A stretch of 56,017 bases of DNA, from positions 1 to 56,017 of the forward strand of contig JAGSHN010000008.1 in NCBI GenBank assembly GCA_029855935.1. Direction: 5' to 3'. How positions within the stretch are numbered: position 1 is the stretch's first letter; every line of letters begins with the position of its first letter. The notes under the pieces were generated by a model that saw nothing but the letters and a program-made list of their open reading frames with translations, had not been told where the DNA came from and did not search any database. This document shows positions 1 to 56,017 of this stretch, piece after piece. The stretch comes from Candidatus Thorarchaeota archaeon (lineage in GTDB: Archaea; Asgardarchaeota; Thorarchaeia; Thorarchaeales; Thorarchaeaceae). The translations under genes were made by a program, and so were the position numbers.

Positions 1-893
1 ATATGGGGTCAACCAACTACCAAGATGCCTTGGAGAAGACGATTCAGCTGGTCGAACACCTCAGGGTGACGGACGGCTATGGCGACAACGTCGGCGGCGT
101 GCAGGCAGGGACCGTTCTCTTCTTCTCGGATGGGAAACCGGACTTCGGAAGGGCAAGGGAGGACTTGGTCTTCCAGATTGTGGGTCGTGGCTTCACATTC
201 CACACAATGGGCCTCGGAGGGGGCGTCGAGCCGACAACCCTGCTCTCAATGGCCGAGAACGGCGGTGGACTGTACAGGCACGCAAATACGGAGGACGAGC
301 TTCAGGAGCATCTCAATCACGTCCTGTCGTTCTCTCAGAACCTCGTCTTCTCTGCGCCCAAACTGGAGATCAACGTGATGCCAGGAGCGAGGCTCAACAA
401 CGTGTGTCTCATCGCTCCACCAAGACAGCTTGTGGACAGTATCCCCGAAGGGGGGAGCGAGACTGTGACTCTGCCCGACATTCAGGCGGGGGGAATGCTA
501 GAGATAGGATATGAGGTGTGCGTTGACAATCCCGGGAGCGAGGGCCAGACACAGGACCTCATTGAGTGGAGAATTGGTGGTGCGCCACCCACAATGACGC
601 GAGTCCGCTGGGTGTCGCTTGAAGAGGCAATGATTCAGAGGCCCAATACCAGACCCACCATTGCAATGTCAATCTATCAGGGCATGTCTGCGGTGATGAG
701 TGGAGATACTCGAAGGGCGGAGGAGATCCAGAAGCGTCTGACCAAGCTCGGCCAGACGGATCCGTTCGCAGCCACCGGGGCCACAGTGGTCAGCAAGACC
801 ATCGAGGTGGGCAAGACAGGCAACCTAGGAGAACTGTTTATGCAGGTGACCCACACACGCACGAGGCGCGACGGAGGACTGGAGGTCGAATGA
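1..893 (+). CDS. vWA-domain protein, 5' end cut by the window edge
   Basis: The frame is open from the first base, so the true start lies upstream. The visible 296 residues begin inside a von Willebrand factor A domain: GSTNYQDAL fits the second MIDAS motif (the metal-coordinating Thr) and FFSDGKPD the third (the Asp loop). The first motif, DxSxS, would sit roughly 60-80 residues upstream and is missing only because of the edge. After the vWA fold (to about residue 110) comes a beta-rich region, about 115-210, like the domain that follows vWA in many secreted or signalling vWA proteins, then a short helical tail. It ends with TGA one base before the TTG start of the FHA gene, so it is the first visible gene of a four-gene operon. 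vWA proteins usually act as metal-dependent protein-binding adaptors, and TerY-like vWA proteins are known to travel with kinase/phosphatase pairs. The role here is inferred from neighbours. Confidence 0.85.
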   Translation, partial: MGSTNYQDALEKTIQLVEHLRVTDGYGDNVGGVQAGTVLFFSDGKPDFGRAREDLVFQIVGRGFTFHTMGLGGGVEPTTLLSMAENGGGLYRHANTEDELQEHLNHVLSFSQNLVFSAPKLEINVMPGARLNNVCLIAPPRQLVDSIPEGGSETVTLPDIQAGGMLEIGYEVCVDNPGSEGQTQDLIEWRIGGAPPTMTRVRWVSLEEAMIQRPNTRPTIAMSIYQGMSAVMSGDTRRAEEIQKRLTKLGQTDPFAATGATVVSKTIEVGKTGNLGELFMQVTHTRTRRDGGLEVE

Positions 894-894
894 A

Positions 895-2193
895 TTGGTG
901 AAATGCGAGATATGCGGACAGAAGCTGGTACCAGACGACCTGGCATTTGGCCTGTGTCCTAACTGCAACACTCCGATATCGGATGAGGCGCGGGAGAGGC
1001 TGCTCAAGGAGGCAGGGGTCGGAGGTACATCTGAGCCCCCAGAGGAAGGCAAGGGAAAGAAGCCGGCTGAACTCCCGCAGACTGCACAGTGCAAGTCATG
1101 CGGCGCAGCAATGCCTCTCGATGCATACAATGCGGGCACGCCCTGTCCCAGCTGTGGAGCAGACCCGAGGGTAGAACCGACCCCAGAGGGCTTGCAGCCC
1201 TCCGGTCCGGGGCCTCAGCCGCGGAGTTCTGGCGGAGGCGTGCAGATAGAAGGGCCAACATCGGAGGATCAACAACAGTCTGTGTCAGCGCCCGGGAGTT
1301 CCAGTGGGGGCGTGCAGGTTCCGCCTGATTCCTCTCCATCAAAAGGAGTCGAAGCGGCCGTGGAGCCTGAGGGCAAAACTCCACCCCCTGACTCGGTGGC
1401 TGTGTCCCAACCTTCAGGGCGACCCCCATCAGGTGAGGTCAATGTTGTTCTCGTCATTGGCGAGCTGGCAGGCAAGGAGATTGCATTGCCTCAAGACACA
1501 GACCTTGGGCGCGACGAGCTGGCCGCCATAGCCGGAAGCCGCTTCAAGGGTCTTGACGCGGTATCTCGCAGGCACTTCAAGTTCATCCTGACAGATGACC
1601 ACCTGTACATCACGGATCTAGGCTCAAAGAACGGTACGAGGGTCAACCAGGAGGAGCCCTGTGCGCCCAACGTGCTGAAGAGAGTCGAGATCAACGACAG
1701 GATAGTACTTGCTAATGGCGCCGTCGTCCTGAGGGTGACAGGCTACACTCAAGCAAAGGCAGCGATACCGCCACCGTACAGACTAAGAGACGAGGAGTCG
1801 GGGGTCACATACCCACTATACCTGACGAGCCCTGAGATCATTGGGAGGAGTCCCGTCCAGGGCGGGCCGCCGCATCCCTTCATTGAGGACATCTTCTATC
1901 ATATGATTGTCACAGACGGAGACAAGGAGAAGGCAAAGAACCGCATTGGTACAATCTCCCGGAAACAGCTGGAGCTGTTTTGTCCCAAGACCCCGACATC
2001 GGACTGGACGGGCGACCCGTCAGGAGGACAATACGAGCAGACGGTGAAGGTGATCAATCACTCACGGTACGGCACAATCGTGAATGGTCAGAAGCTCTCC
2101 AGCCCCGGAGACAGCGTCACAGTCCCGGTCACGTCACTCCCTATCACCATCGAGGTTGGAGCGTCCTTCAGATGGATACTCGAACGGGCCTGA
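895..2193 (+). CDS. Zinc-ribbon protein with two FHA domains
   Basis: This 432-residue soluble protein starts at TTG, with GTG as the next codon, behind a GGAGGT site about 8 bases upstream. Two zinc ribbons come first: CEIC with CPNC (residues 4-24) and CKSC with CPSC (about 66-88). A Pro/Ser/Gly-rich linker runs to about residue 180. A canonical FHA domain follows (about 185-275), with LGRDEL, VSRRHFKF and GSKNGT, the Arg, Ser/His and Asn signatures that bind phosphothreonine. A second FHA-like domain fills the C-terminus (about 300-432), with IIGRS, ISRKQLEL and NHSRYGTIVNG. FHA domains read phosphothreonine, so this is probably an adaptor for the kinase encoded 3.7 kb downstream. The linker suggests a flexible scaffold. 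Partner proteins are inferred. Confidence 0.88.
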   Translation: MVKCEICGQKLVPDDLAFGLCPNCNTPISDEARERLLKEAGVGGTSEPPEEGKGKKPAELPQTAQCKSCGAAMPLDAYNAGTPCPSCGADPRVEPTPEGLQPSGPGPQPRSSGGGVQIEGPTSEDQQQSVSAPGSSSGGVQVPPDSSPSKGVEAAVEPEGKTPPPDSVAVSQPSGRPPSGEVNVVLVIGELAGKEIALPQDTDLGRDELAAIAGSRFKGLDAVSRRHFKFILTDDHLYITDLGSKNGTRVNQEEPCAPNVLKRVEINDRIVLANGAVVLRVTGYTQAKAAIPPPYRLRDEESGVTYPLYLTSPEIIGRSPVQGGPPHPFIEDIFYHMIVTDGDKEKAKNRIGTISRKQLELFCPKTPTSDWTGDPSGGQYEQTVKVINHSRYGTIVNGQKLSSPGDSVTVPVTSLPITIEVGASFRWILERA

Positions 2194-2331
2194 GGACGTG
2201 TCCGCCCTATGACGGGAAGACGTGAGATGGAGGCCCGTCAATCGGAATCTGACCTGCTGACCTCTAGGCACAAGGACAGGTCCGGATGGGCTGAAACCCA
2301 GTAGTATGGGAACAAGAGGAAGTCGAGTGCA

Positions 2332-5300
2332 ATGGAAGCGCCAAGCTATGATCTCCGAGAGGAGGATGTTGAGTCAACTCGCGCGAGGTATCCCGGTGAC
2401 AATGCCGGTGTGACGACTCTAGAGGACCCAGTGAGCAAGAAGCCACAAGTGTCAGAGCCCCCGTCCGACGAGGAGAGAAGGGGACTCGATGACGGTACTG
2501 CGGACGCAGAGCCTACTCGCAACGAAGTCGAAACGGACAACGAAGGGGATGGCTCCTCAGAGTCGGGATCCGGAGAGGCTACCCGCAAAGAGACAAGAGA
2601 GGTCGAGACAACGGGACCTCTACGGCCGGAGGAGCTTGAGGAGATTGCTGGCGGCGAGACCGTTGTTGGCGCGCGGCGCGAACTCTCTCGCGGTCCTGAG
2701 GCTGCTGACTGGACCCCGCAGCTTGGAGAGGTACCGAAGAGTCCCATCTCCGTCGTCTACGCAATAGGCGATCTCCATGGCTGGGCGCCCGCGCTGATCA
2801 CGTACCTAGTAAACAATGGGCTCGCAAAGATAGAGGTCAACGGTGTCCAGCTCTACAAGACGGGCCGGGACGGGAAGATGAGTGTTGACACGAACAAGAT
2901 GGACCTGGTCTTTCCGCATCCTCAAGAGTACTTCAAGCAGAACGGCACGTTTCCCAGAGGCGTCTTTCGGGACTTCGGTGTCGACGAGATGATTGTGCAC
3001 AATGAGGGTATTCACTCCGTGAGGGCTGAATGGGTCGCGCCCGACAACGTGGCGCTCGTGCAGATTGGCGACATCTTCGACCGTGGGGACTACAGCGAGC
3101 TTGCAACAGAGATACTCAGACAGCTCGTCATCCAGGCGCCATTCAGGGTATTTGTCCTGACTGGTAATCACGAGCAGTTCCTGCTTGAGAACGATCTTGC
3201 CACTTGGCTGATGAACGAACAGAGGTTCAGTCACCTCTCCCTCCACGGTGACAAGGCCTTCCACACCCGGTTTCACGAGAAGACCTACGGCTGGAGAGTC
3301 GCAGACGAGGACACCATCCGCCGCGAGGTCTTCGACAGATATCGTATCTCAGCAACGCTGCTCTACCTGACCCAGTACGCAGCAATGGTCAGAGCAGGAG
3401 AGGCTGCTGGTGTCAGACTGCCGTCGACAGGTCGCAACACCCTCGACCTGGACAAGATTCTCAATGGCGGGTGGGATGCCTACAGATACGCCTGGGAGAT
3501 TGCAAGCGACGGCAGGTTCTCAAAGGGAGCGACGTTCCCCGGGGCCATCGTGCTGCTCGGACTCGGTCACGCACTCTTCGTCCACGCCGACCCTCTGGCG
3601 TTCAATAAGGTGGACATCGGCGGTGTCAAGGACTCCCTCAGCAGGGTCAAACTCCCCGGAGGGACCGACCTTGTGTTCCTGTTCTACGATACGGGCTCGA
3701 AGGGTGGGCAGAGCTCGAGACACGTGTCGCTGCTCTGGTCCAGAGGGGCAGAGGAGGGATCTACTGCAGAGATTCCCCGACCACGCGCGGCGGAGGCGGC
3801 GCACAACATCATCTCGGTCTTTCCAGGGACTCGACACTACGTGCACGGTCACAGCCCCACACCGATAACGAAGACGTTTATGGGCCTCAGTCCAAACTGC
3901 CCGATCACCTACCTTGCGCGAAACGCCGACGAGATTGTCGACGCCGAGCGGGGGAGCATCCGAGTCCACGTGATTGATGAGGGCATCACACCAGTCTATC
4001 GGGCCGGCGTCGCAGATGTCTACGACCCAGCTCTGGAGCCTGTTGGCCTGAGGGTCCACCCAGACCTTGTAGGTTTTCAGGATGCAGACTCGACCAGGGT
4101 CGAGACAGACAGCTCTCACTGGTTGAGGCTCATAGATTCGACGGACTTCCCTGAGTTCACAGTACCGGAGCGTCTTGCCCTCCTTGAGCCGACGAAGATA
4201 GGACGTTTCTCTCCCGGCATGAGCGTGTGGTCTGATGAAACCGCCCACCCAGAGGACCCACGACACAGGTTCACTATGCCTTGGCCGAGGATCAAGACGA
4301 CACACAGATGGTATCATTCCTCTCCGCAGGAGCCTCTCGGGAGTACTGCGGCGTTTCTCATCTATCCGACAACAGCGAAGGGCTTCTCCCGTCCGGAGCG
4401 TCTCTATATTCTGTCGAAGAGAGTCAACGTGTCTGTGGATGAGGTGTTGTTCGACTTTGGGGTCGAGTCCACCCTCGCATGGTTGACCGACAGAGATGTG
4501 AGCCGGCCCCTTGCTCTGCCTGAGGACCAGAAGGGAGAAGACTGGTTGAAGAACATCCACAGACCGGAGAAGGTCCTGAAGGACTACCTTGGGGTGCTGA
4601 GCAATGAGGGGCCAGGTGCCCTCCTCACTCAAGTGGGGATGGTGTTTGCACTGCTCACCATTGGAAAGGATGGAAGGCTTGCCGTCTTCGTGGCAAACGG
4701 TTCCGACCGTGATATCTATGTCGGCGTACGCCACCTCAACTCGGAAGACGGAGGCGAGCGAGGAATCTTTAGAGTGGACCGGTATTCCTGGAACCTCCGC
4801 ATATCAGACAGGTCACTCGGCGAGGATCCTGCGGTCTTCCTGGCACTGGGCGACGGTGAGAGAGATCTTGACCCTCCACGTGAGATACTCAAGACCGCTC
4901 TCAGTGACCTTGCCGCCAGCGAGATAAAACGCGGGCTGCTACAGGTCAGGGGCGCAGCCTGTCTACTGTGGTTCGGTGGGCGCCTTGACCGTGTTGTCGT
5001 TCGCAGTGACACCTCCGGAATCCTCGCCAGTCCGATGGCCGAGACGATGGTACTCTCATCAAGCACACGGGAGAGGGCGTCGGCTGCCCAATCAGACTCT
5101 GCCGCGCGAACACCAGAAAAGGCTGCTGACGCCTCACGTATCGCGGACGATAGACGGCCGCTGAAGAGCCATAGGGACGTTGCGCAGGCGCACCGGCCGC
5201 AGGGTCAAGTCAGGCCGGGAGAACCACGGGCACAACCGCCACGGCGCGCAAGTCCTGAGCGCGATTCAGAGTTACAGGCTGCGCTCGCTCGTGGAAAGCA

Positions 5301-5898
5301 ACATCTGCGAGGGCCGACGGGCGGGGCGCTCCGCCACGCTCCGCCTCCACCGCTGGGTAAGAAAGGTAGTACTGGCCATGTTCCCAGCAGGGCTGTGCCG
5401 AGCGGTTCTAGTCACGACGGGCATCGGGGAAAGATGGTCTCACCGCCCAAGTCATCTCCCGGCGTGGGGGAGGCAATTGTGAGAGGGGCACGCAAGGGGG
5501 TAGGCAGAGTATTCGGGGCAATCAAGTCCATCGGAGAGGGCGGAGGAAAGGTTCAGAAGATTGTACTCAGGCTGGAGAGACCAGCCAAACGGATTCTCCC
5601 TGTCGAAATAGGAGTGACGGTAGACGCCGAAGTTCTCTCACGATTTGATGTGAGAGCTCACCACGTCGACCCGAGCACACGATTCCTGTTTCACGTGGAG
5701 CGGGGAGCGATACACATCACAAACCTCTCCGGCGAGACGATGATCGTTGATGGAAAGAAGCTCAAGACCGGAAGGTCCACTCCCGTCAAGGTCGGAACGA
5801 GGTTTGTCGTCGGCCGAGCCACGTTTAGCGTTCACACCCTACCAAAGGTGAAGGACAAAATGGGCGGAGGCGGTCGCGGTCTTGGAGGACATGGATGA
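2332..5898 (+). CDS. Large calcineurin-like (PPP-type) phosphatase with C-terminal FHA-like domain
   Basis: This 1188-residue protein has an acidic low-complexity N-terminus (1-130) and then a metallophosphoesterase core: GDLHG near residue 146, GDIFDRGD near 246, GNHEQF near 278, a His-containing ALFVHAD segment near 410 and YVHGHSP near 502. These are the five PPP/calcineurin metal-binding motifs in the right order, so a two-metal phosphatase, probably acting on phospho-Ser/Thr, is well supported. Residues 600-870 form a further domain I do not recognise. Residues 900-1060 are a basic, disordered-looking linker, and the last 100 residues resemble an FHA fold (degenerate SxxH, but VDGKKL and a typical strand pattern). 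It lies 138 bases after the FHA gene and 24 before the kinase gene. It is the likely eraser of marks made by the kinase. Its size and FHA tail are unusual for the family. Confidence 0.86.
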   Translation: MEAPSYDLREEDVESTRARYPGDNAGVTTLEDPVSKKPQVSEPPSDEERRGLDDGTADAEPTRNEVETDNEGDGSSESGSGEATRKETREVETTGPLRPEELEEIAGGETVVGARRELSRGPEAADWTPQLGEVPKSPISVVYAIGDLHGWAPALITYLVNNGLAKIEVNGVQLYKTGRDGKMSVDTNKMDLVFPHPQEYFKQNGTFPRGVFRDFGVDEMIVHNEGIHSVRAEWVAPDNVALVQIGDIFDRGDYSELATEILRQLVIQAPFRVFVLTGNHEQFLLENDLATWLMNEQRFSHLSLHGDKAFHTRFHEKTYGWRVADEDTIRREVFDRYRISATLLYLTQYAAMVRAGEAAGVRLPSTGRNTLDLDKILNGGWDAYRYAWEIASDGRFSKGATFPGAIVLLGLGHALFVHADPLAFNKVDIGGVKDSLSRVKLPGGTDLVFLFYDTGSKGGQSSRHVSLLWSRGAEEGSTAEIPRPRAAEAAHNIISVFPGTRHYVHGHSPTPITKTFMGLSPNCPITYLARNADEIVDAERGSIRVHVIDEGITPVYRAGVADVYDPALEPVGLRVHPDLVGFQDADSTRVETDSSHWLRLIDSTDFPEFTVPERLALLEPTKIGRFSPGMSVWSDETAHPEDPRHRFTMPWPRIKTTHRWYHSSPQEPLGSTAAFLIYPTTAKGFSRPERLYILSKRVNVSVDEVLFDFGVESTLAWLTDRDVSRPLALPEDQKGEDWLKNIHRPEKVLKDYLGVLSNEGPGALLTQVGMVFALLTIGKDGRLAVFVANGSDRDIYVGVRHLNSEDGGERGIFRVDRYSWNLRISDRSLGEDPAVFLALGDGERDLDPPREILKTALSDLAASEIKRGLLQVRGAACLLWFGGRLDRVVVRSDTSGILASPMAETMVLSSSTRERASAAQSDSAARTPEKAADASRIADDRRPLKSHRDVAQAHRPQGQVRPGEPRAQPPRRASPERDSELQAALARGKQHLRGPTGGALRHAPPPPLGKKGSTGHVPSRAVPSGSSHDGHRGKMVSPPKSSPGVGEAIVRGARKGVGRVFGAIKSIGEGGGKVQKIVLRLERPAKRILPVEIGVTVDAEVLSRFDVRAHHVDPSTRFLFHVERGAIHITNLSGETMIVDGKKLKTGRSTPVKVGTRFVVGRATFSVHTLPKVKDKMGGGGRGLGGHG

Positions 5899-5922
5899 TC
5901 GTCAACGCGAGGGGGTGATGCG

Positions 5923-7215
5923 ATGATAGCGAACCGAGGACTTGTGGCCCTGAATCCGGGGGATGTCTTTGAGGACCTGGACACGGGACGGATGTTCGAA
6001 GTAGCGGAACATCTTGGCACTGGCGGGTTTGGTTCCACCTACTTTGTCACGGACAGTTCGTCAGGAGACAGGCTCGTTGCAAAGCTTCCTGTGATAACAG
6101 GTGACAAGCAGAACGACGAGTACAGAATCCGCAAGACGGAGCACGAGGGCGAGGTACTCAAGACTCTGCTCGACAACGGCGTTCCGCACGTGGTTCCCTT
6201 CAGGGGCCAGTTCGAGACCGAGATAGCAGGTCACAGGGTTCCTGTTGTGTTGATGGAAGTCGCTCGAGGGACTACCCTTGATGACTACATATTCAAAGAG
6301 CTGCAGGCACCGATGAAGGAGGACGAGGCACGAGAGCTCCTGCTGCAGCTCTGCACGGCGCTGCAGGGAGTGCACAGTCTTGGCATTGTCCATCGAGACA
6401 TCAAGCCGGACAACATATTCATCGACACTCAGCAGCCGGAGCGAGATCTCACGCTGATTGACTTTGGCATCGCCGCACTCTACGATAACTCAAAGACCTA
6501 CGACAAGGTAACGGCCGTGGGGACTCCATTCTTCTCTGCACCTGAGGGTATGTATCAAGGATTCGTGTCGTTCAGCGCGGACGTTTTCTCGGTGGGCGCG
6601 GTAGGTTTCTTCCTGTTGACCGCTCAGCAGCCCGCAGGGCTGAGAGGAGGATACGACCCGCGGCTCTACGAGCGTAAGGGCTTCCCGGTATCGGATGACA
6701 TCGCGCAGGTGATAGTGAAGGCCACGTGGGAGGACTTCAAGCTCCGCTACCCCACGATTGAGGACCTGATGAATGCCATCCGTGGAAGGCCACCGCTGCA
6801 TCTGATGCCACGGATAATAGTGGACGGCACATCCTACGCGATTGACAAGGACCTCATCATCATCGGTAGTGCTCGTGTCGGCTCAAGTGTCGACATTGCG
6901 ATTACGGAGAGAACGCAGGACGGCAAGTACTACATCTCTCGCAAGCACTGCTACATCAAGCTGTGCGACGACGGGCTCTACAGGCTCTACGATGGTTCTC
7001 CTGAGGGCCGTCCCAGCACCAATGGCACCGTCTGGTTGGACAAGCGTGGCAACTGGAGACGCATCCCAAGAGAGGGCCTTGTCCTTGGCAACTCGCCCTA
7101 TATGATCGGTCTGGGCTACTCGGAACCGAGAACGGGAACGGGCCGTGATATGTTCGGCCATGAGAGAATCCCTCGCGTGTACCGGACGATTGAGTACCGC
7201 CCACCCGGGACGTGA
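5923..7215 (+). CDS. Eukaryote-like Ser/Thr protein kinase with C-terminal FHA domain
   Basis: ATG follows GGGGGTGAT with normal spacing. The kinase domain covers residues 15-290: glycine loop GTGGFGSTYF, the VAIK-type lysine in VAKLP, catalytic HRDIKPDN near residue 157, DFG as IDFGIAA, and a GTPFFSAPEG activation segment with APE. All catalytic residues are present, so it should be active. Residues 295-420 form an FHA domain: IIIGSA, ISRKHCYI and STNGTVW, with Arg replaced at the usual GR position. There is no transmembrane segment, unlike bacterial PknB-type kinases, so it is cytosolic. It is the last gene of the operon; its TGA lies 38 bases from the stop of the convergent operon. Kinase, FHA adaptor, phosphatase and vWA protein together form a phosphosignalling cassette. 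The kinase may also recognise its own or its partners' phosphothreonines through FHA. Confidence 0.93.
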   Translation: MIANRGLVALNPGDVFEDLDTGRMFEVAEHLGTGGFGSTYFVTDSSSGDRLVAKLPVITGDKQNDEYRIRKTEHEGEVLKTLLDNGVPHVVPFRGQFETEIAGHRVPVVLMEVARGTTLDDYIFKELQAPMKEDEARELLLQLCTALQGVHSLGIVHRDIKPDNIFIDTQQPERDLTLIDFGIAALYDNSKTYDKVTAVGTPFFSAPEGMYQGFVSFSADVFSVGAVGFFLLTAQQPAGLRGGYDPRLYERKGFPVSDDIAQVIVKATWEDFKLRYPTIEDLMNAIRGRPPLHLMPRIIVDGTSYAIDKDLIIIGSARVGSSVDIAITERTQDGKYYISRKHCYIKLCDDGLYRLYDGSPEGRPSTNGTVWLDKRGNWRRIPREGLVLGNSPYMIGLGYSEPRTGTGRDMFGHERIPRVYRTIEYRPPGT

Positions 7216-7253
7216 CCCGAGCTCTCTAACACTGACAGTGTTGCAGAACGACA

Positions 7254-8900
7254 TCACAGCAAGGCGAGTTGACGGACCATCTCGGCCAGAGGATGATTCG
7301 GGTACCTTCGTAGCCAGTCCCCAACCTTGTTTCGCCAGCGGTCGTCAGTCTCACTCGTCACGTGTGTCACTATGATGTCTGCGAGGTCCAGCATAGGCGA
7401 GTCCTCACCTGACAGTGCAGTGTCATAGGATCTTCTTAGAATGCCCAAGATCTCGCCGGTGGCGTGAATCACGTCGGGGTGCGTCGCCCAGTCGTTGTAG
7501 ACGATCAGTGAGGACAGGGTCTCGATACGGTGGATGTTGTCGGGAGGTCGAGACCGGACAGAGTTGTGAAGGTCTTCAAGCAGCCGGACTGTCTCGGGCG
7601 GTACCTGCCCCTCCCCCCACGGCGGATTGAGAGTACGTATCAGCGACCGCAACAGTCTCCAGACGCAGGCATCTCGTGGACCGCTCTTCAGTCGCTGGTC
7701 CGCCTCAACAAGCATGGTGAGACTCAGATTGAAGGTTCTCATCGTGTGCGACTCTGGAGCAATGAGCACGGCAACGGGAAGCACCACAAGTCGCTCTCTT
7801 GGACTCAGGGATGCGACGTCGGGATATCTCGGCGAGCCAAACCAACGCCTCAATGAGGAACTCAGCGAGGTTGACGCGGCGAGCATTCTGCACAGGTCAA
7901 GGAGGGCAGGACTGTCCCCACGATCGAGCGAGTGCCCAGTGGAGTAGCAGACCGCTGGCAAAACACGTTCGAGGACATCTACGTCAGGCCTCGCGCCGTG
8001 GACCTGAAAGACCTCGTGAAGCCAGGTCACATCGGGCATTGGGTATCTCATATTGCGGTATGCCCAATCAATCGTATCGGGCGACCAGCTCTGTACGAGT
8101 CGCAGGATGTCCTCAAGGGGACGGTCCGAGAGTTGCGACGGTGCTGGCACGACCACTGCAAGAGAGGCCCGGGCGGACCACTCACTACGGGATGTCGAAC
8201 GGCTGTCAAACACGGCGTCCACGAATCTGCTCGTAGACGACTTGGCACCGTCACTACCTGGGCCCAGCCGTCTGAGCCAGGCCTCGATGATGTCAATCTG
8301 TCTGATATGCGGCAGCCTCCACACGTCAGGGGCCATCCACTCCTCCGGTAGCCGTCCAACGTGACCCTCAGAGAGTCTCCACGGTGTCTTGGAGGCTAGG
8401 AAGTCGGTGCCGAGTGTGATGAGTGCGGCGACCCACGCCAGAGGCCCCGGATGCTGCGGACCTGTGTGTCCCACCCCGGCGAACTGAATGTCTGTCGGCG
8501 TGATGTAGACCAAGGAGGGCGAGAGAGTAACAGAGCTGTCCTCAGCCGCATCGATGGCGCTCTGAAAAGAAGCAATGAACAATCTGACGATGTCCCCCGA
8601 TGGGTACCTGCCAGATGCCTGAGCGGACTGAATCACCATATCGAGGCGCTGGGCATCGTTGAGGATCAGGACCTCTGGCGGTCCGGCGAGCTTCTGAATG
8701 ACCGTAGGAAGCCCTCTCTGACCGGACTTTCTGGAGACCGCACTGGACGCGCCAACGAGGAACCGAAACCATTGCCGGCGTGTGGACGAATACAGTGCTC
8801 CGCCCCAGACATCCCTGTCCAGAGGTTCGTCAACAGCGAACCTCTCAACGCCTCCCAGGGCAGTGTCAAGAGCCCTCTTCACCTCATCCTCTGCCCTCAT
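7254..8900 (-). CDS. Helical protein of unknown function, last gene of the helicase operon
   Basis: I do not recognise this 548-residue protein. I chose the ATG at 8900 because GGAGGT stands 10 bases before it; the frame also opens at a TTG eight codons earlier (8924). The sequence is Leu/Arg/Trp-rich with regularly spaced helices and no transmembrane segment, signal peptide or clear catalytic motif. The second half (about 230-548) has the look of a helical solenoid. Helical-repeat proteins often scaffold larger complexes. It lies 79 bases after the zinc-module gene on the same strand, so it is probably co-transcribed with that gene and the kinase-helicase. No relationship to known defence components can be claimed from sequence alone. 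Confidence 0.75.
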   Translation of the reverse strand: MRAEDEVKRALDTALGGVERFAVDEPLDRDVWGGALYSSTRRQWFRFLVGASSAVSRKSGQRGLPTVIQKLAGPPEVLILNDAQRLDMVIQSAQASGRYPSGDIVRLFIASFQSAIDAAEDSSVTLSPSLVYITPTDIQFAGVGHTGPQHPGPLAWVAALITLGTDFLASKTPWRLSEGHVGRLPEEWMAPDVWRLPHIRQIDIIEAWLRRLGPGSDGAKSSTSRFVDAVFDSRSTSRSEWSARASLAVVVPAPSQLSDRPLEDILRLVQSWSPDTIDWAYRNMRYPMPDVTWLHEVFQVHGARPDVDVLERVLPAVCYSTGHSLDRGDSPALLDLCRMLAASTSLSSSLRRWFGSPRYPDVASLSPRERLVVLPVAVLIAPESHTMRTFNLSLTMLVEADQRLKSGPRDACVWRLLRSLIRTLNPPWGEGQVPPETVRLLEDLHNSVRSRPPDNIHRIETLSSLIVYNDWATHPDVIHATGEILGILRRSYDTALSGEDSPMLDLADIIVTHVTSETDDRWRNKVGDWLRRYPNHPLAEMVRQLALL

Positions 8901-8979
8901 CCGTCGAGAGACCTCCGTTCCCAATCACTGTATTCCAACATCGCCGATGCGAGAGTGAGCCAGAGTAGCTGGACGCGTG

Positions 8980-11316
8980 TCATTTGTTGCCCCCATACCT
9001 ATCGCCCTCGGAATGGGCCACAACGTTCCCGTCCGGGTCAATCAGCCACCAGCGGTCCTTCTTGAGCATTCTTCTCTCGACAGCGAGGACATACCTGCCG
9101 GACTCCTCAATCCTCTCTCGAGAGGAGCTATAGAAGGAGCATTTGTCGAGCGGCAACATAGCAATCTCAGGGGTCTCGCCGTCAGGACCTGCCTGTGCCA
9201 CTGTACTCATAGCCTGTACGGAGAGACTGTAGCGAATCAGCGCAAGTGTTGATCCCTCAGCTTGCTCGAGGCGTTTCTGGTCACAACGCGGACACTTGTC
9301 TCTCCCCTCGCCCTCAGGCTGAATGAAGCGGCAGAGAGCGCAACCGTGACCCTTCAGGGACCCTCCGTATGCCTCTACATCCCACACCTCTGCACAGTCG
9401 GGACACACGGGAATCACGATTCCGAAGGGACTCTGGAAGTCCTTGTCGGGCCGTGTGCGCTGGCACAGCCAGCAGTGTCTCTGGTGGCCCTTGCAGTAGT
9501 ACGTTGTCCTCTTTCTCCTACCTGATGTGTCCTCCACCTCCAGCATCTCAGACTTCAGGTAGAACAGGTCCTTGCCAGTCTCTTCCCTGCAGAGCTCACA
9601 TCGGGCAGACAGGCTCCGCTCTGCTATCCTGCCGTCTGCAAGACGCCGGCTCTCTGTGGTGGCAATGACATCTCCTGTCACGTCGCTCTTGACCGCGTGT
9701 CTCTTGCAGAGGTACGTACCGCGCTTCGAGTGCTGCCTCATACTGCTCTTCAGATACATAGCTGGCCTACCCGACTTCGCGCACACCTCGCACTCCTCGG
9801 CGAGGTCTCTCGCAACGGTCTTCCCTGATGCAAGCTCCACGACCTCAGAGGGTGTGTATACCCGGCCCGTGACACTACAGACGGCAGTGTGCTGAGGACA
9901 TAGTGGCGCCCCGGTCAGACTGTGATGGCTCACACTGCTGGCAAGCCACCACGGGTTTGCAGCGCCGTTCTGTGCACACACAGCGCACTCGGATGCCTCT
10001 GCCCTGTAGACCCTCTTGCCCCCATTGACAACTACTGTCTCGTCGGGCTGAACGATGACGCCTGACGCCTCGCACCTGACGGCGTGATCAGGACAGAGGG
10101 GAGCATTCGTGAAGGAGTGGTGAATGACCGCATCAGGGGCAAGCCACGCGCCACACGCTGCGCACTCTATGTGACACTTGACACAATAGGTGCCGCTGCC
10201 ATAGTCGGCCTCCCGGACGCCCGAGGCGAGTGTCACCCTGCCGCAGTTCGGGCAACGGGCCAGTGTCGGAGGAGCTTCGACTGGCCGGCCAAGTTCAAGC
10301 GGGACCGTCGCGTCAAGGTCGATGTCTGCACACTTCAGACGCACGATGGCCGGGTCCTCGATGTGCCAAGCCGCCAGCACGTTGACCTTGGGGCCTCCAT
10401 CAGGGAGCTGAAAGACGAGCTCTCCTGTCACCATAGTCCTCATCCGAAGCACTACTGCTGAGTTCACGGCAATGATGGGCGGGGTGGATATCTCTCTACG
10501 GTACTCACGAATCCTGCGGTCGTGACTAGTGATTATCTCCCTAGGCTGGCCCTCCTGTTTTGCAATCCTTCTCTGCATCTGCTCTGTCCGGAGGCGGCGC
10601 AGCCGTCGTAGAAACGCTCCGTCCTTGCGCTGCGCGTCGAGTATCTTGGCCACGACAACATCGGCTGCGGTCTCGATTGCCCGTTCCACCTCCTCCAGCG
10701 ACATCCTGAGGGAGGGCTCCACCTCTTCGACCGACAGCAATGAGCCTCGCCGTCGGACGTGCGCCCTCTGAATGTCCGGGCTCCAGCTCCATCGGGTCTG
10801 ACCATTCTGGGTGACCCGTGTCACGACAACAGGGAAGACCCCTCTATTGCCACGTGACTCGTACTCCAGCCACACCTCTACCGCGCTGCACTCGGCACGT
10901 TCAGTGGGGTCATCAATCTCTATGGGAGTGGCCCCGACAGCATAGAATGGCGGTGTCAGCCAGTCAAGGAATTGACTCAGATCAATCTCATTCTCGTGCC
11001 GGTACTCAGCATAGTGGACAGGTACGTAGTCGAGCCCTCTTGTGAGGGCCTCCACTAGAGGGTGATGCATCGTGACCAACACAACGGTGGTCGATGGGTC
11101 AACAAAGGGCTCGACCACATCACGGGGGTCGAATTTCAAGAGGTATTGCCCTGCTCCCGGCAGACCGAACACTGATGCTGAGACCTCGTCCAGCACCGTC
11201 TTCAGACCCGGACCAGCCTCCTCGACCTCCACGCCCTGTTCTCGCAGGCGGGCGGAGACGAAGTCCCTGAGCTCGTCGCGCGGGTCGCGAGTGTCAAAGG
11301 GATGTGCTATTGTCAT
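8980..11316 (-). CDS. Protein with tandem Cys/His zinc modules, helicase partner
   Basis: This 778-residue protein begins with an ATG that overlaps the TGA of the kinase-helicase gene by four bases (ATGA), so the two are translationally coupled. The first 350 residues have an alpha/beta region and then a highly charged Arg-rich helix (about 225-270) that resembles the coiled arm seen near the C-terminus of RapA-type SNF2 enzymes; that comparison is tentative. From about residue 353 it is dominated by Cys/His pairs. After CPNC/CVKC come four modules of about 65 residues, each with CxxC, a downstream LC or YC followed by xxH, and a Cys or Ser then a Gly turn (CAAC/LCPDH, CAVC/LCPQH, CEVC/LCKRH, CELC/YCKGH). 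CWLC, CPDC, CALC and CPRC pairs follow. Such arrays normally bind zinc and mediate nucleic-acid or protein contacts. The last 80 residues are not zinc-binding. Unlike any family I can name. Confidence 0.8.
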   Translation of the reverse strand: MTIAHPFDTRDPRDELRDFVSARLREQGVEVEEAGPGLKTVLDEVSASVFGLPGAGQYLLKFDPRDVVEPFVDPSTTVVLVTMHHPLVEALTRGLDYVPVHYAEYRHENEIDLSQFLDWLTPPFYAVGATPIEIDDPTERAECSAVEVWLEYESRGNRGVFPVVVTRVTQNGQTRWSWSPDIQRAHVRRRGSLLSVEEVEPSLRMSLEEVERAIETAADVVVAKILDAQRKDGAFLRRLRRLRTEQMQRRIAKQEGQPREIITSHDRRIREYRREISTPPIIAVNSAVVLRMRTMVTGELVFQLPDGGPKVNVLAAWHIEDPAIVRLKCADIDLDATVPLELGRPVEAPPTLARCPNCGRVTLASGVREADYGSGTYCVKCHIECAACGAWLAPDAVIHHSFTNAPLCPDHAVRCEASGVIVQPDETVVVNGGKRVYRAEASECAVCAQNGAANPWWLASSVSHHSLTGAPLCPQHTAVCSVTGRVYTPSEVVELASGKTVARDLAEECEVCAKSGRPAMYLKSSMRQHSKRGTYLCKRHAVKSDVTGDVIATTESRRLADGRIAERSLSARCELCREETGKDLFYLKSEMLEVEDTSGRRKRTTYYCKGHQRHCWLCQRTRPDKDFQSPFGIVIPVCPDCAEVWDVEAYGGSLKGHGCALCRFIQPEGEGRDKCPRCDQKRLEQAEGSTLALIRYSLSVQAMSTVAQAGPDGETPEIAMLPLDKCSFYSSSRERIEESGRYVLAVERRMLKKDRWWLIDPDGNVVAHSEGDRYGGNK

Positions 11317-14300
11317 CCGATGGCCACCCCCTCTGCGCCCTCTCGCTGCGCGTCCTTCTGACGTTCCTCGTCCGCCTCTGTAGGCAACACAATCTGGCGG
11401 CGAGCCTCGAGCTTCCGTGCTGCCTCCATCAGCCTCTTGAACTGGGTCCTCATCTGCTGCCTCTTTATGCGTCCCTCAAGATAGGCGTTGTACAGTTCGT
11501 CGACCTGCTTTGTGATGTCAATAGACGAGTAGAGGCTCACCAAGTCGAGCTCGCCGACTGTCTCTTGGAATAGCAGAAGGTAGTCCTTATAGGCCTCCCA
11601 GAGAGCCTTCTCCTCCTTGAGGTCGTACATAATGGTCGCGACGAAGACCATCGGATTCCTCTGTCTCAGCCGCTGAACACGGCCAATCCTCTGTTCCAGC
11701 TCTACAGGTGATCTCGGCAGGTCCATATTGATGAGGAAGTTACCGTACTGAAGATTCAGTCCACGGGACTGAGCCCGGCCGCAGACCAGGACCTCGATCT
11801 CGCCCCGATTGAACCGCCTCAGCAGGTTCTGCCGATCCATAATGCTCATCCCTGTCGTGAAGCCGTCTATCGCAACACTTGGCATTGCCCGCTTCAGGGT
11901 CTTGAGAATGGCATCGCGACCAAGATTTGTCCCTGCAAACACGATGACCGGAGAGACACCAAGACCTGCTGAGTCAACCTCCCACTCACCCATCTTGACC
12001 TTCTGCCTTGTTGTCTGATGCCTCTTGAGCACATCGATCAGTGCCCTGAGCTTCGGGTCGCTCATCATCCTGCCAGGGTCGCTGAATATCTCCTCAGTCT
12101 CCTGCAGAATGATTCTGATGGCTGACTTCACATCCTTGCTGAATCCTCGTCTGCGGAGAAGAAGGCGCAGCTGAGTCGCCGTCCGTGACTCCTTGCCCGT
12201 CTTCGTCCGTTGGTGAATGGCCAGCGCGAGTTCGTTAACCGACTGAGTGAACCAGCGGAAGAGGACCCGGCCTATACGTTGAACGTCGTCCCCCTCCGCA
12301 AGCAGTTGGCGAATGGCTCTCTCGATCCTCTTCTCGGACTTGCCAAGCTGGACGATGATGTTCTTCGCCTCCCTCTTCGGGAAGATTATGCTGGGCACAT
12401 CTGCCCGCGTATGACGAATCATCACTTGGGAGAGCAGACCGCGGAGCTGCCTGAGGTCCTGAAGGGACGCTGTTGAACCGTATCTCTTTGCGAATTCCCT
12501 GTAGTCTCCAGCAAGGATTGGGTCGATGGCTCGTATCATAGGGTAGATCTCAGATGGAGACCTCTTCATCGGTGTGGCTGTCACAAGCAGGAGATATCTC
12601 GGGTCCAGTCGGTACAGCCTCTGCCATCTACGACCCTCTGGACTTGCCCCCAGCTCGTGGGCCTCGTCAACGACGACGGCATCCCACTTTATGCGACTCG
12701 GCTCGAAGAGCTCCCACGTACTGTCGACATCTTTTGGATAGATGTCGGCATAGGCCTCAGGGATTGGACGGTCCTCAAGAGCGTGCCAGAAGGTCGCGAT
12801 GATCCGCTCGCCCTCGACAGGCCGGGGCTCGCCCGGCTCCCAGATCCTGAAGCCGCCGGGGTCATCGGGTCCGAGGTGGAACTTCTCGTCGAGCTCCGAG
12901 AGCCACTGGTACTGTAGCTCGCTGCTCGGCACAAGAATCAGAATGGAGTCAATCAGGTCACGGTAGATGAGCTCTCTCAAGATTATGCCGCACTCGATGG
13001 TCTTGCCCAGTCCCACGCTGTCAGCGATTATGCATCTGCCGTCGAGGTCCCTCAATGCTCTGAGGACGGTGTCCTCTTGATGCTCGAACGGCTTGATGTC
13101 CAGTGAATAGTAGACCTCAAGCGTTTCGAACCTGATACCAGACCTCGCAAAGGCCAGCATCGACTTTGGCGTGGGCGTCGGCGTATTGATCAGCCGCAGC
13201 CGGCCCCCTCTGACCACCCGCGGTGTCTTCGGTGCCAACAGAGGGTCGCTGGACTTGCAGATGCTCTTGTGGATCTTCCAGAGCTCATAGTTCGTTGTGG
13301 ACCAATAGCAGTTTGGACAGGTGTAGAGCATGATGTCGGATGTCGATCTGGAGCCACCACCACCATCAGTCTGGACATTGGGATGCGCCTCTGCGTAGTG
13401 AGCGTTCAGCGAACTCAGCGGCACCTCCTTCGAGCAGACGGGACAGACCGCAGTCGGGCTCTCATAGACAAGAGGAGTCAGACAGTGATAGCAGAGAGCC
13501 CAGCCCGGTGCGGTCGGCGCCCCACACTCAGGGTTGGGGCACAGTTCGTGGACCTTCTTTCGTCGTAGTCCAGCCACGGTTGCGCGTCGTATGAGCCTCG
13601 CAAAATCGCGGATCGTGGGCCTCTTCTGTGGAGGCTGTTCCCAGCAGTCCCTGCATAGTGATATGAACTCCTTTAGAGCGTGATTGGTCAGTACCCATTG
13701 CGGCCATCCCCTCTCCGGACCCGCGTTTGCGTCTCCGCGAATGTCGCCCTCCAGCACCCAGTAGAACAAAAGACCCAGGGAGAACATATCGTGCCACGGC
13801 TGAGCGGGCGTCCCGGGTACCAGCTGGTCATGGTCTGCCCAGTCCCTTGAGCCCTCGCCATGCCCCAGCTCGCCGATTCTCAGTGCTATGCCAAGGTCTA
13901 TGAGTGCGACTGTGCCGTCCTCCGCATAGAGCACGTTCCGCGGGTTGATGTCCCGATGGACGAGGCCAAGATCCACATGAAGGTGATACACAAGACCAAT
14001 GAGGCGCTGAGCGAAGTTCAGGAATCTCTCCTCGCTGTCCTCTCTGTCAAGAAACGGGTTCTCGCCGTTGCCCCGGTCCTTGAGAATGACCGACAGAGGC
14101 TGTCCCTCATAGTAGCGCCGGTAGGATGTGTATCCGCCGGGGCCGCTGTCGTCCTCGTAGACGGCGTGCTGAAAGCCGGACTTGACAATCTTGGAGAGAA
14201 TTCGATGCTCGCGACGGATGAGATCAGCATAGTCGGGACTCAGAGCACGCTTTCCGACATAGAGCCTTCCCACACTGTCGTTGAGGTCGCGGAAGAGAAC

Positions 14301-14366
14301 TATCTCTGCTTGGCCGCCGCGCGCGAGAACACGTACCTCTTGCCACCTGAACCGCCGCGCCGGCAC
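11313..14366 (-). CDS. Ser/Thr kinase - zinc finger - SNF2-type helicase fusion
   Basis: This is a 1017-residue single chain. Residues 1-275 are a protein kinase: ARGGQAEIVLF as glycine loop, VGKRAL with the lysine, HRDINPRNV near 136 as catalytic loop, and IDLGIA in place of DFG (Asp kept). Residues 280-375 hold four-cysteine and C2H2-type zinc fingers (CPNPEC/CYHC, CPVC with a spaced HxxxxH, CPNC with HKSIC). Residues 395-1000 are an SF2/SNF2 translocase: Walker A ADSVGLGKT near 446, DEAH near 567, TATPMK as motif III, and QRIGRVQRLRQ near 891 as motif VI. Both engines look intact. SNF2 proteins translocate on double-stranded DNA and remodel bound proteins. Upstream by 7 bases is a small FHA-like gene, and downstream the zinc-module gene overlaps by four bases. 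The fused kinase may phosphorylate partners when the helicase engages DNA (inference). Confidence 0.93.
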   Translation of the reverse strand: MPARRFRWQEVRVLARGGQAEIVLFRDLNDSVGRLYVGKRALSPDYADLIRREHRILSKIVKSGFQHAVYEDDSGPGGYTSYRRYYEGQPLSVILKDRGNGENPFLDREDSEERFLNFAQRLIGLVYHLHVDLGLVHRDINPRNVLYAEDGTVALIDLGIALRIGELGHGEGSRDWADHDQLVPGTPAQPWHDMFSLGLLFYWVLEGDIRGDANAGPERGWPQWVLTNHALKEFISLCRDCWEQPPQKRPTIRDFARLIRRATVAGLRRKKVHELCPNPECGAPTAPGWALCYHCLTPLVYESPTAVCPVCSKEVPLSSLNAHYAEAHPNVQTDGGGGSRSTSDIMLYTCPNCYWSTTNYELWKIHKSICKSSDPLLAPKTPRVVRGGRLRLINTPTPTPKSMLAFARSGIRFETLEVYYSLDIKPFEHQEDTVLRALRDLDGRCIIADSVGLGKTIECGIILRELIYRDLIDSILILVPSSELQYQWLSELDEKFHLGPDDPGGFRIWEPGEPRPVEGERIIATFWHALEDRPIPEAYADIYPKDVDSTWELFEPSRIKWDAVVVDEAHELGASPEGRRWQRLYRLDPRYLLLVTATPMKRSPSEIYPMIRAIDPILAGDYREFAKRYGSTASLQDLRQLRGLLSQVMIRHTRADVPSIIFPKREAKNIIVQLGKSEKRIERAIRQLLAEGDDVQRIGRVLFRWFTQSVNELALAIHQRTKTGKESRTATQLRLLLRRRGFSKDVKSAIRIILQETEEIFSDPGRMMSDPKLRALIDVLKRHQTTRQKVKMGEWEVDSAGLGVSPVIVFAGTNLGRDAILKTLKRAMPSVAIDGFTTGMSIMDRQNLLRRFNRGEIEVLVCGRAQSRGLNLQYGNFLINMDLPRSPVELEQRIGRVQRLRQRNPMVFVATIMYDLKEEKALWEAYKDYLLLFQETVGELDLVSLYSSIDITKQVDELYNAYLEGRIKRQQMRTQFKRLMEAARKLEARRQIVLPTEADEERQKDAQREGAEGVAIG

Positions 14367-14373
14367 TGTCGAT

Positions 14374-14847
14374 TCACCCCTTTATCTTGAAGACCCACCA
14401 CGGACCGAGGAGGCCCCACAGAACCTGCCCTCGGCCTACCCCCATAGGCTCACTGCCTGCACCAGCATCAGCAACCCACTTGCCTTGGCTCGACAGGACA
14501 GCCACACCCTGACCGAGCCACCGGACATTGCCGTTCACATTCCAGACCACAAGTGCTGCGCCGTCAAATCGCAGACCGGGGTCCACCATCACGTGATCAA
14601 TATCTGCAATGTCAACGTCTTCAATGGGGAACATTCGCCCAATCCTGACGCCCCTCCCCTCACGAAGGACAAAAGAGAACGTTGCGGGCTGTCCTGGTCG
14701 AATGTCCAGAAGTGTGAGTGAGGGTGCAGCAAGCTCTCTCTGGGCCGGTGCTGCAAGACCTGAACTCGGAGGATGCAGGTCTGCCCAAGAACTCACGGTC
14801 TTTCTGAGCCGCTCGGGGTCAAGGAACTCTGTGACTTCCGCTCCCAA
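14374..14847 (-). CDS. Small FHA-like protein, first gene of the kinase-helicase operon
   Basis: This 157-residue frame starts at TTG, with AGGTG seven bases upstream, and stops seven bases before the kinase-helicase ATG. The middle and C-terminal parts are a run of beta strands: VRIGRMFP resembles the first FHA signature (GR), and WNVNGNVRWLGQG sits where strands and the Asn turn of an FHA domain would be. The SxxH signature is not visible, so an FHA fold is only a suggestion. The protein is soluble, with no signal peptide. Its position at the head of the leftward operon makes it likely to be an adaptor or sensor for the kinase-helicase. It could also be an unrelated beta-sandwich protein. 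Confidence 0.62.
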   Translation of the reverse strand: MGAEVTEFLDPERLRKTVSSWADLHPPSSGLAAPAQRELAAPSLTLLDIRPGQPATFSFVLREGRGVRIGRMFPIEDVDIADIDHVMVDPGLRFDGAALVVWNVNGNVRWLGQGVAVLSSQGKWVADAGAGSEPMGVGRGQVLWGLLGPWWVFKIKG

Positions 14848-15897
14848 CTAAAGGCACCTAGCTACCGGTTCTTGGGGGACCTGAGCACGCTGACGGGATA
14901 TAACAGTTGTTTGCCTTGACCATCGGATGCGTTCTGGCAGTTCCTCCGCTATTCTCGCCGATTCCCAGTCTCGGCGGGGGATCAGAGACAGTATGACTCG
15001 CTTGGACTGACAACTACTGGACAACTCTGCGAGCGCAGAGGCACTCAAAGAGCGCTTGCGTATTCCGCTGGTGCTAGATAGAGTGACAGTCCCAGTTTCC
15101 AGTTGGAGGATTGTGCAGCACGGGAAAAGAACATTGCTGGGTTCAGCAGACACGTACGGAGATGATGTAGATGGTCTGCTCCAAGTCATTCAGGGCGTGG
15201 GCAATAGTAACAGCCGTTTCGGCTGCATTGCTGGCAAGAATGGCTGGATTGCATCCTGTACTGATTGCCGTCTCGACTGGTCTCATGGGATATGTTCTGG
15301 TACTGCTCGTGCCCAGTATCGTTCTCGAATCGGTCCGCAATCGAATCAGAGTATAGGACGGCGGAAAAGAGATTGAAGAATGCAGCGAGACAAGAATGAG
15401 CTCAGTACTCATTGACTACGCGGAGAGAAGCGTGTTGTTTGTGGCGCTCCTCGTAGGCCACTCTGAGTCATCAGTAACTGTGAAGGACATCTTGAACGTG
15501 ACTGTGGTACTACTAGCTGCGAAACTCTTCAGGAAGACTGAGAAGGGAATCTGTGAAGACTGGTACATTATGGGAACATTTGCAAGCGTTGCAATGGCAT
15601 TCTTCCTCTCGTGGTTGACCTTCCCCGTACTTATGCCGTGAGGAGAGTGGGGGCACCACAGCACAACACGGACAGGAAGAGAGGTCCTATGGCCTGCGAT
15701 TGCATATTCTTCAATGGCCACAGACTAGGTTGGGCTCAGAGACCCTGATCGGCCGAGTCTACTATGTCCCCTAGGCGTGCCATGATTACACCCTGCGTAT
15801 TTGGGCAGAGTCATCGAGGAGGACAAGTTCTGTCTGCAAAAACGCCTTATGCTGCGGCGTACTAGGTCAATACACCGTACTCGCGTGAGGTGGTGCA
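14848..15897. other. 1.05 kb stretch without a confident gene
   Basis: This stretch separates the leftward operon from the RAM gene. It should hold the promoter of the leftward operon (right of 14847) and that of the RAM gene. Only short frames are present. Two on the plus strand, 15171-15356 and 15396-15641, lie in the same frame and encode hydrophobic segments, listed separately. Other frames overlap each other on both strands and show no domain or ribosome site. I see no tRNA-like fold, inverted repeat of note or mobile-element end. Confidence 0.5.
15396..15641 (+). CDS. Possible small membrane protein (81 aa), perhaps a remnant
   Basis: The frame encodes about 81 residues with two hydrophobic stretches, the last near residues 58-80, and so could be a small membrane protein. 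Forty bases upstream, in the same reading frame, 15171-15356 encodes another 61 residues that are also hydrophobic and end in TAG. Together they may be the remains of one membrane protein split by a stop codon. No strong ribosome site stands in front of either start and no family is recognisable. It could equally be non-coding. Confidence 0.28.
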   Translation: MSSVLIDYAERSVLFVALLVGHSESSVTVKDILNVTVVLLAAKLFRKTEKGICEDWYIMGTFASVAMAFFLSWLTFPVLMP

Positions 15898-16122
15898 ATG
15901 GTAGAGATCATTGTCCTCATCAATGTGAAGGCTGGGACCGTGGAGCAAGTCTTCAAACACATCGCCAAGATCGATGGTGTGAAGAAGATAAACGTGGTCA
16001 CAGGTACCTACGATATCATCGTGTATGCAGAACTTCCCTCAAGAGCAAACATCAGAGGCTTCATCTCAGAGATTCACGAACATGACGGAATCGACAGGAC
16101 CGAGACCTGTGTCGTCATCTGA
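15898..16122 (+). CDS. Solo RAM (Lrp/AsnC effector-binding) domain protein
   Basis: This 74-residue protein begins with ATG behind GAGGTGGT. The sequence matches the ligand-binding half of Lrp/AsnC regulators along its whole length: an initial strand (EIIVLINVKAG), a helix (TVEQVFKHIAKIDGV), the VVTGTYDIIVYAE strand-turn-strand with the Gly-x-Tyr-Asp signature, and a second helix. The helix-turn-helix DNA-binding part is absent, and the gene is too short to hold one. Stand-alone RAM proteins are common in archaea; they form oligomeric rings, bind amino acids and can modulate full-length Lrp proteins. It has its own start and no close operon partner; the next gene begins 193 bases downstream. 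Confidence 0.9.
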   Translation: MVEIIVLINVKAGTVEQVFKHIAKIDGVKKINVVTGTYDIIVYAELPSRANIRGFISEIHEHDGIDRTETCVVI

Positions 16123-16315
16123 GAGACAGAATGTAGGACTTGATGCCGTCCTGTGACTGGCAAGCCCACAACCACCAGTGGCAGTAGGCGTTGTTGCTTA
16201 CTGCTCTTCTTCATTTTGCCATTCCAGACCACTGTGCGCGTCACGCCCGGAGGTCGTCTTGGCCACCAGAAGACATAACGGGCACCGACGAGGGAAGAAC
16301 AGCGGTGAAAACGCA

Positions 16316-16885
16316 ATGATCTGGGTGACACGAGATCACGTCCACGTGGACAGGGTTGCCAGCCCCTGGCTCATTAGGAGATTTATTGACACCGAGGCGC
16401 AGTTTGTCTTTCTGCCACGAGACAAGATCAAGGACTTTGTCGAGGCGACTGGCGCTACTCCGTTTGATACTGGTCTGGGTATCGGTCCGGACCATCACGA
16501 GTGCGATGGCGAGCGGCACTGTACTTTCGATGCGCTTGTGGAGAAATACCATCTGGGGGATGACCCTGCTCTCAAGAGGCTGAGAGCCCTTGTCAGGGCC
16601 GCGGACACGGGAGGAATCGAGAACGAACCACGCGCATGGGCACTGGAGCTCGTGGCGATTGGTGCACCAATGATGACGGTAAACGACCACGAGTCACTGG
16701 AGCTTGAATTTCCGCTGTACGACTCACTCTACACGTACTTCCAGTACGAGATAGTCGCCGAGGAGCACCGTGACCAGATGAGGGCCCTCAGGTCAAGAGC
16801 AGAGCGACAAGCGTTTGCCCGCGAGAAGATGGCCGAGCTCAAATCGAGGATGAAGATCTCTCTTCTTCCGAAGACGCGGGACTGA
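16316..16885 (+). CDS. ChrB-type (chromate-resistance) domain protein
   Basis: I place the start at the ATG at 16316, behind GGTGA. The frame is open for 46 more codons upstream, but that part is Cys/Ser/Arg-rich and looks untranslated. The 189-residue protein matches the C-terminal domain of ChrB: WVTRDHVHVDRVASPWLI at the start, where WxxR, HxDRxASPWLI are the family's marks, then FIDTEAQFVF, DHHECDGERHCTFD with clustered His/Cys/Asp that could bind metal, and a helical C-terminal half. ChrB is named for chromate sensing, but stand-alone homologues occur widely without a chromate transporter, and none is present here. The biochemical role is therefore unknown. It is followed 67 bases later by the end of a convergent, broken transporter gene. 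Confidence 0.85.
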   Translation: MIWVTRDHVHVDRVASPWLIRRFIDTEAQFVFLPRDKIKDFVEATGATPFDTGLGIGPDHHECDGERHCTFDALVEKYHLGDDPALKRLRALVRAADTGGIENEPRAWALELVAIGAPMMTVNDHESLELEFPLYDSLYTYFQYEIVAEEHRDQMRALRSRAERQAFAREKMAELKSRMKISLLPKTRD

Positions 16886-16952
16886 GCGGCCATGGACCCG
16901 CCAGCAGGGCGACATCGGTGACAGAGGGGTGGGTGGAATCCTGCAAGAGTGA

Positions 16953-17888
16953 CTATATGCCAGTCTCGGGCAATTCGACATCAACTCCCCGACCGCCCCC
17001 ATTGATCAGAGTTGTCCCGGTCACGACGAGCAGCAGTCCCCCAGAGAAGGTCCAGTAGAGGACCTCTCCGAGAATCAGAACAGACATCGCTGTTCCGATG
17101 ACCGGGACCAGATTGATGAAACCGCCGGTCCGTATCGCTCCCAGATGGCTCACGCTCCGGAAGTAGAACAGAAAGCCAAGGAACGTGACACATATGCTTA
17201 GTAACAGGACATTCCACCAGAACACCGGATCGTGCAGGACGGGCAGTCGCCAGGGCTCCTCGAACAGCATGGCAAGTCCAAAGTACAGAGTGCCGAAGAA
17301 GACAGTGATGCCCGTGGTTTCCAGGGGCGGCAGACTCTTCATCGCCTCCTTCCCGATGGACGAATAGAGTCCCTAGCAGGCCATTGCTCCGAGAGTGATC
17401 AGGTTGCCGGGAAGATAGTCGGGCCTGAAGTCGAGGAGAGCCTGGACTCCAATCACGAACGCGACTCCGGCAAATCTGACAAGAAAGCCAGCATATTGCC
17501 ACACGCTTCGCAGACGCTCCCTGTGGATGACGTGGGCGAAGAGGCTTATCATAGCCGGATTGAAACCTGCGATTATGGAGCCCTAAGCGGCCGTTGTGAA
17601 GCGCATTCCGGTAAGAAAGAGAACGCCGTACCCAAAGATGCCCGTCAGACCTGTCAGGGCCAATAGCTCTAGAGCGCGACGTGTGAGTACCGCTCTTGAG
17701 GGACGCCGTAGCACGATGAACATTGCGAGGAACAACAGACTCGCCGTCAGAAAGCGAAAGAAGCCAATGGTCATCGGCGGCGCGATTGCAACGACAATCT
17801 TCGCAGAGACCCACGAGACGCCCCAAAAGAACATAGCGAGGAGCATCAGAAGGTAGTTGCTGAGCGTCTCTCGGTCCATGAGGCTCAC
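16953..17888 (-). pseudogene. EamA/DMT-family transporter interrupted by two in-frame TAG codons
   Basis: Reading one frame from 17888 down to the TAG at 16953 gives an intact-looking 311-codon EamA (drug/metabolite transporter) protein of about ten membrane spans. It is interrupted only by TAG at 17583-17585 and TAG at 17373-17375. The first follows FTTAA and precedes GSIIAGFNPAM, the conserved end-of-repeat region of EamA. The second lies between GAMAC and GLYSSIGKEAM, where the family usually has Trp, so TGG to TAG is a one-base change. The sequence between the stops (17376-17582) is normal EamA sequence and no frame is shifted. It may be a young pseudogene, an assembly artefact, or a gene read through. 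TAG ends several normal genes in this window, so it is not generally a sense codon here. The start is GTG at 17888 or ATG at 17879. Confidence 0.85.
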
Positions 17889-18004
17889 GGTCCACTTGGC
17901 TGAGGCTTCAGCCGTCTGCGATGCACCTCATAATATGTGCGATGTGTGTAACGGCCACTAGTCAATTGACCAGACTTATAGCCAGTTGTTGATAACACGA
18001 ATCT

Positions 18005-18997
18005 ATGGAATACGTTGAACCACTCTCCCGCGGGCACTCTCGTTACGTGGCGCTCGTTGACTCTGCAAGGGCCTATCTTCGCCGTCGCGACTTCTTGACC
18101 TACTCCACACAGCTGGTGCCTGAGCCCATCGGCTCTGAGACCTGGACCCTCGCGTGGGGATATATGAGAAAATTCGACGACATGCTTGACTCGCCAGAGA
18201 TCAACAAGGCACAGGCGATGACACTTCTTGAGGGCGAGAAGGAGGTCGTGGAACGGCTCTTTTCCGGGGACTTCCGCGTTCCGAGACGGGCGCCTGCCCG
18301 CCACCATCTTCTGGCCCAGTTCTTCGAGAACGAGAGGAGATACTATTCTGGCCGCGCTCTTAGGGTTGTGAAGGATCTATACGAGAGTGCGTGGGGCGAT
18401 GTCCAGCGCAGAGGAGTGATACTATCCGAGAGCATGATGAACAGGCTCCTGTACAAGAAGGCGCGCAGCTTCTTCAAGCTGTATTTCATCTTGGCAGACT
18501 GGGATCTTGGCGGAAGGATTGACCAGTTCTCCTATCTCTTTGGAATGGGCCTCGGTATGCTCGACGACATACTGGACCTTGCCGACGACTACAGGGCGGG
18601 ATACATCAACATCACGAGAGAAGAGATGGAGCAGCTTGATGTGGATCTCAGCCCCGATGACAGTGCATTTCTCCAGAGAGTCATCAATGCGGGCTACCTG
18701 ACGCTCAAGGCAAAGAAGATAATGTCACTGCTGATCAGGGCTCGCCAGCTTGCACGCACAATCACGTCGAGATACGTCCGCTCGTTCCTGCTTCGTCTCT
18801 CAGAGGTCTTCGCTCGACCGATACTCGAGGGCAAGTTCTTTCCGGGCCAGAAGTACTTCTTCAAGGGAGGCGCACTTGCTGAGAGACTCTTGCCAAGAAA
18901 CGAGTCGCTCGCATACAGGGTCGGTCATAGGCTGATGAGTCTGTTCCTCAGGTTTCCCCAGATACCTGCGGCGCTGTTCAACAATTATGCGCTCTAG
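18005..18997 (+). CDS. Squalene/phytoene synthase-family protein
   Basis: This 330-residue protein belongs to the head-to-head trans-prenyl synthase family (squalene, phytoene and related synthases). The two aspartate-rich metal motifs are present: RKFDDMLD near residue 55-62 and LDDILDLADDYRAG near 180-195, the counterparts of DxxxD in both halves of the fold. Helices between them (YYSGRAL, FFKLYF) fit the all-alpha core, and the length is normal. There is no transmembrane segment, although the family often sits at the membrane. The product (squalene-type or carotenoid-type lipid) cannot be told from sequence. A TATA-like CTTATAG lies about 33 bases before the ATG, so the transcript probably has almost no leader. 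No other isoprenoid gene is nearby. It ends with TAG. Confidence 0.87.
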   Translation: MEYVEPLSRGHSRYVALVDSARAYLRRRDFLTYSTQLVPEPIGSETWTLAWGYMRKFDDMLDSPEINKAQAMTLLEGEKEVVERLFSGDFRVPRRAPARHHLLAQFFENERRYYSGRALRVVKDLYESAWGDVQRRGVILSESMMNRLLYKKARSFFKLYFILADWDLGGRIDQFSYLFGMGLGMLDDILDLADDYRAGYINITREEMEQLDVDLSPDDSAFLQRVINAGYLTLKAKKIMSLLIRARQLARTITSRYVRSFLLRLSEVFARPILEGKFFPGQKYFFKGGALAERLLPRNESLAYRVGHRLMSLFLRFPQIPAALFNNYAL

Positions 18998-19128
18998 AGA
19001 CTCTGTCTGAGCAGCTGATAGCGCCACGTAGGCGTGTCTCGCTCGCTTGCGACTCCGCTGAATCGGGTCTGTGACTGAACCGAACCGATAAATAGGCTGG
19101 TGGACGAACGTCTGTTGAGGTATGCGCA

Positions 19129-21174
19129 TTGAGAGCCCGCGTCATCGCCGCATCGGCCTTAGTTCTCATCCTTGTCGTGGCTGTCTCGTTTGTTGCTTTC
19201 CGCCTTCTCGCGACCGCTCCCACCGAGACACACACGTCTGAAGAGGACACTGAGCCCCCTAGAATGACGATACTCTCTCCCTCCGACGGGTCTACCGTCT
19301 CCGGTACTGTGACCATCGAGTTTGAAGCGGCTGACAACGTCGCCATTGACAGTCTTCAGATTCTCATCGACGGTTCGCTCAGGGCCACCGACTCAATCTA
19401 CATTTGGGACACCACGGCGGAGTCGAACGGACCGCACAACATCCTGTGCCGAGCGTCGGACACGTCCGACAACTGGGCCGAGAGAGGAATCTCTGTTCTC
19501 ATCAACAACACATCGTCGAATCCCCCAGTTGCGGGCGAGGCAATCAAGGTGATGACCTACAACATCGAGCAGAGCGGTGCAGATCCGGACTGGAAACAGG
19601 TAATGAGAGAAGAGAACCCTGACATTGTCCTCCTCGTCGAGACGGGGACATTCGACGACAACGGCAATCAGACTCTCAATGAGATCGTGAACGAACTGAA
19701 TGCGTTCTTCCCCAACGAGACTCCCTACGTGGGGTATTGCGCTCAGGGCATCAGCTTCTGGACAGACGGTGAGGCCATCCTGAGTAGATATCCAGTAGAC
19801 AGGTTCGTTCAGGTCTCCTCTGTACGGCTGGACAATGGATCCTGGTACAACCTTGCGCACGACTTCATTGATGTGACGATAGACGCTGAGGGCGTGCCGC
19901 TGCACGTAGTCGGCGTCCATCTCAAGGCGCAGGCTGGGATTGAGAACGAGTGGCGACGGGAGAACGAGACGGAGGGGATAATCAACTATCTGGACGACCT
20001 TGGGGATGTGCCTCTCATACTGATGGGCGACTTCAACTCGTTCTCACCGGACGACACGGGCGCCCTTGCTCCCAAGGGCGACCTCGGCTACGGGCCGCTG
20101 ACAATGTTGCTTCATCCTGATGACCCCGTATACGGACAATGGAGCTCGGAGGTGCACCAGTTCACCGACGCCTTCAGGGCACTGAACCCGGATGACCCGG
20201 GCTATACCTATGGTCATCAGGACCCCAGTCACAAGTCGAGAATAGACTTCCTCTTGGTCAATCAACAGATCGCGTCGCATCTGATCAACTCTACAGCTGG
20301 GGACACTCCATCAGCCGACACTGGCTCGGATCATTACCCCGTTGACGCATTTATCCAGTGGGGGTCGGAGAACGAGAGTGACACCACTCCACCAGGGAGG
20401 GTGGTCGGTGTCAGCGTGGATGAGGTGACCCTGAACAGTATTCGGCTGTCCTGGGTGCCGAACACAGAGAGCGACCTGTGGCACTATCTGGTGTTCAGGA
20501 ACGGCAGCCTCATCGGGCAGCCTGCCGAGGCGTCTTTCACCGACTCCGGGCTATCACCAGCGACGACCTACCGCTACGAGGTCGCGGCAATCGACCGGGA
20601 TGGGAACGTGGGACCGCACTCCGACCCGGTGGCGGAGACGACACTCGCTAACTACGTGGCGGACCACGTCGTCATCAATGAGTTTCTCCCCGACCCAGAC
20701 ACGCTCTATACCGAGGAATGGATTGAGCTATACAACCCATTGGACTCCGATGTCAATCTCTCGGGCTACATGCTCGATGACATCGTGGGAGGAGGTACGG
20801 CACCATATACCATTCCTCAGGGGACGATCATCTCGGCCCACGGATTCCTAGTGTTCTACGGCAATGTCACCGGAGTGATTCTCAACAACAGCGGTGACAA
20901 CGTGACATTGCTGATGCCAGACGGCGTCACCGTGGTCGACTCTCACTCCTACTCCTCCTCGTCGAACGATGTCAGCATCGGCAGGACTCCCGACGGCGGT
21001 AGCACGTGGACGACGTTTACGACCCCGACGCCTGGTGCGAGTAACGGCGGAGGTGGGTCGTTTGACATCGGCTGCGGGCTCACAGATGATAGGATGGTAC
21101 TTGCAGACGTTCGTCCCGCGCAACTGCATGCGAGAATGATCATCAGAGAGCACGGTTGCGGCCGAGACACATAG
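19129..21174 (+). CDS. Secreted EEP-family nuclease/phosphatase with Ig, FN3 and lamin-tail domains
   Basis: I chose TTG at 19129 because GAGGT lies 8 bases before it; a nearer ATG at 19122 is in another frame. A membrane anchor or signal occupies residues 5-27. An Ig-like domain (about 45-130) comes next, then an endonuclease/exonuclease/phosphatase domain (about 138-405) with VMTYNIEQ, DIVLLVE, LMGDFNS, SRIDFLLVN and a SDHYPVD end, the catalytic Asn, Glu, Asp and His of the family. A fibronectin type III domain (about 420-500) and a lamin-tail domain (about 512-640; VVINEFLP, EWIELYNP) follow. Secreted DNases with this architecture degrade extracellular DNA, but phospholipid substrates are also possible. 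The last 35 residues look unlike a normal C-terminus, and a C-terminal anchor that many relatives have is absent, which may indicate a frameshift near 21065. Confidence 0.85.
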   Translation: MRARVIAASALVLILVVAVSFVAFRLLATAPTETHTSEEDTEPPRMTILSPSDGSTVSGTVTIEFEAADNVAIDSLQILIDGSLRATDSIYIWDTTAESNGPHNILCRASDTSDNWAERGISVLINNTSSNPPVAGEAIKVMTYNIEQSGADPDWKQVMREENPDIVLLVETGTFDDNGNQTLNEIVNELNAFFPNETPYVGYCAQGISFWTDGEAILSRYPVDRFVQVSSVRLDNGSWYNLAHDFIDVTIDAEGVPLHVVGVHLKAQAGIENEWRRENETEGIINYLDDLGDVPLILMGDFNSFSPDDTGALAPKGDLGYGPLTMLLHPDDPVYGQWSSEVHQFTDAFRALNPDDPGYTYGHQDPSHKSRIDFLLVNQQIASHLINSTAGDTPSADTGSDHYPVDAFIQWGSENESDTTPPGRVVGVSVDEVTLNSIRLSWVPNTESDLWHYLVFRNGSLIGQPAEASFTDSGLSPATTYRYEVAAIDRDGNVGPHSDPVAETTLANYVADHVVINEFLPDPDTLYTEEWIELYNPLDSDVNLSGYMLDDIVGGGTAPYTIPQGTIISAHGFLVFYGNVTGVILNNSGDNVTLLMPDGVTVVDSHSYSSSSNDVSIGRTPDGGSTWTTFTTPTPGASNGGGGSFDIGCGLTDDRMVLADVRPAQLHARMIIREHGCGRDT

Positions 21175-21242
21175 AACTTCAATGGTAACGCAATTATCCC
21201 CGTGTGGCACATCGTCTACGCGAATTGGAGAATGCGTGATAC

Positions 21243-23762
21243 ATGAGGAGCGTAGAACTGACGCCGCTTCAGGCGGCTATGCTGGCCCCATTCGCAGCCG
21301 GAATCTACTGGACGGGCTATGCTGTTCCTCTCCTTGTTCGTGTCCCGATTCAACTCGTGACAGGTCTCACAGGACTCATCATACTCCCCGGACTGGTCGT
21401 GAACAGCCACATCTTCACGACTCGGGGAGAGAGGGCCGGATTGGCAATGGCCGTGATCTCGGGAATTGTCGTGAATCTCATCTCTGTGGAGGCACTCTTT
21501 GTCATCTCGTCGCTATGGTCTGCTGCAGTGCCATTTGCCCTTTGGGTCTGGGCCATTGCCATAGCGGTCAGCCTAGTCGGTATCGTCGTTAGACGTGAGA
21601 GCCTCGCGCTCCTTGAGGGGCAGCTACTTGCTGACATAGGGCGGCCGACACTTTCAATCATTGCACTGGGCATAGTCATCAGAGTGACCCTTGCCATTGT
21701 GGCACAGGACTGCATCGCGCCCGATGCGGCACTGTACGCTGACTATGCACGCCATATTGTCACGGAGGGAAGATTCCTCTCGAACGTATCAAATGATGGC
21801 GCGGTTGTCTACGTGGGCGAGAATGCTCACTTTGTTGCTCATCAGGGATTTGCATTCCTCTTTGCCGTCGGATGGCTCCTCCTCCCACCGACCGTGTCGG
21901 GACCAACGGTTGTTCTCATCTCAATCGGCTGCGGACTGCCAGTGCTGGCCTTCACTCTGACAAGACTCGTCCTTGACGCTCACGCAGCACGGTGGGTGGC
22001 CGCTGTCATCGCCGTCCATCCGCTCTTCGTGTTTCACTCCGCTGTCGCCTATGGTCCAGAGATGACGAGTCTCGCACTGATTGTGGTACTCGCCATCCTA
22101 CCGATTGGAGGCAGAGGTGCGGCTCGACGGTCTCAGCTCTTCTATGCAGGTGTTCTCGTCGGGGCCGTAGACATCGTCTGGTTTGCAAACTTCTATCTAC
22201 TTGTGGCGGTCATTGTCGCGTTGCTTCTGTATAGGACACGGGAGAATCCGATCAGGAATATCTCGTTGGCCGTAGTGTTTGGGATTGCGCTCCTGATTCG
22301 GCAGAGCATGCTCATCAGTATTCTGCTCGCTGGCGCTTCCGCGGCATTTCTTATTGTCGCCCTTGCGCGGCGCGTGAGTGCCGGCTCAATGAATGAAAAC
22401 ACCTATGCGCTTCTGACGGGATTGTTCGGTTCCCTGTTTGTGTTCAGATGGGAGTTCTTTCTCGGTGTTGCCAATCAGGTCTACGGCGCCCCGAGTGTGG
22501 CTGTTCCTCTCACCGGACTCTCACGGCTGCTTGCGACAGCCCACGTCTTAGGTCAGTTCTCGATCTTCCTTGTGTTCCACTCAACTGTGCCGGTCCTTCT
22601 GTTGGCTCTCTACGCCTGTCGCATCTCGAATTCCGGAGACTGGACCCGCTCTGCCGCTCTGGCCACAGTTGTCGCCGCCTTAGGTACTCTTTTCGTCTAC
22701 GGCGGCTACACCAAGCAGGTCCTTGTACCGAGATACGTGTACTCAGACTCGCGGTTTTTCCTGTTCATCACTCTGACTCTGATAGTGATGAGCGCGCGGT
22801 ATTTTGCTGAGAGAAGTCTTCCAATGGTCCGGCGTTCTCCCTACAAGCGCGAGCAGATCATTGCAGCGGGGATACTTGCTGTCACCGTGGTCGGTCTTGC
22901 GCCCGGTTACCTCGCGTATCCAGCAGGGCTCGAGCTCGTGGACATCCAGAGCAGGTACGGGTGGAACGACATCGTCGCACAGGCCTCGGCTGCGGCTGGT
23001 GAGGACGCGGTCATCATAGTGGACAGGGCCCGGGAGTTCGCATGGCTGACAGGTCTCAGAACGGTGGTCCTCTACCTCAGTGAGGAACGGCTCTCCTCAC
23101 TTCAAGCGGGACAGGAGATCTCTCTGCTGGCCGAGCAGTTCAATGCCACACATCTGTTGCTTGATGACTATACTCTGGCACACTGGGGAATACTTGAGTA
23201 TGCTCTTGTCGACCCGCTCGCGCCAGATGAGCCTCTCATACTGTTCTCTGACCAACTCTCTCAGGAGTCGGCACCCGCAACCGTACGGGCAACGGCCCTC
23301 AGAGTGGTGCTGGAGAGCAGCATCAATGAGTACGGACGCAGATCAAGACTCCTTGAGTTCACGACGGCAGAGTTTCATCGGACGGAGAACATCACATTCC
23401 TCGGGGACGGCTGGTCAGCTGGAAACGACGGCACACTCTCTAATGTGAGTGGCGCATGCAGACTCGAGATAGGCGAGGGACAGGATTACACCTTCACAGT
23501 CCGCAGGCCGGGAGAGCCGTTGATACTGAACACCACCAGCGGTTTCGGCATTCTGTACGTTCAGGAGGTCTCAGCGACTGTTGCCCGGGTTGAGATCTGG
23601 GACTCCGACGGAACTCTGCTCAGATATGCAGAGCGCATTGATGACCAACGGTTCTACATCCCCTTCGGCGATGTCAGCATCGGTGACATCCGCGTGGTCA
23701 TCGAGGGAAATCCCGGTGCCTATGTCACGATTGGTGGTTTCAGTGTCTGGTATTGGAAGTGA
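21243..23762 (+). CDS. Large multi-pass membrane protein, probably GT-C-type glycosyltransferase
   Basis: This 839-residue protein has about 14 hydrophobic segments across residues 10-540 and a beta-rich soluble C-terminal part (about 600-839). After the fifth or sixth span comes APDAALYADYARHI, an acidic loop of the kind found in the first extracytosolic loop of GT-C enzymes such as ArnT, PMT and GT39, where an Asp is catalytic. This supports transfer of a sugar from a lipid carrier, perhaps in N-glycan or surface-glycan assembly, but only at the fold level. The start ATG follows a short gap after the upstream gene. Other multi-pass families without this loop cannot be ruled out. Confidence 0.65.
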   Translation: MRSVELTPLQAAMLAPFAAGIYWTGYAVPLLVRVPIQLVTGLTGLIILPGLVVNSHIFTTRGERAGLAMAVISGIVVNLISVEALFVISSLWSAAVPFALWVWAIAIAVSLVGIVVRRESLALLEGQLLADIGRPTLSIIALGIVIRVTLAIVAQDCIAPDAALYADYARHIVTEGRFLSNVSNDGAVVYVGENAHFVAHQGFAFLFAVGWLLLPPTVSGPTVVLISIGCGLPVLAFTLTRLVLDAHAARWVAAVIAVHPLFVFHSAVAYGPEMTSLALIVVLAILPIGGRGAARRSQLFYAGVLVGAVDIVWFANFYLLVAVIVALLLYRTRENPIRNISLAVVFGIALLIRQSMLISILLAGASAAFLIVALARRVSAGSMNENTYALLTGLFGSLFVFRWEFFLGVANQVYGAPSVAVPLTGLSRLLATAHVLGQFSIFLVFHSTVPVLLLALYACRISNSGDWTRSAALATVVAALGTLFVYGGYTKQVLVPRYVYSDSRFFLFITLTLIVMSARYFAERSLPMVRRSPYKREQIIAAGILAVTVVGLAPGYLAYPAGLELVDIQSRYGWNDIVAQASAAAGEDAVIIVDRAREFAWLTGLRTVVLYLSEERLSSLQAGQEISLLAEQFNATHLLLDDYTLAHWGILEYALVDPLAPDEPLILFSDQLSQESAPATVRATALRVVLESSINEYGRRSRLLEFTTAEFHRTENITFLGDGWSAGNDGTLSNVSGACRLEIGEGQDYTFTVRRPGEPLILNTTSGFGILYVQEVSATVARVEIWDSDGTLLRYAERIDDQRFYIPFGDVSIGDIRVVIEGNPGAYVTIGGFSVWYWK

Positions 23763-23942
23763 CCCCGCCCGTGGGCGGAGATGCTCTGGCAGAATACTTA
23801 TGCTATGTCAGACATTACACTATGAACGGGGCAGGCGCCAACTGAGATGATTGGTCACTTGTGTCGACAACACTGAGAACACACGTGCTTGGTCGCACAG
23901 GCTGTTGCGACCTGCCTAAGACAGAGAGAGGAGAGAAGTCCT

Positions 23943-24158
23943 GTGAGGCTGGTTGATAAGGTCGACAGATGCATAGATCTGGGCGCAATTCTTATCGAGG
24001 TGCCTCTGGCGCACTTCAACCGGGTCAGTGAAGAGGAGCGTGACGCAATACGGCGGCTCTGCCACGCGAACAGTGTGGATCTCCAGCTCACCACCGGCTC
24101 GCGTGTTGTGGCCACCATAGTGTATCCTGACCGCGGCAAGATTAGAGTGAGCATCTGA
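23943..24158 (+). CDS. Short hypothetical protein (71 aa)
   Basis: I set the start at GTG 23943, which has GGAG(AG) about 7 bases upstream; the longer open frame from 23889 has no ribosome site and a less protein-like composition. The product is an alpha/beta protein of 71 residues with helices (VDKVDRCIDLGA, RVSEEERDAIRRL) and strands at the end (VVATIVYPD, KIRVSI). It has no signal peptide, zinc site or catalytic motif I can name. It stands alone between the glycosyltransferase-like gene and the flavodoxin gene. Confidence 0.55.
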   Translation: MRLVDKVDRCIDLGAILIEVPLAHFNRVSEEERDAIRRLCHANSVDLQLTTGSRVVATIVYPDRGKIRVSI

Positions 24159-24327
24159 AGGGACAGCATCGCCCGAATGTGCGACTCTTGGTCCAGACCC
24201 TGGTATCGTAGTCTGCCTCCGCGGAAGCTTTTTCTTCGAGTCAGGCGAAGCCTCATCACTACGACATCACCGCGTTCAGTCCCAGGAGTACGGTGGCGGA
24301 ACGTGGTAGTGCGGAAGGGACAGAATA

Positions 24328-24792
24328 ATGAAGCGCGCTCTGATCATATACGAGAGTCTCTACGGGAACACAGAACGTGTGGCCCATCTCATTGCCGAGG
24401 GAATCAAGAACGTTTCGGGTGCGGAGTGTGTGGTCAAGAGAGTTGGCGAGGTCCACCCAGATGTTCTCGCCGAGTACGACATCCTCCTGTTCGGGAGCCC
24501 CAATCACAATCAGGAGCCATCGCGAAACCTGCTGAAGTTCCTCGACCGTGTCGCCATCGTGGACCTCTCTGACAAGTGCGTCGCAGCATTCGACACGTAC
24601 ACAGGCGGCAACAAGGGGATAGCGGTTGGCAAGATAGAGGAGTACATCAGGCAGCATCTCAAGGGGGTCAATGTGCTTACTCCCGGACTGTCGGCTAAGG
24701 TCGCAGGACCAAAGGGGCCACTCGTCGACGGTGAGGAGGAACGCGCAAGGGAGTTCGGGGAGAGGCTGGCGTCTGAAGTCACTCGTGGCTGA
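24328..24792 (+). CDS. Flavodoxin-like FMN protein
   Basis: This 154-residue protein is a flavodoxin-type single domain. IIYESLYGNTERVA at residues 6-19 is the FMN phosphate-binding loop (T/SxTGxT-like, here SLYGNT). FGSPNHNQEPS near 60 and FDTYTGGNKG near 90 are the two loops that contact the isoalloxazine ring. Length and strand/helix order match flavodoxins of the short class. It should be a one- or two-electron carrier in the cytosol. No partner oxidoreductase is next to it. The ATG at 24328 follows AAGGGAC as a possible ribosome site. Confidence 0.9.
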   Translation: MKRALIIYESLYGNTERVAHLIAEGIKNVSGAECVVKRVGEVHPDVLAEYDILLFGSPNHNQEPSRNLLKFLDRVAIVDLSDKCVAAFDTYTGGNKGIAVGKIEEYIRQHLKGVNVLTPGLSAKVAGPKGPLVDGEEERAREFGERLASEVTRG

Positions 24793-25453
24793 CTGAGCGA
24801 GCTCACGGCGCGGCGCAGCCAGACAAAATTGCAAGCCCTTGGTGAAGAACTCACTTGTCTAGTTGCCCAACCATACAGGGTGGTGGCAGCGCTCAGCAGG
24901 GATTGATACCACGAGTAGGCTTGTCCTTAGGCTGCACATTGCTTGGTATTTCCTGACATAGAACTGGCCCCCGGTTTCTACTGGCGAATGTGTAGACAGG
25001 ACGATAGATTTCAAGAACCGATACTTCCTGGCCGAACCGGAGAAGACGGGAGTCTGGAATGGCTGACACAAATATGCGTGGACGGCCTCGGGACGAGTGT
25101 GCTGACAACGGGTGACCCGCCAAAACAATACCTCGTATCACTTGAGAGAAACAAGTCTGGGTCAGTCAACCTGCCAAGTTCCATCTGGCGAGATGAGTCC
25201 GGTGAGTGAAGGCGGGAGGTCGCAAGGACAGACACAATCTCTGTTGCGTGGGAGCAGGATGTCGAAACTACGATACACGGGGCAGTCACGGTAAGGATGA
25301 CAAAGGTGGCAGCCCTGAAATTGACATGCCCCCATGAAATGACGAACCCGTCAGGATCTTGGACCGAACCGGCGACTTCGATTTGGCCGGCATAGAGCGC
25401 GGAACATACACACAAGAGATATTACTTAGGCCACGCGGGAAGGCCTCGGGTGG
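24793..25453. other. 661-base intergenic stretch: flank shared with the next NosD gene, plus a possible minus-strand remnant
   Basis: No confident gene is present. From about 25290 to 25453 the sequence aligns by eye with 29165-29337, the stretch ahead of the second NosD gene: shared words include ACGAACCCGTCA, GGCGACTTCGATT and GGGTGGATG at the start codon. Further left, ATCACTTGAGAGAAAC (25137-25152) recurs exactly at 28736-28751. On the minus strand both copies encode similar peptides (FLSSDxRYxF and DGFV), so a decayed minus-strand gene probably once lay here. A TATA-like ATATTACTTA about 30 bases before the ATG at 25454 suggests a nearly leaderless transcript. Confidence 0.6.
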
Positions 25454-28207
25454 ATGATTTTGATTGCGACGCGCCGGCATCATTCTTGGTCATACCTCTT
25501 GCTTTGCGCTGGGCTAGTGGCTTTGTTCCTAGTTGGCACGCTAGGTAGCAATCCAGTCACCGAGTCTATTCCTCTGAACGGCGGAATCAGCACCTATCGA
25601 GACTATGGAGGAGAATCCGAGGTTCTCTTGCCGCAGCATACGGTTTCTGCCTATACTCCTCACGGTCCAATCACAATCACCTCCGACGCGGACTTTGCAT
25701 CTCAGGGCTGGCCGGGGAATGGCACAGAGTCCAATCCCTACGTAGTAGAGGGATTGAGCATAGCCGCTGGCGGAAACTGCATCTCCATCTCAGACACAAC
25801 GGTCTGTTTTGTGATACGCGACTGCCTGCTCACGGGGGGGAACTCCGGAGATGGAGTGTCTCTGGAAAATGTAATCCGTGGAAGAGTGGAGGGATGTGTG
25901 ATCTCAGAGAAAAGTAATGGTGTGTATCTGGTCCACTCGTCGAACAACAGTGTAGTGAACAACACCATCTCACACAACGATGGTGATGGTGTGTTGGTGT
26001 TCAATTCTTCGACTAACAGTGTAGTGAACAACACCATATCAGACAATAGTGGTGATGGCGTATCCCTGTTCGACTCCTCCACCAACAATACTGTGGTCAA
26101 CAACACCATCTCACAAAACTATGATGATGGTATATACCTGTACGACTCCTCCTCGGGCAACAGTGTAGTGAACAACACCATATCAGACAATGTTGATGAC
26201 GGCATATGCCTTGAGTCTTCTTCGAACAACTGTGTCGTCAACAACGAGTTTGTGAATAACGGAATTCTCATACTTGGGACCACGCTATCGGACTGGTTCC
26301 AGACGGTCACATCCAACAACACAGTGAATGGAAAAATGCTGGCCTACTTCACTGGCCTGACAGGAGGCGTAGTCGATGGAAGTCAGTACGGTCAGGTGAT
26401 CCTTGTGAACTGTACGGGAGTGAGAGTACAGGATGGCCTGTTCGTCAAGAGCGCCGGTGGAATAGAACTGGCCTTTTCCTCCAGCAATATTCTGATCAAC
26501 AACACGATCTCAGACAACTCTGACTATGGTGTGTACCTGTACTCTGCCACGAACAACAGTGTGGTGAACAACACCATCTCGGACAATGGCGATGGTGTGT
26601 ACCTTGGTTCCTCCTCGGGCAACAGTGTGGTAGACAATACCATCTCGCACAATGATGATGGTGTGTACCTGTGCTCCGCCTCAGACTACAACACTGTGGC
26701 GAACAACACGATCTCAGACAACTCGAACTATGGTGCGCTCCTGGACTCCTTCACGTCAAACAATCAGTTCTATCTCAACATTTTTGTTGGGAATGACAAC
26801 AACGCGGGCGACTATGGCTCAGACAACCACTGGAACACAACAGGAATAGGCAACTACTGGTCAGACTACAGTGGCACTGGTGTCTATAGCATTCCTGGTT
26901 CTGCAGGTTCGATAGACTACCATCCGAGGACATGGGATGTAACTCCTCCGAGCATCGACCACCCCGCGGACGTTCTGTACAACGAAGGAACTACAGGACA
27001 TTCAATCATATGGAGTCCAAGCGATGCTCATCCTGCCAGCTACGAGATCTATCGGAACGGTAGTCTTCTGGACTCAGGGAGCTGGACTGGTGGCAGCATC
27101 ACAGTTCTCGTCGATAATCTTGCAGTGGGAACATACAACTTCACCATAGTGGTCTATGACAAGAGTGGTAACTATGCCAGCGATACCGTGTTTGTCACGG
27201 TAAGGCCGGGGATTGCTACGATACCTCCACTAGGACTGTCTATGCCGGTTGCAGTAGCAGTCCTACTAGGCTCTGTCGCTGTCGTATCCGTTTCTGCGGT
27301 GGCATTTGTCCGTCGTCGCACTCGGATTAGAATTCAAACAATTGAAACCACTGAAACGGCTCCTCTCCTCGAGCCCCCAGTCGAAACGGGCCGGGAGTTG
27401 GTCAAGGTATACCGCGGATGCGAGATTGTGGGCGGCCGCTTTGAATACAAGGTGAAAGTGATGAATGTGAGTGGCACGGTCATCACCAACGTAGTCGTAT
27501 CCATAATCGGCCATCCGAGTGATTGTATGGAGCTCGTTGGTTCAGATACGAAGAAGATCTCGCGGATAGAAGTAGGTGGCTTCAGATCTCCACAGTTTAT
27601 CTTCGTACCGACAAAGGACTGCGTGGAGGGCAAGATCCTCGCCACGGTCTCATTCATTGACGCCCACGACAACGTCCATTCCATTGAAGTAGAGCCATAT
27701 GTAATACGGTCGGTGTGTGACCTGTTGCAACCACTCCAGATGTCTGCATCGCTGTTTGATGAACTGTTGGAGAACTTGGATCGGCGGACACAGGAGAGTA
27801 CGTTGAGATGGAACCCGCAAGTCCTGTACGAGAAGGCGAAGTCACTGCTCCCTGCGAGAAACTTTATGATCATAGACAGCGATGAGCGAATTGCAGGTGG
27901 GCAATTCATCGGGATGATAAGGGGACTTGCAGAGGGCAAATACACACGCAAGAAGGTGGCCGTTGTTGTTACGTTGATTGGTCCTGCCGAGGGACACGAA
28001 ACGAATGTGACCGTTGAGGTACTGGGCGAGGATGTGTCGATGATACCCACAACAATCGAAGAGCTGACCGAGAGAATCGATTCCTGGATCTGCCTCAGAT
28101 GCGGAGCGCCGCTGCCCGATGAAACGGTTCTGTCCATCAAGGCGGCGAAGATTGTCAAGTGTGAATACTGCGGTCACAGTCTGAGCCTAGACCTGTACAA
28201 GAAATAG
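25454..28207 (+). CDS. NosD-type beta-helix surface protein with Ig domain, transmembrane segment and cytosolic zinc ribbon
   Basis: This 917-residue protein starts at an ATG conserved with its paralogues at 29338 and 33288. A signal/anchor segment (14-36) and the family marker (HTVSAYTPHGPITI, DFASQGWPGNGTESNPYV) precede right-handed beta-helix repeats (about 95-465) built on VVNNTISDN units. Residues 500-585 are an Ig-like domain (HSIIWSPSDAHPASYEIYRNGS). A single transmembrane segment (about 592-615) ends in RRRTRIR, a positive-inside signal. About 290 cytosolic residues follow: a beta-rich domain, helices, and a terminal zinc ribbon (CLRCG and CEYCG). Unlike its neighbour, it spans the membrane and so could link surface binding to a cytosolic event. 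The ligand is unknown; NosD-like repeats typically bind or process polysaccharide. Confidence 0.88.
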   Translation: MILIATRRHHSWSYLLLCAGLVALFLVGTLGSNPVTESIPLNGGISTYRDYGGESEVLLPQHTVSAYTPHGPITITSDADFASQGWPGNGTESNPYVVEGLSIAAGGNCISISDTTVCFVIRDCLLTGGNSGDGVSLENVIRGRVEGCVISEKSNGVYLVHSSNNSVVNNTISHNDGDGVLVFNSSTNSVVNNTISDNSGDGVSLFDSSTNNTVVNNTISQNYDDGIYLYDSSSGNSVVNNTISDNVDDGICLESSSNNCVVNNEFVNNGILILGTTLSDWFQTVTSNNTVNGKMLAYFTGLTGGVVDGSQYGQVILVNCTGVRVQDGLFVKSAGGIELAFSSSNILINNTISDNSDYGVYLYSATNNSVVNNTISDNGDGVYLGSSSGNSVVDNTISHNDDGVYLCSASDYNTVANNTISDNSNYGALLDSFTSNNQFYLNIFVGNDNNAGDYGSDNHWNTTGIGNYWSDYSGTGVYSIPGSAGSIDYHPRTWDVTPPSIDHPADVLYNEGTTGHSIIWSPSDAHPASYEIYRNGSLLDSGSWTGGSITVLVDNLAVGTYNFTIVVYDKSGNYASDTVFVTVRPGIATIPPLGLSMPVAVAVLLGSVAVVSVSAVAFVRRRTRIRIQTIETTETAPLLEPPVETGRELVKVYRGCEIVGGRFEYKVKVMNVSGTVITNVVVSIIGHPSDCMELVGSDTKKISRIEVGGFRSPQFIFVPTKDCVEGKILATVSFIDAHDNVHSIEVEPYVIRSVCDLLQPLQMSASLFDELLENLDRRTQESTLRWNPQVLYEKAKSLLPARNFMIIDSDERIAGGQFIGMIRGLAEGKYTRKKVAVVVTLIGPAEGHETNVTVEVLGEDVSMIPTTIEELTERIDSWICLRCGAPLPDETVLSIKAAKIVKCEYCGHSLSLDLYKK

Positions 28208-28246
28208 CCACGACCTCGGCAGATACTGACGACACTCGATTAAGTC

Positions 28247-28274
28247 GCACGGGAGAACGCCGGGCATCCCGTGC
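28247..28274 (+). terminator. Hairpin after the first NosD gene
   Basis: GCACGGGA and TCCCGTGC form eight-base-pair perfect arms around a 12-base loop, 40 bases after the TAG of the first NosD gene. The same position after the decayed fourth copy keeps TCCCGTGC and most of the other arm. It has no T-run, so it may be a processing or stability element and not a classic terminator. Confidence 0.45.
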
Positions 28275-28334
28275 GCACCCCAACTACCCGGCCAGCGCGC
28301 GCTGGAGTATGGTCAGCGCAGCTATTCCACCTCT

Positions 28335-29312
28335 CTAGTTTAGGTCGAGGCTGCCTCTTCTCCTCGAAACTGGTTTCCCCATTCCCCCATTCAAGTCAAG
28401 CCGAAAGTACTTGATAGGTCGCGATGTCCCAAGATTGTCAAACTCCTGAAACGTCTTCTCCAATGCTGAATCAGTCCCGCCTGGTGCAACACCCACGGCC
28501 GTGGTAGAGGCGAGAGAACAACTTCTGAATCCCTGCATAGATATCATTTGGTTCGGCCAGTCTTGCCAACACAAGTCTTGGCTGTTGAGCTGGGCTGGGC
28601 CAACCGAGTGGAGCACTTCGGGCTGGACGTCGGTCAAGATCTCACGCTTGCGCACTCGAACGAGGTACCATCTCTCACCTATGTATCTGGGCAAAGTCTG
28701 CGGATAGCACGTTGCCCGTCAAAGTCATATCTCTCATCACTTGAGAGAAACTCATCTGAGTTCCACCCGCTAGTTTCGACTCTGCGGCTACCAGTGTGGA
28801 ATGGGCTGCGAATGGCGCTAGTGAGTTCAACATATCCCCTCTCCTCAGTTGGACTCCAAATCCATCCAACGAACGCCACGTACCAACGACACCAGGTTAC
28901 CTCCGTGTACACCAGCACTGGTAGCAGTAGGAGATTGCCCCACGCTATGTGAATTCGCCCCGTTTCAGCTGGTTCACCAGCGGATCAGTCATCGCCAGCG
29001 GCGACTGGACTTGGCACTAGCACGAATACGACTCCAATCAAGATGGCTCTTCGGATTTCGCTTTCACGTGTTCGTGTAGCGGAGGTCAGGTTGGCGTAGT
29101 CACTTGAGACGGCGCAGGCACAGACCTCGCTGAAAGGGGCGGGATTTTAGGGATACGACATACGGGGGAGCCACTGGCAAGACCGACAATGGTGCAGCCC
29201 TGAGATTTGGATACCCAAGTGTACTGACGAACCCGTCAAAACCGCGCACCAAGGCGGCGACTTCGATTCGGTTGGCATCGAAGAGGAACTGTACACAGAA
29301 GACATAATACAT
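28335..29312 (-). pseudogene. Decayed minus-strand gene between NosD copies
   Basis: Two minus-strand fragments share peptides with other copies in the window. The left end (28335-28500) encodes VAPGGTDSALE and IKYFRLDLN, matching VAPGGIDSRLE and IKYFRLDLD at 37420-37560. The middle encodes FLSSDERYDFDG, matching FLSSDTRYCFGG at 25100-25160. The right end encodes a hydrophobic start ending in DGFVSTLGYPN, matching DGFVISWGHVN near 25330. No single frame joins the parts, so it looks like a gene broken by several indels. Its function is unknown. Confidence 0.45.
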
Positions 29313-29337
29313 GGGCCGTGCGACGGGGCTTGGGTGG

Positions 29338-32300
29338 ATGTATTTGGGTGCAATGCACAGACGTCATTCTCGGTTCTATCTCTTGGTAAGCGCGGGGCTG
29401 GCGGCTTTACTCTTGATTGGCGCGCTTGGTAGCAGTCTGGTCACTGAGTCCATTCTTCTGAATGACAGGGTCAGCCCTGTTGGAAATCGTGGAGAAGAAG
29501 CCAGAGTCTTTCTGCCGCGGCACACTGTGTCTGCCTACACTCCTCACAGTCCGATCACCATCACGTCCAATGCCGATTTTGCATCACAGGGCTGGCCGGG
29601 GAACGGCACTGAGTCCAACCCGTACGTGATAGAGGGACTGAACATAACCACCAGCGGAAACTGCATCTCGATCTCGGACACAACGGTCTATTTTGTGATA
29701 CGCAACTGCCTGCTCACCGGCGGAAGAAACTGGCACGGGGTATCTCTGGACAATGTGATCAACGGAAGGATAGAGGGATGTACAATATCAGGGAAATCAA
29801 GCGGCGTGGGCATATTCCACTCCTCGAACAACACTCTGGTGAACAACACCATCTCAGACAATTGGCATGGCGTTTTCATATACTGTTCCTCGAACAACAC
29901 TCTGGTGAACAATGAGTTTGTAAGCAACGGGCTCATCATTCGTGGAGACAGTGTATCAGACTGGTTGCAGACGGTCACCTCTGACAACACAGTGAACGGG
30001 AAGATGTTGGGCTACTTCTCTGGGCTGACCGATGGAGTGATTGATGGCGGTCAGTACGGTCAGGTGATCCTGGCGAACTGCACAGGAGTGACAATACGAG
30101 ATGGTGTGTTCGTCAACAGCACTGTGGGAGTAGAACTGGGCTTTTCCTCGAACAATACTCTCGTGAACAACATCATTTCGGGTAATCGATTCGGCGTAGA
30201 TATGTGGTATTCCTCGAACAACACGCTGGTGAACAGTATCATTTCGAACAACTCAGACGGCGTCTATATGTGCTATTCCTCGAACAATGGTGTTGTGAAT
30301 AACACTATCTCCCAGAACGATGGCATAGGCGTGTTCTTAGGTTCCTCAAACTACACTAGTCTGACGGGCAACACGATCTCAGAAAATGGTGATGATGGTG
30401 TGTACCTTGAGTCCTCCTCGAACAACAGTCTGGTGAACAACACCATCTCAGAGAACTCAGTTGGTGTGTCCTTGTACTCCTCGAACAACAACAGTCTGGT
30501 GAACAACACCATCTCGTACAATGATGATGATGGTGTGTGGCTGTACTCCTCCTCGAACAACAGTCTGGTGAACAACACCATCTCGTACAATGATGATGAT
30601 GGTGTGTTTCTGTACTCCTCCTCGAACAACACTCTGGTGAACAACACGATCTCACACAACTTATGGGATGGTGTGTGCCTGGACTCCTCCTCGAACAACA
30701 CTCTGGTGAACAACGAATTCGTAAATGACGGGCTCTTCGTGTTTGGGAGCACGTTGTCAAACTCGTTGCAGAACATCATTTCTGACAACACTGTGAATGG
30801 GAAACTATTGGGCTATTTCTCTGGACTGACAGGAGGGGTGATCGATGGTAGTCAGTACGGTCAGGTGATCCTTGTCAATTGTACAGGAGTGACGGTACAG
30901 AATGGCGTGTTCATCAACAGCACCGTCGGAGTAGAACTGGGCTTCTCGAACAACACTCTGGTGAACAACACGATCTCACACAACTCACTATATGGTGTGT
31001 TTCTGTACTCCTCCTCGAACAACACTCTGGTGAACAACACGATCTCACACAACTTATGGGATGGTGTGTGGCTGTACTCCTCCTCGAACAACAGTCTGGT
31101 GAACAACACCATCTCAGACAACAAATATGGTGTGCACTTGTGGTGCTCCTCGGACAACAGTGTGGCGAATAACACAATCTCGGACAACTTGTGGGATGGC
31201 GTGTACCTGGAGTTCGCCTCGGACAACGCTCTGATGAACAATACCATCTCAGACAATGGTAATCATGGTGTGTTTCTTGCATTCTCCCCGAACAACACTC
31301 TGGTGAACAACGAATTTGTGAACAATGGACTCTTCATATTTGGGAACGCACTGTCGGACTGGTTGCAGACTGTCACATTCGATAACACAGTGAATGGAAG
31401 GATGCTGGGGTACTTCTCAGGATTGACTGGAGGAGTGATTGATGGCGGTCAGTACGGTCAGGTGATCCTTGCGAACTGCACAGGAGTGACAGTACTGAAT
31501 GGCGTCTTCGTCAACAGCACGGTGGGAATAGCACTGGGCTACTCATCTGGCAATGCTGTGGTGAACAACACAATCTTGTACAACTCACGATATGGTGTGT
31601 ACCTTGAATCCTCCTCGAATAACGTTGTGATGAGCAGTACTATCTCATACAATGGTGATGGTATCTACCTGCGCTCTTCGTCGAACAACATTGTAGCGAG
31701 CAACACCGTTTCAGACAACTCCAACTGTGGCGTGTATCTGCACTTTTCCTCGAACAACCAGATCTATCTCAACATCTTTGCTTGGAACGGCAACAACGCG
31801 CACGACAGCTCTGGGTCGGACAACCAATGGAACATAACAGGGATTGGCAACTACTGGTCAGACTACAATGGGACAGGCGTGTATAGCATCGCGGGTTCTA
31901 CGGGCTCGGTGGACTATCACCCAAGACCGTGGAGTGACACCACTCCTCCGACCATCAATAACCCATCCGACATCGAGTACATCGAGGGGACCACAGGACA
32001 TTCGATCACGTGGAGTCCATATGATGCCTATCCGGCCAGCTACGAGGTATATCGGAATGGTAGTCTCATAGAGTCTGGCGGATGGTCAGGCGATTCCATC
32101 ACCATCAATGTGGACGGACTAGGCATTGGTTCATACAACTATACGATAGTGGTCTACGACAAGTCAGGAAACTGGGCCAAGGACACAGTGTTCGTGACTG
32201 TGAAAGAGGCTCCTGATACCGACCCGCCAACAATTGACCATCCAGCGGACATTGAATATGTAGAGGGGAGCACAGGTCACATTGTCATCTGGAACCCGGA

Positions 32301-32673
32301 CGATGCGCACCCCGCAGGATATGAGATCTACAGGAACGGTAGTCTCGTGGTCGCTGGCACCTGGACCGGAGGTCCCGTGACAATCGGTGTAGATGGACTC
32401 AGGGCTGGCACCTACAACTACACTATAGTTCTCTACGACGAGTCGGGGAACTGGGTGAGCGACACAGTGTTCGTGACTGTGTTGACCGGGACGAGCACGA
32501 CATCCGCATCCACTACCAGCGAAACTATGACCTCCACCACTACAGCGCCTGACTGGCCAGGAGGGCTCGCCGTGATAATGGTCGTAGTGGGAGCCGCTGC
32601 GATAGCAATTCTCGTAGTACTGCTAGTCATCATGAAACGGCCCCGCCGACCAGTAGATGATACCTCCAGATAG
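29338..32673 (+). CDS. Long NosD-type beta-helix surface protein with two Ig domains and C-terminal membrane anchor
   Basis: I start at ATG 29338, which aligns with the starts of the paralogues; an upstream in-frame ATG at 29311 adds nine residues. The 1111-residue product has a signal segment, the family marker (HTVSAYTPHSPITI, DFASQGWPGNGTESNPYV), and about 800 residues of beta-helix units of the type SSNNTLVNNTISDN. A larger block (LVNNEFVNNGL ... GQYGQVILANCTGV) occurs three times. Two Ig-like domains follow (about 880-1050; each with GHS/GHI, TWSP or IWNP, YEVYRNGS), then a Ser/Thr-rich stalk with TSTTSASTTS and a C-terminal anchor (GGLAVIMVVVGAAAIAILV) with basic residues after it. It is displayed outside the cell, probably glycosylated at many NxT/NxS sites. 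Partner binding is unknown. Confidence 0.9.
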   Translation: MYLGAMHRRHSRFYLLVSAGLAALLLIGALGSSLVTESILLNDRVSPVGNRGEEARVFLPRHTVSAYTPHSPITITSNADFASQGWPGNGTESNPYVIEGLNITTSGNCISISDTTVYFVIRNCLLTGGRNWHGVSLDNVINGRIEGCTISGKSSGVGIFHSSNNTLVNNTISDNWHGVFIYCSSNNTLVNNEFVSNGLIIRGDSVSDWLQTVTSDNTVNGKMLGYFSGLTDGVIDGGQYGQVILANCTGVTIRDGVFVNSTVGVELGFSSNNTLVNNIISGNRFGVDMWYSSNNTLVNSIISNNSDGVYMCYSSNNGVVNNTISQNDGIGVFLGSSNYTSLTGNTISENGDDGVYLESSSNNSLVNNTISENSVGVSLYSSNNNSLVNNTISYNDDDGVWLYSSSNNSLVNNTISYNDDDGVFLYSSSNNTLVNNTISHNLWDGVCLDSSSNNTLVNNEFVNDGLFVFGSTLSNSLQNIISDNTVNGKLLGYFSGLTGGVIDGSQYGQVILVNCTGVTVQNGVFINSTVGVELGFSNNTLVNNTISHNSLYGVFLYSSSNNTLVNNTISHNLWDGVWLYSSSNNSLVNNTISDNKYGVHLWCSSDNSVANNTISDNLWDGVYLEFASDNALMNNTISDNGNHGVFLAFSPNNTLVNNEFVNNGLFIFGNALSDWLQTVTFDNTVNGRMLGYFSGLTGGVIDGGQYGQVILANCTGVTVLNGVFVNSTVGIALGYSSGNAVVNNTILYNSRYGVYLESSSNNVVMSSTISYNGDGIYLRSSSNNIVASNTVSDNSNCGVYLHFSSNNQIYLNIFAWNGNNAHDSSGSDNQWNITGIGNYWSDYNGTGVYSIAGSTGSVDYHPRPWSDTTPPTINNPSDIEYIEGTTGHSITWSPYDAYPASYEVYRNGSLIESGGWSGDSITINVDGLGIGSYNYTIVVYDKSGNWAKDTVFVTVKEAPDTDPPTIDHPADIEYVEGSTGHIVIWNPDDAHPAGYEIYRNGSLVVAGTWTGGPVTIGVDGLRAGTYNYTIVLYDESGNWVSDTVFVTVLTGTSTTSASTTSETMTSTTTAPDWPGGLAVIMVVVGAAAIAILVVLLVIMKRPRRPVDDTSR
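30475..30670 (+). repeat. Near-identical 66-base tandem units inside the second NosD gene
   Basis: Within the beta-helix region the unit CTGTACTCCTCCTCGAACAA ... ATGATGATGATGGTGTGT of 66 bases occurs twice with almost no change, and related units continue to about 31260. The near-identity at DNA level, beyond protein-level repeats, points to recent tandem duplication. Since 66 is a multiple of three, gain or loss of units keeps the frame and changes helix length by one or more coils. Confidence 0.75.
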
Positions 32674-33287
32674 ACAGGAGCGTCCTGTGTTGAAACAGGG
32701 GCCCGGTGTGTCAGGATGCAGCCGACCGGAGAACCATGTTTCGACGAACGACACCGGGCCCAGCACAGCTTCAAGAGACCAGAGAATCTTGAGCATTCGT
32801 AGATCAGCAGCCCACGTTTCCGGATATATCCGAGGACTTGTGGCCACACGAATTCTCCAGTGTTCCGCTGCACGATGGAAAACTCGATTGGTGCTCTCGT
32901 GGCACCGACCGTCCGATTGATGGCTGGACCAACATCATGGAAATAGAACGCAGGTGCAGAGCAGACTCGAGCCCAGCCACAGCAACATCGTTCTTATCCG
33001 CCCCCTTAAGCCGCTCACGACAGCACGAAGCCTGAGTGTCCAGTTCGACGATGAGTCCTGCGCGACAGAAACACGGAGTCATCTAGAGGACACGGGCAAT
33101 TTCTGGTGTCATCCTCTGATCACATCATACTGGCGCGAGTGCTGGCAGTCTGCACCTTGGAACTCTTCGATGCGCGTGGGCCTTGACGCAGTAGTCAGTT
33201 CTTTTCTGCTAGGGAGAGGACTAGTATTAGGAGGGGCCTATCCCCCTAAGAAACAATACTTGGACAGCGCGAGAAGGCCTTGGGTGG
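32674..33287. other. 614-base stretch between the second and third NosD copies
   Basis: It holds no convincing gene. At its left end are two hairpins: CCTGT/ACAGG (32684-32699) and the 11-base arms listed separately. The right end has GCGAGAAGGCCTTGGGTGG just before the start codon, as in the flank before 25454. The rest shows overlapping short frames on both strands, none with a ribosome site or recognisable domain. Confidence 0.5.
32699..32761. repeat. Inverted repeat of 11-base perfect arms with 41-base loop
   Basis: GGGCCCGGTGT (32699-32709) is the exact reverse complement of ACACCGGGCCC (32751-32761). A smaller hairpin (CCTGT/ACAGG, 32684-32699) touches its left arm, so the two compete for bases. 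It begins 26 bases after the TAG of the second NosD gene. It could fold at the RNA 3' end, or be the ends of a very short, target-free element. There is no T-run and no flanking direct repeat that I can see. Confidence 0.6.
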
Positions 33288-33941
33288 ATGTCTCTGGGTG
33301 CAATGCACAGGCGTCATTCCTGGCCTTGCCTCTTGGTATGCGCGGGACTAGTGGCTATGTTTCTGATTGTCGCACTCAGTGGCAATCTGGTGACCGGGTA
33401 TGTTCCTCTAAATGATGGGGGCATCACTAGTCGAGACTATGGAGGAGAAGTGCAGGGCATCTTGCTACAGCATACGGTGTCTGCCTACACTCCTCACGAT
33501 CCAATCACCATCACCTCCGACGCAGACTTCGCATCTCAGGGCTGGCCAGGAAGTGGTACTCAGAACGACCCATACGTGATTGAGGGACTGAACATAACCA
33601 CCAGTGGAAACTGCATCTCCATCTCGAACACAAGAGTCCATTTCGTGATACACTACTGCCTGCTCACAGGAGGAATCCTAGGAAACGGAGTGTCTCTAGA
33701 CAACGTGGCTGGCGAAAGGACAGGGGGATGCACAATATCAGAAAAACGGAATGGTGTGAATCTTGGCTCCTCCTCGAACAACAGTCTGGTGAACAATACC
33801 ATCTCAGAGAACTCGAACTATGGCGTGTACCTGTCCTTTTCCTATAAGAACCGAATCTATCTTAACATTCTTGCCTACAATGATAACAACGCGTATGGCG
33901 GGGACCTAGACAACCACTGGAACATAACAGGTGGTGACTGA
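33288..33941 (+). CDS. Truncated NosD-family paralogue (217 aa)
   Basis: It starts like its paralogues (MSLGAMHRRHS, a hydrophobic segment, HTVSAYTPHDPITI, DFASQGWPGSGTQNDPYV) and keeps the first beta-helix units, then jumps to the closing unit (LNILAYNDNNAYGG ... NHWNITGGD) and ends with TGA. In the full-length genes the closing unit continues NITGIGNYWSDY, so a short deletion near 33935 created the stop. The middle coils, Ig domain and anchor are missing. The signal segment is intact, so a secreted short form is possible, but decay is the simpler reading. Confidence 0.75.
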   Translation: MSLGAMHRRHSWPCLLVCAGLVAMFLIVALSGNLVTGYVPLNDGGITSRDYGGEVQGILLQHTVSAYTPHDPITITSDADFASQGWPGSGTQNDPYVIEGLNITTSGNCISISNTRVHFVIHYCLLTGGILGNGVSLDNVAGERTGGCTISEKRNGVNLGSSSNNSLVNNTISENSNYGVYLSFSYKNRIYLNILAYNDNNAYGGDLDNHWNITGGD

Positions 33942-34573
33942 TTGGATCTATGGTGCCTGAGACGAGCCGTTCACGAACTTGCAAGGTTCTCTTGTTGCTT
34001 CTTGACCAACTGTTCGTCTCTCTTGTGGTGGCAAGGTTAATAGCCACTTGCTACGCGATAGTTCCTGCTCTCTTTGAGTACTTCTACAAGTTTCGCAAGA
34101 TCTGGGCCGACCAAGCACATAGGCAAATTGTCACATTCTAGCTCACCGGTTCTCAGGCTCAGAAGAGAGGTATCTGTACGGGATGCTCCTAGAGGAGACT
34201 CCCACTACATATCCCTTGAATCACTGGTGACAGGGTCGGGGACCACGGGATCTCCAGAGCGCTGCGCCATCGTCGGATGCGCCCTTTCTTCTGAAGAGTG
34301 ATTCTATTCCCAACTGGACCTCACTGCGCAGGAACAATGCATTGATTCTTCTATATCCGACGAACAGTTTGAAAGTGGAAATGTGAGATGTCGACCAGAT
34401 TGAGGTCAACTCAGCGATGATGTCACACAGAGACGACCTAGATTCCTGCGCGGACACTACCAGTAGCCTTCTGCTACGTTGGGGCCGAGTCTCGTCTATG
34501 ACGCATCGAGGGGGCCTTGTTCACGGTTCACGCAGTTTGACTTGGCAAACGCGGCCACGGCTATAGAATGGGT
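33942..34573. other. 632-base stretch without a confident gene
   Basis: This lies between the truncated NosD copy and the end of the ATPase_2 gene on the opposite strand. Short frames exist on both strands (for example 33950-34141 and 34074-34301), but none has a clear ribosome site or domain. I found no RNA gene or strong inverted repeat. Confidence 0.45.
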
Positions 34574-35971
34574 TCAGAGCCTATCCGACGAAGGCTGGAT
34601 ATATCTCTCAAAGTCTGCCAATTGTAGAGCAATCCAATGTCTGTCTCTCAGTCTTGCGGTCCTCTTGAGTTTCCTGGCGATTATGCCATAGAATAGACTC
34701 CATCCGTCCAGACCCACCGTGCTTGATTTTCTCCTCAGTGTCCTTAGTAGGTCCTCTGCGGTCCTAGCCTGAATGTCACCCCATTTGACCTCAACGAACA
34801 GAGCAGCCTTCCCGACCTCATCTAGTGCGACAAGGTCAATCTCCTGATCTCTGTACCACCATCGCCCGAGTCTGGAGAACCTGAGAGGCAGGGCTCCATC
34901 TTTGTTTAGCCTTATCAGGAATTGTCTTGCTATCTCTTCAAACACTCCTCCGAGGTATTGATCGTAGTCCTCCATTACCTTATCTACCAGTATCTCCCCC
35001 TGGTCGGTCTCAATCAGGTCGTTGTTCGGATGGACATATCTGAACCAGAATGCAAAGTAGGGGTCATTGACGTAGTATCGCGCCTTTCTGCTCTTCCAGC
35101 TCGCTGTTATGGGAACTTCTCGTCTAACAAACCCGAGATCTCTGAGGATCGAGAGATACTTTCCAACAATCGCCCTCCCAAGGCCAGTCTCGTTCATTAT
35201 CTCGCCCAGTGTTGTCTTTCCTCTTGCCACAGCCTCCATGATTGCAAAGTAGTTTCTCGGCTCATCCAGTTCTTCTCTGAGAACGAAGAGTGCATCCTGG
35301 TACAGGAATGAACTTCTCCTAAAGTAGTTCAGAAGGTTCTCTCGAAAGCCTGACCCGTCGCTGAACTCGAGCAGGTACATCGGAGTGCCACCCACGGCCC
35401 CGTACACCCTCACAAAGTCCTGTACCGAAGAGTGGGGCAGGAACAACTTTGCGCTGAAGAAATCCATTGGCTTCAGCTCCAGTTGTGCCGTTCTCCTTCC
35501 GTAGAGTGGGTTCCTGTAACCAAGTAGTCTCCCCATCATGCTGACCGAGGAACCACATATCACAAGGAAAATCATCGTGCGAGAGAGCTTCAAGTCCCAA
35601 TATTCTTGGAGCACCGAGGGCAGGCTTCTATCGTCCTTGACGAGATATGGAAATTCGTCCAGCACAACTATCTGCCTACTGCTAGTCTTCTGACTGAGAT
35701 ACTCGAAGAAGGAGTCCCAGTCCTGAAGAGGATTCGTCCGAAGAAGATCGTCTTCGAAGTGGTCAGCCAACTTCTCCGTGAAACGCCTGAGGTTCTCAGT
35801 CTTGCTTGTTTCTCGCGCAAGGAGGTAGATCCCACCATGCCTCCGAATCAGTTCCAACAGAAGCGTGGTCTTTCCTATTCTCCTTCTCCCGTACAGAACT
35901 ATGAACTCAGCCCTGTTGAGATCTAGTCTGTCTTCGAGGAGGCTGATCTCGGACTCCCGGTCTATGAACAT
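34574..35971 (-). CDS. Archaeal ATPase (ATPase_2) with C-terminal DUF234/nuclease-like domain
   Basis: This 465-residue protein begins FIDRESEISLLEDRL, the usual start of archaeal ATPase_2 proteins. The P-loop is GRRRIGKTTLL (about 29-40), the Walker B IVVLDEFPYL (about 98-108) and sensor region ICGSSVSMM (about 138-147). A winged-helix segment (about 240-300) is followed by the DUF234 domain; its EIDLVALDEVGK and LFVEVKWG residues are the acidic and ExK parts of a PD-(D/E)xK nuclease-like core. These proteins are frequent in archaeal genomes, often near mobile or defence genes, but their role is poorly known. It is a single gene, oriented against the NosD genes. The ATG at 35971 is preceded by an AT-rich stretch suited to a promoter. 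Confidence 0.92.
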   Translation of the reverse strand: MFIDRESEISLLEDRLDLNRAEFIVLYGRRRIGKTTLLLELIRRHGGIYLLARETSKTENLRRFTEKLADHFEDDLLRTNPLQDWDSFFEYLSQKTSSRQIVVLDEFPYLVKDDRSLPSVLQEYWDLKLSRTMIFLVICGSSVSMMGRLLGYRNPLYGRRTAQLELKPMDFFSAKLFLPHSSVQDFVRVYGAVGGTPMYLLEFSDGSGFRENLLNYFRRSSFLYQDALFVLREELDEPRNYFAIMEAVARGKTTLGEIMNETGLGRAIVGKYLSILRDLGFVRREVPITASWKSRKARYYVNDPYFAFWFRYVHPNNDLIETDQGEILVDKVMEDYDQYLGGVFEEIARQFLIRLNKDGALPLRFSRLGRWWYRDQEIDLVALDEVGKAALFVEVKWGDIQARTAEDLLRTLRRKSSTVGLDGWSLFYGIIARKLKRTARLRDRHWIALQLADFERYIQPSSDRL

Positions 35972-36584
35972 TGTATACTCACAAGTAATTTACTTTCACG
36001 TAGACTAATTGACTCTTTCTGTTCCTCGTGGCGGCAATAGAAGGCCAATCCGCTAGACTTCCAATACGTCAGGGGAGTCACAGTGCATTCGATCATACGG
36101 TTTCCAAGTGATTCTCATCTTGCCAGATGCGTCATCTGTCAAAACGGAAGTCCTGTGAAGTTAGGGGGGTGGGCTGATGGTGTAGTTGTGGATGTTGTTG
36201 CACTTCTGGTTGTCGTGACCAGACGACGCCATTGACTTGAGTAAGACGCTTTTCCGGAGAGCGCTGAGACTGCGGTCCCGATGTTGATCCTGTCAGGCAA
36301 GATGCCTCACCGTCTTTCTGATCCAACAAGGCGAGGTTGAAACGAGGGAACCTGTGATTGCCGACATGCAGAGTATGCCCTGTGAACCTCTGACGGCAGA
36401 ACGCTCTGGGAGGCGCTTGAGAAACACTGTTCTCACATAAGTCATCGTGACTCCTGTTGACCACTCAGGCCTCGAGAGGGCATTGGCTTCATAGAACTTC
36501 TCCGATTGCTATCGACATGCCTTTGCCCCAATACTATTTACCGCAAGAGACTGTCTGTGGGGTTCATTGTGACACGAGCGGACG
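35972..36584. other. 613-base stretch containing a NosD Ig-domain fragment
   Basis: The left part should carry the ATPase_2 promoter (AT-rich CAAGTAATTTACTTTCACG at 35981-35999). A short NosD fossil lies at about 36040-36145 and is listed separately. The rest, up to the decayed fourth NosD copy, has no supported gene. A TATA-like ACTATTTACC near 36531 may be the old promoter of that copy. Confidence 0.55.
36040..36145 (+). pseudogene. Fossil fragment of a NosD-family Ig domain
   Basis: The DNA near 36085-36145 resembles 26997-27065 in the first NosD gene: CATTCGATCATACGGTTTCC here and CATTCAATCATATGGAGTCC there, followed by CAAGTGATTCTCATCTTGCC and CAAGCGATGCTCATCCTGCC. Translated, it gives HSIIRFPSDSHLARC next to the intact HSIIWSPSDAHPASY. 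The fragment has no start or stop of its own and sits 450 bases upstream of the fourth NosD copy, showing that another copy once lay here. Confidence 0.6.
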
Positions 36585-37283
36585 GTGAATGTGTTATCGG
36601 TTGCGAGATGGAGCCGCCCTCATGAAGCTCTCTGCTGCTCTGTGCGCCTCTTTCTTGTGATCGTCACTCTGGCGGGTATTCTTGCCGCTGCCCCTGCCAC
36701 TACTCCGTTTTCAACGAGCAACGGGTCCCGTACGGTCGGTGACCATACAGGAGAAGAGACTAATCGGTCTGTGCGGTACGCGGTGTCCTACACTTCTCAC
36801 GATCCAATCAGCAATTCCTGCAATACCGACTTTGCATCGCAGGGCTGGCCGGGAAATGGCACAGAGGCCGACCCGTACGTGATTGAGGAACTGAGCAACC
36901 ACCAGCGGAAATTGCATCATCTTGGATACAACTGTCTATTTTGTGATACGCGACTGCCTGCTCACAGGGCGGGACCTCCGGGAACGGAGTGACTCTGGAG
37001 ACTGTAATCCACGGAAAGGTAGAGGGATGTATGATCTCAGTAGAAGGAATTGGTGTACACCTGTACGACTCCTGCTCGGGCAACAATGTGGTGAACAATA
37101 CTATCTCAAGCAACTCAGTTGGTGTGTACCTGTCCTCCTCCTCGAACAACAGTGTGGTGAGCAACACAATCCCAGATAACTCATAATGTGGTGTGTGGCT
37201 GGTCTCTACTTCGGACTACAATAGATTGTCAAGTGTGAATACTGCGGTCACAGTCTGAGCCTAGACCTGTACGAGAAGTAGCC
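36585..37283 (+). pseudogene. Frameshifted and internally deleted fourth NosD copy
   Basis: The first frame (36585-36992, GTG start) has a hydrophobic segment, then YTSHDPIS and DFASQGWPGNGTEADPYV, the family marker. It then shifts frame: the plus-one frame continues TVYFVIRDCLL and VEGCMISVEG (about 36922-37186), with NNSVVSNTIPDNS, and ends in TAA. Right after it, 37225-37283 encodes IVKCEYCGHSLSLDLYEK, the zinc-ribbon end of the first NosD gene, almost identical at DNA level to 28149-28207. Everything between coils and tail is deleted. So the copy was once like the first NosD gene, with a cytosolic zinc ribbon. Confidence 0.82.
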
Positions 37284-38045
37284 AAGACATCGTGACTGAC
37301 TGACGACATTCAAACAAGTCGCACGAGAGCCTGCTGAACATCCCGTGCGCCCCTACCCGGCCAGCCCGTGCTGGAGTACGGACAGTGCAGATCTCCTACC
37401 TCTCTAGCTTGGGTCGAGGCTACCTCTCCTCCTTGACACTAATCTTCCCATTCCCCGCATCCAAGTCAAGCCGGAAGTACTTGATAAGTCGCGATATCCC
37501 GAGGTCGTCAAACTTCCAAGACCTCATTTCCAGTCTTGAGTCAATCCCGCCGGGTGCAACAATCACAGGCTGAAAATTGTGGTGGTCGGCCCCAATGAGG
37601 TGCTGGCCGTAGTCCTTCGCCCGGAGCACATATCGGCGCATCCATTCAACGATTGTTTGTTCGACTAGTCTGGCTCTCAAGTCTATGATACGGTACTCGA
37701 CCTCACATCCTCTCCAATACATTGCTAGAGTGTCAATCTTTCCCGTTTCAACTCCGCAGGGTACCTCTTGTCAAACCTTACTATGTCCGGACTGGAGATT
37801 CTGTTGGGACTCCTGTCGCGTCTAACTGCTCACGAGATACCAAGTTGTCGATTATGAACACATGGACCCTTTCAGATATCTGCGAGACCATATCACCAGA
37901 CGCTGGGCTCCTACTAGTAGGGGCTGCCTAGTCGGTACCTATCGAGGCCGCTTGTATCCCCATACAGCTGGTCCTCTTGCCGTAGCAGTGCAGAGTATAT
38001 TAGGGTTCGACTGGCACGGTAGCGTTGCAAATAGGGCTGGAACAC
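37284..38045. other. 762-base stretch: duplicated NosD downstream flank and minus-strand remnant
   Basis: 37284-37570 is a diverged copy of 28210-28490. A minus-strand frame, 37420-37722, encodes about 100 residues ending VAPGGIDSRLE ... IKYFRLDLDAG, matching the fragment at 28335. I think it is the best-preserved piece of the decayed gene found between NosD copies; its family is unknown. 37730-38045 carries the promoter of the methyltransferase gene, with AGTATATTAG (37994-38003) as a TATA-like box. Confidence 0.55.
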
Positions 38046-39230
38046 ATGACAGAGAAAGGGTCCGGTATGAAGGATTACGATCCAGATGAAGAGGAAGACG
38101 TGACAGTCCAGATGAGGCTAGAGGGGGCCGCCGAAGGAACCCGAGCACCAGCGAACCTCGTAATGGATAGAGTGAGATTCTCTGAGGTTCTTGAAGAGGC
38201 GGAGTCTTCCGACAGACTCGTCACGCTGAGGAACGTCATTCGGCGACTGAGGGCCATCATCGAGTCACCAAAGTCCGACCGTGAGACAATCATCCGTGAG
38301 AGGCCGGACGCAGAGGGCTGCACCGTGATCGTGAGGCGGGATATCCTCCTCTCCGAGCTCGACCAGATCCTTGAGGCCCGTACGATTGAGCGAGCCAAGT
38401 ATTACGTCAGGCGCCTGCGTGCAGGCATCCTTGGGACAAAGACGAATCACATCAACGAGATCAACCTGCTCAGATGGAAGGAATACGACGACATCATCAC
38501 AGATAGCCTCTGGATACTGCCCAGAAGGGACACGTCAGGCGCTCATCTCGCGTGGTACTGGGGGAACTTCATACCGCAGATTCCGCGTCAGATGATGCTG
38601 CGCTACACCCGCACGGGCGACTGGGTCCTGGACACGTTCGTCGGCAGCGGGACCACGCTCATCGAGTGTCGCCGTCTCGGACGCAATGGCATCGGCATAG
38701 AGCTGAATCCGGAGGTTGCTGAACGGGCAAGAGAACTCGTCGAGAGCGAGCCAAACGAGCACGGAGTTGTGTCCGATATCGTGGTCGGTGACAGCCGGAC
38801 AATAGACATCGCCGAGATGCTGAAGAGGTACGGCATAGACAGCGTCCAGCTGGTCATCATGCACCCTCCATATCACGACATCATCAAGTTCACCGAGGAT
38901 GACAGAGACCTATCGAATGCGCCGACTGTTGATGAGTTTCTCAAGATGTTCGGCGAGGTCGTCGACAACGTCACACCATATCTTGAGAAGGGCCGCTACC
39001 TCGTCCTTGTGATCGGTGACAAGTATACGAAGGGTGAGTGGATTCCGCTCGGCTTCTACTGCATGCAGGAAGTGATGGATCGGGACTATCTCCTCAAGAG
39101 CATCATCGTGAAGAACTTCGAGGAGACACGCGGAAAGAGAGCGCAGAAGGAGCTGTGGAGGTACCGCGCTCTGGCGGGCGGATTCTACGTGTTCAAGCAC
39201 GAGTACATTATGCTATTCGTGAAGAAATGA
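38046..39230 (+). CDS. Orphan DNA methyltransferase (amino-methyltransferase type)
   Basis: I chose ATG 38046; a TTG at 38025 extends it by seven codons. The TATA-like box lies 45 bases upstream. The 394-residue protein has an acidic start, a helical N-terminal part (to about 140), and a methyltransferase core with the motif order permuted or split: LDTFVGSGTTLIECRR near residue 200 is the AdoMet-binding motif, IGIELNP follows, and VIMHPPYHDI near 275 is the catalytic PPY motif of amino-methyltransferases, in which the usual Asp/Ser is His. LVLVIGDKYTKGEWIPLG ends the core. Family members methylate the amino group of adenine or cytosine in DNA. No restriction gene adjoins it on the same strand. 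The HPPY variant may affect base choice or activity. Confidence 0.85.
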   Translation: MTEKGSGMKDYDPDEEEDVTVQMRLEGAAEGTRAPANLVMDRVRFSEVLEEAESSDRLVTLRNVIRRLRAIIESPKSDRETIIRERPDAEGCTVIVRRDILLSELDQILEARTIERAKYYVRRLRAGILGTKTNHINEINLLRWKEYDDIITDSLWILPRRDTSGAHLAWYWGNFIPQIPRQMMLRYTRTGDWVLDTFVGSGTTLIECRRLGRNGIGIELNPEVAERARELVESEPNEHGVVSDIVVGDSRTIDIAEMLKRYGIDSVQLVIMHPPYHDIIKFTEDDRDLSNAPTVDEFLKMFGEVVDNVTPYLEKGRYLVLVIGDKYTKGEWIPLGFYCMQEVMDRDYLLKSIIVKNFEETRGKRAQKELWRYRALAGGFYVFKHEYIMLFVKK

Positions 39231-39416
39231 CGGTGACAATCAGTCAGTGACCCAATACTGTCAGCAAACGGGAGGCGATAGTCAAGTGCCGGGCTGTTCT
39301 TGTATCTGGAGGAAGTGCGCAGACCAGCCCGGTGAAACAATGGTCCGTTCGTGTGACCACAACAATTAGTCTGGAGCGACTTTTCCGAGAATGTAGACCA
39401 TCTATGAACACGACCA

Positions 39417-40376
39417 TTAGTCGCCAATCCAGGAGTCGATTGTCGCCTGAACCTCGTCATCTGAGGATTGCCTGTAAATCTTGCCAAACTTTCTTCTTGC
39501 CTTTTCAACCAGGGGGTCTCTTCGTTGTGAATATGGTACGTAGAATGCCCCTGGCTCAACGAGGGAGAGGTTACGCTCAATCACTTCACGCATTCTCGGG
39601 TTTATCTCAAAGCCCAAGTAGTGGCGAAACGAGCCCTTGCAAGCCACTGCTGTAGTCCCGTTCCCCATAAACGGGTCCAACACTAGGTCGCCCGGACGCG
39701 ATGTGAAATCAATACACCTCATAACAAGGCTTTCGGGAAGTTTCGTACCGTTCTTGACCTGCCCTCTCAGATATGTTCGATTAATCTCCCACACATCGAG
39801 CGGGTAATGCTCAATCTTGTTGAAATAGTATCTTGTGGGGTCTTTCACGAGAAACAAGAGATGGTAGTGGCTGGTCACAAACTTGCGCCTTGTGAAAACT
39901 CCAAACTGGTACTTCCAAATGATATGGTTGATGAGGGTAAGACCGCTTGCGTCTATCGCATCGAGCACGTCACGTAGGTTTGTCCATCCGCTGAACACCC
40001 AAGCAGAGCCTGAGGGTTTGAGGATTCTTGCAAGTCGACTTATCCAAGCATTCGTGAATTCCGCGTAGTCTTGGCGAATCTCCTGATAGCCCTCTACCAC
40101 TAGGTCGGAGTCGCGATTGTACACTGTTTCTCTTCCATTAAACTCAATACCAAACGGAGGGTCCGCAACTATCACATCAATGCACTCATCGGGTAGGCGG
40201 TCCATTGCTGGAATGCAGTCCTCGTAGTAGATCACATCAACTTCGAAGTCGAATTCCGCGTTCTCGTACGCAGACTGCGCCTCCTCCCAACTCCAATCAT
40301 TAGTAGGTCTGAAGCGAAGCGCTGCTTCATGCGGTACGTAACGCCGCTTTCGCTTCTTTCTTGGTTCGGCTCTCAT
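39417..40376 (-). CDS. DNA adenine-type methyltransferase (DPPF, beta order)
   Basis: I place the start at ATG 40376; the longer frame from 40553 would overlap the divergent gene and its first 59 residues look untranslated. The protein (319 residues) starts with a basic patch. It has ADPPFGIEF near residue 75, the catalytic motif typical of N6-adenine enzymes, and then VLDPFMGNGTT near 245, the AdoMet motif. Catalysis first, AdoMet last, is the beta arrangement. ILKPSGSAWVFSGW is the segment after the catalytic motif. A target-recognition region lies between. It is divergent to a protein ending in an iron-sulfur loop with 69 bases between, a layout typical of restriction-modification pairs. 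Confidence 0.92.
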   Translation of the reverse strand: MRAEPRKKRKRRYVPHEAALRFRPTNDWSWEEAQSAYENAEFDFEVDVIYYEDCIPAMDRLPDECIDVIVADPPFGIEFNGRETVYNRDSDLVVEGYQEIRQDYAEFTNAWISRLARILKPSGSAWVFSGWTNLRDVLDAIDASGLTLINHIIWKYQFGVFTRRKFVTSHYHLLFLVKDPTRYYFNKIEHYPLDVWEINRTYLRGQVKNGTKLPESLVMRCIDFTSRPGDLVLDPFMGNGTTAVACKGSFRHYLGFEINPRMREVIERNLSLVEPGAFYVPYSQRRDPLVEKARRKFGKIYRQSSDDEVQATIDSWIGD

Positions 40377-40445
40377 TACGTGTGCATTGCTCCATGAACT
40401 CTTATAAGAGTCACCCAACAGCCTGTAAGGTAGGGGATACGGCAA

Positions 40446-41633
40446 TTGATACTTGGGCGTGACTTGGCAGAGGAGCTCACACTTCGGATTGCCTCGGTTG
40501 GCACGCTGGCAGGGAAGACCGATTCGACCCATCTTGTTGCTCCTCTGAAACACTTCTTTGACTCGCGAGGATATCTGCTCGTAGATGAGATTGGAGTCAA
40601 AGATGGCAAATGGACTAGGAAGGAGATTCTTGCGCGGTATCTCTTGTTAAGAACCGTGGTCGACCAGGGCCCAGATATCAAGGGAATCCGGATGCTGTTG
40701 GTCGAGGTTCTAAACAAGCTCTACAGTCACGATATTGCGATACTGCACGAGCCACTTGATTTCTTCAGGAACATCGACACAGTAGTCAAAGTTGTGAAGT
40801 CAAGTCACGAATCCATCAAGAAGGCAAGAGCTGAGGAGTGGGCCAAGGCTGAAGGTAGCACGCCGAATAGGTACAGTCTCATCTACGGGCAATCAATGCG
40901 AGGCCTAGTTTCGACAAGGCAAGTCTTGGAGTTTTGCATCTCCCGCTGGGGCACGCCGCTTGCTGTTCCTCTTATCCTAGAACAGAGAGGCCAAAGTCTT
41001 GTTGAATTTGTGGAGAGGCACGAGTCGGCAGAGCTTATGAGCAGGGATCTAAAGAGCAATGAAGAGGTAGGCCTGGGGCAAGTGATTGGTGACAAGGCCT
41101 GCCACGTCTTTGCGAAAGCATATGTGCACACTTACAAGATGTCCTATTCAATCACGGATGCTGGGTGGAGCCCCTACTCGTTCGAACTGCCACTAGACAG
41201 TAATGCGGGACGTGTCCTATTTGGAACGGGATGGCTCCAATGTTGGGCGGATCTCTCATCATACGAGAAGTGGGACGTAATAAGGAAGAGGGCAGGAAAG
41301 GGCGGCACCGACTACATAAGAGTGACAAACATACGCAATCAGTCGATCCCAAAGGACAAACTGGGCAGAAGCCTCTTGCATAAGTATGACACAGTTGTGC
41401 GCCACCATCTCAAGACTAGGACTCGTTGGAGCCGTGTGAGAATCCAAGAGATTCCGAATGCCATTCTCCTAGGTACAGAATACGGTATAGGTGACTTTGA
41501 TGACGGGCTACTTGAGATTGGCCTCAAGTACTGCAAGAACCACTCGAATCCCGATTGTGGTGCCTGTCCGCTATCTGACATATGTGTGGGACACACCTCA
41601 AGGCCTGATTGGATAGTTGGGTACAGGACCTGA
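40446..41633 (+). CDS. Protein with C-terminal endonuclease III/MutY-like [4Fe-4S] loop, divergent to a methyltransferase
   Basis: This 395-residue frame starts at TTG with AGGGGA about 9 bases before it. Most of the protein is unfamiliar: helical, with no PD-ExK or HNH motif that I can see. The end, from about residue 355, is striking: LLEIGLKYC, then C-x7-C-x2-C-x5-C with PDCGACPLSDIC. In endonuclease III and MutY, a helix with (A)LxxLGxxxC leads into C-x6-C-x2-C-x5-C that holds a [4Fe-4S] cluster, often with the same PxCxxCPLxxxC words. This suggests a DNA-glycosylase-like or otherwise DNA-binding iron-sulfur protein. A catalytic Lys/Asp of the helix-hairpin-helix family is not clearly identifiable. 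As the partner of an adenine methyltransferase it could be the restriction component or a repair enzyme. The function is not settled. Confidence 0.72.
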   Translation: MILGRDLAEELTLRIASVGTLAGKTDSTHLVAPLKHFFDSRGYLLVDEIGVKDGKWTRKEILARYLLLRTVVDQGPDIKGIRMLLVEVLNKLYSHDIAILHEPLDFFRNIDTVVKVVKSSHESIKKARAEEWAKAEGSTPNRYSLIYGQSMRGLVSTRQVLEFCISRWGTPLAVPLILEQRGQSLVEFVERHESAELMSRDLKSNEEVGLGQVIGDKACHVFAKAYVHTYKMSYSITDAGWSPYSFELPLDSNAGRVLFGTGWLQCWADLSSYEKWDVIRKRAGKGGTDYIRVTNIRNQSIPKDKLGRSLLHKYDTVVRHHLKTRTRWSRVRIQEIPNAILLGTEYGIGDFDDGLLEIGLKYCKNHSNPDCGACPLSDICVGHTSRPDWIVGYRT

Positions 41634-42055
41634 GGATTGATACATAGGCCAACGACGTAGATCTTACAGGGAATCGGATTGGGAAGGCTGGGCGCTTGAT
41701 GCCACACAAGGCAGGACAGGTCTCTTCACATAAGATGGAAATGAAGGTCACCAAGGCTGCCGTGCGTTTAGGTATGCGACCACTTTGTTCCTGCTTGTCG
41801 CAGGAAATACAGAGGCACAGGATACCATGCCGCCTTTTGACACCACGTTTGAGACACTCTCCACCAGCCAGCACGAAATCAGTACCGACGTAGAGCTCCT
41901 TCCGCAGGAACGAAACAACACGTCGAGCATCAGAATAGGCGATTCTCCATTCGCCGGGTTGGACACCGTCGGGAGCATCGGGATCTACTTTCCCGCAACC
42001 CAGAGGGGCGAAACTGTGCTGCACATTCATCTTGAGTACGGGAGTCTTCGACCTG
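41634..42055. other. 422-base stretch between the modification pair and the MNT gene
   Basis: Frames of 130-195 codons are open on both strands here (41524-42108 minus and 41785-42180 plus), but they overlap the neighbouring coding genes, lack ribosome sites and contain no domain, so I do not call them. Nothing else, such as a hairpin or RNA, stands out. Confidence 0.4.
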
Positions 42056-42439
42056 TCATTTGCGTGGCATCCACCCCTCTGGTGTCCGACGAATTCCACG
42101 GCGTTCAATCACCTGCGCGCATTTCCGCCGTAGCTTCTCCGAGACACCGAGGTCGTCGTACAAGACTCGCCCCTCTGTGAGCGCGTCCAGCAGGATTGTG
42201 TGCGCCTGCTCCAGTAGGACCTCGGCCTCGTCAGGCCTGATCACGAACAGGTCAACTCCGTGGTCACGGGCCCTAGCACGCAGCTCTGCTCGAGGCAAGT
42301 CCTCTCCTGTGATCAGCAGTACGTCGTAGTCGCTCATATAGGACGCCGTGCCCCGGATTCGGGACCCGAACAGGAAAGCGCTCGAGGGTCGAGTCGTCCC
42401 ACGCAGACGTCGGACGAAGGCTGGGAACTCGCGGGCCAA
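42056..42439 (-). CDS. MNT-type nucleotidyltransferase, probable antitoxin
   Basis: This 127-residue protein has the minimal nucleotidyltransferase core: FLFGSRIRGTASYMSDYDVLL (about 23-43), with GS followed ten residues later by the two Asp of DYD, plus a third acidic position in VDLFVI. This metal-binding triad fits the MNT family. In archaea and bacteria MNT genes pair with HEPN genes, and in tested pairs the MNT protein adds AMP to the HEPN toxin to silence it. The paired HEPN gene lies 13 bases upstream on the same strand. The first Met of the frame is used; a clear ribosome site is not obvious. Confidence 0.88.
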   Translation of the reverse strand: MAREFPAFVRRLRGTTRPSSAFLFGSRIRGTASYMSDYDVLLITGEDLPRAELRARARDHGVDLFVIRPDEAEVLLEQAHTILLDALTEGRVLYDDLGVSEKLRRKCAQVIERRGIRRTPEGWMPRK

Positions 42440-42452
42440 CTTCTCGCTCTGC

Positions 42453-42836
42453 TCACGGAGTTGGCGGACGAACCTTCCGTAGGAAATCGATCATCACCTC
42501 CATACGCCTGATGGCCTCTGCTGCTTCTTCCCGCGTGTAGTCGTTGAGTCTCGCATCAGGATCTCGGGCCTGTAGATAGTGCTCGCTCAGAGCCCGAGCG
42601 CACTCTGTCACCCTTGGCGGGACCTCAATCCCTGTTCCGGCAAGGGCGCGCAGTAGCGTAGTGAGCGAGTGAGAGTAAGGCCTAGCGCCGGTGATCTGAA
42701 TCAGAAGGCCCTTCAGGTAGAAGTCAACGGCCTGCTGCGCCGAATAGCATGAGAAGTCGTAGCGTTGTTTCTCAAGTGACTCGCTTGCCAGTTCCTGGTA
42801 CATCTGACTTCTCTCGAACCACTTCTCTGTCATCAC
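42453..42836 (-). CDS. HEPN-domain protein, probable RNase toxin partner
   Basis: This 127-residue all-helical protein begins WFERSQMYQELASESLEKQ and contains CYSAQQAVDFYLKGLLI, the typical HEPN helix with AxQxAExxLK-like spacing, and YSHSLTTLL followed by ARDPDARLNDYTREEA. The last matches the R(Y/D)PD and Y/T region of PF05168 HEPN proteins. The strict RxxxxxH catalytic motif of the RNase type is not complete in this position, so RNase activity is likely but not shown. Two Met codons (42836 and 42833) could each be the start. It forms a two-gene unit with the MNT gene 13 bases downstream, a familiar toxin-antitoxin arrangement. Confidence 0.85.
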   Translation of the reverse strand: MMTEKWFERSQMYQELASESLEKQRYDFSCYSAQQAVDFYLKGLLIQITGARPYSHSLTTLLRALAGTGIEVPPRVTECARALSEHYLQARDPDARLNDYTREEAAEAIRRMEVMIDFLRKVRPPTP

Positions 42837-43151
42837 GATGGGAACCTACCCTACTTGACTAGAGTGTGGGCTGTTGCCTAATGTACTTGATGACACAACA
42901 TCATCCCGCGCACCGAGTGTCGTCAGAGTGGCCAGACGGCGGCTGCACCCACACCCACACATAGGCCTCGAATCCTTCGTCAAGAGAGAGAACATCTCCA
43001 GGGGCTCGAGACTCGGTTCTCAGTGCCTCACGGATCGTGCTCGTCCACTATACAAGAGAATCATCCCTGCTTCTCTGTTTGACACTATCCTCGACCTTCA
43101 CGTTGATCGGATCCCGTAGCAGGCTGACCTCTGCGGTCCTGCTGATGCCAG
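42837..43151. other. 315-base stretch between the HEPN gene and the ABC permease
   Basis: The ABC permease and the HEPN gene are both on the minus strand, so this holds the HEPN promoter and the end of the ABC operon transcript. I see no gene, hairpin or TATA box of note. Confidence 0.4.
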
Positions 43152-43916
43152 TCACAGCCGGGCTGGAAGCGATCTCCGATGGGCGACCACGACAATCTTG
43201 GCGAGAACAATAGTGAACCCCACAATGCACAGCAGGTCGACGAGAGGACTGAAGACCCCTGAGCCGGTCACGAGCTCGTTCAGGATGTCTGCAAAGTACG
43301 TGAGTGGAGAGAACAGAGAGAGTATGAAGAATGGCAGCGGTAGGTTTCGCAGCGGGACGAATATGCCACTGATGAATATCAGAGGGAACTTGACGAGGCT
43401 TGTGATCATCATGATTGTCGACGGCTGGTCGGCGGGGGGTGACGAGAGAAGCAGTCCAAAGAGAGAGTATGAGAAGCTACCGAGAGCAATCACGCAGACC
43501 AGACACAACACCGTGAACACCGTCTGTGGAACAAGGACGACAATCAGCACTAACGGGATTGAGCTTGAGATCAGCGCGAAGAGAAACGAGGCAATCGTGT
43601 CGCCGAGCAATATGGCCCAGAATGGTACCGGGAGTGTGAGTAGTCTCTCGAGGGTGTGAGACCCGGTCTCGATGGGCATGATGACAGGAGACACAGCGGT
43701 TGCGGAGAAGAACACGACCATTGCCAACAGGCCCGGCAGCAGGAAGAGAGGGTCCATACTTCTCCCGACAACAAATGCCAGAAAGAAGAAGGACGGAAAT
43801 AGCAGGCCAAAGATCAGCGTCGGTCCCCTCGTATAGTACACGTGCACGTCCTTGGCAGCAATGGCCATCGCCTTGCGGAAGGCAGACATCAAGAACTCGT
43901 GTCTATCTCGTTTCAT
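43152..43916 (-). CDS. ABC-2-type transporter permease
   Basis: This 254-residue protein has six hydrophobic segments and the layout of ABC-2 permeases: an N-terminal amphipathic region (AFRKAMAIAAKDVHVYYTRGP), spans near 30-50, 65-85 and 110-130, a long span at about 140-165, and the conserved ILSLFSPLTYFADILNEL segment near 215, where the family usually has NPxxxxxxxxR-like residues. It lies three bases after the ATP-binding gene (43920-44849), so they form one operon. It probably exports or flips a lipid, drug or polymer; the substrate is unknown. Confidence 0.9.
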   Translation of the reverse strand: MKRDRHEFLMSAFRKAMAIAAKDVHVYYTRGPTLIFGLLFPSFFFLAFVVGRSMDPLFLLPGLLAMVVFFSATAVSPVIMPIETGSHTLERLLTLPVPFWAILLGDTIASFLFALISSSIPLVLIVVLVPQTVFTVLCLVCVIALGSFSYSLFGLLLSSPPADQPSTIMMITSLVKFPLIFISGIFVPLRNLPLPFFILSLFSPLTYFADILNELVTGSGVFSPLVDLLCIVGFTIVLAKIVVVAHRRSLPARL

Positions 43917-43919
43917 CTC

Positions 43920-44849
43920 TTACGCCCCCTTCCGTATCAGGCTCAGAAACACGTCTTCCAGAGAGGCCGCCTCCGTCTGAGCGGAGAGAATCTTGAGGTT
44001 ATTTCTCTGAGCGAACTCCACCAGCCGGACAAGTACCTCTCCGGGCTCAGGAGTGAAGCATCGGACCCGAGTGTTGAAGGACTGGACCTCTGTGATCCCC
44101 TCAAGTTTGGACAGTGCGCCCACATCAGGAACAGATGAGAACTCCATCACCACACTCTGTCGCTCACGGAAGCTTCGACGCAGCTTGGTCGGCGTGTCAA
44201 TGGCCGCAATCTTCCCGTGGCTCATGATTGCCACGCGGTCACACAGCGTTTCCGCCTCGGCCAGATTGTGGGTGGTCAGTAGGATAGTCTTCCCCTCCTC
44301 TGCAAGACCGGAGATCACTCCCCGTACCTGCTTTGCGCTCTCCGCGTCAAGACCAGATGAGGGCTCGTCGAGGAAGAGCAACTGACCATCGCTCATCAGA
44401 GTCATCGCCAAGCTGAGTTTCTGCTTCATGCCCTTCGAATAGGTCTTGGCGGGGCGGTCCTTGTGTTCGTACAGCCTCATCTCCTGCAAGAGCCTTGCAG
44501 ACCGCTCCCTCATCTCATCGGGGTCAATGCCATAGAGGCGTCCGCAGAGCTCCAGGTTCTGCTCGCCCGTCAGGTCGTTGTACACGTTCGCGGTCTCGGG
44601 GAGAACGCCGATATGTTGCCGAATCTCAAGGGAGTGTTGAGGCATAGATAGGCCGAAGATCTCTATCTCCCCAGCAGTCGGACGAATGACTCCGGTCAAC
44701 ATCCGTATCGTGGTTGTCTTGCCCGCACCGTTTGGACCGAGAATTCCGAAGATCTCACCTTCACAGACCGTGAAGGAGATGCCATCAACAGCAGTGAGAT
44801 TGCCAAACTGCTTCTTGAGGTCCGATACGACTATTGTCTGACTTGGCAT
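43920..44849 (-). CDS. ABC transporter ATP-binding protein
   Basis: This 309-residue ATPase has Walker A LGPNGAGKTTTI (about 37-48), a Q-loop, the signature-region YSKGMKQKLSLAM (about 135-147; SKGM in place of SGGQ, common in this subfamily), Walker B LLFLDEPSSGLD (about 158-169) and the switch His in LTTHNLAEAE. The length beyond 220 residues and the C-terminal beta domain match the CcmA/DrrA-like type that pairs with ABC-2 permeases. Its gene is the first of the operon. A TATA-like TTTTTAAGTA (44908-44917 on this strand) stands about 60 bases before the ATG. Confidence 0.95.
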   Translation of the reverse strand: MPSQTIVVSDLKKQFGNLTAVDGISFTVCEGEIFGILGPNGAGKTTTIRMLTGVIRPTAGEIEIFGLSMPQHSLEIRQHIGVLPETANVYNDLTGEQNLELCGRLYGIDPDEMRERSARLLQEMRLYEHKDRPAKTYSKGMKQKLSLAMTLMSDGQLLFLDEPSSGLDAESAKQVRGVISGLAEEGKTILLTTHNLAEAETLCDRVAIMSHGKIAAIDTPTKLRRSFRERQSVVMEFSSVPDVGALSKLEGITEVQSFNTRVRCFTPEPGEVLVRLVEFAQRNNLKILSAQTEAASLEDVFLSLIRKGA

Positions 44850-45215
44850 TGTTCATCATCTTCGGCGACACCGGGGGTCTCGTGCTGGCGCGATAGTCAT
44901 ATCGCTTTACTTAAAAAGTTCGATTTGATATGCGGTCGTGCAGAGAGGCTGCATCAAGGAGGTCGCCCTCAGACAGTATGCTGCGCGGTGTCTGTGGCCT
45001 TGCAGAGTTCATCAGCAGATACGGGGAATGCAGAGGCTTGTCTTGGCACGATGGTTGCGAGCGGGCGATGTCTCTTCAGATGAACCTTGGTCTCCTGAAG
45101 CAATAGATCAATGAGGTGGTCAGTACGTCTGCGCAAGAGAGCCTGACCACCCTGCACCGGTTGTCGCAGGTTTCAGGCCTGTCTCCATTCTCCCGTCAAG
45201 GGCGATTGTCCATCT
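44850..45215. other. 366-base gap between the ABC operon and the first C13 protease gene
   Basis: It carries the ABC promoter near 44908 and the 3' flank of the protease gene. Frames here are short and show no domain. No RNA-like fold was found. Confidence 0.45.
44908..44917 (-). promoter_or_regulatory. TATA-like box of the ABC operon
   Basis: On the minus strand this reads TTTTTAAGTA, in an otherwise GC-rich stretch, about 60 bases before the ATG of the ATP-binding gene at 44849. It is the only AT-rich patch in the gap. Confidence 0.5.
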
Positions 45216-46478
45216 TCACAGAGTTATGGTTCCCCCGTATCCGACAGGAAGTGACAGAACGTCCGATACGGGATGGCCAACGCCGCTGTCATCGTCGCAG
45301 TATAGCGGTGTCTCTGGCCAGCTATCCTGAAACGCGGCATGGATGAACGCCTCTCGTAGACTGACGAGGCCATTATCGTTGTAGTCGGCATCCACCGGAT
45401 TAGTGTAGTCATTCAGATGCCAGCCAATCATTGCGCTCATGAAATGGTAGACGAACTCATCCCATTGTCCTTCGGTGTCGCACCCGTAGGAGCTCTCCAC
45501 AGAGCAGGCGGTGAGTATCACTCTCCTGTCGGCGCTGATGTACGGGATGAACTTCCCTGCGTAGCACTGCTCCATGACGACAATCATATGGTCGCAAGGG
45601 ACCATATCGAGCCAATTCGCTACCTGGGTGTGCGTGAGGGCACCTGAATGGTCCATAGGTGTCCATACCGATATGCCAGAGCCTCCACCATGATTTGTGG
45701 TGAAGAAGAACAGCGTGTCTCGAAAGGTCATAGTCTCGTTTAGGATCCCAAACACGGTGGCGAGAGAGTCGTGCGTCGCTGGATAGTGAACTGGCATGTA
45801 GTGGGACTCGGGCGTGCCGTTCTTGTAGATGACATAGATGTGATCGTTGGGATACCCGTAGGAGAGTAGAATGTAGTACATCCAGACGAGGTCATTCCAG
45901 TATCTGGTGTATGCCTTCTTGGGGTTGATTCCCCCTGAGTACAGGACCGCATATTTCTGTGGAACCGGCTCAGGAAAGTCTGGCTGGTCCTCGACAAGCT
46001 TGTTCGGCGACACGACGCGATCCACGAAAGACCCCTGCACGACGGGTTCTGTTCCCACGGCCTTGTGACTCAAATACCGGATTCCCAACAGGCCGTCATC
46101 CTGGTCTGACCACTCAATCGTACCCTTGACCAAGCACCTCATTCCTGCGTACTCGTAGAGTGAGTCCGGAGGGGTACCATTGATGAATAGGTAGTTGCTG
46201 GAGTCCAGCGAGTTGTTGAGAAACGACAGAGGGTTCTCGACCAGCAGGGGGTACTGACCCGCCGAGAGGACGGGATGACCCGCTACTGTCAGCGTCCGCC
46301 CTATATAGTCCTCGGGGCTCTCCGTGAGGTCCGCAATCTCCATGGGAACATCTTCAGCGGGGACTGCCTGTCGGTAGACCAGAAAATAGTACAGCGTGCC
46401 GATGTTGGTTCCCACAAGAATCAATACCAGGGCCAGCATCGCAAGCGATCGGCCGTTTGCTCTCTTCTTGGCAGGCAT
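45216..46478 (-). CDS. Secreted legumain-like (peptidase family C13) protease with a calcium-loop
   Basis: I start at ATG 46478; its paralogue starts at the same place relative to AGGAGTT. The 420-residue protein has an N-terminal membrane anchor (about 15-35), an OB- or beta-type domain with LTVAGHPV and LVKGTIEW (about 50-150), and a caspase-fold peptidase domain. YAVLYSGG opens it, FFFTTNHGGGSG has the catalytic His, and VVMEQCYAG the catalytic Cys; together these are the C13 dyad. Near the end is DADYNDNGLVSLREA, an EF-hand-like calcium loop. C13 enzymes cut after Asn or Asp, or act as transamidases (GPI8, sortase-like). Being anchored outside the cell, it may process surface proteins. 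A second copy follows upstream on the same strand. Confidence 0.88.
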   Translation of the reverse strand: MPAKKRANGRSLAMLALVLILVGTNIGTLYYFLVYRQAVPAEDVPMEIADLTESPEDYIGRTLTVAGHPVLSAGQYPLLVENPLSFLNNSLDSSNYLFINGTPPDSLYEYAGMRCLVKGTIEWSDQDDGLLGIRYLSHKAVGTEPVVQGSFVDRVVSPNKLVEDQPDFPEPVPQKYAVLYSGGINPKKAYTRYWNDLVWMYYILLSYGYPNDHIYVIYKNGTPESHYMPVHYPATHDSLATVFGILNETMTFRDTLFFFTTNHGGGSGISVWTPMDHSGALTHTQVANWLDMVPCDHMIVVMEQCYAGKFIPYISADRRVILTACSVESSYGCDTEGQWDEFVYHFMSAMIGWHLNDYTNPVDADYNDNGLVSLREAFIHAAFQDSWPETPLYCDDDSGVGHPVSDVLSLPVGYGGTITL

Positions 46479-46545
46479 AGAAGCCAACTCCTCTCTCTCG
46501 GCATCAGGACTCGAGAGTCGGAATAGTTGGTGCTACTATCGAACC

Positions 46546-46555
46546 AATATAAAAC
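46546..46555 (-). promoter_or_regulatory. TATA box of the first C13 protease gene
   Basis: On the minus strand it reads GTTTTATATT, within CGGGTTTTATATTGG. The same arrangement (CGGGTTTATATGG) precedes the second paralogue. The ATG is about 70 bases downstream, with AGGAGTT as ribosome site between. Confidence 0.7.
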
Positions 46556-46735
46556 CCGCGCCAGTCGGGACAGACCCTGCTGCACGGGCCGAGATCGCTC
46601 CGGTGCTCGGGAGCAGTGGGAACAAATGTCCGGCGCGATGGCCTACCGGGGCTCTTCTCAACAGCAGACCATCGACACCAGCCTCTCGGTCTTCCACTGC
46701 ACTACTAGTAGGCTGATCTTTGTGGGAGGCCGAGG

Positions 46736-47995
46736 TCAGAGGAAGATGCCTGCCCCATACCCCGCTTTTGAGTTGATGACCGAGTCCAGGCTCAGGCCAA
46801 CCCCGTCACCATTGTCGTCATACTGTGGAATCTCATTGACGCTGTCCCGGATTGCCGCGTAGATGTATGCCTCTCGCATAGACACACGGCCGTCATCGTT
46901 GTAGTCAGCATCGACGACAGTCGCATAGTCGTTGAGCTGCCTGCCCAAGACTGCACACATAAAGTGGTATACGAACTCGTCCCACTCGCCCTCCGTGTCG
47001 CAGGCCCAGGATTCTGTACCCCTACACGCGGTGAGAATCACTCTGTTCGGCGCACTGATGTACGGGATGAACCTGCCTGCGAAACACTGTTCCATGATGA
47101 TGATCATATGGTCGCACGTTATCGAGTCAAGCCAGGACGCGACCAGTGTGTGATTGAGATTGGTATCATCCATCGGCGCCCAGGTTCTTATGTCATCCCA
47201 CCCACCGTGATTGGTCGTGAAGAAGAACAGCGAGTCCCGGACTGTCAGTGTGGCGCTCAGGTTGTTGAACACCGTCTGCATAGATGCCACAGTGGCAGGG
47301 TAGTCCACGGGCATATGGGCGTCCTCCGGCACTCCGTCCTTGTAGATGACATAGATATGGTCGGCCCGGTATCCGTATGCTCTGAGAATGAAATACATCC
47401 AGACTAGGTCGTTCCAGTATCGCATATAGGCGTAGTCCGGATCGATACCGCCAGAGTACAGGACGGCGTACTTCTGTGGGGTCGAGTTGGAAAAGACGGG
47501 GTGGAACTCGATCAACGGCAGCGGTTCGACCACTTGGTCATTGTAGGGGCCCGGGACCACTGGTTCAGTCGCAGCCCTTGCGTGATTCAAATAGGTGAGC
47601 CCCAGTATTGCCGCCTCCTCATCGAACCATCCGACTACCCCCTTGACCTCACACCTGAGACCTGCTGACTCCGCCAGGGACTGAGGGACCTCCCCCACAA
47701 CCCGCACGTAGTTAGAGGGGCTGAGAGAGTTGTTGAGAAAGGACAGCGGATTCTCAATTAGCATCGAGCGGTTCCGGGCTGCAATGACATAGTAGCCACT
47801 GACGGTGACCCTTTGACCGAGATAGTCCTCAGGACTCCGGGTAAGATCTGATATCTCCATCGGAACGTCTTCAGCAGGAACTGTCTGTCGATACACAGCA
47901 AAATAATACAGCATCCCAACGTTCGTTCCTATCAGAATCAGCGCAAGGGCCAGCATTGCTCGTGACCGGCCCTTCGTTTCCTTCTTGGCGGGCAT
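46736..47995 (-). CDS. Second secreted legumain-like (C13) protease, paralogue of the first
   Basis: This 419-residue protein aligns end to end with the 45216-46478 product. Shared features include MPAKK start, the anchor (about 13-33), AEDVPMEI, YLGQRVTVSGYY, YAVLYSGG, the catalytic His in FFFTTNHGGWDD, the Cys in IIMEQCFAG, and the calcium-type loop DADYNDDGRVSMREA. The core is highly conserved, while the region around 60-150 and the C-terminus have diverged, which suggests an older duplication with both copies kept active. The ribosome site is AGGAGTTTG. It could be a second specificity or a dosage effect; substrates are unknown. Confidence 0.88.
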   Translation of the reverse strand: MPAKKETKGRSRAMLALALILIGTNVGMLYYFAVYRQTVPAEDVPMEISDLTRSPEDYLGQRVTVSGYYVIAARNRSMLIENPLSFLNNSLSPSNYVRVVGEVPQSLAESAGLRCEVKGVVGWFDEEAAILGLTYLNHARAATEPVVPGPYNDQVVEPLPLIEFHPVFSNSTPQKYAVLYSGGIDPDYAYMRYWNDLVWMYFILRAYGYRADHIYVIYKDGVPEDAHMPVDYPATVASMQTVFNNLSATLTVRDSLFFFTTNHGGWDDIRTWAPMDDTNLNHTLVASWLDSITCDHMIIIMEQCFAGRFIPYISAPNRVILTACRGTESWACDTEGEWDEFVYHFMCAVLGRQLNDYATVVDADYNDDGRVSMREAYIYAAIRDSVNEIPQYDDNGDGVGLSLDSVINSKAGYGAGIFL

Positions 47996-48053
47996 AGAAG
48001 CAAACTCCTGTCGTTCCGTTCAAGACTTGGAGTAGCAAGGTGTCCACTCGAAT

Positions 48054-48063
48054 CCATATAAAC
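48054..48063 (-). promoter_or_regulatory. TATA box of the second C13 protease gene
   Basis: On the minus strand it reads GTTTATATGG about 63 bases before the ATG at 47995. The flanking CGGG and the following TTCGA words match the promoter of the other paralogue, so the promoters were duplicated together with the genes or are kept alike. Confidence 0.7.
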
Positions 48064-48274
48064 CCGTTCACTCTCTCGCAGGGTGCTTCTGCGACTTGGC
48101 AGGTTCTCTCAGCCGACAGAGCAGGAGTCGACTACCGCCATCAAGGAGGTCCTGGATCAGAAAGTGGTGGTGAATCGGGGAAGGAGATTCTCGGTAGCAG
48201 AAGGAGACGGCGCGCCTACCGCCCTCGACCTGCTGGACAACAGACCCAACCAAACATCACACTTTTATTGCGGA

Positions 48275-48291
48275 AGTTTCAGTTTGAAACT
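48275..48291. promoter_or_regulatory. Operator-like palindrome before the membrane-protein pair
   Basis: AGTTTCA and TGAAACT are exact seven-base arms with a three-base spacer (GTT). It lies just after a TATA-like ACTTTTATTG and 42 bases before the ATG at 48334, where a repressor would block initiation. I cannot name the regulator. Confidence 0.5.
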
Positions 48292-48333
48292 CACGTTGTC
48301 AACGGCTCAATAGAAGATTGGATGTGATAGAAA

Positions 48334-48804
48334 ATGGCAGATGCGCTGATTACACTGGCAGCCGGTGCCCACGTATTCACGGCCGTGCTGGTCATGATAT
48401 TCTCGGTACTGATGTTTGGCGAAACCCTCTGGGGAGGATCACCCAAGCGAATGAGAATATACGGCATTATGATAATCATCTTTGCCGTACTGACGTATGC
48501 ACTGGCCGGTTGGTGGTACGTGGTCTACTATGGTCCCGACAAGCAGGTGATCATAAACGGTGAGATGGCGTGGGCTCACGCACTCGTAATGGAGACGAAG
48601 GAACACGTCTTCATCGCAGGATTCTGGTTCTCGGTGGTCCTAGGCCTCTTCGGATACTTCGCCAGCGAAGAGCAACTCGACAACCCGTACTACAGGAAAA
48701 CGGTGGCGCTGCTCGCCATATTCCTGATTGTGGGAGTTCTCCTTCTGGAAGGAATGGGCGCGATCATAACAGCAGGCCTGAAGATTGGATTGGGAGGTGC
48801 GTGA
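48334..48804 (+). CDS. Four-span membrane protein with conserved-looking histidines
   Basis: This 156-residue protein has four hydrophobic segments (about 5-27, 42-64, 92-110, 122-150). Histidines sit near the membrane faces: AAGAHVFTA, AWAHALVME and TKEHVFIAG, the type of spacing that can bind heme or metal. No family is certain. It starts behind a weak ribosome site; the next gene begins three bases after its TGA, so they are surely translated together. The pair may form one membrane complex, such as a small cytochrome or copper/quinone-binding unit, but that is inference. Confidence 0.8.
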   Translation: MADALITLAAGAHVFTAVLVMIFSVLMFGETLWGGSPKRMRIYGIMIIIFAVLTYALAGWWYVVYYGPDKQVIINGEMAWAHALVMETKEHVFIAGFWFSVVLGLFGYFASEEQLDNPYYRKTVALLAIFLIVGVLLLEGMGAIITAGLKIGLGGA

Positions 48805-48807
48805 TGG

Positions 48808-49146
48808 ATGAACAAAGATACGACCGCGGCTCTGCAGATATCTGCGTTGATCTCCCTGATGATAACGTCAATCATCAACACTATCATAGTGATTGGCAAA
48901 GAGGAGAGCACGGATTTCAAGAACTTCTTCGTCGGCATAACGGGTCATCATTGGACCGGCCACGGAGTGGTGATCTTCATCCTATTCGTGGTCTTGATGG
49001 TCGTAGGATACTTCTTGGTTCAGAAGGACATCATCAAGAAGGACCTAGACATCTACAAGCTCGCGTGGATAACAATCGTCATCGTCGCGGCCTCCGAGCT
49101 GGCAATCTTTCTGTTTATGTACGGGATTGCCATGAGCGCAGCATGA
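48808..49146 (+). CDS. Three-span membrane protein, partner of the preceding gene
   Basis: The 112-residue protein has three hydrophobic segments (about 8-30, 51-72 and 85-108). The motif GHHWTGHGV at the start of the second segment holds three histidines. It starts three bases after the stop of the four-span protein, and a hairpin with a T-run follows its TGA, so the pair is a closed two-gene unit. The function is unknown; a membrane redox or metal-binding complex is possible. Confidence 0.78.
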   Translation: MNKDTTAALQISALISLMITSIINTIIVIGKEESTDFKNFFVGITGHHWTGHGVVIFILFVVLMVVGYFLVQKDIIKKDLDIYKLAWITIVIVAASELAIFLFMYGIAMSAA

Positions 49147-49163
49147 TGCGTGCGTCAGCTTCT

Positions 49164-49191
49164 GGCGCGCTCGTCGCGCCTCTTTTTTTTT
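49164..49191 (+). terminator. Hairpin and T-run after the membrane-protein pair
   Basis: GGCGCG (49164-49169) pairs with CGCGCC (49175-49180) around a five-base loop, followed by TC and nine T residues. It lies 18 bases after the TGA of the three-span gene. This is a textbook intrinsic terminator shape; in archaea the T-run alone would be enough. Confidence 0.8.
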
Positions 49192-49382
49192 CTCTCTTCA
49201 GTAGCACGCCGGCATGTCGATTCGGTTTCTCGGTACTCAACTCACAGGTGCTGGCCTCTGCTGGTAGGCGCCTTTCACGACACACCCTGTAGGCGATCTC
49301 ACCCGAGACCTGACTGCCCAACACCTAGCAGGAGTACGCAGCAACTACTTCAAATAGGAATGAGGGAATAGAAGCCGCCGAG

Positions 49383-49925
49383 ATGGGAGTCCTTCACATC
49401 TACGGCTTTGACGGAACGCCCCGGGATGTCCTCAGGAGACTGGTGGTCGAGCGCGGTCAGCGTCTGTCAACGTACTTCGGTGGAGTGAGACTTGAGGACG
49501 CCGAGATTCCCCTCACTCCCGAAGCGTTCGATGTCGGCCGCCAACAATATGATGCTACAGCCCTGCTCAGAGAACTGGACAGATGCGTTCCAGCCGGGGA
49601 CCACGCGGTAGCACTTGCTGATGCAGACCTGTTTGTTGACCCGCTCAACTTTGTGTTCGGCCTGGCGCGACCGGGCGGGCACGCCATCGTTGCGCTACCA
49701 AGACTGAGACAGTCCTTCTATGGACTTGAGGACGATCAGGACCTCTTCTTTCTCAGGGTGGCCAAGGAGGTCTTCCACGAACTCGGACATGTCCTTGGTC
49801 TTCGGCACTGCAGGAACAGGTGTGTGATGCGCTTCTCCAACTCGTTGGGGGACACTGACCGCAAGCCGGAGGAGTACTGCGAGTCGTGCCTCAGAGCCAT
49901 CATAGGGGGAATACACGCGAGATGA
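49383..49925 (+). CDS. amzA: Archaemetzincin, zinc metalloprotease
   Basis: This 180-residue protein carries the full archaemetzincin signature near its end: HELGHVLGLRHC (catalytic zinc, HExxHxxGxxH) followed by CVMRFSNSLGDTDRK and EEYCESC. The Cys residues form the family's second, structural zinc site together with the Cys after the third His, and the Met of CVM is the metzincin Met-turn. The length is normal for peptidase family M54. Archaemetzincins are cytosolic zinc proteases of unknown substrate found in many archaea and in animals. It stands as a single gene with an upstream AT-rich stretch. The ATG follows GCCGAG, a modest ribosome site. Confidence 0.96.
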   Translation: MGVLHIYGFDGTPRDVLRRLVVERGQRLSTYFGGVRLEDAEIPLTPEAFDVGRQQYDATALLRELDRCVPAGDHAVALADADLFVDPLNFVFGLARPGGHAIVALPRLRQSFYGLEDDQDLFFLRVAKEVFHELGHVLGLRHCRNRCVMRFSNSLGDTDRKPEEYCESCLRAIIGGIHAR

Positions 49926-49987
49926 ATGGGACGGCTACAGGCGCGACAAGATTAGCAAGGCGAGTCCACGATACGGAGTGAGAAGAG

Positions 49988-50413
49988 TTGCTAGTTGACG
50001 CGATCATCTCGGCCCTGAGGTTCGCTGTGATAGTGATGGGGGGTTGGGTGTTTTTTATCGGCCTCTTGCTCTTTGTGATCGCCGACAGACTTGAGACCCC
50101 CGTGTTCCTGTGGCTCAGCTCCACCCGTACCAGCCCAGCCGGAGCAGAGTCTACAGCGGTCGGATGGCGAGTCCGGAGCTATCTGGCAGACTCAACACGC
50201 TACACGCGACTCGTGAATGCGGTCTATGCCATCAGCGGACTGGTGCGGTCCGCATGGCCGCTGGCCTCGGCACTGGACCTGACGGGAAAACTGATCCTAT
50301 TCCTGATATTCCTCACCTGCGTACCTTATGCGGGCCTGCCAGAGGTGTGGCGACTCTACACCAACCGCACAATAGAGGAGAGGTGGCGTGCCTGGGCCGA
50401 GAATGACAGCTAG
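49988..50413 (+). CDS. Small membrane protein of unknown function
   Basis: This 141-residue frame begins at TTG with GGAGTGAG about 8 bases upstream. It has two strong hydrophobic stretches near the N-terminus (7-30) and near 97-115 and a charged C-terminus (RTIEERWRAWAEND). No signature I recognise is present. It lies 62 bases after archaemetzincin on the same strand and could be co-transcribed. Confidence 0.6.
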   Translation: MLVDAIISALRFAVIVMGGWVFFIGLLLFVIADRLETPVFLWLSSTRTSPAGAESTAVGWRVRSYLADSTRYTRLVNAVYAISGLVRSAWPLASALDLTGKLILFLIFLTCVPYAGLPEVWRLYTNRTIEERWRAWAENDS

Positions 50414-50482
50414 GGGTGGTCGGCCTGCTGGGTCATTGCGACAGCCACGATAGGTAAGGGGCGCAGGGTCCGCCTAGGACAG

Positions 50483-52285
50483 TCACCTGCGCTTGGGAAA
50501 ATGAAGTGTCACTCTGAGGCCCATATCAGGTTGACCTTCGACACGGTCCTCCAGGTCTATTCGAACTCCATATCTTGCAGCAAGGCGGTTGACGAGATGG
50601 AGACCTACTCCGCCGAATCTCCTGTTTGGGTCAAGCAGTCCCTGCTTCGCGGAGTCGTCGAGTCCCGGGCCGTTGTCAGCAATTGACAGCGTGAACAGGT
50701 CATCGTGTTGCATAGCGGTGATCCAGACTCGCTTGTCATCGCGAGGATTGTGCTTTGCAGCGTTCTCAAGAAGATTCCATATCATATGACTAATTCCTGA
50801 ATCGGCCACGACCGGTAGCTCATCAGGAAGTCCCTCAACCTCCACCTTCACAGGATACATCTTCTGCAGTCGAGCGGCCTCGTCCCGTACCACTCTGGCA
50901 AGGTCGACAACCTCGGTGCCAAACCGTTCAGCCTCCTCAGTACGACGAATCTTCTCGATCAGCTCCATGCAGCGCAGGGCGCCATCCATCGCGTACTCAT
51001 AGGCTCTGTCGATAGAGGGAGGCAGCCGTCTCTGCTGCATCATCTCGAGTCCCGCGATGATCGCCTGCATCTGGTTTCCGAAGTCGTGGAGGAGTAGGTC
51101 GAGGAGGAACCTGGCCTCGGCCTCTGCCTCCTTGAGCGCGGACATGTCCGTTATTATGCCGAAGGAGCCGATAAACTTCCCGTCTGCATCGAAGAGGGGG
51201 GCGGCACTGATCAGCACTGGAACTAGTCTGCCGGACCTGTGAATCAGATACGCCTCGTAGGTCTCGCTAACGCCCTTCCTCCTGCGCTCGAAGACGTCCC
51301 GGAGACGCTCACCGGACATGCCCACAATGATGCTTCCCAGTGGTGCCCCAACGATCTCGCTGGCCGACTCGTAGCCGAGCATCCTCACAAGGGCAGGGTT
51401 GAAGTATATCATCCTGCCATCGGCATCAGCGATCCCGAGACCGTCGGTCATAGTCTCAACAAGGACCTTGTAGCGCTCCCTGCTGAGCTCCAGAGCCTGC
51501 TTGTTCTGCAATGACTGGGTGAGGTCCTCAAGCTCGGCGACAGTTCTCACTCTGCCTTTGTCGTCAACCACCGCAGCCGCATTGATCAGAACGACGCGCG
51601 CTGCCCCATCCTTCCGTCGTATCTTGAACCTGTACCGCGACGGCGGCTTCTCTCCGCGCTGTCGCCTGACATAGCAGTCCACAACCATCTCCACGCTGTC
51701 AGGGTGGACAAACTCGCGGAAGTCGTGACCGAGGACTTCACCCCGGGTCGCGCCCAAGATCCTGAGCATCCCATCATTGGCGTAGACGAACCGGTAGTTG
51801 TCATCCACGACAATGAAACCGTGGTGCGAGTGCTCGACGATTGTCCGGAAGAGAGGCTCCTGTTGGGCAATCTGCCTCTCACGTCTCTCCCTCCGTCGCA
51901 TGTCCATTGCGAACACGACAAAGCCGGCAGGGCGACCATTGTCGCACACGAGATCGGCGTGCACCTCCATCGGCACGATTGAGCCGTTCATTCGGGCCAC
52001 CCGCAGCTGGAGACTGCGGGGATCCAGCCCCTCTGTGAGTCGGGCGAGCGCCTTTCTGACGAGGTCGACCTGTTCAGGAACAACAAGGTCCTCCGCCCTG
52101 AGGCCCGCTCTAGGTTGGTCATCGGGGAGTCCAAGAAGCGCACGGGCCGCCGGATTGGCGTACGTCACCCGTCTGTTTCTGTCGAGGTAGACAGTGACCA
52201 CTCGGCTCTTGTCGAAGAACGAACGCGCGACAACAAGTTCTTCGGGTGATATATGGTCTCGACAGTGTGGAGAATCTTTGCTCAT
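50483..52285 (-). CDS. Sensor histidine kinase with three PAS domains
   Basis: I start at ATG 52285, because the TATA box AAATATATTT at 52351-52360 makes the earlier start at 52393 unlikely. The 600-residue soluble protein has three PAS domains: about 20-135, 150-265 and 275-395, each with the N-G/Y-A-N words (VTYANPAAR, FVYANDGML, MIYFNPALV). A dimerisation helix with LLLHDFGNQMQAI carries the phospho-His in the H-D-F-G-N form seen in many archaeal kinases. The ATPase has WNLLENAAKHN (N box), IADNGPGLDD (G1) and GVGLHLV (G2). No transmembrane segment is visible, so it senses an internal signal such as redox state or a small molecule. No response regulator is nearby. Confidence 0.94.
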   Translation of the reverse strand: MSKDSPHCRDHISPEELVVARSFFDKSRVVTVYLDRNRRVTYANPAARALLGLPDDQPRAGLRAEDLVVPEQVDLVRKALARLTEGLDPRSLQLRVARMNGSIVPMEVHADLVCDNGRPAGFVVFAMDMRRRERRERQIAQQEPLFRTIVEHSHHGFIVVDDNYRFVYANDGMLRILGATRGEVLGHDFREFVHPDSVEMVVDCYVRRQRGEKPPSRYRFKIRRKDGAARVVLINAAAVVDDKGRVRTVAELEDLTQSLQNKQALELSRERYKVLVETMTDGLGIADADGRMIYFNPALVRMLGYESASEIVGAPLGSIIVGMSGERLRDVFERRRKGVSETYEAYLIHRSGRLVPVLISAAPLFDADGKFIGSFGIITDMSALKEAEAEARFLLDLLLHDFGNQMQAIIAGLEMMQQRRLPPSIDRAYEYAMDGALRCMELIEKIRRTEEAERFGTEVVDLARVVRDEAARLQKMYPVKVEVEGLPDELPVVADSGISHMIWNLLENAAKHNPRDDKRVWITAMQHDDLFTLSIADNGPGLDDSAKQGLLDPNRRFGGVGLHLVNRLAARYGVRIDLEDRVEGQPDMGLRVTLHFPKRR

Positions 52286-52350
52286 TTGCTCGCGCCCTGT
52301 CAGACGTTTGAGGGGTGTGCAGTCTTCGCGGTTCACGCACAGCCCTGCAC

Positions 52351-52360
52351 AAATATATTT
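52351..52360 (-). promoter_or_regulatory. TATA box of the histidine kinase gene
   Basis: AAATATATTT is self-complementary and lies about 66 bases before the chosen ATG at 52285. It decides the start choice, because a transcript beginning some 25 bases further on cannot include the start at 52393. Confidence 0.6.
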
Positions 52361-52535
52361 CTGGTTGTCAACATAGTCGGAATGCTTTTGCATCTTCGTC
52401 CTTTGGCTGGACGATTTTCGTCTGATGCAGGAGATAGCAGATGGTTCCGGTGGAGAATTTCCTCACCTGAATGACCCGCCGCGGGGCGTCTCGCTCGTCT
52501 CAGACAACATCGGCCGCGTTTCCCGTGCTCACAGG

Positions 52536-53036
52536 CTAGTCGCCGCGGTAGGTCTTGATGATCAGCAGAATCTCTTCTTCGATGGTGGGGGTCATTCTCG
52601 GCCTCGTCTTGATACGGCCAATCTCATGCCCAGTCGACTTCTCGAAGATGAGTATTGTGGGGCTGCTTGTGATGCCAAAGATGTCTACCTCCTCTGGACT
52701 CGGAGGCACGGCCCAGTGCTTGTCAGAGCCAAACGGAGGCTTAGTCATCCCGCCCAGTGCGCGGATCCTTATCCCAAGCTCCCTCTCCAGAGCAGCAAGT
52801 GCTGGAACGGCCATCTGGGCATCGCCACACCAGTCCGCAAAGACCACTACTATCTCAAAGTCGTCGACATAGTCTCTGAGTTCCTCCACGGCTGCCTGGC
52901 GCGGCCTGTACGACTTCGCCCGATGCTCGTAGCGAATCCTGTACATTGGACTCATCCCGCTGATATACTCAAGGCAGCAGGGACAGTCCGACCGCACTGA
53001 CTCAAGCGTTGGTCCCTCCGTCAACTCTCGTTCCAT
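52536..53036 (-). CDS. Thioredoxin-fold protein with WCGD instead of CxxC
   Basis: This 166-residue protein has a thioredoxin fold: EIVVVFADWCGDAQMAVPAL is the beta strand, active-site loop and helix, and SSPTILIFEKSTGHEIGRI is the cis-Pro and final strands. The loop is WCGDAQ, with only the first Cys of the usual CxxC, as in the Thioredoxin_9 type. The second Cys is replaced by Asp-Ala, so classic disulfide exchange through a vicinal pair is unlikely. A CPCC motif in residues 18-21 offers further cysteines. It precedes a ferritin-like gene and lies near a thioredoxin-reductase-like gene on the same strand, so a redox role is likely. Confidence 0.83.
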   Translation of the reverse strand: MERELTEGPTLESVRSDCPCCLEYISGMSPMYRIRYEHRAKSYRPRQAAVEELRDYVDDFEIVVVFADWCGDAQMAVPALAALERELGIRIRALGGMTKPPFGSDKHWAVPPSPEEVDIFGITSSPTILIFEKSTGHEIGRIKTRPRMTPTIEEEILLIIKTYRGD

Positions 53037-53056
53037 CTCATCACGCTCCCGTCACA

Positions 53057-53533
53057 CTACGCACAACTCTCTGTCCTGCCCAGTGTGCCCGGCCTGGGCT
53101 GCAACGGCAGACCCTGAATCATTCGGCACATCTCGTCAAGGTCGGCCACGTGACGCTCCTCGTCATCCCTCAGATGTGTCAAGAGCAGTGTCGCAACAGG
53201 ATCATCTGTTCTCCGCAGCACTCGGGTGACAAGGTCAAACATTCCACCCTCGCTCTCCTTGAGCTGCCTGAGCCTGCGTTCCAGCTTCACGCGGTCAATG
53301 TAGCGGTCGATCTTTGCGCTCCACGAGTCGCAGGGTGTCTCACGGACCATCTCCACGATGCTCTCAAGGAACTTGATATGCTTCCACGTATCCAGCCTTA
53401 GTTCCAGGTAGAGTAGCCGCACAGGTGTGTCCTGAGCGCCCTGCTCCGCGTCAGATATCTCCACCAGTGTCTTCTTCTCAAGAGCGATCTGCTCCTCAAG
53501 CAATCTCACAAGTTCGCGGTCGTCTTCGTTCAA
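53057..53533 (-). CDS. Ferritin-like diiron-type protein
   Basis: This 158-residue helical protein has the ligands of a ferritin-like four-helix bundle: LEEQIALEKKTL (first Glu), LELRLDTWKHIKFLE (Glu and His), and LRDDEERHVADLDEM with the final ExxH. The order and spacing match rubrerythrin-like or DUF-type ferritin-like proteins. Such proteins bind two irons and act in peroxide removal or iron handling. TATA-like ATATATATAT (53564-53573) lies about 35 bases before the ATG, so the leader is only about ten bases. The downstream thioredoxin-like gene begins 20 bases after its stop. Confidence 0.8.
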   Translation of the reverse strand: MNEDDRELVRLLEEQIALEKKTLVEISDAEQGAQDTPVRLLYLELRLDTWKHIKFLESIVEMVRETPCDSWSAKIDRYIDRVKLERRLRQLKESEGGMFDLVTRVLRRTDDPVATLLLTHLRDDEERHVADLDEMCRMIQGLPLQPRPGTLGRTESCA

Positions 53534-53563
53534 CTTCCTTCCCTGATTAACGATAGTTTAGTC

Positions 53564-53573
53564 ATATATATAT
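53564..53573 (-). promoter_or_regulatory. TATA box of the ferritin-like gene
   Basis: On the minus strand the run GATATATATATG lies about 35 bases before the start at 53533. It is the most AT-rich spot in the neighbourhood and suits a short-leader transcript. Confidence 0.6.
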
Positions 53574-53630
53574 CTACCCATTCGTGAAACCCGACTCAGG
53601 GGAGAGTTGCCCTTGGTGCACAGAAACGAG

Positions 53631-54659
53631 CTACACAAACAGTGCACTACGTACTTCGGGATGGTCAAACTCGCCCTCGTGTTCGTACTCGTTGCCAAGA
53701 AACTGGTTGATCATCAACGCGGCGTAGTTTCCCGTCCCGACGGCCATTGCGACCTGTTGTGTTATGGGACGGACATCCCCCGCAGCCCACACACCCTCGA
53801 CATTTGTCTTGCCCCGCTTGTCAGTGAGAATGTTTCCCTTATCGTCAACCTTCACGCCCAACTCCTGCGCGAGCTCCGACCGTGCCTCGTCCACAAAGGC
53901 CACAAAGAACACCTCTGCGCGCAGAACGCGACCATCGGACAGTCTCAGACTCTGGACTCTGCCGGGAACGGGAAATCTCACCTCTTCAATACGCCCGACT
54001 GTGTACTCAAAGGGGGAGTTGTCAAGCCTGCCTAGGTCCTGTGTCGCAAGGGGTACGTAGGCGTCATCGGTCATGAGTATTCGGACCCTTCTCGCGAACC
54101 TGCTCGCGGCATTGGCCACGTGAAGGGCACTCCCCACCGTACCAGCGTTGACAACGAGGACATCTTTTCCATCGCATAGAGGGGCCTCGCAGTCAGGACA
54201 ATAGAACGCGGCATTTCCGACATTGGCCACAGGCAGCCACTTTCGCCAGTAGCCTCCGACCCTCGGGTGCTTTCGTGCCGTGCCAGTGGCGAAAATCAGC
54301 GTCCTGGCTCGGTAGGTTGCACGGTCAGACGTCCTATAGCTACGGTCGGTACGCACCTCGAACTTGGGGTACGCGCCTGACACATCCACCACGTTGGCGG
54401 CCTTGAACTCCGCACCTGCGGAACGTGCCGTGCCCTGCATCTGCCTGAGCAGCGTCCGGCCCTCGTGATAGGGCGCCCCTCCGATGAAGTTCATGATGGT
54501 GTTTGTGTGGAAGTGCATCGGACTGGTCCCGCGGTCCAGCACAAGGACGCGCCTTCTGTGAAAAGCAAGATGGAGGGCCGCGGAACAGCCCGCGGGTCCG
54601 CCGCCGACTATGATCGTGTCGTAGACTGCGTCTTCGTCGGACTGCTTCGCACCACTCAT
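53631..54659 (-). CDS. Thioredoxin-reductase-like flavoprotein
   Basis: This 342-residue protein has the N-terminal FAD motif TIIVGGGPAGCSAALHLA (about 14-31), a central NAD(P)-type domain with VLVVNAGTVGSALHVANAA (the second Rossmann loop, GxVGxA), and a C-terminal GVWAAGDVRPI motif that binds FAD. The redox-active site is FYCPDCEAP: CPDC replaces the usual CATC. It is most like low-molecular-weight thioredoxin reductases, but the related ferredoxin- or flavin-dependent types cannot be excluded. It ends with TAG, 97 bases upstream of the ferritin-like gene on the same strand. It may reduce the neighbouring thioredoxin-fold protein, although that lacks a CxxC. Confidence 0.87.
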   Translation of the reverse strand: MSGAKQSDEDAVYDTIIVGGGPAGCSAALHLAFHRRRVLVLDRGTSPMHFHTNTIMNFIGGAPYHEGRTLLRQMQGTARSAGAEFKAANVVDVSGAYPKFEVRTDRSYRTSDRATYRARTLIFATGTARKHPRVGGYWRKWLPVANVGNAAFYCPDCEAPLCDGKDVLVVNAGTVGSALHVANAASRFARRVRILMTDDAYVPLATQDLGRLDNSPFEYTVGRIEEVRFPVPGRVQSLRLSDGRVLRAEVFFVAFVDEARSELAQELGVKVDDKGNILTDKRGKTNVEGVWAAGDVRPITQQVAMAVGTGNYAALMINQFLGNEYEHEGEFDHPEVRSALFV

Positions 54660-54759
54660 TGCTATCCTCGCCTATCCTTCGACAGTCTCGCGAGAGACAA
54701 GAAAAGGATTGTGAAGTGCCCAAAGAGGTGACACGGGCTTGTATGGCCGGATGCGATGC

Positions 54760-55773
54760 TCAATCAGGCTCGTGACCAGCGTTCACACGCAACTCATCCA
54801 GTGACCTCGGGCCGACATAGCACAGAGCGCCGATATCTGCGGCTGACTCATAGACCCAATCAATCAACTCGGGGCCTGTTGGATACTCGATTATGAACAC
54901 GGCACATCCGGCGTCGAGGAACAGGCCCAGATCCTCCACGGCCCGCTGGCGCTGTTGAACAGGCTGGACCGTGTTGTCCAAGGTGAAGACGTCCTCACGG
55001 CCAATGCCGTCCACTGCATCTAGGTACTGGGGAAAACGTCTGGCGAGGGCCTCACCATTCTGCGGGAAGACCAAGAAGTCCTCTCTCAGTTCTTTTGCAT
55101 GAGTAGACAGGGCGCTCACGAACTCGACCATCTTGGACGCAGCGTCCGACACTCCTCTGTCCTCGTAGTATTCATAGGCATCGATGATGTCAAGGTACAC
55201 GCCATCAAAGCCTGTAGCCAGTACCCGGTCGACATAGCTCGACTCGTCGCCAAAGATGATGCTCTGCCATGAAGGGTCCCAGTATCTGACCTTGTAGTTG
55301 CCGGGCCAGTCCGGATTCTCGACGTCGAGCCACGAAGGAGCGCCCTCGTCCGGAACACCATTATGATCTGCGTCCCAAGACTCGTTCCAGTAGGGGCGGT
55401 AGGACTCCGCCTCGCCAATGCTGACATATGCCAGAACTATCTTGGAGGACTCGGAGTCCACCCCAGTCCGTATGGTGCTGATCTCATCAGCCGACCACGA
55501 CTGGTTCTGTGTGGGATCGTAGTAGGGGTCGATGATGAGCAGGTCGTATCGGCTGGCTGCAAGCTGTGAGACGACATCCTCGCGGGGACCCATGTTGTCG
55601 TACTGGAGCACATAACCAAAGTCGTCAACAACGTGGTCACCGAGCTGGAATGATACGCTCTTGGTCCCATTCGCCGTGGGAGGGCGAATGACTATCACGA
55701 TGCCAGCCACTACCACTATGACGACAATTGCCACTCCTATCGCTTGCGCCTTCTCCACGATTCGAGCCCCCAT
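54760..55773 (-). CDS. Secreted GH114-type (TM1410-like) glycoside hydrolase
   Basis: This 337-residue protein has an N-terminal anchor (about 11-28) and a TIM-barrel of the GH114/TM1410 type: LLIIDPYY near 78, VLAYVSIGEAESYRPYW near 115, WLDVENP near 150, GFDGVYLDIIDAYEY near 198 with the likely catalytic acids, FPQNGEAL near 243 and FIIEYPTG near 300. The named GH114 members cleave alpha-1,4-polygalactosamine, a fungal polymer. The archaeal substrate is unknown and could be a surface glycan. It is the last complete gene in the window. The first Met is used. Confidence 0.88.
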   Translation of the reverse strand: MGARIVEKAQAIGVAIVVIVVVAGIVIVIRPPTANGTKSVSFQLGDHVVDDFGYVLQYDNMGPREDVVSQLAASRYDLLIIDPYYDPTQNQSWSADEISTIRTGVDSESSKIVLAYVSIGEAESYRPYWNESWDADHNGVPDEGAPSWLDVENPDWPGNYKVRYWDPSWQSIIFGDESSYVDRVLATGFDGVYLDIIDAYEYYEDRGVSDAASKMVEFVSALSTHAKELREDFLVFPQNGEALARRFPQYLDAVDGIGREDVFTLDNTVQPVQQRQRAVEDLGLFLDAGCAVFIIEYPTGPELIDWVYESAADIGALCYVGPRSLDELRVNAGHEPD

Positions 55774-55810
55774 CAGCCTACGTCAATCATAGTTCGTGGT
55801 GCCAGACAGA

Positions 55811-56017
55811 TCATCTCGGAACCTGAGAGAGTACCCGTTCAAGATGACTCACCATCGAGATGGCCCAGTTCCCGCCTCTGGTGACCAGGGACCTGACGTA
55901 GCCTATTGCGTCCTCGTACGCAGATGCAGCCTCAGCCTCAAGAGACTGAGGGTTAACTAGTTTACCAAGTTCAACCAGATTCTCGATGTGACGCGCCCTC
56001 GCCTCTTCAGGGAGATC
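55811..56017 (-). CDS. 3' end of an unidentified helical protein, cut by the window edge
   Basis: Reading the minus strand from the right edge, one frame stays open for 68 codons and ends in TGA at 55811-55813. The peptide (DLPEEARARHIENLVELGKL, then SLEAEAASAYEDAIGY and GNWAISMVSHLERVL) is rich in Glu, Ala and Leu and looks helical. No start is visible because the gene continues beyond the window. It ends 37 bases before the GH114-like gene and is on the same strand, so the two may be in one operon. I cannot identify the family from this fragment. Confidence 0.65.
   Translation of the reverse strand, partial: DLPEEARARHIENLVELGKLVNPQSLEAEAASAYEDAIGYVRSLVTRGGNWAISMVSHLERVLSQVPR

What the first reader, a model, noticed from the sequence alone, without database searches (positions are those of the whole stretch)
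1..14847. Phosphosignalling cassette facing a kinase-helicase operon: candidate undescribed system
Seen: a rightward operon with vWA, zinc-ribbon/FHA, PPP-type phosphatase/FHA-like and kinase/FHA proteins, and a leftward operon with an FHA-like protein, a kinase/zinc-finger/SNF2 fusion, a four-module zinc protein and a helical protein; the stops are 38 bases apart. Known: vWA, phosphatase and kinase triads (TerY-type) and type VI secretion threonine-phosphorylation loops combine writer, reader and eraser, and SNF2 enzymes occur in several defence systems. Inference: here all these parts and a DNA translocase form one module in which phosphothreonine marks control the helicase, perhaps against foreign DNA or during DNA damage. 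I know of no named system with this exact set.
Basis: partly seen in the sequence, partly recalled or inferred. Interest (0 to 1): 0.88.

Follow-up and report, generated by a model that had tools for sequence, protein, structure and literature searches.

The report
Kinase-fused DNA motor beside phosphosignalling operon
In what looks like an Asgard archaeon, a DNA-pumping enzyme with a protein kinase welded to its front sits tail-to-tail with a complete set of phosphate-writing, -reading and -erasing genes; each half is a known, widespread kit, but this join, and the swapped-in phosphatase, were seen nowhere else in the data searched.

Summary
The genes are real. Rightward: vWA (cut by the contig end), Zn-ribbon/FHA, a PPP-type phosphatase and a kinase-FHA. 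Leftward: a 157-aa protein, a kinase/zinc/SNF2 fusion, a zinc protein and a 556-aa orphan. Stops are 38 bases apart. The two "FHA-like" calls (phosphatase tail, 157-aa protein) were not supported.

Each half has relatives. The rightward operon is a vWA-FHA-phosphatase-kinase quartet, found in the same gene order in cyanobacteria and Chloroflexota, and reordered in another genome of the same phylum. Those carry PP2C; here an unrelated PPP enzyme takes its place. The leftward core is a YqhH/YqhG-type pair: SNF2 followed at once by a coiled-coil partner, as in 70 of 101 SNF2 loci inspected. Only here is a kinase plus zinc ribbons fused in front of such a pair; one other kinase-SNF2 fusion turned up, in a Chloroflexota Hma anti-phage operon.

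The halves were not found together elsewhere: 0 of 101 SNF2 loci had the quartet, and no quartet locus read had SNF2. So "one conserved module" is not supported by neighbourhood; coupling rests on the kinase fusion and adjacency. Best reading: a phospho-controlled DNA translocase assembled from two known kits, perhaps for defence or DNA damage. New variant of known kinds.

The parts
3..893 (+). vWA protein, C-terminal 296 aa; N-terminus with the MIDAS start lost at the contig end
   Evidence: Pfam VWA_3 below cut-off; BLASTP to the intact 440-aa vWA of L154, E 1e-7; contig edge
895..2193 (+). Zn-ribbon/FHA reader; first FHA with canonical LGR...SRRH...SKNGT, second degenerate
   Evidence: Pfam FHA E 6.7e-13, 2 stretches; motifs; relative in L154, E 1e-5
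2332..5898 (+). PPP-type phosphatase (eraser), 1188 aa, long C-terminal region of unknown fold
   Evidence: Pfam Metallophos E 1.2e-7; GDLHG/GDIFDRG/GNH/HGH; no similarity to the PP2C of L154
5923..7215 (+). Ser/Thr kinase with C-terminal FHA (writer/reader)
   Evidence: Pfam Pkinase E 5.7e-35, FHA E 1.4e-4; 32% full-length identity to the kinase-FHA of L154
7216..7253 (.). 38-base gap between the two convergent operons; no terminator-like site found by a bacterial-type scan
7254..8924 (-). 556-aa orphan, no family match
   Evidence: no Pfam, PADLOC or NCBIfam match; no plasmid match
8980..11316 (-). YqhG-type SNF2 partner: N-terminal alpha/beta domain, coiled coil (about 196-276), beta domain, ten CxxC
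   Evidence: colinear BLASTP with the SNF2 partner of Halocatena, E 1e-5; partner-family profile E 1.7e-4 before inclusion; Chloroflexota partner E 2e-4; N-terminal domain pLDDT 83-94
11313..14366 (-). kinase (1-265) / zinc ribbons (276-371) / RapA-like SNF2 motor (413-1001) fusion
   Evidence: Pfam; motifs HRDINPRN, GLGKT, DEAH, TATP, QRIGRVQR; SNF2 part matches stand-alone SNF2 proteins
14374..14847 (-). 157-aa orphan, first gene of the leftward operon; FHA fold not supported
   Evidence: no family match; fold prediction of no use

Best explanation
Two known kits have been brought together in one archaeon to put a DNA motor under phosphothreonine control. Shown: the leftward operon encodes a RapA/YqhH-like SNF2 motor with its usual YqhG-type coiled-coil/zinc partner, and the motor has gained a kinase and zinc ribbons at its N-terminus. 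Shown: the rightward operon is a vWA-FHA-phosphatase-kinase quartet whose PP2C has been replaced by a PPP enzyme. Inferred: the two kinases phosphorylate threonines in the motor complex or its clients; the FHA domains of the Zn-FHA protein and of the operon kinase dock on those marks and, with the vWA, build the complex; the PPP phosphatase resets it. Inferred: the marks switch the motor, so that it strips or remodels proteins on DNA only after a signal, somewhat more likely foreign DNA than ordinary DNA damage. The trigger is unknown; zinc ribbons or vWA may sense nucleic acid or metal.
For: Kinase, zinc ribbons and SNF2 in one reading frame with catalytic motifs intact: the strongest sign of phospho-control of the motor. 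SNF2 with partner immediately downstream in 70 of 101 loci; in the window the two genes overlap by 4 bases. Partner homology. Quartet in conserved order in cyanobacteria and Chloroflexota, reordered in L154, with kinase-FHA 32% identical, vWA E 1e-7 and FHA E 1e-5. Precedent: a kinase-SNF2 fusion as HmaA in a Chloroflexota Hma operon. The two operons are convergent with 38 bases between stops. Lean to defence: haloarchaeal SNF2-partner pairs beside DUF1156 or DUF499 genes; no ortholog of the SNF2 fusion in 59 relatives, nor of the zinc partner or phosphatase in 228 phylum genomes.
Against: The two operons were not seen together elsewhere. Convergent genes share no promoter. Chance adjacency of two accessory modules is common. 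No substrate site, FHA ligand or trigger was tested. The only functional data found on a YqhH is UV survival (PMC10054049), which points to repair rather than defence.
Confidence: 0.5

Rival explanations
1. Two independent modules that happen to be neighbours: a quartet with its own unseen clients, and a self-contained kinase-SNF2 motor regulated only by its own fused kinase.
For: 0 of 101 SNF2 loci carry the quartet; the quartet loci read carry no SNF2; the operons are convergent, not co-directional; the window begins at a contig end, so the quartet's own clients may lie off the contig.
Against: Both sides bring a kinase, and a kinase-SNF2 fusion is itself rare (one other among the loci read); neither side has a close relative in the phylum genomes searched.
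Confidence: 0.37
2. Same coupled unit, but its job is DNA damage or replication stress, as suggested for YqhH in Bacillus, not defence.
For: The SNF2/partner core is the YqhH/YqhG type; yqhH knock-out lowers UV survival (PMC10054049).
Against: Patchy: absent in three congeners and the other relatives searched, and the phosphatase has a decayed copy, more like an accessory than a housekeeping system; plasmid relatives sit beside DUF499 or DUF1156 genes.
Confidence: 0.2
3. A decaying or recently acquired locus with no present function.
For: A second copy of part of the phosphatase gene on contig C30 is a relic: 73% identical over 520 bases, three stops.
Against: All eight window genes are open and motifs are intact; GC, GC3 and codon use match the rest of the window and contig C30.
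Confidence: 0.05

Closest known systems
TerY-P triad (vWA, PP2C, Ser/Thr kinase with C-terminal zinc ribbon; described in PMC11090510, citing Anantharaman 2012)
   Same: vWA, phosphatase and kinase in one operon; associated there with DNA-processing and helicase systems such as Type II and III-A CoCoNuTs; the SNF2-fused kinase is followed by zinc ribbons, as in TerY-P
   Different: phosphatase is PPP, not PP2C; an extra Zn-FHA reader; the operon kinase bears FHA, not a zinc ribbon; the helicase is SNF2 and fused to a second kinase
vWA-FHA-PP2C-kinase quartet of cyanobacteria, Chloroflexota and one genome of the window's phylum (assembled here; not found as a named system in the papers searched)
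   Same: same parts and, outside the phylum, same gene order
   Different: PPP in place of PP2C; neighbouring SNF2 operon
YqhH/YqhG pair (SNF2 + PF11079)
   Same: SNF2 gene with partner gene immediately downstream, partner with coiled coil
   Different: kinase and zinc ribbons fused to SNF2; partner expanded with ten CxxC; no Pfam YqhG match for the window partner itself
Hma (BREX-related DUF499) system with kinase-fused HmaA, Chloroflexota L177
   Same: kinase N-terminal to a RapA-like SNF2 motor
   Different: has DUF1156 methylase and DUF499 ATPase; different C-terminus (NOV_C); no quartet
DISARM DrmD, DpdE, RapA
   Same: same branch of SNF2 enzymes
   Different: scores far below curated cut-offs; other system genes absent

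Membership tests
TerY-P triad | TerY-like vWA with MIDAS | not testable with these tools
   N-terminal part beyond the contig end
TerY-P triad | PP2C-family phosphatase | tested here: not met
   only Metallophos/PPP found; no similarity to the PP2C of L154
TerY-P triad | kinase with C-terminal zinc ribbon | tested here: inconclusive
   operon kinase has FHA instead; the SNF2-fused kinase is followed by DZR-like ribbons, 19.8 bits against a cut-off of 27.3
vWA-FHA-PP2C-kinase quartet | vWA, Zn-FHA and kinase homologous, in order vWA-FHA-phosphatase-kinase | tested here: met
vWA-FHA-PP2C-kinase quartet | PP2C as third gene | tested here: not met
   PPP in that place
YqhH/YqhG pair | SNF2 gene with partner immediately downstream, same strand | tested here: met
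   4-base overlap in the window; 70 of 101 loci alike
YqhH/YqhG pair | partner homologous to the YqhG-type family | tested here: met
   partner-family profile E 1.7e-4 (later rounds 0.84 and 0.009), colinear BLASTP E 1e-5, phmmer E 2e-4; no Pfam PF11079 match by itself
DISARM (DrmD) | DrmD over curated cut-off | tested here: not met
   151 and 136 bits against 950 and 610
Dpd (DpdE) | DpdE over curated cut-off | tested here: not met
   172 bits against 500
RapA | RapA over curated cut-off | tested here: not met
   132 bits against 576
Hma / BREX-related | DUF1156 methylase and DUF499 ATPase beside the helicase | tested here: not met
   none among the eight genes
Type VI secretion threonine-phosphorylation loop | T6SS structural genes beside kinase, phosphatase and Fha | tested here: not met
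   none among the eight genes by Pfam or NCBIfam; rest of the genome not searched

The most novel reading that the evidence does not exclude
One integrated system: a prokaryotic DNA translocase whose activity is set by a dedicated phosphothreonine writer, reader and eraser set, with an in-cis kinase and a PPP phosphatase swapped in for PP2C, used by an Asgard archaeon against foreign DNA.
Probability: 0.28. Interest if true: 0.78.

Novelty: new variant of a known kind. Interest (0 to 1): 0.5.

Why it matters
Kinase, reader and eraser control of a chromatin-remodeller-like motor is a eukaryotic theme (FHA, SNF2, PPP); a prokaryotic example in the archaeal group nearest to eukaryotes could be tested biochemically. 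Independently of that, the work gives two more ordinary results: the zinc protein is a divergent YqhG-type SNF2 partner, and the vWA-FHA-phosphatase-kinase quartet is a conserved unit in which the phosphatase family can be exchanged.

Tried and rejected
Defence-family filing: DrmD, DpdE, RapA, PglW, MAD6 and HmaA all hit through shared kinase or SNF2 domains; where a curated cut-off exists (NCBIfam), scores are far below it. FHA in the phosphatase tail and in the 157-aa protein: not supported by Pfam or a local FHA profile. Fold prediction of the 157-aa protein (pLDDT 42) and fold search of the zinc protein (no PDB match with E below 1) led nowhere. Viral or phage origin: no relatives of the phosphatase in viral contigs, only weak kinase matches for the kinase-FHA, no phage match for the SNF2 fusion. 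Recent transfer by composition: GC, GC3 and codon use of both operons are like the rest. The first genome scan, with the fusion alone, found nothing; the second, with a profile, found 80 SNF2 loci. Kinase hits on Chlorohelix and Paenibacillus plasmids had no quartet around them.
Full report
Where it is. The window is the whole of contig C3 (56,017 bases) of a 32-contig, 2.97-Mb genome, 97% complete. Base 1 is a contig end.

Rightward operon. vWA (3-893), Zn-ribbon/FHA (895-2193), PPP phosphatase (2332-5898), kinase-FHA (5923-7215). The kinase has the catalytic motifs. In 228 genomes of the phylum, one other (G054, L154) has both a vWA relative (E 3e-5) and by far the best kinase relative (E 3e-36), on one contig. 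Its operon reads Zn-FHA, vWA, PP2C, kinase-FHA. The kinase-FHA proteins are 32% identical over their length, the vWAs match at E 1e-7, the FHA proteins at E 1e-5; the phosphatases do not match. A Tolypothrix plasmid has vWA-FHA-PP2C-kinase in the window's order. A profile of these vWAs gave full-length matches in 13 of 234 cyanobacteria and 3 of 241 Chloroflexota (the profile contains the Tolypothrix sequence, so cyanobacterial scores are favoured). Of the 16 regions fetched, 14 could be read: all have vWA and kinase, 13 the FHA gene and 13 the PP2C gene by my simple gene caller, in the order vWA-FHA-PP2C-kinase; L267 and L269 gave no calls. None of these shows an SNF2 match, and no SNF2 gene is seen in L154 or annotated in the Tolypothrix stretch. 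Part of L154 upstream of its operon is masked, so that side is unseen.

Leftward operon. The SNF2 part of the fusion (residues 413-1001) matches stand-alone SNF2 proteins on haloarchaeal and cyanobacterial plasmids; no plasmid match listed covers the kinase. Those SNF2 genes are mostly followed by an unnamed gene. The Halocatena one is colinear with the window's zinc protein (20% identity over 517 columns, E 1e-5 for a single comparison). A profile comparison with seven partners was weak (probability 14%). A profile grown from 27 SNF2-adjacent partners found the zinc protein at E 1.7e-4 without its being included; in later, Bacillus-dominated rounds it fell to 0.84 and then 0.009. A Chloroflexota partner matched it directly at E 2e-4. 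The Bacillus member of the family is YqhG, PF11079, E 3.5e-127. Over 101 SNF2 loci (plasmids, genome contigs, Chloroflexota and Halobacteriota samples), 70 have the partner at once downstream. In the window the SNF2 stop and the partner start overlap by 4 bases. Predicted with its relatives, the N-terminal domain of the zinc protein is confident (pLDDT 83-94), the zinc part is not.

Do the halves go together? Of 101 SNF2 loci, kinases appear in two: L177, a kinase-SNF2 fusion of 1483 aa followed by HmaB-like DUF1156 and HmaC-like DUF499 genes, and L184, a separate divergent kinase. No locus has FHA, PP2C or PPP relatives; two have a distant vWA (L059, L180). So absence is good evidence against a common conserved module, not proof that none exists.

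Turnover. Contig C30 of the same genome starts with a relic of the phosphatase gene: 520 bases, 73% identical to window 4137-4656, with three stops. A second such locus was once there, or the gene was copied. Neither the SNF2 fusion (59 relatives), nor the zinc partner, nor the phosphatase (228 phylum genomes each) has a close relative; many of those genomes are incomplete.

Reading. I commit to a phospho-controlled motor assembled from two kits, at 0.5. The fusion is direct evidence that kinase and motor belong together. That the neighbouring quartet serves the same motor is inference from adjacency and shared logic. For the purpose, defence is favoured by the Hma precedent, the haloarchaeal plasmid relatives beside DUF1156 or DUF499 genes and the patchy spread; repair is favoured by the UV sensitivity of a yqhH mutant (PMC10054049). 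TerY-P triads linked to helicase systems are the nearest described idea (PMC11090510); the papers found name no system with this set, but the library lacks most subscription journals.

Noticed in passing
L030 (G000:C30) 72-591: Decayed second copy of part of the PPP phosphatase gene in the same genome, 73% identical to window 4137-4656, three in-frame stops.
   Followed up: yes
L177 8686-19727: Chloroflexota Hma operon whose SNF2 helicase carries an N-terminal Ser/Thr kinase; HmaB- and HmaC-like genes follow.
   Followed up: partly
L020 7628-10669; L021 1-2079: Large ATPase of HerA/VirB4 look in two genomes of the phylum with a YqhG-like coiled-coil/beta/zinc module at its C-terminus (profile E 7e-8 to 1e-7 before inclusion).
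   Followed up: partly
L034, L036, L040: Haloarchaeal plasmid SNF2-partner pairs lie beside DUF1156 methylase or DUF499 genes, as if the helicase of a BREX-related system were split in two.
   Followed up: partly
window 38025-39230 and 42056-42836: DNA methylase (N6_N4_Mtase) and a HEPN / nucleotidyltransferase pair; a similar-looking pair lies at L030 11396-12197.
   Followed up: no
window 19129-21174: Long protein with Ig, endonuclease/exonuclease/phosphatase, fn3 and lamin-tail domains, probably a secreted nuclease.
   Followed up: no
window 25454-33941 and 45216-47995: Neighbouring genes with very similar N-terminal stretches, apparently two families of duplicated surface or membrane proteins.
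   Followed up: no
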